Source: Candidatus Saccharimonadia bacterium (GTDB lineage Bacteria > Patescibacteriota > Saccharimonadia > Saccharimonadales > Saccharimonadaceae). From it: a stretch of 32,771 bases of DNA. Every line of letters starts with the position of its first letter. The stretch's first letter is position 1. The notes under the pieces are model-generated. The model did no database searches. It saw only the letters and a program-made list of their open reading frames with translations, and was not told where the DNA came from. Positions 1 through 32,771 of the stretch are shown here, piece after piece. The DNA is taken from assembly GCA_023260255.1 (NCBI GenBank), contig JALQVV010000089.1, positions 1 through 32,771 on the forward strand, in the 5' to 3' direction. A program made the position numbers and the translations under genes.

Positions 1-7
1 CAAGAAA

Positions 8-352
8 TCAATTCTGAAGTATGTCGAATGCTTTACGCAATGCTTCTACTTCTTGTTCACTATCCCCGGCTGCTTCTCTTTTGGCTATTTCTGATTGCAA
101 CCACTTTAGATGTGACACTTCCTCATCTGATCGTTCCGAAGCTAGTCGTATGGAGCGTGCTGACTTGTCGGATTTGGTCAAATACCCCTTGACGATCAGG
201 CCATCCACATGTACTGCCACCGTCGACACTGATTTGTACCCAAGCGCAGACATAATTTCACGATAGCTCGGAGCATAGTCATGTTCTTTTAAAAAATCGC
301 CGATAAACTGCAGCAGTTCCTGCTGCTTTTTTGTTGCCCGTTCACGCGGCAT
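8..352 (-). CDS. LexA-type winged-helix protein lacking the peptidase domain
   Basis: A 114-residue protein. Residues about 1-70 resemble the LexA N-terminal DNA-binding domain: TKKQQELLQFI, then the recognition-helix region APSYREIMSALGYKSVSTV and the wing-like GYLTKSDKSARSIRL. Canonical LexA is about 200 residues and carries a Ser-Lys S24 autopeptidase. Here the protein stops after a short charged, probably helical tail (about residues 75-114), so no self-cleavage module is present. The start codon lies inside the 3' end of the upstream O-antigen-ligase-like gene (11-nt overlap), so the two are probably co-transcribed and coupled. I infer a DNA-binding regulator, not a classical SOS repressor. 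The DNA-binding fold call is good; target and signal are unknown. Confidence 0.75.
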   Translation of the reverse strand: MPRERATKKQQELLQFIGDFLKEHDYAPSYREIMSALGYKSVSTVAVHVDGLIVKGYLTKSDKSARSIRLASERSDEEVSHLKWLQSEIAKREAAGDSEQEVEALRKAFDILQN

Positions 353-1664
353 GTTTTTTCTTCGCCTTTTTCGGTGCTTTTACCACCGCCACTGGTGCCG
401 CCACAGCGACCGCCGCCAGCCCCCACCAAACAATACTCACCGTATCATCTGTCCATACAGGGAGTAGTAGTCCAATAATCGCAAGCCCTACGCCACTACC
501 AAATACACCAAGGGCCAATGCACTCTGTCGGCGGCGCCACAGCCGTATCATGATTTCAACAAACAACCAGCCAAATACCGCTAGTCCAAGCCAGCCAACT
601 TCGTGCGCGACAAGCAAATAGTGGTTTTCAATAACGATCGGTTTGTCCCCGAGGAGCGATGCCGATCCAGTACTACCCACACCAGCACCCAGCGGCTGCC
701 GGAGCATCCTCATCACTCCATCTGCCAGTGAATCCACGTGTCCCGTATTGGAATCAATATTCGCACCTGTCGCTGGGTTGTTATGCAAAATCACATTTGA
801 TACGACATAGCTATCTCTCAACACATACAGCACGCCCGCGATCAGAACTGCCGCAATCGCCAAACCAATCACAATTTGTTTGCGCGTTTTACTGGCGACA
901 ACAGCAATCACAACAACAGCAAGTGTTGCCACTGCCGCAATCAAACTGCTCCGCGAATATGTAGCACCCAGTGTCATCCCAACCGCCACAGCCGCAGCGC
1001 CAGCCAACCACCAGCTCCGTTGTTGCAGTTTCCACCGAACCGACAGTGCAGCCAATAGTCCAATCATGATCACCGCATACGCACCAAGCGGGTTTGGACC
1101 ACGTAGCGTACTATTAATGCGTACGAATGCAGGATTTTCGTCAACAGTCAGGTACGGCGCAATCGTTGCCTTGCTATAGCCGATCGTTGCCAAAAAATCA
1201 CGTGGCAACACCAAAATCTGCAGCAGCGCAAACCCTATCACCACTACCGCCCCCCCAGCCAGCACCCATATGAATAGTCGCCGAAACTGCGGGAATAATG
1301 TGATAAATCCATAGACTAATACAAAATACAATATAAAGCGCAGATCAATCAGGAGCCCAGCACCTGCAGTCTGTAGCCCATTCTGAAACACGGCGATCAT
1401 CACAAAATGCAGCCCAGCAAACACCAAACATAGCTGCATCAATCGGTCACTCAACAACCTATTCACCATGTTGCGCTGCACACTACTAACAATCAGGAGC
1501 ACCAATGCCACACCCATCAGCAGCTCTTTCCAGGCTTTAATGAACAGCTCGCCGCCTGGCCACTGTGTCCCTAGCCATAGCGTTAGTGGCGTATGAATTA
1601 CCATACCACCAGCAATTACTAGCAAAATCCCCAAGAGTATTCGCTCAAAAAGCAGCAGCATCAT
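342..1664 (-). CDS. O-antigen ligase/polymerase-like (Wzy_C) membrane protein
   Basis: About 440 residues with around ten hydrophobic segments. It shows Wzy_C/O-antigen-ligase features: a long external loop with RGPNPLGAYAV, then YSRSSLIAAVATL, and a second loop with GAGVGSTGSASL followed by ENHYLLVAHEVGWLGL. Family members polymerise lipid-linked glycan repeats or transfer glycans to an acceptor outside the membrane. The sequence does not decide between polymerase and ligase. The ORF track starts at 1694, but the codons before 1664 contain a TATACT -10 element ending 6 nt before ATGATG, so I place the start at 1664 (1661 is possible). The C-terminus is Lys-rich (KAPKKAKKKHAA). It is divergent from the sugar transferase at 1786 and precedes the LexA-like gene. 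Confidence 0.8.
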   Translation of the reverse strand: MMLLLFERILLGILLVIAGGMVIHTPLTLWLGTQWPGGELFIKAWKELLMGVALVLLIVSSVQRNMVNRLLSDRLMQLCLVFAGLHFVMIAVFQNGLQTAGAGLLIDLRFILYFVLVYGFITLFPQFRRLFIWVLAGGAVVVIGFALLQILVLPRDFLATIGYSKATIAPYLTVDENPAFVRINSTLRGPNPLGAYAVIMIGLLAALSVRWKLQQRSWWLAGAAAVAVGMTLGATYSRSSLIAAVATLAVVVIAVVASKTRKQIVIGLAIAAVLIAGVLYVLRDSYVVSNVILHNNPATGANIDSNTGHVDSLADGVMRMLRQPLGAGVGSTGSASLLGDKPIVIENHYLLVAHEVGWLGLAVFGWLFVEIMIRLWRRRQSALALGVFGSGVGLAIIGLLLPVWTDDTVSIVWWGLAAVAVAAPVAVVKAPKKAKKKHAA

Positions 1665-1670
1665 GCATAC

Positions 1671-1676
1671 AGTATA
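1671..1676 (-). promoter_or_regulatory. -10 element (TATACT), leaderless start
   Basis: On the minus strand TATACT is followed by GTATGC (6 nt) and then ATG at 1664. A transcript starting about 7 nt after the -10 would begin at the start codon. I see no good TTGACA-like -35. It lies inside the upstream extension of the ORF-track gene model, which argues for the shorter protein. Confidence 0.6.
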
Positions 1677-1767
1677 CCTTACAACTAAGGCCATAGCGCC
1701 TCATCACCCAAAAAATAATCTGGCTCTGCCAGAGAGATGACAGGTGTGGTGAGGGGTTATGGTGGTG

Positions 1768-1773
1768 TATAAT
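1768..1773 (+). promoter_or_regulatory. -10 element (TATAAT) of the sugar transferase operon
   Basis: A perfect TATAAT lies 12 nt before the ATG at 1786, implying a 5' leader of only a few bases. It sits inside the ORF-track extension that begins at 1759, so that earlier ATG is probably not translated. Confidence 0.6.
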
Positions 1774-1785
1774 GATGTCAATATT

Positions 1786-3243
1786 ATGCCAACCAAGAAC
1801 AACAAGTTTTACAGCCTCATCCTGGTACTGGCCGACATCCTCATTTTGTTCGCTGTTTTTACGCTGGCGTATGTTATCCGCGTTCAGTATGACAATCGCC
1901 CACTACTCGCTCCCATTTATGCATTAGATTACTTTCAGGCGTTTTTGGTTATTGTCCCTATTTGGGTCCTCATCTTTGCTACGCTTGGCCTGTATAGCGC
2001 CAGTACCTACAATCGCCGACTTGTCGAATGGGGCAAGATCGCTCTTGGCGCCTTCCTCGGGATCCTCGTTGTTATTGGGTGGGAATATGTCAGCGAACGC
2101 CACATTTTTCCTGCTCGATTAGTCGCAGTATATTCGCTGTTCGGTGCATTTTTCCTATTGGTATTCGAACGCGAAGTACTGCGCTTTATCCGTGGCCTCA
2201 TGTTCCGGTTTGGCCGGGGTATTAACCGTGTACTGATCGTTGGCAACAGTCCCGCAACACGTGATATCGCCGATAATTTGTCATTCACTCACAAAAGCGG
2301 CTACAAAATCGTGGCGATTGCTGGCCCTGCTCGGCTTATCCCACCCGGGCTCGAAGTCGAACATTTTTCATCGGTCGAATCAGCCCTCAAAAAACTACGC
2401 GACCTGCGCATCACCACCATCATCCAGACTGATTTGTATGAAAGCGGTGAACGCAACCAGCGAATCCTGAGCGCTGCGCAGACCAATCACATCGCCTACA
2501 GTTTTGTACCCGGCGAACCAGAATTTTACACTGGCAAAAACACTGTTGACGTGTTCCTCGGCTATCCTATGATTTCTGTCAGCCAAACCCCACTTGTTGG
2601 TTGGGGTGATATTGCCAAACGCATCTTTGATGTCATTGTGACGATCATCGTACTGGTTGTTCTCTCACCACTATTTCTCGCCATTGTCATCCTACAAAAA
2701 ATCTTCAACCCAGGACCAATCTTTTACCAAAACAAACGCCTCACCCGCCATGCACAACCATTTGGTATGTACAAATTCCGCAGTATGAAACCAAAATACG
2801 GCAAAAAAGATGCAGTGCAGGATTTCATCGACATGGGCCGCCCCGACCTAGCCGAGGAGTACGAAAAAAACCGCAAAATTCTAAGCCAGCCTGACCCACG
2901 CATCACTGCCTTTGGGCATTTCATCCGCAAAACATCAATCGACGAATTACCACAACTTATCAATGTCCTACGCGGTGAACTCAGTCTTGTCGGCCCCCGC
3001 CCCATTGAACCTGTCGAATTACCGCGATACAAAGGTCGCGGCCCATTACTACTCAGTGTTCGTTCAGGTATGACGGGCCTGTGGCAAGTTTCAGGACGTA
3101 ACGATTTGTCATTTGAACAGCGTGTCGAGCTCGAGTTATACTATGCCCAGAACTGGTCGTTCTGGCTTGATCTGAAAATCATTATGAAAACGCCAAAAGC
3201 ACTATTAGGGCGAAGAGGAGTACCAAACACGCATGGCAAATAA
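1786..3243 (+). CDS. Polyprenyl-phosphate sugar-1-phosphate transferase (exopolysaccharide initiating glycosylphosphotransferase)
   Basis: 485 residues. The N-terminal half has about four membrane segments (from FYSLILVLADILILFAVF) followed by a Rossmann-like region beginning VLIVGNSPATRDIA. The C-terminal third is the bacterial sugar transferase domain: membrane segment KRIFDVIVTIIVLVVLSPLF, the catalytic-region hallmarks GPIFYQNKR and MYKFRSM, then DELPQLINVLRGELSLVGPRP and SGMTGLWQVSGRND. This WbaP/CpsE-like family moves a hexose-1-phosphate from a nucleotide sugar to undecaprenyl phosphate, the first committed step of a lipid-linked glycan. The exact sugar cannot be read. The start was chosen at 1786 because the promoter overlaps the 1759 start. 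It overlaps the next GT4 gene by 11 nt. Confidence 0.9.
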   Translation: MPTKNNKFYSLILVLADILILFAVFTLAYVIRVQYDNRPLLAPIYALDYFQAFLVIVPIWVLIFATLGLYSASTYNRRLVEWGKIALGAFLGILVVIGWEYVSERHIFPARLVAVYSLFGAFFLLVFEREVLRFIRGLMFRFGRGINRVLIVGNSPATRDIADNLSFTHKSGYKIVAIAGPARLIPPGLEVEHFSSVESALKKLRDLRITTIIQTDLYESGERNQRILSAAQTNHIAYSFVPGEPEFYTGKNTVDVFLGYPMISVSQTPLVGWGDIAKRIFDVIVTIIVLVVLSPLFLAIVILQKIFNPGPIFYQNKRLTRHAQPFGMYKFRSMKPKYGKKDAVQDFIDMGRPDLAEEYEKNRKILSQPDPRITAFGHFIRKTSIDELPQLINVLRGELSLVGPRPIEPVELPRYKGRGPLLLSVRSGMTGLWQVSGRNDLSFEQRVELELYYAQNWSFWLDLKIIMKTPKALLGRRGVPNTHGK

Positions 3244-4360
3244 CCCACCCAAAATCGCAATCGTCGCCGACTGGCTGACAAACATGGGTGGGGCAGAGCG
3301 AGTAGTATTGGCACTACACGAAGCTTTTCCTGATGCACCAATCTACACCAGTACATTTGTGCCCGAGAACCTGCCCGAATTTGCCGGGCTCGATGTTCGC
3401 ACCACCAACCTCCAAAATCTCCCCGGCCCACTTCGCCGACTGCACAAGTTCTTCCCGTCACAGCGTGTTCATGCGTTTCGCGACCTCGACTTGTCCGAAT
3501 ACGACATCATCATTAGCAGTAGCAGCGCCGAGGCCAAACAAGTGCGCAAAACACGCCCGGGCCAAGTGCATATCTGCTATTGTCACACCCCTATTCGCTA
3601 CTATTGGTCGCATTACGACGATTACCGTCGCGATCCGGGATTTGGCCGTCTTAATTGGCTGGTTCGTTTTGCCATGCCATTTGCTATACCTCCACTTAAA
3701 AAAGCTGACTACGAAGCGGCACAAAATGTCGACGTCTTCATCGCCAACAGTACTGAAGTCCAGCAGCGCATTAAAAAATACTACGACCGTAACTCGATTG
3801 TTATCCATCCACCAGTTGATATCAGCCGTTTCACGCCCGCCCGTGTCCGTGATAATTATTACGTCACGGCCGGTCGTCAGGTGCCCTACAAACGTATCGA
3901 CCTCGCCGTTGGCGCCGCAACCGAACTCGGCATCCCACTCAAAGTTTTTGGCAATGGCAGCGAACACGAACGCATCGTCAAACTCGCCGGGCCAACCGTC
4001 GAGTTCTATACCGATCGCACCGGCGACGCTTCCGACCAAGCACTCACCGATGCCCTCAATCATGCCAAAGGCTTTATATTCCCTAGCGAAGAAGACTTTG
4101 GTATCGTCGCAGTCGAAGCATTGGCTGCTGGCGCCCCAGTCATCGCACTTAGCCGTGGCGGCAGCAAAGACATTGTCGAAGACGGCGTCAGCGGTGTACT
4201 ATTTCGTGACCAAAACCCCGACTCCATCGCCAACGCCATTCGCTATGCCGAGTCACTAACATTCCTGCCCGGTACGCTCCGCCGCAAGGCCAAACGTTTC
4301 GACAAATCACTCTTCATTACAAAAATCCGCAAAGTCGTAGCAGACAACTACAAAAAATAA
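3233..4360 (+). CDS. GT4 family glycosyltransferase
   Basis: 375 residues with a GT-B fold. The N-terminal acceptor domain opens IAIVADWLTNMGGAERVVLAL, the glycine-rich first loop of GT4. The C-terminal donor domain has SEEDFGIVAVEALAAGAPVIAL, which contains the EX7E donor-binding motif. It resembles WbaZ-type mannosyl or glucosyl transferases that extend lipid-linked O-antigen or EPS units, which fits its overlap with the initiating sugar transferase. A GAGGAG sequence lies 12 nt upstream of the ATG within the preceding gene. Its stop is one base from the glmS stop on the other strand, leaving no room for a separate terminator. Sugar specificity is not readable. Confidence 0.85.
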   Translation: MANNPPKIAIVADWLTNMGGAERVVLALHEAFPDAPIYTSTFVPENLPEFAGLDVRTTNLQNLPGPLRRLHKFFPSQRVHAFRDLDLSEYDIIISSSSAEAKQVRKTRPGQVHICYCHTPIRYYWSHYDDYRRDPGFGRLNWLVRFAMPFAIPPLKKADYEAAQNVDVFIANSTEVQQRIKKYYDRNSIVIHPPVDISRFTPARVRDNYYVTAGRQVPYKRIDLAVGAATELGIPLKVFGNGSEHERIVKLAGPTVEFYTDRTGDASDQALTDALNHAKGFIFPSEEDFGIVAVEALAAGAPVIALSRGGSKDIVEDGVSGVLFRDQNPDSIANAIRYAESLTFLPGTLRRKAKRFDKSLFITKIRKVVADNYKK

Positions 4361-4361
4361 A

Positions 4362-6188
4362 TTACTCAACCGTTACGCTTTTTGCCAGATTTCGTGGCTG
4401 GTCGACATCATTGCCACGCATGACCGCTACATAGTAGGCGAACAGTTGCGACAATACATTGAATACAAGTGGTGTCAGTAGGTGCAGTTTTGTATTTACC
4501 CGTATGACGTGTTCGGCAGCGATACGTTTGTCTGTGTCGGTTATCACAATCGCATGTGCACCACGGGCATTCATTTCGATTAAATTACTCTGTGCCTTTT
4601 CGTACAGCCAATTATCCTGCAGATAAAACACTTCAAAAAACGTATCGTCAATCAGTGCGATCGGCCCATGCTTCAACTCGCCCGCAGCATACCCCTCCGC
4701 ATGAACATAGCCGACTTCTTTCATTTTCAACGCACCTTCTAGCGCAACAGGGTAGAGTGTATCGCGGCCGATGTAAAGCGCATGTTCGTACTGCGCATAT
4801 TTCTTTGCAAGCCTTTCCATTTCTTTATCGTGGGCCACAATACACTTTTCTATTTCACTAGGCAGCAACTCTAATTCACGTATATAGTCCGAGATTTCTT
4901 TTACTCCCACACCCTTTGCTTGCGCAACCATCAGTCCAAAAATCATGATAGCGGCAACCTGCGACGTAAATGCCTTGGTACTGGCCACGCTAATTTCGGC
5001 ACCAACATGCACATACACCCCACCATCCACTTCACGGGCAATCGTACTACCAACGGCATTTACGACCCCAAGTGTTCGCACACCACGTCGCTTTAATTCC
5101 ATGAGACAAGCCAGTGTATCTGCTGTCTCGCCACTCTGACTGACAATTAGTGCAACCGTATTTTTTGGTACCGCAAATGATCGGTAGCGTAGCTCGCTCG
5201 CAATATACGAATTGAATGTCACGTCTCCCACAAATTGTTCCACCAAATACCCAGCTTGCAACCCCGCATAATACGCTGTACCACAGCCAATGACCATCAC
5301 ATTTTCAATGGCGCGTAGTTCCTCATCACTCATATTCAAACCGCCCAGCTTGGCCGTCATCGTGTCGGTGTTTACTCGTCCGCTGAGTGTACTGCGAAGA
5401 CTCTCAGGCTGTTCATAGATTTCTTTTAGGAGGAAATGATCAAAACCTTTCTTCTGGATCGACTGCAAATCCATTTCTAGTTTTTCTACTTTTGCGTCAA
5501 CTGTGTTCGCATCAATGTCATACAGCTGCACACCCTCTCGTGTACAGAGTCCTATCTCGCCATCATGCAAGTAAACAACCTGGTCTGTATACCCAACCAG
5601 TGCTGACCCATCGCTCGCAACAAACACTTCATCATCTCCAACTCCAACAATCAGCGGACTACCCTTGCGCGCTACCACGATCTCTTCCGGATTCTTCACG
5701 CTCAGCACCGCTATACCATACGCGCCAACAACCATTTTGAGCGCCCCGCTCACCGCATCAAGCAAACTTGCAGCATCTTTGTAGAGGTAGTCAATTAAAG
5801 CAGTTAGCACTTCTGTGTCGGTATCACTCTTGAAGTCATAATCATGCTTTATCAATTCAGCTTTCAAATCCTGATAGTTTTCAATAATGCCATTGTGCAC
5901 AAGGTAAATATCGCCGACTGTATGTGGGTGGGCATTGCGTTTACTCGGAGCTCCGTGCGTCGCCCACCTGGTATGCCCAATTCCCACTTGATCAGCGGTT
6001 TTGTGAGTTGCTACTTTTTTCTCTAGCTCGGCTACTTTGCCCTTTTCACGCAGGAGCGTTGCAGTACCTTTTTGGTTGAGTGTAGCTATTCCCGCACTAT
6101 CATATCCACGGTATTCTAGTCGCTTTAGTCCACTCACGAGTACCGGTTGAGCTTGCTTGTTACCGATATAACCAACTATTCCGCACAT
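4362..6188 (-). CDS. glmS: Glutamine--fructose-6-phosphate aminotransferase (isomerizing)
   Basis: 608 residues, the usual GlmS length. It begins MCGIVGYIGN, giving Cys2 as the N-terminal glutaminase nucleophile, followed by RWATHGAP and the glutamine-site segment HNGIIENYQDL. Two SIS domains follow, with VIGCGTAYYAG, SQSGETADTLA and the C-terminal EGALKMKEVGYVHAEGYAAGELKHGPIALI, ending DQPRNLAKSVTVE, the canonical GlmS terminus. It makes glucosamine-6-phosphate from fructose-6-phosphate and glutamine, the entry to UDP-GlcNAc for peptidoglycan and surface glycans. It has a clear Shine-Dalgarno (AAAGGA, 8-nt spacing) and no visible glmS ribozyme. It is convergent with the GT4 to its left. Confidence 0.97.
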   Translation of the reverse strand: MCGIVGYIGNKQAQPVLVSGLKRLEYRGYDSAGIATLNQKGTATLLREKGKVAELEKKVATHKTADQVGIGHTRWATHGAPSKRNAHPHTVGDIYLVHNGIIENYQDLKAELIKHDYDFKSDTDTEVLTALIDYLYKDAASLLDAVSGALKMVVGAYGIAVLSVKNPEEIVVARKGSPLIVGVGDDEVFVASDGSALVGYTDQVVYLHDGEIGLCTREGVQLYDIDANTVDAKVEKLEMDLQSIQKKGFDHFLLKEIYEQPESLRSTLSGRVNTDTMTAKLGGLNMSDEELRAIENVMVIGCGTAYYAGLQAGYLVEQFVGDVTFNSYIASELRYRSFAVPKNTVALIVSQSGETADTLACLMELKRRGVRTLGVVNAVGSTIAREVDGGVYVHVGAEISVASTKAFTSQVAAIMIFGLMVAQAKGVGVKEISDYIRELELLPSEIEKCIVAHDKEMERLAKKYAQYEHALYIGRDTLYPVALEGALKMKEVGYVHAEGYAAGELKHGPIALIDDTFFEVFYLQDNWLYEKAQSNLIEMNARGAHAIVITDTDKRIAAEHVIRVNTKLHLLTPLVFNVLSQLFAYYVAVMRGNDVDQPRNLAKSVTVE

Positions 6189-6196
6189 GATCTATA

Positions 6197-6202
6197 TCCT
6201 TT
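6197..6202 (-). promoter_or_regulatory. glmS ribosome binding site
   Basis: AAAGGA on the minus strand lies 8 nt before the glmS ATG. It is one of the promoter-proximal genes in this window with a convincing Shine-Dalgarno, in contrast to the leaderless starts elsewhere. Confidence 0.7.
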
Positions 6203-6206
6203 CGGC

Positions 6207-6224
6207 GCATGAAATATATCATGC
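6207..6224 (-). promoter_or_regulatory. Palindrome upstream of glmS (possible operator)
   Basis: GCATGA - 6 nt - TCATGC is a perfect 6-bp inverted repeat with an AT-rich centre, immediately upstream of the glmS Shine-Dalgarno. It could be an operator over a TATATT-like -10 or a small 5'-leader hairpin. The 6-bp arms are short enough that chance is possible. Confidence 0.35.
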
Positions 6225-6291
6225 TTGTGCATCTATCGTAACATTAAACTTTTTGGAAAATTTAGTAAAATGTATATATTACAACTATATA

Positions 6292-6819
6292 TTAACTTTC
6301 CGACCGCTTTTCTATAGCCTTGGCAATCACAGTGTCGTGATGCCCCATAAGATTACTTGGTAGTGCATTAACGGGGAAGAATTTCATGCTCTCTAGCAAT
6401 TCTCCACAATCTTTCAATTCAGCATAGAACAACTGATCCAACTCTCTACCTCGTTCAATTTCCCAGAATTCCGTACTCACATATTTAGGTTCGGTGATTG
6501 CTACAAGATCGTAGAGCTCATCGTGAAGTATTCGTTCAAAACAGGTGACAAATGTACCCTCAGCATCTGTCGATCGAAGGACCGTTCCGGGTATGTGCCA
6601 CTGACCCGGCCAGTGCTTATCATCATCAGGTCGCTTAGTTAGCAAAACGTGCAACTCGTTTTTTACCTGCTGAAAAATAACCATCTCTAACGTAGGCGTT
6701 ACAATTTTTGAGGTAATTGCCATAAACAAGGGATATGGCAGGTACCCACGCGACAGCCGTTTAACCACTTCGGCCGCTTTTTCTATCTCTTCATTTGAAG
6801 GATAGTCGGATTGACTCAT
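6292..6819 (-). CDS. Nudix-like hydrolase with degenerate Nudix box, coupled to manC
   Basis: 175 residues. The middle looks like a Nudix fold: VIFQQVKNELHVLLTKRPDD, then WPGQWHIPGTVLR, the usual strand leading into the Nudix box. The expected box (GX5EX7REUXEEXGU) is only partly met: after GTVLRSTDAEGTF comes CFERILHDEL instead of a clean REUXEE. It may be a divergent hydrolase of nucleotide sugars or a non-catalytic member. An N-terminal helical extension of about 35 residues precedes the domain. The ATG overlaps the manC stop (TAATG), implying translational coupling, so a role near GDP-mannose or its products is plausible but inferred. Confidence 0.6.
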   Translation of the reverse strand: MSQSDYPSNEEIEKAAEVVKRLSRGYLPYPLFMAITSKIVTPTLEMVIFQQVKNELHVLLTKRPDDDKHWPGQWHIPGTVLRSTDAEGTFVTCFERILHDELYDLVAITEPKYVSTEFWEIERGRELDQLFYAELKDCGELLESMKFFPVNALPSNLMGHHDTVIAKAIEKRSES

Positions 6820-7859
6820 TATGACCCTTGGATCTTCTTTGCAATCTCGCCTACTCGCGGACTCAAATCCTTACGGGCAACCAGCAAGCCGTCTTTCGTG
6901 TTTACAACAACTATGTTATCCAGACCAATGACTGCGATATGCTTGTCGGGATCTTCATTACGAATATATGTATTTTCAACCTCTATATCATGGATGTTTT
7001 CGCCACGAAAATGATTCTGATTCTCATCTGATTGATTAGCTTCATGCAGGTCTTTAAAGTTACCGACATCCATCCAGTCAAACCCGGCTGGTATGACAAT
7101 GAGTGACGATGACTTTTCGATCAGCGCAACATCAATTACTTCGTTTTCAAATGACAAATACGTTTTAGCATAGTCATCAGGATCAACAATATCTTTCAGC
7201 TTTTCATAATTCGCCTTTAGCTCCGGCGCATATTCGTCCATCTCTTTTAGGAATGTATTCACCGAACCAACAAAATAGCCACAGTTCCACAAATAATTTC
7301 CACTAGCTACATAGCGACTTGCCGTTTCAAAATCAGGTTTTTCCTTAAAGCTCTGAACATGAAAGGCGCCATCGACACCCTCTATTTCCCCATTACGTTC
7401 AATGTAACCGAATCCGGTGGCGGGATATGTCGGTTCAATCCCAATCAGTACTATCTGGCTACATTTTTGCGATGCCTCAGCCGCTTCTTTAAACGACAAG
7501 GCAAACCCGTGCGAGTCACGAATATGATGATCAGCATGAATAAATGCAATCGGCTCATCATGGTCATGTCGTTTCGCTACATGCGCAAGTGCCGCCACGA
7601 TACAATTTGCAGTGCCTCGACGCCCTGGCTCCACTACAAAATGATCTTCGTCTAGCTCGGGCAACTGTGCCTTTAGTGCATCAGCATGACTAATGTCCGG
7701 CACGACATATACATCTTTACTCAATAATTTTGCACGCTCATATGTATTTTGCACCATCGACTTTTCGTTGGTTAGTGCTAGCAGTTGCTTTGGGTTGTTT
7801 GATGTTGACAGTGGCCATAAGCGGGTACCAGACCCCCCGGCAATAATAACGGTAATCAT
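6819..7859 (-). CDS. manC: Mannose-1-phosphate guanylyltransferase
   Basis: 346 residues. It begins MITVIIAGGSGTRLWPLSTSNNPKQLL, the nucleotidyltransferase signature of mannose-1-phosphate guanylyltransferases. Further family landmarks are FVVEPGRRGTANCI, FIHADHHI, GFGYIERN, KEKPDFETA and the product-site region YLWNCGYFVG. It makes GDP-mannose from mannose-1-phosphate and GTP. This is the short form without the C-terminal cupin isomerase domain of bifunctional AlgA/ManC proteins; a separate cupin protein is encoded at 23957. A TATAAT lies 7 nt before the ATG, so the mRNA is probably leaderless. The stop overlaps the Nudix gene start. Confidence 0.9.
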   Translation of the reverse strand: MITVIIAGGSGTRLWPLSTSNNPKQLLALTNEKSMVQNTYERAKLLSKDVYVVPDISHADALKAQLPELDEDHFVVEPGRRGTANCIVAALAHVAKRHDHDEPIAFIHADHHIRDSHGFALSFKEAAEASQKCSQIVLIGIEPTYPATGFGYIERNGEIEGVDGAFHVQSFKEKPDFETASRYVASGNYLWNCGYFVGSVNTFLKEMDEYAPELKANYEKLKDIVDPDDYAKTYLSFENEVIDVALIEKSSSLIVIPAGFDWMDVGNFKDLHEANQSDENQNHFRGENIHDIEVENTYIRNEDPDKHIAVIGLDNIVVVNTKDGLLVARKDLSPRVGEIAKKIQGS

Positions 7860-7866
7860 GTCACCT

Positions 7867-7872
7867 ATTATA
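7867..7872 (-). promoter_or_regulatory. -10 element (TATAAT) of manC, leaderless start
   Basis: Minus-strand TATAAT, then AGGTGAC (7 nt), then the manC ATG. AGGTG might be read as a Shine-Dalgarno but would sit only 2 nt from the ATG and largely upstream of the predicted transcription start, so the leaderless reading is preferred. Confidence 0.65.
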
Positions 7873-7874
7873 CC

Positions 7875-9590
7875 TTAGCTTCTAAATATTTTTGTCAGCA
7901 CATAATCAAACAGATCACCGACCCTTGGCTGCGAAACATAATATGTATTAGTCCCTTTTCGTGCGTCGACTAACACGCGAGGATCATTAGGCGTACGGAA
8001 AAATAAAACCTTGTTTCCCGCATCGTCTCTCACCTTTGTGAGACGTGAAAAGTTTTGTGGCAATGGAAAAGACTTTACATTTTCGCTACATCGCACAATA
8101 AATTTCCTCTCGTTTAACTCTTTGTGTTCGTCTTGGGTCTCAGTAGAGCATAGCGAAGGAGAATAGAATGATTCTTTAACATAGACTTGGCTCTTATCAA
8201 TACTCTTCACTGACTTACCCGCGTCGTCCACATAGCTTGGAAGGTATTCACCAATACCCATCGTCATATTCTGCATGTATTTCTGATCGATTCCTCCCGA
8301 GAATACGTTCGCCCCAAGAAATGTATACTTAAAATTGTGTGTGATTGGACCGAGTAATACTGTAATCACTATAAGTATTATTGATCCGTATGGAAGCAAC
8401 TGCCTCAATCTCCTATTTTTACTCACTAAGCTTGACCATATATAGACACACAACAGGATTAGCATGGGCACGATAAATGTCAGGAGTCGCCATGGGAATT
8501 GAAGAAGGTTAAGAAAACCTAGAAAATCATAGAGCGGCAAAGATATCTCTGTTTGCAAGAAGAAAAATATCGCAAGACATATAATAAGCACAGTGATATA
8601 AAGAGGTGTTTGTTGCTCCATTTTACGTTGATACACAAGATACATAACAGCTATTAAGCCCACTAGTAAAGGGACCCAGACTGTATAGTCTATTTGGAGT
8701 TGCAATTTCGTATAGTCTTGCAGCCAGACAAAATGCGTATCAATAAAGTACCTGTCAAGGGAAACCATCTGATGTTTTGGTAAAAAATTCTCCTCATTTA
8801 TGGAGGCGGGGTTATAGTCGTGAGTATAAATTTTATAGATAGCAAGATAAGGCATCATGATGGCTATGGATATAAGTCCCGCTATCGCCAACCTACGCAA
8901 GGTTTGTTTTTTTGTATCTTGAGGAATACGCGAAAATAAATGAGCGATACCTGCTACACCCAATAATAAAAGACTCGTGAGAGCGATAATATTGTGAGTA
9001 AAGAAGAGAAGTGTCATAAGAGGGATAATCCAATAGGAAAAAACCCTCTGCTTAAGTAGTATCATGCTCCAATACAGTACATATGGTATAAGCATATAAG
9101 CAGCAAACTCAGCCATGGCGGCTCTCACTAGCCAGTCCATGAACGCATAATTACCTAATATAAACAGTAGGGGAGCCGCAACCTGTAAACTAAAATGCCG
9201 TGTCAGTAAGCGTGTACAGAGGTACATCCCCCACCCACCCACCATGAGCCAGATAACTATCGTTAAAGCTATCGACAGCTTCACCGATCCCGATATTAAC
9301 AATATAGTTGCTGCTATGTAGTAAAAAGTCTTGTGATAAAAGAATGTACTCGGTGTTCCATAGCCATTAGCATCTCCTGAATACCATATCGGAAATAGAT
9401 CACCCTGCGCTATGTGTGCGGCGTAAACTTGTGTACGTGTACTAAAAGCTGTAAATTCATGGTTCATCGGCCAGCCGGGCTGCCGGAACACTAGAGACAC
9501 AGCCCCAATACTGGCTACAAGAAAGATGATCGACGCAATAAATACTCTGTTGCGTACATTTCTTCTTATTATCGTCTTCAGCCTATCCAT
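7875..9590 (-). CDS. Large polytopic membrane protein, GT-C-like (6-PTPS-related membrane domain type)
   Basis: 571 residues with an N-terminal membrane anchor (VFIASIIFLVASIGAVSLVF), then an external loop MNHEFTAFSTRTQVYAAHIAQGDLFPIWY, and about ten further hydrophobic segments to about residue 410. A soluble C-terminal part of about 150 residues follows. The early loop with an acidic/His patch, followed by DANGYGTPSTFFYHKTFYY, is typical of the GT-C-like proteins often annotated as 6-pyruvoyl-tetrahydropterin-synthase-related membrane proteins. Such proteins probably use polyprenyl-phosphate sugars on the outer face; no activity can be stated here. It lies 31 nt downstream of the methyltransferase gene and is probably in its operon. 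Confidence 0.65.
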   Translation of the reverse strand: MDRLKTIIRRNVRNRVFIASIIFLVASIGAVSLVFRQPGWPMNHEFTAFSTRTQVYAAHIAQGDLFPIWYSGDANGYGTPSTFFYHKTFYYIAATILLISGSVKLSIALTIVIWLMVGGWGMYLCTRLLTRHFSLQVAAPLLFILGNYAFMDWLVRAAMAEFAAYMLIPYVLYWSMILLKQRVFSYWIIPLMTLLFFTHNIIALTSLLLLGVAGIAHLFSRIPQDTKKQTLRRLAIAGLISIAIMMPYLAIYKIYTHDYNPASINEENFLPKHQMVSLDRYFIDTHFVWLQDYTKLQLQIDYTVWVPLLVGLIAVMYLVYQRKMEQQTPLYITVLIICLAIFFFLQTEISLPLYDFLGFLNLLQFPWRLLTFIVPMLILLCVYIWSSLVSKNRRLRQLLPYGSIILIVITVLLGPITHNFKYTFLGANVFSGGIDQKYMQNMTMGIGEYLPSYVDDAGKSVKSIDKSQVYVKESFYSPSLCSTETQDEHKELNERKFIVRCSENVKSFPLPQNFSRLTKVRDDAGNKVLFFRTPNDPRVLVDARKGTNTYYVSQPRVGDLFDYVLTKIFRS

Positions 9591-9621
9591 AGTCTTCCCA
9601 GCTATAAAACTCGGAATAGGC

Positions 9622-10440
9622 TTACTTATTTGATCTGCGTAATTTTCGTGAAGTGGGATGTGATTTTTTCGCGCGTGATATTTTATTAGTCGTATGAATA
9701 TTTGCTGCCTTTTTTAGAACCGCAACTACAGATGTACCTGCCGGATAACTCATGTATTTATGCCCCTTTGCTTCGAGACGCAACATATTAGTAAAGCTAT
9801 CGTTAATCCACTTTGGTACATTAACGTAAGAAGTCTCCTCTGTCGTCTTACGTCTCAGTGCCTTGTTGAGGTAACGAAAACCAACAACAAGTGGTAAAGA
9901 GAAGACGATCGCGTAAGACACTTTGTCTGACATTAATCCCACATTCATTGCTTTCTTACGAATCGATCCCTTGGTATGTCGGCGAAAATGCATCAATGAA
10001 ACATCATGATCCGTCCACAACCATTCGTATGCGGGCACAGTCAGTACAATCTTACCTCCAGGTTTAAGCACTCGGGCCCACTCCTCAAGCGCTGCCTCAT
10101 CATCTTCAATATGTTCTAGTACGTCAAATGCACCTACTATATCAAACGTTCCTGTTTCATATGGCAATGTTTTACCATCAATCTTATCTGCCTTGTAGCC
10201 ACGTTTTTTCAAATATTTAATAGCGTCGTCTGAAACATCTGCGTTCAAAACATCTCCAAATTTTTCAAGACTTGGTATGGTTCCACCAGTGCCTGCGCCG
10301 ATATTTAAAATTTTCACCTCTTCCGATTTCTTGTCACCGAGAGCAAGTGACATGTATTGTTCGATAATTTCGTATCGCCCTAAATGCCACCAATAGTCGC
10401 GCTCCCTGTCTGCCATTGTCGTATATTCGGTTGTTCTCAT
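9622..10440 (-). CDS. Class I SAM-dependent methyltransferase
   Basis: 272 residues. It has the SAM-binding motif I ILNIGAGTGGTIPSLEKFG, then VLNADVSDDAI, DIVGAFDVLEHIEDDEAALEEWARVLKPGGKIVLTVP (motifs II/III) and YEWLWTDHDVSLMHFRRHTKG. The last segment is typical of methyltransferases found in polysaccharide loci that act on glycan or lipid-linked substrates. The C-terminal about 25 residues are very basic (KISRAKKSHPTSRKLRRSNK), perhaps for membrane or nucleic-acid contact. It starts a minus-strand unit, divergent from the mannosyltransferase gene at 10549, followed by the GT-C-like protein. Confidence 0.8.
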   Translation of the reverse strand: MRTTEYTTMADRERDYWWHLGRYEIIEQYMSLALGDKKSEEVKILNIGAGTGGTIPSLEKFGDVLNADVSDDAIKYLKKRGYKADKIDGKTLPYETGTFDIVGAFDVLEHIEDDEAALEEWARVLKPGGKIVLTVPAYEWLWTDHDVSLMHFRRHTKGSIRKKAMNVGLMSDKVSYAIVFSLPLVVGFRYLNKALRRKTTEETSYVNVPKWINDSFTNMLRLEAKGHKYMSYPAGTSVVAVLKKAANIHTTNKISRAKKSHPTSRKLRRSNK

Positions 10441-10452
10441 GTGTTGTGCTCC

Positions 10453-10481
10453 ATTATGCCATTACTGCACCTTAAAGTGAA
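10453..10481 (-). promoter_or_regulatory. Promoter for the methyltransferase unit
   Basis: On the minus strand TTCACT (-35-like), a 17-nt spacer, then CATAAT (-10-like), ending 12 nt before the ATG at 10440. A GGAG (10449-10452) also lies 8 nt before the ATG. If transcription starts the usual 7 nt after the -10, that GGAG would fall outside the mRNA, so the mode of initiation is ambiguous. Confidence 0.5.
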
Positions 10482-10530
10482 CACTCTTGGTATAAGCCAC
10501 AACACTCTATTCCCATAAATTACGAGATGC

Positions 10531-10539
10531 TGGTATTCT
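10531..10539 (+). promoter_or_regulatory. Extended -10 (TGGTATTCT) of the mannosyltransferase gene
   Basis: TG-n-TATTCT ends 9 nt before the GTG start at 10549, giving at most a two-base leader. No Shine-Dalgarno is visible. Confidence 0.45.
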
Positions 10540-10548
10540 GGTATTACT

Positions 10549-11808
10549 GTGAATAAAGTTGAGGACATATACAAAAGAATTACCAGACGACTACCCGCAG
10601 AACTAGTAGCCGACCTTCCTAAGCTAACTGTGCTTTTTATTATTTGGGTTTGCGTTATTCTAAGTGTCGCTTATTTTGCATCGAATGAGCTTTATGGCAT
10701 TCGCGACTATCAAACAAAAGAGATAGTCGATGGAAATAAACTGCAAAAAGTTGAGCCCCCTGAGATTCTTGAAGGACTTATGCGGTGGGACGGCCCATGG
10801 TATGTTGATATTGCGCTGAATGGCTATCATAAACCCCATCCAACCGATACGCCCGGATTTGAAACTAATAGACAAGTAGCGTTCTTCCCCCTTTACCCCA
10901 CGCTTATACGAGCCGGATTAAAAGTAGGATTAAATCCTGCCGTTGCAGCTATAGGTATAAATATCTTACTAAGTTTTGGGTGTCTTCTATTTATCTATCT
11001 TATTGCACTTGAACAATTAAAGTCGCGCAAGCTTGCACTCCGCACGTCGATTTTATTTCTCTTCCTGCCCGCATCCTTTTTTCTAATTAGTCCATACACT
11101 GAAGCCGTTTTTTGTTTCTTTAGCTTTGGCGCTTTCTATTTTGCCATGAAGCAAAGATGGCTTACGGCAAATATATTTCTAGCATTTTGTACAGCGTCGA
11201 GGTCAGCTGGCCTAATTGTCGCATTATGCATATTCTTATACTATCTTCATAGCCATAACTGGAGGTGGAGAAGCATAGACCGCTCTGTCTTGTTTTTCTT
11301 CATAGCACCTCTCGGTACTATTCTGTACGCGCTTTACCTATGGCACACATTTAATAATCCTTTACTTATGCTAGACGCTCAGAAATATTGGGCACAGAGT
11401 ATCCAGCCCAACATATTACTGACTTTATGGGATAAGACTGTTGATATTGTCGCCGCTATCGCAACTCCTGGATACGACTCTTTTGGAGGTGACTATGGTA
11501 AGGAGTGGATAAATCTCATGACGTGGGGGTCTTTCGTTTCGGCTGGCGTCATTTGCCTGTGGGCATACCTCCGGAAAAATCTGAGCCTTCCTCTTGCGCT
11601 CTACGTTGTCATAAGTCTCATATTTTTCATCAGTAAAGGGAATTTTATCTCTGTTAACCGTTATACTCTTCCCCTTTTTCCTGTGTATTTACTCCTCGTC
11701 TTTTATACGCGCAAAAGTGAGTTCTGGTTCACAATTCTTCTTGCAATATCATCAATCATTATGTGCTTCACGTTAATTCAATTTTCAATTTCCTACTGGG
11801 CCGGCTAA
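10549..11808 (+). CDS. PIG-V-like (GT76-type) membrane mannosyltransferase
   Basis: 419 residues with about nine to ten membrane segments, starting at GTG. After the first segment comes MRWDGPWYVDIALNGYHKP and then RQVAFFPLYPTLIRAG. The RWD...Y..IA..GY and AFFPLYP motifs are hallmarks of the PIG-V family, GT-C enzymes that use a polyprenyl (dolichyl)-phosphate mannose donor. In bacteria they modify surface glycans, lipids or proteins, with catalysis on the outer face. It is divergent from the methyltransferase gene and 81 nt before the surface-protein pair at 11890 and 12421. With ManC nearby, a mannosylated surface product is likely; the acceptor is unknown. Confidence 0.8.
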   Translation: MNKVEDIYKRITRRLPAELVADLPKLTVLFIIWVCVILSVAYFASNELYGIRDYQTKEIVDGNKLQKVEPPEILEGLMRWDGPWYVDIALNGYHKPHPTDTPGFETNRQVAFFPLYPTLIRAGLKVGLNPAVAAIGINILLSFGCLLFIYLIALEQLKSRKLALRTSILFLFLPASFFLISPYTEAVFCFFSFGAFYFAMKQRWLTANIFLAFCTASRSAGLIVALCIFLYYLHSHNWRWRSIDRSVLFFFIAPLGTILYALYLWHTFNNPLLMLDAQKYWAQSIQPNILLTLWDKTVDIVAAIATPGYDSFGGDYGKEWINLMTWGSFVSAGVICLWAYLRKNLSLPLALYVVISLIFFISKGNFISVNRYTLPLFPVYLLLVFYTRKSEFWFTILLAISSIIMCFTLIQFSISYWAG

Positions 11809-11876
11809 CGACCTCTTTAGATATACCCTATTTCATGGTATTCTTGTGTTACGTAGCATAAACACAAACAACTGGA

Positions 11877-11882
11877 TATAAT
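11877..11882 (+). promoter_or_regulatory. -10 element (TATAAT), leaderless start
   Basis: A perfect TATAAT, then TATTAGT (7 nt), then ATG at 11890. No Shine-Dalgarno is present. This is among the clearest leaderless starts in the window. Confidence 0.7.
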
Positions 11883-11889
11883 TATTAGT

Positions 11890-12420
11890 ATGAGAATTGA
11901 ACACAAATCAAAGAAACGTTGGCCATTAGTAATTACTATTGCGACAATTGTTATCATTATTTGTGCTGGTATTGGTGTTTACGCTACTCAAAAATTCAAA
12001 CCCAACGACACAAAAGAAAATACAACAACAAGCTCATCTACGGACACAAATCTCGACCCGCCCACTAACGAGGAGATTCAGACTGGAAAAGATATAAAGG
12101 AGCAGAAGGTTAACCCGAGCACTCCCGTTCAAACTACTGAATCTCTTAACATCACAGCGAACAACACTGATTCGAATATACAGGTTCGTGCAACGATAGC
12201 TTCGAGCATTCAAGATGGCACTTGCACTATAACACTTACCAAAGGATCCTCTACTGTTACGAAGCCAAGTGTTGGCATACAGCCACTTTCCGGCTATTCT
12301 ACCTGTAAGGGCTGGGATATCCCCTTATCTGAATTATCATCCGGTACATGGAACATCGAAATTGTCGCTAAATACCAATCAAAAGTAGCGAGCGGTAAAA
12401 CGGAGGTAACCATTCCTTAA
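11890..12420 (+). CDS. Membrane-anchored extracytoplasmic protein with Ig-like C-terminal domain
   Basis: 176 residues. It has a basic N-terminus and one membrane segment (WPLVITIATIVIIICAGIGVYA), then a Thr/Ser/Asn-rich linker of about 60 residues (KENTTTSSSTDTNLDPP). A C-terminal beta-rich domain of about 90 residues follows, with a Cys pair (GTCTITL ... YSTCKGWDI) and the ending SGTWNIEIVAKYQSKVASGKTEVTI, typical of Ig-like/adhesin-type domains. No enzyme motif is seen. Its stop codon abuts the ATG of the LGFP protein (TAAATG), so both are on one transcript and probably function together at the surface. Confidence 0.7.
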   Translation: MRIEHKSKKRWPLVITIATIVIIICAGIGVYATQKFKPNDTKENTTTSSSTDTNLDPPTNEEIQTGKDIKEQKVNPSTPVQTTESLNITANNTDSNIQVRATIASSIQDGTCTITLTKGSSTVTKPSVGIQPLSGYSTCKGWDIPLSELSSGTWNIEIVAKYQSKVASGKTEVTIP

Positions 12421-14391
12421 ATGAAGACTGTTAAATCTATATTCAGACTCAAGCCTGTATTCATTGTCTTGTCTCTTTTTATAAGCTTGCTGTCTAGTTT
12501 TAGTGCGCATGCCGCCGTTGATGGATGGATTGCTGGAAATATCATGGATGACGGGATCTTTACAAATAGCAGCACTATGACTCCGGGGCAGATTCAAGTT
12601 TTCCTAGAGAGTAAAGTGCCATCATGCGATACTAATGGTCAGCAATTGTCCGAATATGGCGGTCCTGATTTGAACGGAGATGGAAAAGTTCAGCGATGGG
12701 AATGGGGGAAATCAAAATACAATCAGACAACGTTCTATTGTCTGCGCGATGCCTGGGAAAATGGCAGAAATGCATCAAGGATTATATGGGACACCGCTCA
12801 GAAATACTCAATAAACCCTCAGGTGCTTATCGTACTATTACAAAAAGAGCAGGGCCTTATAACAGACACTTGGCCGCTCAGTATTCAGTATAAAACGGCT
12901 ACAGGTTACGGTTGTCCTGACACTGCTCCGTGCGACAGCCAATATTATGGACTTACGAATCAGCTTGACTGGGCGGCAAAGATGTTTAGGGCAATCATGA
13001 ATGATAGTCCTACGTGGTATACCCCTTATGAACTCGGTGATAACTATATTCGCTATAATCCGGATGCATCATGTGGTGGTAGCAATGTAAAAATTCAAAA
13101 TCGCGCCACTCAAGCCCTCTATAACTACACACCATACCAACCAAACCAAGGAGCACTAAATGCTGGCTGGGGCACAGCAAACTGTGGTGCCTACGGCAAC
13201 CGTAACTTCTACCTCTATTTTAATAATTGGTTTGGTGATACGCGCATACAGATACTCGCATCAATCGCCGAGCGATATGCTGAGTTAGGTGGTAGCTCTG
13301 GAGTTCTCGGACCAGTCACCATGAACCGCGTCTGCAACCTACGTAATGGAGGATGCTACCAAGGTTTCCAGAACGGTGGAATCTATTGGTCCTCTGCTTC
13401 AGGAACATTTGAAAGTTATGGAGACCTGCGCCAGCGCTATCTTGAGATGAATACAGAAAATGGTGCCCTCGGCTATCCTACGAGTGCCGTTATCTGTGGA
13501 CTAAAGAGTAGTGGATGCTACCAGAGTTATCAAAACGGCGCTCTGTATTACTCTCCTACTGTGGGACATGCGTACGAAAGCATTAGTAATCTACGAGACC
13601 GCTATTGGTCACTTGGCAGTGAGAATGGGCCCCTCGGCTATCCCTCAACCCCTGTTGTCTGCGGATTACGTAATGGAGGATGCTACCAAGGGTACGAAAA
13701 CGGGGCAATATACAAGTCATCATTAGGTACATATGAAAACTACGGGGCAATACGTCAATACTACTTACAGAACGGAACCGAAAATGGTGGGCTAGGCTAC
13801 CCCATAAGCTCACAAAGCTGTAATACAAGAGATAATGGCTGCTATCAATTCTTTGAAAAGGGTAGTGTTTATCAAACGACCAATACTGGCACCCACTCAA
13901 TTCTTAGTGGCATATCCACGAAATGGAGTCAGTTCAGTAAGGAATGGGGTGTCCTTGGCTTTCCACTATCGGATGAGACCTACGGTGCTAAGAACAATTC
14001 AAGTTACCAGACCTTCCAGGGTGGCACCATCTATTGGACATCACGAGGTGGTATCGTTATATTCAATCAAATTGCTGATAGGTGGCGCGAGCTTGGCTCA
14101 GAATGGGGCATGCTCGATTACCCTATCTCCGACACTATTTGTGGTACAAAAAATAACGGCTGCTACCAACTCTTTAATAACACGAGAACCATATACTGGT
14201 CGCCAGCAACGGGGGCGAAAACAGTGTGGGGTGGTATATATAATGCATGGAGTAAGGTAGGAAAAGAGTGGGGACGGCTTGGTTATCCACTCACTAATGA
14301 GATATATGTAGATGGTGGATCATATCAGGACTTTGAAGGGGGTACTATTCACTGGAATTCAGCTCAAGGAACCACTGTTACCTATAACTAA
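12421..14391 (+). CDS. Secreted LGFP-repeat cell-wall-binding protein with lysozyme-like N-terminal domain
   Basis: 656 residues. A signal peptide (residues 1 to about 31) ends SSFSAHA. Residues about 33-275 form a domain found in actinobacterial proteins often labelled hemagglutinin. It holds an EF-hand-like loop DLNGDGKVQRWE (83-94, all acidic positions met) and NPQVLIVLLQKEQGLIT, where Glu143 sits as in lysozyme/transglycosylase folds. ATGYGCPDTAPCD and RNFYLYFNNWFGD follow. Residues about 291-656 hold seven LGFP-type repeats (GALGYPTS, GPLGYPST, WGVLGFPLS and so on), several with a Cys pair (VCGLRNGGCYQ). LGFP repeats (PF08310) are known from Corynebacteriales surface proteins and are thought to bind the cell envelope. 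Export and wall binding are well supported; hydrolase activity is inference. Confidence 0.88.
   Translation: MKTVKSIFRLKPVFIVLSLFISLLSSFSAHAAVDGWIAGNIMDDGIFTNSSTMTPGQIQVFLESKVPSCDTNGQQLSEYGGPDLNGDGKVQRWEWGKSKYNQTTFYCLRDAWENGRNASRIIWDTAQKYSINPQVLIVLLQKEQGLITDTWPLSIQYKTATGYGCPDTAPCDSQYYGLTNQLDWAAKMFRAIMNDSPTWYTPYELGDNYIRYNPDASCGGSNVKIQNRATQALYNYTPYQPNQGALNAGWGTANCGAYGNRNFYLYFNNWFGDTRIQILASIAERYAELGGSSGVLGPVTMNRVCNLRNGGCYQGFQNGGIYWSSASGTFESYGDLRQRYLEMNTENGALGYPTSAVICGLKSSGCYQSYQNGALYYSPTVGHAYESISNLRDRYWSLGSENGPLGYPSTPVVCGLRNGGCYQGYENGAIYKSSLGTYENYGAIRQYYLQNGTENGGLGYPISSQSCNTRDNGCYQFFEKGSVYQTTNTGTHSILSGISTKWSQFSKEWGVLGFPLSDETYGAKNNSSYQTFQGGTIYWTSRGGIVIFNQIADRWRELGSEWGMLDYPISDTICGTKNNGCYQLFNNTRTIYWSPATGAKTVWGGIYNAWSKVGKEWGRLGYPLTNEIYVDGGSYQDFEGGTIHWNSAQGTTVTYN
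13340..13364 (+). repeat. 25-bp exact direct repeat, copy 1 (LGFP unit 1)
   Basis: The 25-nt string beginning TACGTAATGGAGGATGC recurs exactly at 13667-13691. The copies are 327 nt apart (109 codons, two repeat units), so recombination between them would remove or add two units in frame. Confidence 0.85.
13667..13691 (+). repeat. 25-bp exact direct repeat, copy 2 (LGFP unit 3)
   Basis: Identical to 13340-13364. The protein context is also near-identical (NLRNGGCYQGFQNG and GLRNGGCYQGYENG). Confidence 0.85.
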
Positions 14392-14397
14392 AGGTTG

Positions 14398-14406
14398 TGC
14401 TACAAT
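14398..14406 (+). promoter_or_regulatory. Extended -10 (TGCTACAAT) of the DUF6311-like gene
   Basis: TG-n-TACAAT lies just after the LGFP gene stop and 13 nt before the ATG at 14420, implying a leader of about 6 nt. It supports the start at 14420 rather than 14312, which lies inside the LGFP gene. Confidence 0.5.
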
Positions 14407-14419
14407 AGTCGAGTTAACT

Positions 14420-16153
14420 ATGGCGAAAAGAACCAGTACAGACTCCATCAAACCACTGGTTAATGCCATCCTCTTTTTCTACAAGCTGCCCGTATTTTGT
14501 TTTCTGGTAGGCGCCTTTTTAGGCATTACTCTCTTTATTAGCCTGTTTGGATTGGGCGCATTAAACCCAACGAACATACAATGGATACAAAACATCAACG
14601 GTGATATGAATCAGCATTATATTGGATGGCTGTACTTTCGCGAAACCGCATGGCATTTCCCAAATATTGGCCAGATCGATGAACTCGCCTACCCCACTGG
14701 GATATCTCTTGTCTACATGGATGTCATTCCACTTTTTGCAATAATCTTTAAACTTTTTAGTGGTATACTCCCCGATCAATTTCAATACTTCGGCTTCTTC
14801 ACAGTACTAAGCTTCGCTCTTTTTGGTGGCTATGCTATGCTCATCTCTCGACGTTTCACCAAGAGGACTATCTTAGCATTACTTGGTGGAATGCTTATTA
14901 TCTGCACGCCCATCATTATAGGAAGAGCCTTCGGGCACACCGCACTTACAGCACACTGGCTTATACTTTGTGCATTATATTATGTGATTGTGTTTTATCA
15001 AGAACATAGAACCTCATTTAAGAAGCAGCTCGTAGTATGGACTACCCTCTTATCATTGGCCGTACTTACACATGCATATTTTATACCTATGGTTGGCTCA
15101 ATAATGTTATTCTCAATAATCCTACAACATCGAAGTTATCGTACGAGTATTCTCCTGTTTATTCTTCCCATTACTATCTCCCTAATTATATTTGGGGCTA
15201 TTGGTGGGTTTTCCAAAGGCGTCGTTACTAATGGAGATTCAGGGCTAGGTTTATATGCAACAAACGTTCTTGCGCCGATAATTCCCATGGGATATTCAAA
15301 CTTCCTTGGGTCAATTTTCACTCATGTGCAGTGGGAGGGCCTTGCATACCTTGGGCTTGGCGCACTCTCTTTACTGCCTATAATTTTTTACACTCATCTC
15401 CAGCGCATTAAGGAACAGCGGCCGAGTAAAGTATTTCGAACCCTGTGGTATTGGCTTCGAAATGCTAGAGTAGTGAGCCTATCAGCTCTAGTCTGCATCA
15501 TCGCGATAATTGCTTTCAGTCCATACATTTACATTGGTGATACAGTGCTGATACATATTCAAACGCCGGAGGCAGTCAAGCAGTTATGGGAGACGTTTCG
15601 ATCTACTGGACGATTATTTTGGCCAATCTATTACGCAGCTCTGGCTATTATCATAGCGCGTGTTTTCCGTGAAACGAGACTCTGGAAAACATGGACTGTT
15701 GTTATATTGCTTAGTCCTATTGTTCTCCTTCAGGCGTTTGATATTCTGCGCTCCCCCGCCGTGACTGCGAAAAGTAATGATATACATGCAGCTATCACCA
15801 CACCCCATATAACCAATCACCTTAATTCTCAATTGATTGAGCGAAACTGCAGCAAGGACGAGGTGATCTTACTCGACAACACGATTGAAGCGGGTATAGA
15901 TATGTTTCGCGATCTATCGGACTATATTATCTTTTGTCATCCAAAGCTCACGACTGGTTATTTTGCACGATTCCCTAAAAAAGCAATTATTGACTACGCA
16001 AATGACAAACGTTCAGGTCTAATCAAGGGGACGTTATCTATCCCTAGCTCGTCTCTCTACCTACTAAAGGATAGTCATTTCCTCGAAATGATTAACCATA
16101 ATAAGTACCAATACTCACAGGTAGGTAAGTATTACGTAATCAAAAATAAATAG
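14420..16153 (+). CDS. DUF6311-like polytopic membrane protein (probable GT-C fold)
   Basis: 577 residues with about ten membrane segments. The first external loop has NQHYIGWLYFRETAWHFPNIGQIDELAYPTGISLVYMDVIPLFAIIFKLF, followed by DQFQYFGFFTVLSFALFGGYAML. This GW-FR-W-FP ... P-G-S-Y-D-IPL ... QYFG pattern is what I associate with the DUF6311 family, membrane proteins of polysaccharide loci with a GT-C-like layout. The C-terminal about 120 residues are soluble. The ORF-track start (14312) is inside the upstream gene; the ATG at 14420 follows an extended -10. It ends one base from the convergent GT4 gene. The substrate is unknown. Confidence 0.7.
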   Translation: MAKRTSTDSIKPLVNAILFFYKLPVFCFLVGAFLGITLFISLFGLGALNPTNIQWIQNINGDMNQHYIGWLYFRETAWHFPNIGQIDELAYPTGISLVYMDVIPLFAIIFKLFSGILPDQFQYFGFFTVLSFALFGGYAMLISRRFTKRTILALLGGMLIICTPIIIGRAFGHTALTAHWLILCALYYVIVFYQEHRTSFKKQLVVWTTLLSLAVLTHAYFIPMVGSIMLFSIILQHRSYRTSILLFILPITISLIIFGAIGGFSKGVVTNGDSGLGLYATNVLAPIIPMGYSNFLGSIFTHVQWEGLAYLGLGALSLLPIIFYTHLQRIKEQRPSKVFRTLWYWLRNARVVSLSALVCIIAIIAFSPYIYIGDTVLIHIQTPEAVKQLWETFRSTGRLFWPIYYAALAIIIARVFRETRLWKTWTVVILLSPIVLLQAFDILRSPAVTAKSNDIHAAITTPHITNHLNSQLIERNCSKDEVILLDNTIEAGIDMFRDLSDYIIFCHPKLTTGYFARFPKKAIIDYANDKRSGLIKGTLSIPSSSLYLLKDSHFLEMINHNKYQYSQVGKYYVIKNK

Positions 16154-16154
16154 C

Positions 16155-17318
16155 CTAGCCGATTAAGCGACGGTAAGCCTTGATAACAACATCTGCTATT
16201 TTAGGCCAGCTATATGCTTCAGCATACTTATCGCCAGCCGCAATCTGCCCTTTAATATCAACTCGCCCCAACTCACGCGCAAGCTCATAGTAAGCAGCCG
16301 CAGTCGTAAGCTTAATCTCGCCAAATTCTTTATTCATCTCTTTAAATGAATCCGTAGGATACCCGATAACTGCTCGCTGATTGGCGAAAGCAAGGTTAAG
16401 CGCACCCGATGAAACCTGACCGTAGTACTTGTTATTGTATGCATACACGCAAATATCAACTTCACGAATGAGCGCATTTAGTCGATCATCGTCATCTACA
16501 TAACCTGTGATATAAACCCGATCTTTGAGTCCTAGTGCATCTATGAGCGTTGCAATGGTATTGTAAATATTTACTTCATCACTTATTGGTTGCATGCCAC
16601 CAATGATTGCTAATTTGTAGTTATCAGGAAGATATTTCAGCGCTCGAACAGCGTCCTCGATGCCTTTATATTTATGCATGAAACCAATAGTTGCATATAT
16701 AATATCACCTGATTTCTTGTTTAGATTATCTGCAATTTCTGTTGACTTTATTTTTGGTCTTGTAAAAGGAAGTACCGGGTGATTAAATTGGATGATTTTT
16801 TCCTTATCGATACCATATGCCACCAAACTACTTGTTGTACCATTGTTATGTGTAAACAAAAGATCAGCCTTCTTGAATGCTTCGATGTGTCGTTTCTTAA
16901 ATATGCCGTGCAGCCGTTTTTGTCGAAGTACATTGACGATACTCCGTGGTCCAATACCCTCGCGTGGCTTAAATTTAAATGCGAGGGCTGGAGAAAGGTG
17001 CACCGTGACAACTACTTTTTTATCAATTTCTTTTGCAGCATCTACAATCTGGGCAAACTCGTCACCTGAATACAGTCCAAACTCATGCTGGATATGTAAA
17101 ATATCGTAGTTTTCAAGCTCCATCTTGAGCCGATCTAGTGTTTCGTCCAACTCATCCTGATTCATCACACGCGTTTTGTATGGCGATGAGTCAAAAAACT
17201 TTGTTTCAATTTTATCCGGCCATTGATCAAATTCGTGAACAAAATTTTCTTGGTATTTTCCAACTCCACAGTTATCTGAACTGCGTGAGCTGAATTGCAA
17301 GACCTTGATTTTAGACAT
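16155..17318 (-). CDS. GT4-like glycosyltransferase (last gene of the wzm-wzt operon)
   Basis: 387 residues, GT-B fold. The N-terminus is KVLQFSSRSSDNCGVGKYQENFV, a GT4-type glycine loop. The donor domain has YATIGFMHKYKGIEDAVRALKYLPDNYKLAIIGG and DRVYITGYVDDDDRLNALIREVDICVYAY. The usual EX7E donor motif is replaced by GQVSSGALNLAFANQRAVIGYP, as in the GT4 subgroup with a Ser-Gly-Ala-Leu version, so the first Glu is missing. Upstream is a clear Shine-Dalgarno (AGGAG, 7-nt spacing), and it overlaps the preceding GT4 gene by 8 nt. It is the sixth and last cistron of the glycan export operon. Confidence 0.8.
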   Translation of the reverse strand: MSKIKVLQFSSRSSDNCGVGKYQENFVHEFDQWPDKIETKFFDSSPYKTRVMNQDELDETLDRLKMELENYDILHIQHEFGLYSGDEFAQIVDAAKEIDKKVVVTVHLSPALAFKFKPREGIGPRSIVNVLRQKRLHGIFKKRHIEAFKKADLLFTHNNGTTSSLVAYGIDKEKIIQFNHPVLPFTRPKIKSTEIADNLNKKSGDIIYATIGFMHKYKGIEDAVRALKYLPDNYKLAIIGGMQPISDEVNIYNTIATLIDALGLKDRVYITGYVDDDDRLNALIREVDICVYAYNNKYYGQVSSGALNLAFANQRAVIGYPTDSFKEMNKEFGEIKLTTAAAYYELARELGRVDIKGQIAAGDKYAEAYSWPKIADVVIKAYRRLIG

Positions 17319-18624
17319 GTACTATCTCCTGCATTTTACTGCGTACTTGTGCGTATGACTCATCCCATGTAGTCTGTTTGTATTCCGCACATTTTGCACG
17401 CCATTTCTTCTGGTTTTCCGGTGTTAGCATTTCTTGGATCAAGGCAAGACACTCGTCTGTTGATGCCGGATCAAAATGTCGAACGTAACCTTCCGCTACC
17501 TCTATCATACTGGTTTTATCACTACATATACAAGGGGTGCCCTGCGCAACACTCTCAGCAATAGGAATCCCCCACCCCTCTGCAAAACTAGGCAACACAC
17601 TTAATTTAGCGTGCCTGTACAGCCAGGATAAATTTTCATCTGATGCATCGTGGAGAAACACAAATTTATCTTTCACTTCAGGATCTTGTGTCATGAAGTC
17701 ATATATTTGCTCCGTCTTCCATCCCCTCCTACCGACAATGACTGATACCGGCAAATCAATCCCTCGTGACCTAGCAAGCTTATAGACGTAGTAGAGAAGT
17801 GTGTGATTTTTTCGAGCCTCAATAGTGCCGACAGTGAGGAGGTAGTCTTTCTTTTCGAGTCCAGCTTCAACAAACGTTTTATCTATTGGCATTTCTGACT
17901 TCGCGAACTCAAAGTCTTCACCCAGTCGAAACACTTCCATCTTGGGCGGTTTTATACTATTCTTCACAAGCCACTTATGCAAGTCTTCTTGGGTGGCGCG
18001 TGAGACGCTCAACACAAGTGCTGATATAGGTACAATGCGCCGACAGTAGTTCATTAAACTCTCGCTTGAATGCCCGGAAAACTGTGGTGTTAATGTAAAC
18101 GGTAGAACATCGTGGATTATAGGGATAATCTTCAATTCTGAATCTTGCACACCATCTTCAAGAGTCTGTAGGAAATTCTCGTCCCACCATTCACCCCATG
18201 ATATAAATATTGCATCACCCTTTTGGAATAATACCTTCTTGTATGACTGCGCTTCAACTAAGGCAAGGTTATTTTGTGTTCTTTTAACGATAGCGAGGTC
18301 GTCAAGGCCCACATTTGTAATCACTCTTTTCACAAAATGCTTTAATGGCTTATATACTTCATTTAATTGTACGGTCTTTTTCTTATTACCATTCTCAGTA
18401 GATCCATCCTTTATATAGACGATACCTTTGCCAAGTTTCTTTACTGTTGCGCTGAAATCAATTTCACAGAAAGCAGCAACCTCCTTTACCCAAGAAACAT
18501 AGACAACCTCTTGCGCACCTCTCGGTTTGAAGCGGATTGAAAGTTCATACATAACACGGGGGATACCCGTCAGATGCCCCTGCCAGTGTACAAGCTGTGT
18601 TACATCGACATAAACTTTCGACAC
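17311..18624 (-). CDS. GT4 family glycosyltransferase
   Basis: 437 residues from the GTG at 18624, which directly precedes KVYVDVTQLVHWQGHLTGIPRVMYEL, a typical beginning of this GT4 subgroup. The ORF track uses an in-frame GTG at 18651 inside fkbM, which remains possible. The donor domain contains LTVGTIEARKNHTLLYYVYKLA and SFAEGWGIPIAESVAQGTPCI (EX7E-type). Proteins of this kind are long GT4 enzymes of ABC-exported O-antigen loci. Between the two domains is an insert around residues 55-110. It follows fkbM with almost no gap and overlaps the next GT4 gene by 8 nt. Confidence 0.82.
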   Translation of the reverse strand: MSKVYVDVTQLVHWQGHLTGIPRVMYELSIRFKPRGAQEVVYVSWVKEVAAFCEIDFSATVKKLGKGIVYIKDGSTENGNKKKTVQLNEVYKPLKHFVKRVITNVGLDDLAIVKRTQNNLALVEAQSYKKVLFQKGDAIFISWGEWWDENFLQTLEDGVQDSELKIIPIIHDVLPFTLTPQFSGHSSESLMNYCRRIVPISALVLSVSRATQEDLHKWLVKNSIKPPKMEVFRLGEDFEFAKSEMPIDKTFVEAGLEKKDYLLTVGTIEARKNHTLLYYVYKLARSRGIDLPVSVIVGRRGWKTEQIYDFMTQDPEVKDKFVFLHDASDENLSWLYRHAKLSVLPSFAEGWGIPIAESVAQGTPCICSDKTSMIEVAEGYVRHFDPASTDECLALIQEMLTPENQKKWRAKCAEYKQTTWDESYAQVRSKMQEIVHV

Positions 18625-18625
18625 G

Positions 18626-19522
18626 CTATTTACTACTCCCGTTTTTCTCACTACCCTTGGCGTACATTTTTAGCGACTTCCTCAATAATGCACGCCTATC
18701 CGCAAGCGTTTGCTTCAAAGTACTGTTCTCTAACTCTAGCTTTCGTATGGTCTCGGCTAGTTCTTTTTCGACTTTCTTACTATACTTATAAAACTTGTTT
18801 GCATTATCGAAGTCTTCATAACGAATGCCGCCACCACGTCGGATAAGAACATGTTCAATAAATGGAAGTTCTTTATGTGAGAACCCTTTCTCTACATAGT
18901 AATCATTGAGTCCGTCATTGAAGACTCTGTTGTAACCCTTGCTTTGTAAGAACTTCCTTGTCTCAGAAGCACTAAATCCAGCTTCTATACAAAGAACATC
19001 TGGGCGGAACTTTTTCCAGTCATTGCTCTCGAGGACTTCCCGCTCAAAACCCTCTACGTCGACTTTCATGAAATCTATCTTCGTTACCTTATTTTGAACA
19101 AACACTTCCTTTAATGGAACGATTTTCACTTTAGTATCTTGCCATTCGTCTGTAGAACTGTTCTTTGTATGGAGATATTGTTCTTTTATTTTATCCGACA
19201 AGGTCGAAAGCCCACCACTCTTATAAACACGAAGTGTCTTAGTTCCTTTTTTAGTTCCGACAGCAGCATTAATATTGATGTCTTTCGGACGACGTTTCAA
19301 AAATTTTTCATATTGAGCCAACTGAGGTTCAATATTAATACCAATCCATCCACGCGTATAGAAAAGTCGCGTAACCGAATCGTAGTCAGGATCATATGCA
19401 CCCACATCGACATAGAAGCCCTTTTTCTTTTCAACGAAAAAAGATTCAAGCAGCAAATCTTCCCGATTCTGCGCGTAGGTAATCTTGTTACGATAATGCT
19501 TCAGCGTTTCCTCTGTTATCAT
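18626..19522 (-). CDS. FkbM-family methyltransferase with C-terminal coiled coil
   Basis: 298 residues. FkbM-type SAM methyltransferase landmarks: NREDLLLESFF, then GFYVDVGAYDPDYDSVTRLFYTRGWIGINIEP (SAM motif I with the acidic pair) and KIDFMKVDVEGFEREVLES (motif with the catalytic-site Asp-Val-Glu-Gly). The last about 50 residues (EKELAETIRKLELENSTLKQTLADRRALL) look like a coiled coil, which could dock to a partner. FkbM enzymes in O-antigen operons methylate sugar hydroxyls, in ABC systems sometimes at the chain end recognised by Wzt. That role fits here but is inferred. It overlaps the upstream GT4 gene by 4 nt (ATGA). Confidence 0.85.
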   Translation of the reverse strand: MITEETLKHYRNKITYAQNREDLLLESFFVEKKKGFYVDVGAYDPDYDSVTRLFYTRGWIGINIEPQLAQYEKFLKRRPKDININAAVGTKKGTKTLRVYKSGGLSTLSDKIKEQYLHTKNSSTDEWQDTKVKIVPLKEVFVQNKVTKIDFMKVDVEGFEREVLESNDWKKFRPDVLCIEAGFSASETRKFLQSKGYNRVFNDGLNDYYVEKGFSHKELPFIEHVLIRRGGGIRYEDFDNANKFYKYSKKVEKELAETIRKLELENSTLKQTLADRRALLRKSLKMYAKGSEKNGSSK

Positions 19523-20673
19523 TTCTCGTCAACCTCCTCTATGACACGAATCAATTCAGCAGCACTTCTACTCCATGAGAACCGTTTCGAGCGTTGCAGG
19601 CCATACTTATTCACATCTTGCCTACTGTAATAATACATCATTTCTTTGGCTATACTTGATGCGTTTGTGACATCTACATATCGTCTGAATTGCTCACCCA
19701 TTACTTCTGGTAATGATGAATTATCACCTACTATCACATATGCGCCGCATGACATAGCTTCAAGAGGGGTTAACCCAAATCCCTCATAGAGAGCTGGATG
19801 AACGAGACAGATAGACGCAGAAAGCAATGCGGGCATATCTGCATCAGGTACATAGTGATCTGGCTTTAAGATTCCATAACCTTCCTTCTTCATTTTTTTG
19901 ATTTTTGCAAATATTTTTTCATTCCCCCACCCCATACCGCCAACTATAAGCAACGGGATTTCTCTCTCTCCAGTTTTATCTACAAACAACTTATATGCAT
20001 CAAGTAGTTTTTCTATGTTTTTGCGTGGTTCGATATTACTGAAGAAAACGAAGAATTTTTTACGCGACAAATCATACTTTGCGATAATTTTATCCTGTTC
20101 CTCATGCGAACGAGGGTAGTATAGGGAGTGATCGACTCCATTATAAACGGTGCGTACCTTGCCCCTCGACTCTGGAAAGAAATATTCTATCTCTTTCTTT
20201 GCATGTCGTGAGACAGTTACAACAGCGTCAGCCCTTTGGATAAACTGGTCTATATGACGTTCCAGCAGATCAAGATTTTTCACTTCAATATGTTCCGGTG
20301 CAATCTTGAAGTAAACATCGTGAATATAAGTAATGTTTTTTGAAAAGAGGAGGGGCCAATTTTTGAAATTGGGAAATAAATATATCCCTCTCCCGAAGAT
20401 GATATCCATAAAAGGTGTTACGCCGAAACGAACTGCACCATTCATAATCCTTGCCGGTAAGAATAGTCGTTTTATTTTTATCGAATTTGGCAGGTGGTGT
20501 GTTCCAAGGAAAGATGTTTTGTTAAATGGCACTATGAGAATTAGCTCAAACTTTTTTATGAAATCCTCATTCGCGGCAAGCGAACGGATCAGGTGAAGTG
20601 CGGTGTGTCCAACACCGCTCATATTCTTTTCTGCGATTGACCCAGCCTCGACAAATAGTTTTCGCTTAGCCAT
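19519..20673 (-). CDS. GT4 family glycosyltransferase (mannosyltransferase-like)
   Basis: 384 residues. It begins KLFVEAGSIAEKNMSGVGHTALHLIRSL, the GT4 subgroup with a G-V-G-H-x-A/T loop. It continues with TYIHDVYFKIAPEH and VTVSRHAKKEIEYFF, then the donor-domain signature SNIEPRKNIEKLLDAYKLF and LYEGFGLTPLEAMSCGAYVIVGD (EX7E). Enzymes of this type transfer mannose or rhamnose in ABC-type O-antigen assembly; the sugar here cannot be set from sequence. It overlaps wzt by 8 nt and fkbM by 4 nt, so translation is coupled through the operon. Confidence 0.85.
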   Translation of the reverse strand: MAKRKLFVEAGSIAEKNMSGVGHTALHLIRSLAANEDFIKKFELILIVPFNKTSFLGTHHLPNSIKIKRLFLPARIMNGAVRFGVTPFMDIIFGRGIYLFPNFKNWPLLFSKNITYIHDVYFKIAPEHIEVKNLDLLERHIDQFIQRADAVVTVSRHAKKEIEYFFPESRGKVRTVYNGVDHSLYYPRSHEEQDKIIAKYDLSRKKFFVFFSNIEPRKNIEKLLDAYKLFVDKTGEREIPLLIVGGMGWGNEKIFAKIKKMKKEGYGILKPDHYVPDADMPALLSASICLVHPALYEGFGLTPLEAMSCGAYVIVGDNSSLPEVMGEQFRRYVDVTNASSIAKEMMYYYSRQDVNKYGLQRSKRFSWSRSAAELIRVIEEVDEK

Positions 20674-21883
20674 TGCTCACTTCTACATCAATAGCCGGCT
20701 CGACCGCAAAGCTTGTGTGCTGTTCGCGGAAGACGCTAATATATTTTGCGTTCTCCCACCAGTCATACTGTACCGTCTCGTCACTATTCGCAACAGCAAC
20801 ATCCACAACGTAGTCGCCGTCATTTAGAATGTTTGGAATGCGCCACGTAATAGTGCCTTTATCTCCCTCTTTCATTGCAGCCATATCCTTATGTTGAAGT
20901 CTCGTGTTGGTACCGAACATTATAGTGCCTGCCGTATTCTTAATAGAGAATCCAAAGACTGGTCCTTTGACATCACTTTTTACTTCATAATCCACATGAA
21001 TTTCAATCATCTTCGCTTGCTGCGTAATACGCTTTGGCTCAACGCTCAAGCTATTATATTGGACCTGCTTCGTCCCCCAACGGTTCTTCTTAATTTTAGT
21101 TTGTGCATCGTTCTTATCAATTGAGTCGTCTTCCATGAACATGCGGGTATATGATGATGCAACTTTACCAACGTTGCCCTCTACAATGATCTTGCTCTTT
21201 TCGATTAGCACAGCGCGATCACAATATTCGCGTACAGCATTCATATCGTGACTAACAAAGACAACTGTTTTACCCTGATTTTTTAGTAATTTAAAATAAT
21301 TGAAGCATTTACGTTGAAAATCTGCATCTCCAACAGCAAGCACCTCATCAACAAGTAAAATATCGGCTTCAGCATGCGTTGCAACAGAGAAAGCGAGTCG
21401 TACCTGCATACCAGATGAGTAGTTTTTAAGTTTCTGATCCATGAATTTTTCAAGCTCGGCAAATTCAACAATCTCATCGTACATAGTATCAATCTCTTTA
21501 CGAGTAAATCCTAGTAGTGCACCGTTAAGATAGACGTTTTCGCGACCAGAAAGTTCTGGATTAAAGCCTACCCCTAGTTCGATAAAAGGCACTAGTCGAC
21601 CATGTGTCTTAATATTCCCGGATGTTGGCTGGTAGATACCCGCTAAAATCTTTAATAATGTACTTTTACCACTACCATTCCGTCCGACAATACCAAAAAA
21701 CTCACCCTTTTTAATATCAAAGCTAACATTCTGCAAGGCATGTTGAACTTCATACCCTTTGTTACGTCTCTTTAAGCTACCTGTTACCCATGATTTTATT
21801 GAGCTGTTTTTTTCATGAGGAAGTTTAAAGAACTTCGAGACATTATTGACCGAGATAGCCACTTCGCGTTGATCGTCTGTCAT
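20666..21883 (-). CDS. wzt: Polysaccharide ABC transporter ATP-binding protein with glycan-recognition domain
   Basis: 405 residues. The nucleotide-binding domain has Walker A GRNGSGKSTLLKIL, the family-typical ELSGRENVYLNG, signature NYSSGMQVRLAFSVA, Walker B ADILLVDEVLAVGD and the switch His in VFVSHDMNAVREYC. Residues about 255-400 form a beta-rich Wzt C-terminal domain (GPVFGFSIKNTAGTIMFGTNTRLQ ... DYVVDVAVANSDETVQYDWW). In E. coli O9a that domain binds the modified chain terminus and licenses export. The ORF-track start 21964 lies in wzm. The ATG at 21883 has a strong Shine-Dalgarno and directly precedes the NBD. It partners with Wzm immediately upstream. Confidence 0.92.
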   Translation of the reverse strand: MTDDQREVAISVNNVSKFFKLPHEKNSSIKSWVTGSLKRRNKGYEVQHALQNVSFDIKKGEFFGIVGRNGSGKSTLLKILAGIYQPTSGNIKTHGRLVPFIELGVGFNPELSGRENVYLNGALLGFTRKEIDTMYDEIVEFAELEKFMDQKLKNYSSGMQVRLAFSVATHAEADILLVDEVLAVGDADFQRKCFNYFKLLKNQGKTVVFVSHDMNAVREYCDRAVLIEKSKIIVEGNVGKVASSYTRMFMEDDSIDKNDAQTKIKKNRWGTKQVQYNSLSVEPKRITQQAKMIEIHVDYEVKSDVKGPVFGFSIKNTAGTIMFGTNTRLQHKDMAAMKEGDKGTITWRIPNILNDGDYVVDVAVANSDETVQYDWWENAKYISVFREQHTSFAVEPAIDVEVSNG

Positions 21884-21884
21884 A

Positions 21885-22694
21885 CTACACCTCCTCCGCA
21901 AAGCCTTTAGAGTGTTTACGGAAATACCACATTGCAAAAACAGCAAAGATTGCAACAAATCCAATTGGCACCAATCTCATCCATTCAGAGCCATAGATTG
22001 TGCCAATTGTTGCCGCATGGGGTGTAACAATAATATGCCTAAGATCCTGCATAATTTGAGCTGGTGGAGTCAAGATGAGAATCTTTTGAGCGACGACCGG
22101 AATAATATTTATTGGATAGATAATCGGTGTTGCGTAAAATGCACCTTGCATAATCACCTCCCAGATATAGTTAACATCACGGAGTTTAACGAACAATGCA
22201 CTTAGCAAAAATGCAACTGAAAGCGAAAATACGAAAAGCTCAATAATGAGGATTGGTGCCCATACTGCTGTTATCGACATATCGACTCCTGATATAAGTG
22301 CAAAGATTGCAACAACAATCATATTTAAGGCGAGGTTTATCAACGCCGAGAAAGAACCCGCAAGAACGATGACGTATTTTGGAAAATTAAGTTTCCGTAT
22401 CAAATCGCCACGCCCAACAATCGATCCGACACCATTATTGGTAACTTCTGAGAAATAGTTCCATACCACGATGCCCAAAAGCAAATAGACGGGGTAATGA
22501 GGAATAGCATCGCTCACCACTGGTAAAAACTTTACAAATACAACATAGAGAATCGCAAAAAGCGCAAGGGGTCGTAGTAAGGACCACACGTAACCAAGCG
22601 CCGAACCCTGATATCGAAGCTTGAAATCAGTAATAACAAGTTCTCGCAGCAGTATGAGTGAGTAGTGATATTTATCAAGATATTTTCGCGTCAT
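21885..22694 (-). CDS. wzm: Polysaccharide/polyol-phosphate ABC transporter permease
   Basis: 269 residues with six predicted membrane segments. Family marks: LRELVITDFKLRYQGSALGYVWSLLRPLALFAILYVVF at the N-terminus (the amphipathic gate-helix region) and GAFYATPIIYPINIIP in the middle. It ends with a basic WYFRKHSKGFAEEV tail. It forms the membrane channel with Wzt and exports lipid-linked glycan across the cytoplasmic membrane. It is the first gene of a six-gene minus-strand operon and is divergent from the OpgC-like gene. Its stop is separated from the wzt ATG by one base. Confidence 0.92.
   Translation of the reverse strand: MTRKYLDKYHYSLILLRELVITDFKLRYQGSALGYVWSLLRPLALFAILYVVFVKFLPVVSDAIPHYPVYLLLGIVVWNYFSEVTNNGVGSIVGRGDLIRKLNFPKYVIVLAGSFSALINLALNMIVVAIFALISGVDMSITAVWAPILIIELFVFSLSVAFLLSALFVKLRDVNYIWEVIMQGAFYATPIIYPINIIPVVAQKILILTPPAQIMQDLRHIIVTPHAATIGTIYGSEWMRLVPIGFVAIFAVFAMWYFRKHSKGFAEEV
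21890..21894 (-). promoter_or_regulatory. wzt ribosome binding site inside wzm
   Basis: GGAGG lies 6 nt before the wzt ATG at 21883 and is encoded by the last Glu-Glu-Val codons of wzm. It fixes the wzt start and shows that operon-internal genes use Shine-Dalgarno initiation. Confidence 0.8.
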
Positions 22695-22706
22695 TCGTAC
22701 CGCTTT

Positions 22707-22712
22707 ATTATA
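22707..22712 (-). promoter_or_regulatory. -10 element (TATAAT) of the wzm operon
   Basis: A perfect minus-strand TATAAT ending 12 nt before the wzm ATG, implying a leader of about 5 nt. No strong Shine-Dalgarno is present. Confidence 0.55.
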
Positions 22713-22756
22713 TCCTATTTTATACCGCTTCCAGGATTTACTTGTGATCTCAATGT

Positions 22757-22762
22757 TATAAT
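22757..22762 (+). promoter_or_regulatory. -10 element (TATAAT) of the OpgC-like gene
   Basis: A perfect TATAAT followed after 10 nt by an in-frame TTG (22773). The divergent wzm -10 is about 45 nt away, so the two promoters are back to back. Confidence 0.5.
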
Positions 22763-22772
22763 AATAAGTACT

Positions 22773-23960
22773 TTGTCGACCAAAAGTGAGATTACACGAA
22801 GACCAAGACTTGGATCTATTGACCTACTGAGGGGCTTCTTTATATTTGTTATGATCGTTGACCATGTCGCAAGATTTCCTAACATATACGATTTGCTATC
22901 CGGAAGAGGCTCGCTGTGGTTTTCAGCCGCTGAGGGTTTTGTGACAATCTCAGGCTTGCTTGTTGGCTACATATATACACACAAAATACTTATTCAGCCA
23001 ACCCTCGTTGTTAAACGACTTTATAGACGAGCACTTGTATTATATATATCCGTTATATCGCTCGCTTTATTCTTCATGGCTTATAGTCACCTTATTCTTC
23101 ACGAAGGTAATTTTGTACAAGGATCAAATTCTCTTTTCGGATTACTTTTCCAGCTTGCAACCCTTCAGTACAGCTATGGTTGGGCTGAGTTTTTAACCCA
23201 TTACGTCATCTTCTTACTACTAGCACCTCTTGGACTTTATCTCATTGCAAAAAAACATTCCATATTATTACTTCTATTAAGCTGTCTTGTATGGGCTGTA
23301 AATCTTTGGAACAGTGATGGTCAAACTCGATATGAATTCACCGCATCATGGCAATTTCTTTTTTTCATCGGTATGGTTGTTGGGGCACATCTTTTGAGTG
23401 TCAATGCCTGGGTCAGAAGCCATATTTCAAAACTAAACATTCAGAGGCTAAAATACATACTTTGGGGTGTAGCACTTCTATTATTTATCCTCAATTCGTT
23501 CCTAAGTTACGGTATTAATTTAATTTCCGATCTCTTTCCCTCTATTAGCTTATTCTCTGAAACCGTTCATAAAATATGGACACCTCTTAATGAAAACTTC
23601 TTCTCATGGTGGACAGACAAGGCAACCGCCGCACCATTACGTATATTATTCGGTGTAGTTATGTTTTGGGCATTATTCACTTTTTTCAACAGGTTCGCCA
23701 CTCAAATACACAAATATACAAACGGCGTATTTTTGACTTTGGGCAGACAGCCACTCTTTGCTTATTGCTTCGGGGCTGTTGCAATATTTTTTACCGAAAA
23801 ATACATACCTTCGCCAAGTAAACCCGGATTAGTTTTTGTTGCAAACTTTCTAGTAACCTCAGGAGTACTATTTATTACTTATAGCTTCACTAAGCTCTTT
23901 ACGCGATATACCTCTACAAAGACTCTGCGTTCACCTGAGTTTCGCAAATCGATCGACTAA
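22773..23960 (+). CDS. OpgC-like membrane acyltransferase/succinyltransferase
   Basis: About 395 residues with around ten membrane segments. The start region RPRLGSIDLLRGFFIFVMIVDHVARFP matches the OpgC/acyltransferase-3-like pattern (R-x-x-x-D-x-x-R-G then D-H). It continues with WFSAAEGFVTISGLLVGYIY, and GRQPLFAYCFGAVAIFF lies near the C-terminus. OpgC proteins add succinyl groups to periplasmic glucans; relatives acylate other glycans, so acylation of an exported glycan is plausible. The ORF-track start (22665) lies within wzm. I place the start at the TTG at 22773 after the -10; it is the weakest start call here. The stop overlaps the convergent cupin gene by 4 nt. Confidence 0.72.
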   Translation: MSTKSEITRRPRLGSIDLLRGFFIFVMIVDHVARFPNIYDLLSGRGSLWFSAAEGFVTISGLLVGYIYTHKILIQPTLVVKRLYRRALVLYISVISLALFFMAYSHLILHEGNFVQGSNSLFGLLFQLATLQYSYGWAEFLTHYVIFLLLAPLGLYLIAKKHSILLLLLSCLVWAVNLWNSDGQTRYEFTASWQFLFFIGMVVGAHLLSVNAWVRSHISKLNIQRLKYILWGVALLLFILNSFLSYGINLISDLFPSISLFSETVHKIWTPLNENFFSWWTDKATAAPLRILFGVVMFWALFTFFNRFATQIHKYTNGVFLTLGRQPLFAYCFGAVAIFFTEKYIPSPSKPGLVFVANFLVTSGVLFITYSFTKLFTRYTSTKTLRSPEFRKSID

Positions 23961-24502
23961 CGATTGTAGTCGTCTTGAATGCGAATAATATCCTCCTCAT
24001 CAGACAAATGATCAGGATCACTGTGTTGCCATATTTCCGCAACAAGCACGTACTTACCCTCGATACCAACAAGCCTGTGTCGTTCACCTTTTGCAAATTG
24101 CACGACTTCGCCAGCTTTGACTGGCACAACCTCGCCCATCTCGTCGGTAGGGCTTTTGTAATACGCACCGTCCGTCAGGAACGCCCAGCGTTCGGCACGA
24201 CGATCATGTTTTTGCCAACTAAGTCTTTGGCCTGGTGCGACGAGCAGAAACTTCGGACTGAGTTCTGCGTTTTCTATACCCAACTGCGCTTCCGCCAATG
24301 TCAGTCCCGGGAAAAATGAAGCAATAAATTGCTCTGCAACCTTGCCATCAAAACGCAGATACGCACCCCAGGGCTTGGAATCATTGCGGTCAACTGTTTC
24401 GTAGCCATAGCTCTTTGCTATATCCTCCAATTGATCAACTAGTTCTATTTTATCTACAGCGCCATCGAGGTTTAATTGCAAAAGTTTTTCCTGTATATCC
24501 AT
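23957..24502 (-). CDS. Stand-alone cupin, phosphomannose isomerase type
   Basis: 181 residues. The core KPWGAYLRFDGKV ... KFLLVAPGQRLSWQKHDRRAERWAFLTDGAYY and KAGEVVQFAKGERHRLVGIEGKYVLVAEIWQ matches the cupin domain fused to the C-terminus of bifunctional ManC/AlgA proteins (type II phosphomannose isomerase). Its usual pattern is LSLQxHxxRAEHW. The Gln, His and Glu of that motif and a later His (ERHRL) are kept; the usual second His is Arg. It would convert fructose-6-phosphate and mannose-6-phosphate, upstream of ManC at 6819, which lacks this domain. It is preceded by a CATAAT 8 nt before the ATG. Catalytic competence is not certain. Confidence 0.7.
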   Translation of the reverse strand: MDIQEKLLQLNLDGAVDKIELVDQLEDIAKSYGYETVDRNDSKPWGAYLRFDGKVAEQFIASFFPGLTLAEAQLGIENAELSPKFLLVAPGQRLSWQKHDRRAERWAFLTDGAYYKSPTDEMGEVVPVKAGEVVQFAKGERHRLVGIEGKYVLVAEIWQHSDPDHLSDEEDIIRIQDDYNR

Positions 24503-24510
24503 AGGGATTC

Positions 24511-24516
24511 ATTATG
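24511..24516 (-). promoter_or_regulatory. -10-like element (CATAAT) of the cupin gene
   Basis: CATAAT ends 8 nt before the ATG at 24502, giving a near-leaderless arrangement with no Shine-Dalgarno. Confidence 0.45.
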
Positions 24517-24556
24517 ACATTGGCATTTTGAATTCGTCAAATACTCTTGATTCCTT

Positions 24557-24562
24557 TATGAT
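24557..24562 (+). promoter_or_regulatory. -10-like element (TATGAT) of sucC, leaderless GTG
   Basis: TATGAT is followed by AGAGAGA (7 nt) and then the GTG at 24570, the codon that aligns with residue 1 of known SucC proteins. Confidence 0.55.
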
Positions 24563-24569
24563 AGAGAGA

Positions 24570-25634
24570 GTGAAGTTACTCGAATACGAAGCCAAACGAA
24601 TCCTCAAAGCTGGCTCTATTCCTATACCAAAGAGCTATATTCCCGATCCTAATGAACCCCAATTCTTGCCTGCCGTCATCAAATCCCAGGTCCCAACTGG
24701 CGGACGCGGTAAGGCAGGTGGTGTAGTGGTTGTAAATACGGAGGATGAGTACAAATCTGCCCTTGGCAAAATCAGCAAACTTGAAATCAAAGGTTTTCTG
24801 CCAAAAACCCTCTTGGCCGAAGAAGCTCTTGCCATCGACCGCGAGCTTTACCTTTCACTCCTCATCGACAAACCATCGGCATCTATCATGGTCATGGCCA
24901 ATAGCAACGGTGGGGTCGAGGTAGAGGAAAATTCAGAAGATAGTTATTGGAAACAATCTATTACCGGCAAAAGTGATTTTGATGCAATTGGTCAGAGCCT
25001 GGCAGATTATTATGACCTGCCAGACAAGACATTTGTACTGCAAGATTTGGTAGAAAAACTCTACCACTGCCTTGTCACCAACGATGCACTGCTATTAGAA
25101 ATCAATCCCCTTGTTATTACCAAAGATGGGCAAGTGGTAGCGGGCGACTGCAAAATGGAACTCGACGACGCAGCAGCTTTTCGCCACCCGGACTGGGATT
25201 TTGAAGCAGAGAAGACAGAATCGAACTTTGTTACGCTCGATGAAAAAGGGACAGTAGCGACAGTTGCAAACGGCGCAGGCCTAGCCATGGCGACTGTCGA
25301 TGCGGTGGCCGATGCCGGCCTGGTGCCCGCAAACTTTCTGGATATTGGTGGTGGTGCCAACGAAGCCAGCGTGCTGGCGGCATTTAAACGCTTGATGGAA
25401 TATGAGGGTTTGAAAGTTATTATTATTAACATCTTTGCCGGTATCACCCGCTGCGACGAAGTCGCCAAAGCAATCATAGCCGCACGCGACCAAATGCCAA
25501 GCCTTCCCCCACTTGCCGTTCGCCTGGCCGGGACTAATTATGAGCAGGCTGCCGAACTACTGACTGATCATGGTATTGCCATCCAGCCAAGCCTGGCCGA
25601 TGCAATTACAGCAGCCAAAAAGGAGATTATATGA
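24570..25634 (+). CDS. sucC: Succinyl-CoA synthetase beta subunit (ADP-forming type)
   Basis: 354 residues from the GTG at 24570. The ORF-track start is a TTG 14 codons upstream; the GTG gives (M)KLLEYEAKRIL, aligning with the usual SucC beginning (MNLHEYQAKQLF in E. coli). An N-terminal ATP-grasp domain (KSQVPTGGRGKAGGV, LLEINPLVITKDGQVVAGDCKMELDD) is followed by the CoA-ligase domain (ATVANGAGLAMATVDAV, NFLDIGGGANEASVLAAF, IIINIFAGITRCDEVAKAI). It is somewhat shorter than E. coli SucC (388). It forms the nucleotide-binding half of a CoA ligase interconverting an acyl-CoA and the acid with ATP formation. No other TCA-cycle gene is in the window. It overlaps sucD by ATGA. Confidence 0.93.
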   Translation: MKLLEYEAKRILKAGSIPIPKSYIPDPNEPQFLPAVIKSQVPTGGRGKAGGVVVVNTEDEYKSALGKISKLEIKGFLPKTLLAEEALAIDRELYLSLLIDKPSASIMVMANSNGGVEVEENSEDSYWKQSITGKSDFDAIGQSLADYYDLPDKTFVLQDLVEKLYHCLVTNDALLLEINPLVITKDGQVVAGDCKMELDDAAAFRHPDWDFEAEKTESNFVTLDEKGTVATVANGAGLAMATVDAVADAGLVPANFLDIGGGANEASVLAAFKRLMEYEGLKVIIINIFAGITRCDEVAKAIIAARDQMPSLPPLAVRLAGTNYEQAAELLTDHGIAIQPSLADAITAAKKEII

Positions 25635-26488
25635 ACGAATCGCTTCTAAGCGGCGGCAATGTGATCGTCCAAGGCATCACCGGCAGTCACGGCGCATTTC
25701 ATACACGCGCCATGGTTGCGGCCGGTACCAATATTGTTGCCGGTACGTCGCCAGGCAAAGCTGGGCAGGATATTGATGGCATTCCAGTGTACAATTCAAT
25801 CGCCGATATACAGGCCGACATGCGTGTCGATACGACCGTCATATTTGTGCCAGCCGCACACGCCAAAGGCGCCATAATAGAAGCAATTAATGCACAAGTA
25901 CCCCTGATCGTCTGTATAACCGAAGGTATTCCAATACACGATATGTTGCAAATAAAGCAACGTTTAAAGAAGTCGGGGAGTAGGCTAATTGGACCAAACT
26001 GCCCGGGTATCCTCATGCCGGGCAAAACAAAGCTCGGTATCATCCCTGCCAATTTGTCCCTCCCTGGTACTGTAGGCATCGTCAGTCGTAGCGGTACCCT
26101 CACCTACGAAGCAATGGCCAGCCTAACCCAGCGAGGCATTGGACAAAAGTATGTGATTGGCATTGGCGGCGACCCTATCAATGGCACTAGTTTTACCGAT
26201 TGTTTAGAGTTGTTCCAAAACGATCCAGATGTCGATCGCATTATCTTGATCGGCGAGATCGGCGGTACTGCCGAATACGACGCGGCAGACTACATCGCCA
26301 CCCATGTCACCAAACCAGTCTATGCATACATCACAGGCCACTACGCGCCAGAAGGCGTTCAGCTCGGCCATGCTGGCGCCATATTGCACACCCTCCACGA
26401 ATCGGCAAATGCTAAAACCGCCTATCTACAAAGCAGTGGAGCCCATACTGCTACCAATCTTGTATCCCTTATTGATTTTGTGAATTGA
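25631..26488 (+). CDS. sucD: Succinyl-CoA synthetase alpha subunit
   Basis: 285 residues, close to E. coli SucD (289). The CoA-binding Rossmann part has IVQGITGSHGAFHTRAMVAAGTNIVAGTSPGKAG. FVPAAHAKGAIIEAI and GPNCPGIL follow, then the ligase part GIVSRSGTLTYEA and GGDPINGTSFTDCLELF. The phosphorylated active-site His is in LGHAGAILH, so the catalytic relay looks intact. It has a good Shine-Dalgarno (AGGAG, 5-nt spacing) and a start overlapping the sucC stop. With SucC it would run succinyl-CoA (or a related acyl-CoA) plus ADP and phosphate to acid, CoA and ATP. Confidence 0.95.
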   Translation: MNESLLSGGNVIVQGITGSHGAFHTRAMVAAGTNIVAGTSPGKAGQDIDGIPVYNSIADIQADMRVDTTVIFVPAAHAKGAIIEAINAQVPLIVCITEGIPIHDMLQIKQRLKKSGSRLIGPNCPGILMPGKTKLGIIPANLSLPGTVGIVSRSGTLTYEAMASLTQRGIGQKYVIGIGGDPINGTSFTDCLELFQNDPDVDRIILIGEIGGTAEYDAADYIATHVTKPVYAYITGHYAPEGVQLGHAGAILHTLHESANAKTAYLQSSGAHTATNLVSLIDFVN

Positions 26489-26502
26489 GTTATTTATTCA
26501 CA
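26479..26502. repeat. Inverted repeat between convergent sucD and G5/Excalibur genes
   Basis: TGTGAAT - 10 nt - ATTCACA is a perfect 7-bp inverted repeat that spans both stop codons. It may act as a weak bidirectional terminator. There is no strong U-tract and the stem is AT-rich, so this is tentative. Confidence 0.3.
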
Positions 26503-27093
26503 GCCTATCCCGTTACCGTCTCGATCAAGATCATAAATATCGCTTCCAATAATATATACTGGTCCAGAAGTGTATGCCGGACCATTACCACTACCTCCGG
26601 CACAATCTACGTCGCTTGCAATTGGGACACATTTACCTGAGTAGTTGGGGTCACAGGACGAGGCTTGCTTGGGTGTGGGAGTTGGAGCGACATATGTTCC
26701 AACTAAGGTAATTCTGTTAATGGGAGCTTTTGTTATTTCATTTTTAATCTCTTTACGACTTGTTTCCTTTCCATCGAGGGTTACCACCTCATAAGTAATT
26801 GTTCGTTCACCGTTTACACCTTCTTGGGACACCTTTGTCTGCCCTTTCGTAATAGTGCCCTCTTCCCTTGTCTCTTCCAGGAAAGTAATAGGTTCAATCT
26901 TCGTCTCAATCTTAGTAATAGGTGTTGGTGTAGGACTAGATGATGTGGTAGCTATAGGCTGAGTATTGTTTTGCGCTTTATTTGGCTGCGCCATACTACC
27001 AACAGCACCAAATAAAAGCAGTGTAGCCACGGAAACAACTACAACCCTACCTGTAATTGATAAACTACGGAACCACACACCTACTTCTTTCAT
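26494..27093 (-). CDS. Membrane-anchored G5 and Excalibur domain surface protein
   Basis: 199 residues. One N-terminal membrane segment (ITGRVVVVSVATLLLFGAVGSMA) is followed by a Thr/Ser/Pro-rich linker. A G5-like domain comes next (IEPITFLEETREEGTITKGQTKVSQEGVNGERTITYEVVTLDGKE), then a Pro-rich stretch (TYVAPTPTPKQ). The C-terminal Excalibur motif runs from SCDPNYSGKCVPIASDVDCAGGSGNGP to DLDRDGNGIGCE, an EF-hand-like calcium loop with paired Cys. G5 domains are thought to bind GlcNAc-containing polymers and occur in Rpf and Ig-like surface proteins of Actinobacteria and Firmicutes. I infer a wall-binding surface protein. It has a real 5' leader with a Shine-Dalgarno (GAGGAG, 9-nt spacing), unlike most first genes here. 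Confidence 0.82.
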   Translation of the reverse strand: MKEVGVWFRSLSITGRVVVVSVATLLLFGAVGSMAQPNKAQNNTQPIATTSSSPTPTPITKIETKIEPITFLEETREEGTITKGQTKVSQEGVNGERTITYEVVTLDGKETSRKEIKNEITKAPINRITLVGTYVAPTPTPKQASSCDPNYSGKCVPIASDVDCAGGSGNGPAYTSGPVYIIGSDIYDLDRDGNGIGCE

Positions 27094-27102
27094 GACATTT
27101 AA

Positions 27103-27126
27103 CTCCTCGTAATGATAGATAGTATA
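27103..27126 (-). promoter_or_regulatory. Promoter -10 (TATACT) and RBS (GAGGAG) of the G5/Excalibur gene
   Basis: TATACT at 27121-27126 lies 27 nt before the ATG, and GAGGAG at 27103-27108 is 9 nt before it. This conventional leadered start contrasts with the leaderless genes. Confidence 0.6.
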
Positions 27127-27231
27127 TTCTCGGAACTCGACAATAACAACTACTCACGAACTTAAGCGTTGTATGATAAAAAATTTAACGATAAAATTAA
27201 TATAGTTCCTTCGTGGAATAGCACCTTCAGA

Positions 27232-27252
27232 GTGATATTGTTTCAATATCAC
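27232..27252. repeat. Perfect 9-bp inverted repeat, 3-nt loop
   Basis: GTGATATTG-TTT-CAATATCAC lies in the 288-bp gap between the G5/Excalibur gene and the GT2 gene. It has no T-tract on either side, so it is not a typical terminator. Possible roles are an operator or an RNA hairpin. Confidence 0.6.
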
Positions 27253-27268
27253 CCTAAGAAACGCATAG

Positions 27269-27314
27269 CAACCGTAACAAGGTATGGTAATCTATCATAT
27301 TAAAGTTACGGTTG
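27269..27314. repeat. Perfect 10-bp inverted repeat, 26-nt spacer
   Basis: CAACCGTAAC and GTTACGGTTG are exact reverse complements flanking 26 nt, lying 16 nt after the previous palindrome and 54 nt upstream of the GT2 promoter -10. It may be a paired operator or the closing stem of a small structured RNA. Confidence 0.6.
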
Positions 27315-27368
27315 TTCTTGTTATATACTCCGACTCCCTTATAAATACACTGTTATTTCCTGCTTTGA

Positions 27369-27374
27369 TATACT
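27369..27374 (+). promoter_or_regulatory. Extended -10 (TGATATACT), leaderless GT2 start
   Basis: TG-n-TATACT is followed by AGGGTAT (7 nt) and then ATG at 27382. No usable Shine-Dalgarno is present, since AGGG is too close to the ATG. Confidence 0.65.
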
Positions 27375-27381
27375 AGGGTAT

Positions 27382-28338
27382 ATGAAGTCCATCACGATCC
27401 TCATCCCCGCCTACAATGAGGCGCCGGTATTAGACAAATTGTATGAACGCCTGGTCAAGCTTGGTGATAGTATTAAAAATTATCGGCTGGAATTTTTGTT
27501 TGTGAACGATGGTAGTCGCGATGACACGCTGTGGATCATTCAGCAGATGGCCAAAAAAGACAAACGTATTAGCTATATCGACCTGTCTCGTAATTTCGGC
27601 AAAGAGATTGCTATGATTGCAGGGATCGACCATGTCAAAAGCGACGCGTTGGTGATCATCGACGCCGATCTACAAGATCCACCCGAACTAATCCCAAAGA
27701 TGATCGAACTATGGGAAGACGGTTACGATGACGTGTATGCCAAACGTCGCTCACGCGACGGTGAAACATGGCTGAAAAAATTCACCAGCAAACAATACTA
27801 CCGACTCCTACAGCGCGTTACTCGTGTACCTATACAAGAAGACACCGGCGACTTTCGCCTACTGGACCGTCGGGTTGTTGAATCGATCCAGCAATTCCGC
27901 GAATCGCAGCGCAATGCCAAAGCAATATTTAGCCAGGTTGGGTACAACAAAAAAGAAATTATGTACGACCGCGACCCCCGTGTCGCCGGCGAAACCAAAT
28001 GGAGCTACCCAAAACTCATCGATCTCGCGGTCAGTGGCATCACGAGCTTTACCACTGCTCCGCTCCGATTTGCATCAATGTTGGGGATGATCGTGTCCTT
28101 CATCGCCTTTGTGTATATCCTCTATCTGTTGATTCGGCCATTCTTTGGCGTGCCCACCGGTGAAGGCTATTCGTCACTGATGGCGGTCATATTATTCCTG
28201 GGCGGCGTACAACTACTATCACTTGGTATTATCGGCGAATACATTGGCCGCATATTCAACGAAACCAAACAACGTCCACTCTATCTGATCGCCGAGTATC
28301 ATCAAGCGAAATTGGACAATGAACCACATCGTCGTTGA
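27382..28338 (+). CDS. GT2 polyprenyl-phosphate glycosyltransferase (GtrB-like)
   Basis: 318 residues. GT-A domain: ITILIPAYNEAPVLDKLYERL, FLFVNDGSRDDTLWII, DLSRNFGKEIAMIAGIDH, VIIDADLQDPPELIP (the DxD-type metal site) and EDTGDFRLLDRRVV. Two C-terminal membrane segments (MLGMIVSFIAFVYILYLL, LMAVILFLGGVQLLSLGIIGEYIGRIF) give the GtrB/DPM1-like layout. These enzymes charge undecaprenyl phosphate with a hexose from a nucleotide sugar, making the donor that GT-C enzymes use on the outer face. Three GT-C-like proteins are in this window (7875, 10549, 14420), so it could supply them. Glucose versus mannose is not decided. It overlaps the next gene by 20 nt. Confidence 0.9.
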   Translation: MKSITILIPAYNEAPVLDKLYERLVKLGDSIKNYRLEFLFVNDGSRDDTLWIIQQMAKKDKRISYIDLSRNFGKEIAMIAGIDHVKSDALVIIDADLQDPPELIPKMIELWEDGYDDVYAKRRSRDGETWLKKFTSKQYYRLLQRVTRVPIQEDTGDFRLLDRRVVESIQQFRESQRNAKAIFSQVGYNKKEIMYDRDPRVAGETKWSYPKLIDLAVSGITSFTTAPLRFASMLGMIVSFIAFVYILYLLIRPFFGVPTGEGYSSLMAVILFLGGVQLLSLGIIGEYIGRIFNETKQRPLYLIAEYHQAKLDNEPHRR

Positions 28339-29419
28339 CGCAAGGATTATCAATTCGACAACTGGCCGCTATATTGAACGGCTACTGACTCACCTGGAAA
28401 AAATCGACACGACCAACAAATACACCATATTAGTACCCTCGCGTGATCTATCGTACTGGAAACCAACCAACCCTAACTTTATGGTCACAGCAGCTGATTT
28501 TGCCAACTATTCATTTGCCGAGCAGATAGGATTCAAACAATTCCTCGATAGTCTCCATGCTGATTTGGTGCATTTTTGCATGCCGCAGCAGCCTGTATTA
28601 TACCGTGGCAATCATGTCACCACCGTTCACGACCTCACCCTACTGCAGACATATAATTCTGACAAAAACTGGCTGGTATTCCATGCCAAACAACTGGTCG
28701 GTCGGTTTGTGTTCAAGCGTATTGGACAGACCAGCAGCCATATCATCACACCGTCGCAGTATGTTAAAGACGCCTATGCCGAATTTGCCAACATCCCAGC
28801 AGACAAAATTACCGTCACGTACGAAGCAGCCGAAATGACGACCAAAAAAGAATCGCCGCTCGATGTACCGTTTGATAGATTCCTGCTCTATGTCGGCCAA
28901 CAGAGCGATTATAAAAACATTCGCGCCTTAGGTGATGCACATCAAAAATTACTCGAACATCACCCTAACCTCGGACTTGTATTGGTGGGTAAAAAGACCC
29001 CAGCACACCAGCGTAACGAAACGTATTTTGGGCAGCGTGGTTACAAAAATATCGAATTTACCGGATTTGTTACCGACGAACAATTAGCTTGGTTATATCG
29101 CCACTGTGCTGCCTATATATTTCCGTCGCTTACGGAGGGTTTTGGCTTGCCCGGACTCGAGGCAATGGTCTATGGCGCACCGGTCGTCAGTAGTGATCAT
29201 ACGTGCCTACCCGAAGTCTATGGTGATGCGGCGTGGTATTTTGACCCAGAAGATAGCGATGATATGAGCGAGCGTATAGGCCAAGTGCTTGATGATGAAA
29301 AATTACGCGGCGAACTGATTCAAAAAGGTGAAAAACAAATCAAAAAATATTCATGGCAACGCATGGCCGAGCAAACACTTGATGTTTACGAAAAAGCTAT
29401 GAAGACTGCTGAGCAATAA
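28319..29419 (+). CDS. GT4 family glycosyltransferase
   Basis: 366 residues. The N-terminal segment HIVVDARIINSTTGRYIERLL is a GT4 variant of the acceptor loop, followed by VHFCMPQQPVLYRGNHVTTVHDLTLL and HIITPSQYVKDAYAEF. The donor domain has FLLYVGQQSDYKNIRALGDAHQKLL and SLTEGFGLPGLEAMVYGAPVVSSDHTCLPEVYGDAAWYFDP, with the EX7E motif intact and the mannosyltransferase-like LPEV..DAA..FDP. It starts inside the GT2 gene, so the pair is co-transcribed. Its 3' end overlaps the jag 3' end by 23 nt on the opposite strand, so the two transcripts are complementary there. Confidence 0.87.
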   Translation: MNHIVVDARIINSTTGRYIERLLTHLEKIDTTNKYTILVPSRDLSYWKPTNPNFMVTAADFANYSFAEQIGFKQFLDSLHADLVHFCMPQQPVLYRGNHVTTVHDLTLLQTYNSDKNWLVFHAKQLVGRFVFKRIGQTSSHIITPSQYVKDAYAEFANIPADKITVTYEAAEMTTKKESPLDVPFDRFLLYVGQQSDYKNIRALGDAHQKLLEHHPNLGLVLVGKKTPAHQRNETYFGQRGYKNIEFTGFVTDEQLAWLYRHCAAYIFPSLTEGFGLPGLEAMVYGAPVVSSDHTCLPEVYGDAAWYFDPEDSDDMSERIGQVLDDEKLRGELIQKGEKQIKKYSWQRMAEQTLDVYEKAMKTAEQ

Positions 29420-29858
29420 TGATCTTGCGGTCGCGACCTTCGCCTTCGGAAAAGGTCTGAATATTGGGATACTCTGAGGCGACGTGATGAACGATGCGAC
29501 GATCGGCCGCATTGAGGTGAGCAACATGTGAGTCGCCAGTACGGAGCACTTCTTCTATCCATTCGCGTGCTTGTTTGGCAACTTTTTCGGCACGTTGTTT
29601 TTTGTAGTCGGCAATATCGATATTGATACGCGTTACCGCCGCACCTTGATTGCGAAGTACTGATGAGAGGATTAATTGCATGCTTCGCAGTGTTTCAGCA
29701 TTTTTACCAATGAGCAAACTGTTGATCTCTGTCGATGGCACAGAAAGTTCAATCACTTCCTCATCCATGCTTGCTTCGATATCAACATTGATTCCAAAAA
29801 ACGACAACAGGTCCGCCAGGTATTTTTTCGCGTATTCGATTGATTCCTGCTGATTCAT
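29397..29858 (-). CDS. jag: Jag/KhpB RNA-binding protein (KH and R3H domains)
   Basis: About 153 residues. A type II-like KH domain (VIELSVPSTEINSLLIGKNAETLRSMQLILSSVL) is followed by an R3H domain (DYKKQRAEKVAKQAREWIEEVL ... LNAADRRIVHHVASEYPNIQTFSEGEGRDRKIII). The Jag_N domain of longer homologues is absent or very short. It binds RNA and is linked to cell division and envelope control in Gram-positives. It sits right after yidC, as in many bacteria. I start it at the ATG at 29858, which has AGGAGG 6 nt upstream encoded in the yidC tail; the ORF track starts one codon earlier at GTG. Confidence 0.92.
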   Translation of the reverse strand: MNQQESIEYAKKYLADLLSFFGINVDIEASMDEEVIELSVPSTEINSLLIGKNAETLRSMQLILSSVLRNQGAAVTRINIDIADYKKQRAEKVAKQAREWIEEVLRTGDSHVAHLNAADRRIVHHVASEYPNIQTFSEGEGRDRKIIIAQQSS

Positions 29859-29861
29859 CAC

Positions 29862-30797
29862 CTACCTCCTTCGTTTGTCTTTGGCAACGATTCGCGTCAC
29901 GGTCGCTTCTTGGGCAACTTTAGCCCGAGCTTTGGCGGTCGCTTTTTTGCCCGGCTGCTTGACGGGTTCGTCGGCAATTTCTTCCAACTCTTCCTCATCC
30001 TGACGCAAGATCAGCCACTGTTGGAACACTGTTACAAGTGTTGATGTTGCGTAGTAGAGCGCGATTGCGCCCGGGAGGCTCAGCATGATAAATAGCATGA
30101 AAAACGGCAGAACAAAGGTCATCTTACCCATAATGGCGTTGTTGATCTCTGATTGATCAGCTTGCTTGCCGTCAGCTGCTTCGGACAAGATATCACGGAG
30201 TTTGCGTTTGCTGCCATCTTGCGGCATTGTTTGGCGCGTCTGATAGAACTGGCCAGCCGCCGCCGCAACAGCCAGGGCAACTAAAATCCAGTTGATCGCC
30301 CCGCTACTAAACGCGTGTTGGGTGAGGTCGACGACACCAAAAAGCTTTTCGTTGAATGCTTGTGGGTTTTCGACAATATGTTTGATTGGTCCAATGTTTT
30401 CGAGGAAATCATAGGTCCATTTGGCTAATTCGTTGCGGTGCAGTGTGAAGATTTGGATAACCAAATACAGTGCGATAAAAATTGGTAGCTGGATGAGGAG
30501 CAAGCCGATGGAGCGGAATGGGCTGACACCGTGCTTTTTATACAACTCCATCATCATGACACCCTCGAGCTGTCGATTGCCTTTGGCTTTGCGCTTAATC
30601 TCTTTCAGCTCAGGCTGCATGCGGCGCATGGCCTTAGTCTGGTGTAATTGGCGCCTGACAAGCGGGTGAAGCGCAAGTCGCAATAAAATAGTAAACAGGA
30701 TAATACTGACGCCAAAATCACCGCCAGGAATAACCGCATATAACCCCATTAATAGGTTAAATAGCGGCTGAACTATAAGCACTTCAAAAATATTCAC
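29862..30797 (-). CDS. yidC: Membrane protein insertase YidC/OxaA
   Basis: 311 residues from a GTG start, the short Gram-positive-style form without the large periplasmic domain. It has five membrane segments. The conserved groove Arg is in FTILLRLALHPLVRRQLHQTKAMRRMQPELKEIK (R40), followed by the cytoplasmic helical hairpin and YKKHGVSPFRSIGLLLIQLPIFIALYLVI. The C-terminus is long and basic (KQPGKKATAKARAKVAQEATVTRIVAKDKRRR), which could contact the ribosome. It inserts membrane proteins alone or with SecYEG. The gene lies 56 nt downstream of rnpA, with GGAG 11 nt upstream of the start, and precedes jag. Confidence 0.95.
   Translation of the reverse strand: MNIFEVLIVQPLFNLLMGLYAVIPGGDFGVSIILFTILLRLALHPLVRRQLHQTKAMRRMQPELKEIKRKAKGNRQLEGVMMMELYKKHGVSPFRSIGLLLIQLPIFIALYLVIQIFTLHRNELAKWTYDFLENIGPIKHIVENPQAFNEKLFGVVDLTQHAFSSGAINWILVALAVAAAAGQFYQTRQTMPQDGSKRKLRDILSEAADGKQADQSEINNAIMGKMTFVLPFFMLFIMLSLPGAIALYYATSTLVTVFQQWLILRQDEEELEEIADEPVKQPGKKATAKARAKVAQEATVTRIVAKDKRRR
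29865..29870 (-). promoter_or_regulatory. jag ribosome binding site within yidC end
   Basis: AGGAGG, formed by the last Arg codons of yidC, lies 6 nt before the jag ATG. It is the strongest Shine-Dalgarno seen in the window. Confidence 0.8.
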
Positions 30798-30853
30798 GAG
30801 ATATGTTGCTCCACTTCAATCATGGTAATTCATCTTATGATACCATTATCTGA

Positions 30854-31204
30854 TTATTTTTTATAGATATCAGCAGTAGTGAGGAGTTGACGGACAGCTG
30901 CTTGTAGTTCCTCGTGTGACATCGTCAGTACATCAGCCGAAAAGACGATGAGCACCACATCTTGGTTGCTATGAAGTTGGGGTAGTTCATGGCGCATGAT
31001 TTCATATAATCGGCGGCGAATCCGATTGCGGCCAACAGCGCTTTTTAATACCTTTTTACTTACCACAACTGCTACGCGCGGATTTTTGCGCTTTGGATGG
31101 CGGCTATGTTTGAGGGTAATCAACCGCGAACGAACCACTTGGCCATGCGCATATACATAACGCAGGCTGCCATGGCCGTGAAAACGGTATCTAAAAGCTA
31201 ACAT
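30854..31204 (-). CDS. rnpA: Ribonuclease P protein component
   Basis: 116 residues from the ATG at 31204. The ORF-track start (31237) includes 11 codons that contain the promoter. It has FRYRFHGHGSLRYVYAHGQ at the N-terminus, then RVAVVVSKKVLKSAVGRNRIRRRLYEIMR, the RNR signature, and QDVVLIVFS. It is the protein subunit that helps RNase P RNA cleave tRNA 5' leaders. It is separated from rpmH by a terminator and has its own TATACT 6 nt before the ATG, so it is uncoupled from rpmH transcription, which is less common for this pair. Confidence 0.93.
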   Translation of the reverse strand: MLAFRYRFHGHGSLRYVYAHGQVVRSRLITLKHSRHPKRKNPRVAVVVSKKVLKSAVGRNRIRRRLYEIMRHELPQLHSNQDVVLIVFSADVLTMSHEELQAAVRQLLTTADIYKK

Positions 31205-31210
31205 ATCAAT

Positions 31211-31216
31211 AGTATA
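31211..31216 (-). promoter_or_regulatory. -10 element (TATACT) of rnpA, leaderless start
   Basis: Minus-strand TATACT, then 6 nt, then the rnpA ATG at 31204. It lies about 20 nt downstream of the rpmH terminator, giving the rnpA-yidC-jag unit its own transcript. Confidence 0.65.
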
Positions 31217-31235
31217 GGGTATATTTTCATTGAAC

Positions 31236-31259
31236 AAAAAAAGCCAGGCTATACCTGGC
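31236..31259 (-). terminator. Intrinsic terminator after rpmH
   Basis: On the minus strand GCCAGG-TATAG-CCTGGC is followed directly by seven T residues. This is a classic rho-independent terminator between rpmH and rnpA. Confidence 0.85.
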
Positions 31260-31266
31260 CTTTAAG

Positions 31267-31284
31267 GGAAGGGCTCGCCCTTCC
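31267..31284 (-). repeat. Second hairpin abutting the rpmH stop
   Basis: GGAAGGGC-GA-GCCCTTCC on the minus strand is a perfect stem (8 bp, or 7 bp with a CGAG loop) that begins within the rpmH stop region and precedes the terminator hairpin by 7 nt. It may stabilise the short rpmH mRNA or assist termination. Confidence 0.65.
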
Positions 31285-31421
31285 TAAATTGAAACCTTCG
31301 CTCGGCCTTTGATGCGGCGGCGTTTCAAAACTGCGCGGCCAGCTTTGGTCGCGATACGCGCACGAAAACCGTGGGTTTTCGCACGGTGACGTGTATGAGG
31401 TTGGTGAGTTCGTTTTGGCAT
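31284..31421 (-). CDS. rpmH: 50S ribosomal protein L34
   Basis: 45 residues, not in the ORF track because of its size. [19 protein letters not shown] is followed by [26 protein letters not shown], the conserved L34 core (KRT.QP...R...HGFR.RM.T..GR.VL..RR.KGR..L). It is a structural protein of the large subunit. It is transcribed away from dnaA across the putative origin, with a -35/-10 promoter just upstream, and ends at tandem hairpins. Confidence 0.97.
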
Positions 31422-31664
31422 ATCTGTACTACTCTAGCGTATTTTTGCTCTTTTTTCAAGTTACCGACTGTAGTTGTCCACGAAAAACACAAACTTATCC
31501 ACATATTTACAGATGAGTGTCCTAATTGTGGAAAAATCGCTTCTCTATCTAGGTATCTTCGCTTCGTACTCTTTATGGTTGTGGAAAAGTCCCGGCTGAA
31601 CTATAGTAATGGTATTGAGACACGCCGAAATGGCGGGTAAGAAGTTGAGGGAATTATATATATT
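31422..31664. other. Putative chromosomal origin (oriC) with DnaA boxes
   Basis: This 243-bp gap between rpmH and dnaA holds one perfect DnaA box TTATCCACA (31495-31503) and two inverted near-matches TGTGGAAAA (31527-31535 and 31580-31588). A weaker TTGTCCACG lies at 31474-31482. The rpmH-dnaA interval is a common oriC location in bacteria. AT-rich stretches lie next to the boxes and before the dnaA ATG. It also carries the rpmH promoter and presumably the dnaA promoter, so DnaA autoregulation is possible. Function as an origin is inferred. Confidence 0.7.
31431..31459 (-). promoter_or_regulatory. rpmH promoter (-35 TTGAAA, -10 TAGAGT)
   Basis: TTGAAA, a 17-nt spacer and TAGAGT on the minus strand, with the -10 ending 9 nt before the rpmH ATG. 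It has the best -35 match of the promoters in this window. The implied leader is only about 2 nt. Confidence 0.6.
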
Positions 31665-32771
31665 ATGCAGCATTCGTTATGGCAAAGCGTCCTCGGTGAG
31701 ATCGAGCTGTCGGTACCTCATGCCACGTATGTTACGTGGTTTAAAAATACCGAACTGATCGAGTCAACTGATGAACAGGTGACTATTGCTGTTCCGAATA
31801 TCTTTGCGGTGCGCCAATTCCAGGTGAAATTTACCGACCAAATCAAACAGGTACTCGCCAAGAACGGTATCCAACCCGAGCGAATCGAGTATGTCGTTAA
31901 ATCTAGTGGTAAGCGGACGGCAATTAATCGTGAGACGACGGTTGCGCGTGGGCCCTCACGCGAAATCACCCAACCACTCGGTCAGCCAGCAGGATCATCG
32001 ACTAACCTTAATCCTCGCTATACATTCTCGAACTTCATTGTTGGGTCAAGTAATGACCTGGCGTACACAGCCTGCCAGGCGGTTGCCCAGTACCCTGGAG
32101 TAAAATACAACCCCCTCTTCCTCTATGGTGGCGTAGGTCTTGGTAAAACTCACCTTGCCCAAGCGGTTGGCAACGAAATCACAAAAAACCAACCGAACAT
32201 GCGTGTGCTCTATATTAGTTCTGAAACATTTGTCAAAGAATTCCTCGAAAGCATTCGGTTTAAGAAAAAAGGGTTTTCCGACAAGTACCGTAACGTCGAC
32301 GTGTTAATCATTGATGATATGCAGTTTATTGCCGGCAAGGAAAAAACTCAGGAAGAATTTTTCCATACCTTTAATGCGCTCCATCAGAATAACAAGCAAA
32401 TCATCATCAGTAGCGACAAGCCGCCAAAAAGCATCCCAACCCTGACCGAACGCCTCCGTAGCCGATTCGAAATGGGCATGACAATTGATATTCAAATGCC
32501 TGATTTTGAAACACGCTGCGCCATCATTGAGGCAAAGTCTGCCCTGTCTGGTGTTGAGCTCGGCCGTGATACGGTTGAATACTTAGCAAAAAACATTAAG
32601 ACAAACATCCGTGAACTCGAAGGAGCACTCAACCAATTACTTGCCTATGCCGAAATGCGCGGTATCACACCAGACATTAATACCGCCGAGGGGTTACTTG
32701 GCAACGTTCGACGCTCGCGCCCACAACATGTGAGTGCCAAACAAATTATCGACAAGACTGCAAAGTACTTT
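31665..32771 (+). CDS. dnaA: Chromosomal replication initiator DnaA (3' end beyond window)
   Basis: 369 codons are visible and the frame is still open at the window edge. Domain I is at residues 1 to about 80 (LWQSVLGEIELSVPHATYVTWFKNT), with a linker to about 115. The AAA+ domain follows, with NPRYTFSNFIVGSSND, Walker A YGGVGLGKTH (155-163), Walker B VLIIDDMQF (about 214-221) and sensor/arginine-finger region TLTERLRSRFEMGM. The ending QHVSAKQIIDKTAKYF enters DNA-binding domain IV, whose helix-turn-helix is cut off. It starts at an ATG with GAGGG about 13 nt upstream, a weak Shine-Dalgarno. It unwinds oriC; the putative DnaA boxes lie directly upstream. Confidence 0.97.
   Translation, partial: MQHSLWQSVLGEIELSVPHATYVTWFKNTELIESTDEQVTIAVPNIFAVRQFQVKFTDQIKQVLAKNGIQPERIEYVVKSSGKRTAINRETTVARGPSREITQPLGQPAGSSTNLNPRYTFSNFIVGSSNDLAYTACQAVAQYPGVKYNPLFLYGGVGLGKTHLAQAVGNEITKNQPNMRVLYISSETFVKEFLESIRFKKKGFSDKYRNVDVLIIDDMQFIAGKEKTQEEFFHTFNALHQNNKQIIISSDKPPKSIPTLTERLRSRFEMGMTIDIQMPDFETRCAIIEAKSALSGVELGRDTVEYLAKNIKTNIRELEGALNQLLAYAEMRGITPDINTAEGLLGNVRRSRPQHVSAKQIIDKTAKYF

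What the first reader, a model, noticed from the sequence alone, without database searches (positions are those of the whole stretch)
11890..14391. Two-gene surface module: Ig-like anchored protein plus secreted LGFP-repeat protein, candidate host-attachment factor
The two genes abut (TAAATG) behind one leaderless promoter. The second encodes a signal peptide, an EF-hand-like loop, a lysozyme-like domain with candidate Glu143 and seven LGFP repeats. LGFP repeats are known from surface proteins of mycolic-acid Actinobacteria, where they are proposed to bind the cell envelope. Cultured Saccharibacteria live attached to Actinobacteria. If the taxonomic guess is right, a protein built from host-type wall-binding repeats is a strong candidate for host adhesion or local wall remodelling, with the anchored Ig-like partner as its tether. 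The gene pair, and not just the repeat, may be a conserved system.
Basis: partly seen in the sequence, partly recalled or inferred. Interest (0 to 1): 0.75.

Follow-up and report, generated by a model that had tools for sequence, protein, structure and literature searches.

The report
Saccharibacterial lysozyme-like protein with swappable tails
Nearly all Saccharibacteria (tiny bacteria that live on other bacteria) carry this undescribed two-gene surface module, in which a conserved lysozyme-like domain is fused to a binding tail that is exchanged wholesale between close relatives; the tail may decide which bacterial envelope the protein grips, and that is now testable.

Summary
In detail: signal peptide, ~245-aa head with Glu143, seven LGFP repeats (Pfam E=1e-86), and an abutting upstream gene for a membrane-anchored Ig-like protein. 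The genome is a saccharibacterium. The real finding is larger. The head is a domain absent from Pfam and NCBIfam, found in 213 of 245 Saccharimonadia genomes, usually once. It folds confidently (AlphaFold pLDDT 94); its weak structural neighbours are almost all lysozyme-superfamily wall hydrolases, and invariant Glu143 aligns with their catalytic Glu. The upstream partner is also undescribed and stands directly upstream in 137 of 139 loci. LGFP is only one of about 17 unrelated tail types (lectins, LGFP, ChW, SLH and others). Close relatives swap tails: two loci are 97% identical over 6.7 kb up to the exact end of the head, then share nothing. The module sits at the edge of a surface-glycan locus, near dnaA in many genomes including this one. 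A few free-living Actinomycetes carry the same head, including LGFP and CWB2 tails, so host attachment is plausible but unproven; binding of the producer's own envelope is nearly as likely. Possibly the same pair as two essential adjacent genes of Southlakia epibionticum (unverified).

The parts
11877..11882 (+). TATAAT, candidate -10 element 7 nt before the start codon (leaderless promoter, plausible only)
   Evidence: sequence; weak support in relatives; no sigma-70-type pair found here by the scan
11890..12420 (+). gene 1: partner protein, 176 aa; TM helix residues 11-33, low-complexity linker, Ig-like domain residues 86-175
   Evidence: AlphaFold model pLDDT 84.6, Ig part 93-98; Foldseek matches mostly Ig-like/FnIII-type beta sandwiches; family alignment A4; next to the head in 137 of 139 loci
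12223..12225 (+). Cys112 of gene 1, invariant in the family (predicted disulfide with Cys139)
   Evidence: A4
12304..12306 (+). Cys139 of gene 1, invariant in the family
   Evidence: A4
12421..14391 (+). gene 2: secreted head-tail protein, 656 aa
12421..12516 (+). signal peptide, residues 1-32
   Evidence: sequence
12517..13236 (+). conserved head domain, residues 33-272, divergent lysozyme-like; no Pfam or NCBIfam family
   Evidence: 213 of 245 class genomes; invariant residues; AlphaFold pLDDT 94.2, pTM 0.90; Foldseek; no family
12667..12690 (+). EF-hand/dockerin-like loop DLNGDGKV in a lineage-specific insertion
   Evidence: motif in 6 of 80 relatives
12847..12849 (+). Glu143, invariant; aligns with the catalytic Glu of SLT (GH23) and glucosaminidase (GH73) profiles
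13306..13464 (+). LGFP repeat 1
   Evidence: PF08310 51.6 bits
13468..13629 (+). LGFP repeat 2
   Evidence: PF08310 44.7 bits
13633..13788 (+). LGFP repeat 3
   Evidence: PF08310 47.7 bits
13792..13932 (+). LGFP repeat 4
   Evidence: PF08310 50.0 bits
13954..14109 (+). LGFP repeat 5
   Evidence: PF08310 55.8 bits
14119..14274 (+). LGFP repeat 6
   Evidence: PF08310 58.0 bits
14278..14382 (+). LGFP repeat 7 (partial)
   Evidence: PF08310 38.7 bits
342..29419 (.). surface-glycan locus in which the pair sits: Wzy_C-like 342-1694, sugar transferase 1759-3243, glycosyltransferases, ManC 6819-7859, PIG-V-type mannosyltransferase 10549-11808, DUF6311 protein from 14420, Wzt_C ABC ATPase 20666-21964, ABC-2 permease 21885-22694
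   Evidence: Pfam; ORF map

Best explanation
A two-gene envelope module. Gene 1 is a membrane-anchored Ig-like protein that presents or tethers gene 2 (inferred). Gene 2 is exported and has a divergent lysozyme-like head with the catalytic Glu kept, plus a C-terminal binding tail that carries the target specificity (shown as architecture, inferred as function). Selection keeps the head and the partner; the tail is replaced wholesale, with the break exactly at the end of the head (shown). I think it most likely works at the contact zone: the tail grips a glycan of a neighbouring bacterium's wall, in this genome possibly an arabinogalactan-type wall because of LGFP, and the head binds or locally cuts peptidoglycan there. 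Tail exchange would retarget the cell to new hosts. The last three steps are inference.
For: Near-universal and usually single-copy in the obligate-epibiont class (213/245 genomes) but in only 9 of 198 Actinomycetes genomes. Partner next to the head in 137/139 loci, most often with a 4-nt overlap (34 of 75). Head fold pLDDT 94; top matches in two libraries almost all peptidoglycan hydrolases; Glu143 invariant and in register with the catalytic Glu of two families. Tails are mostly known glycan- or wall-binding kinds: B_lectin, RicinB, LGFP, DUF5648, ChW, SLH, FG-GAP. 78 tail-class changes on the head tree of 139 tips, near the shuffled 97. L175/L178: 97.4% nucleotide identity over 6674 bp to the end of the head, then none; 49 such pairs break at -3 to +19 nt. 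Same tail with different downstream genes is common (37 of 54 close pairs), against strict matching to the own glycan. Southlakia epibionticum has essential adjacent genes annotated FnIII and VCBS, speculated adhesins (PMC10633639); identity with this pair is not verified.
Against: The same head-tail gene lies in glycan loci of free-living Actinomycetes, with LGFP or CWB2 tails. In Saccharibacteria the module borders the cell's own glycan locus, and tail and glycan genes tend to move together. Foldseek E-values are weak (0.1 or more in PDB, TM about 0.3) and the profile alignments are low-probability (5-41%). No binding or enzyme data exist.
Confidence: 0.43

Rival explanations
1. Own-envelope protein: the tail binds the producer's own surface glycan (made by the adjacent Wzm/Wzt-type locus) or its wall, and the lysozyme-like head remodels its own peptidoglycan, for example during glycan display, pilus passage or division. 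Tail exchange follows exchange of the glycan locus, as in capsule switching.
For: Module borders or lies within glycan loci in both phyla; LCP ligase genes nearby; tail and downstream genes swap in one block, and among close heads downstream sharing is 0.29 with the same tail against 0.04 with different tails, upstream sharing being equal at 0.69; CWB2, SLH and LGFP usually bind the own wall (family knowledge); free-living carriers.
Against: 37 of 54 close same-tail pairs share under 10% of downstream genes; co-movement is also expected from mere linkage, and the stratified permutation is significant upstream too; only 5% of sampled Actinomycetes keep it while 87% of the epibiont class do.
Confidence: 0.37
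2. Pure adhesin or scaffold: the head has lost catalysis and serves only as a peptidoglycan-binding or partner-docking domain.
For: Many conserved residues away from Glu143 (YTPY, GNRNF, WF, invariant Cys); weak similarity to active enzymes; the motif is KEQ, not the ES of SLT and GH73.
Against: Glu143 is invariant in every head aligned, which is not expected for a dead site.
Confidence: 0.15
3. Phage-derived or cargo lysin: an endolysin-like gene acquired from phages of Actinobacteria.
For: The LGFP part matches the PHROG endolysin family phrog_2998 at 1.5e-51.
Against: No head in 50,697 phage or 72,556 plasmid records; conserved partner and chromosomal place; class-wide presence.
Confidence: 0.03

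Closest known systems
LGFP-repeat proteins (PF08310), e.g. Corynebacterium glutamicum PS1/mycoloyltransferase A
   Same: Tail homologous by sequence: PDB 6swz and 6sx4 match residues 309-538 at 8e-25
   Different: There LGFP follows a mycoloyltransferase; here a lysozyme-like head, and in relatives the LGFP is replaced by unrelated tails
Lysozyme-superfamily wall hydrolases: GH73 glucosaminidases (AtlE, LytB), GH23 lytic transglycosylases and g-type lysozymes
   Same: Predicted fold neighbours and position of the catalytic Glu
   Different: No significant sequence match to Pfam; KEQ instead of ES; about 70 extra N-terminal residues; invariant Cys set and YTPY/GNRNF motifs
Modular autolysins and phage endolysins (catalytic domain plus exchangeable wall-binding domain)
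   Same: Same logic: one cell-wall domain joined to unrelated targeting domains
   Different: Chromosomal, class-wide, with a dedicated anchored partner, and coupled to a surface-glycan locus
Essential putative adhesins SEML1_0890 (FnIII) and SEML1_0891 (VCBS) of Southlakia epibionticum (PMC10633639)
   Same: Adjacent genes, Ig/FnIII-type protein followed by a lectin-like-tail protein
   Different: Whether 0891 holds the head domain was not checkable here
Type IV pilus adhesion of Saccharibacteria (PMC12206443)
   Same: Candidate host-contact factor
   Different: Not a pilin and no pilus genes beside it; would belong to the close-range step those authors leave open

Membership tests
LGFP-repeat proteins (PF08310) | Repeats score above the Pfam cut-off | tested here: met
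   Seven matches, 38.7-58 bits each, cut-off 22; 1e-86 for the protein
LGFP-repeat proteins (PF08310) | Repeats bind an actinobacterial cell envelope | not testable with these tools
   Needs a binding assay
Lysozyme superfamily (GH23/GH73-like) | Significant sequence match to a family profile | tested here: not met
   No SLT, glucosaminidase or other lysozyme family among Pfam hits of 49 heads at E<=0.1, none in NCBIfam
Lysozyme superfamily (GH23/GH73-like) | Lysozyme-like fold | tested here: inconclusive
   Confident model; top PDB and viral matches almost all lysozyme-superfamily enzymes, but E 0.01-1 and TM about 0.3
Lysozyme superfamily (GH23/GH73-like) | Catalytic Glu after the core helix | tested here: met
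   Glu143 invariant and in register in alignments to SLT and GH73 profiles (probability 5-41%)
Lysozyme superfamily (GH23/GH73-like) | Cleaves peptidoglycan | not testable with these tools
   Needs enzyme assay with E143Q control
Saccharibacterial host adhesins | Required for host attachment | not testable with these tools
   No mutant data; the Southlakia link is unverified
Conserved two-gene module (this report) | Partner directly upstream of head across the class | tested here: met
   137 of 139 loci
Phage endolysin | Encoded by phages | tested here: not met
   No head in phage or plasmid records

The most novel reading that the evidence does not exclude
The swappable tail is the main host-range determinant of Saccharibacteria: one universal lysozyme-like head, retargeted to new actinobacterial hosts by whole-tail exchange through natural transformation, with the head gene serving as the homologous anchor for the crossover.
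Probability: 0.25. Interest if true: 0.92.

Novelty: new variant of a known kind. Interest (0 to 1): 0.72.

Why it matters
How Saccharibacteria choose and hold their hosts is an open question: published work covers type IV pili and leaves close-range adhesins unnamed (PMC12206443). Here is a class-wide, undescribed two-gene module whose variable part can be read from any genome. If the tail binds host walls, tail type would predict host type; if it binds the own glycan, it gives a handle on the envelope of a group that is almost uncultured. Either result is informative, and the test is simple.

Tried and rejected
Phage or plasmid origin (no match). Silent tail cassettes for phase variation: in the window's genome all seven LGFP matches lie in this one gene, as do those listed for G137 and G243, and the loci show no spare tails beside the gene, so a shufflon is unsupported. 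Family names for head and partner: none in Pfam or NCBIfam. A shared glycan gene beside LGFP tails: none evident among 14 LGFP loci. Assembly chimerism for the swap: L175 and L178 break mid-contig (128 and 283 kb contigs), and 49 pairs break at the same point, so unlikely, though read data were not available. Partner in Microbacterium: not found. EF-hand loop as a defining feature: rejected. The raw partner tally of 237/245 genomes was not used, because weak TM/linker matches inflate it. Papers describing the family: none found.

Full report
Observation. Gene 2 has a Sec signal peptide, a ~245-aa N-terminal domain and seven LGFP repeats, each above the Pfam cut-off. The only PDB relatives by sequence are the LGFP part of C. 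glutamicum PS1. Gene 1 is a short basic N-terminus, one TM helix, a linker and a ~90-aa Ig-like domain. The EF-hand-like loop is real but confined to a few relatives. The leaderless promoter is plausible, not shown.

Taxon. The window lies in a 1.02-Mb, 98% complete genome. Its class mates and nearest named relatives are Candidatus Saccharibacteria (for example L118, UBA2018, 76% identical head).

The head is an undescribed, near-universal domain. It is present in 213 of 245 genomes of the class and 94 of 109 genera, usually once, and in diverged form in 86 of the 109 positive genomes of a phylum-wide sample of 287 that belong to other classes. No member of a 49-sequence alignment matches a convincing Pfam or NCBIfam family. 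K142, E143, C165-P-D167, C171, C218, Y236-TPY, C255, G259-N and W270-F are invariant or nearly so. AlphaFold gives pLDDT 94.2 and pTM 0.90. Foldseek neighbours in PDB (S. aureus AtlE, LytB, g-type lysozymes, MltE/MltF, Slt) and in the viral library (SLT transglycosylases, glucosaminidases) are nearly all lysozyme-superfamily enzymes, though the scores are weak. Profile alignment puts Glu143 on the catalytic Glu of both SLT and glucosaminidase families. I conclude a divergent lysozyme-like domain, activity untested.

The pair is conserved. A partner of 170-210 aa with two invariant Cys (112, 139 in the window) lies directly upstream in 137 of 139 Saccharibacterial loci, most often overlapping by 4 nt (34 of 75). 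It has no convincing Pfam family either; its Foldseek hits are mostly Ig-like/FnIII-type domains.

The tails are swapped. 139 distinct tails fall into 17 clusters with no detectable similarity between clusters. The largest are bulb-lectin with an NBR1-type Ig domain (28), GW/SH3-like (21), ricin-type lectin (21), an unnamed repeat (18), LGFP (14), DUF5648 (8), CARDB (6) and ChW (6). GW/SH3-like and PLL are labels by eye; the dockerin call (L114) is below the Pfam cut-off. On the head tree the tail class changes at least 78 times, against about 97 for shuffled labels. At 70-80% head identity only 27% of pairs share a tail class. L175 and L178 are 97.4% identical over 6674 bp up to the end of the head and share nothing in the next 6 kb; L188 breaks at the same place with an LGFP tail. 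In 49 pairs the homology ends -3 to +19 nt from the head end, and 48 have no homology in the next 3 kb.

Surroundings. Downstream genes are glycosyltransferases in 103 of 143 loci (112 have at least 4 kb of downstream sequence), with Wzt- and Wzm-type exporters common; upstream are LCP, lexA, jag, yidC, rnpA and dnaA in many. In the window the pair lies inside a glycan locus running from lexA to dnaA. Tail and downstream genes tend to change together, but 37 of 54 close same-tail pairs have different downstream genes, and the permutation is confounded by kinship.

Outside the group. 9 of 198 genomes of the class of Microbacterium oxydans carry the head. Tails there include LGFP (10 repeats), CWB2, FG-GAP and SH3. 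Neighbours include Wzm/Wzt exporters or rhamnose genes. One has a partner, with a lipobox in place of the TM helix. These free-living carriers are the strongest argument that the module is not only for host attachment. The Actinomycete heads form one or two groups on the tree.

Mechanism. Shown: architecture, conservation, swap, location. Inferred: partner as tether, head acting on peptidoglycan, tail as specificity part. Open: whose envelope. I lean to the host or contact wall (0.43) over the own envelope (0.37).

Link to published work. In Southlakia epibionticum the adjacent essential genes SEML1_0890 (FnIII) and SEML1_0891 (VCBS) were called putative adhesins (PMC10633639). Order and domain types fit this pair, and their high locus numbers would fit a place just before dnaA. 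I could not read those proteins, so this is a lead only. Saccharibacteria are naturally competent (PMC10633639), a route for tail exchange.

Noticed in passing
window 8-352 and 29397-32771: lexA at the left end and jag, yidC, rnpA, dnaA at the right end: the whole window is a surface-glycan island between lexA and the replication origin region.
   Followed up: partly
window 20666-22694: ABC exporter pair with a Wzt_C domain, an O-antigen-type glycan export system in a monoderm epibiont.
   Followed up: partly
L286:2498-4777 and the gene just upstream: An Actinomycete with both head and partner; the partner has a lipobox-like signal in place of the TM helix, which supports membrane anchoring.
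   Followed up: partly
G182:C4:35280-38538: Two complete heads 2.5 kb apart in one genome, a tandem duplication of the head-tail gene.
   Followed up: no
L216-L227: Diverged heads in other Patescibacteria classes; their tails and partners were not examined.
   Followed up: no
G041:C1:223896-224660 and G025:C16, C37: LGFP-repeat ORFs far from the head gene in two Saccharimonadia genomes.
   Followed up: no
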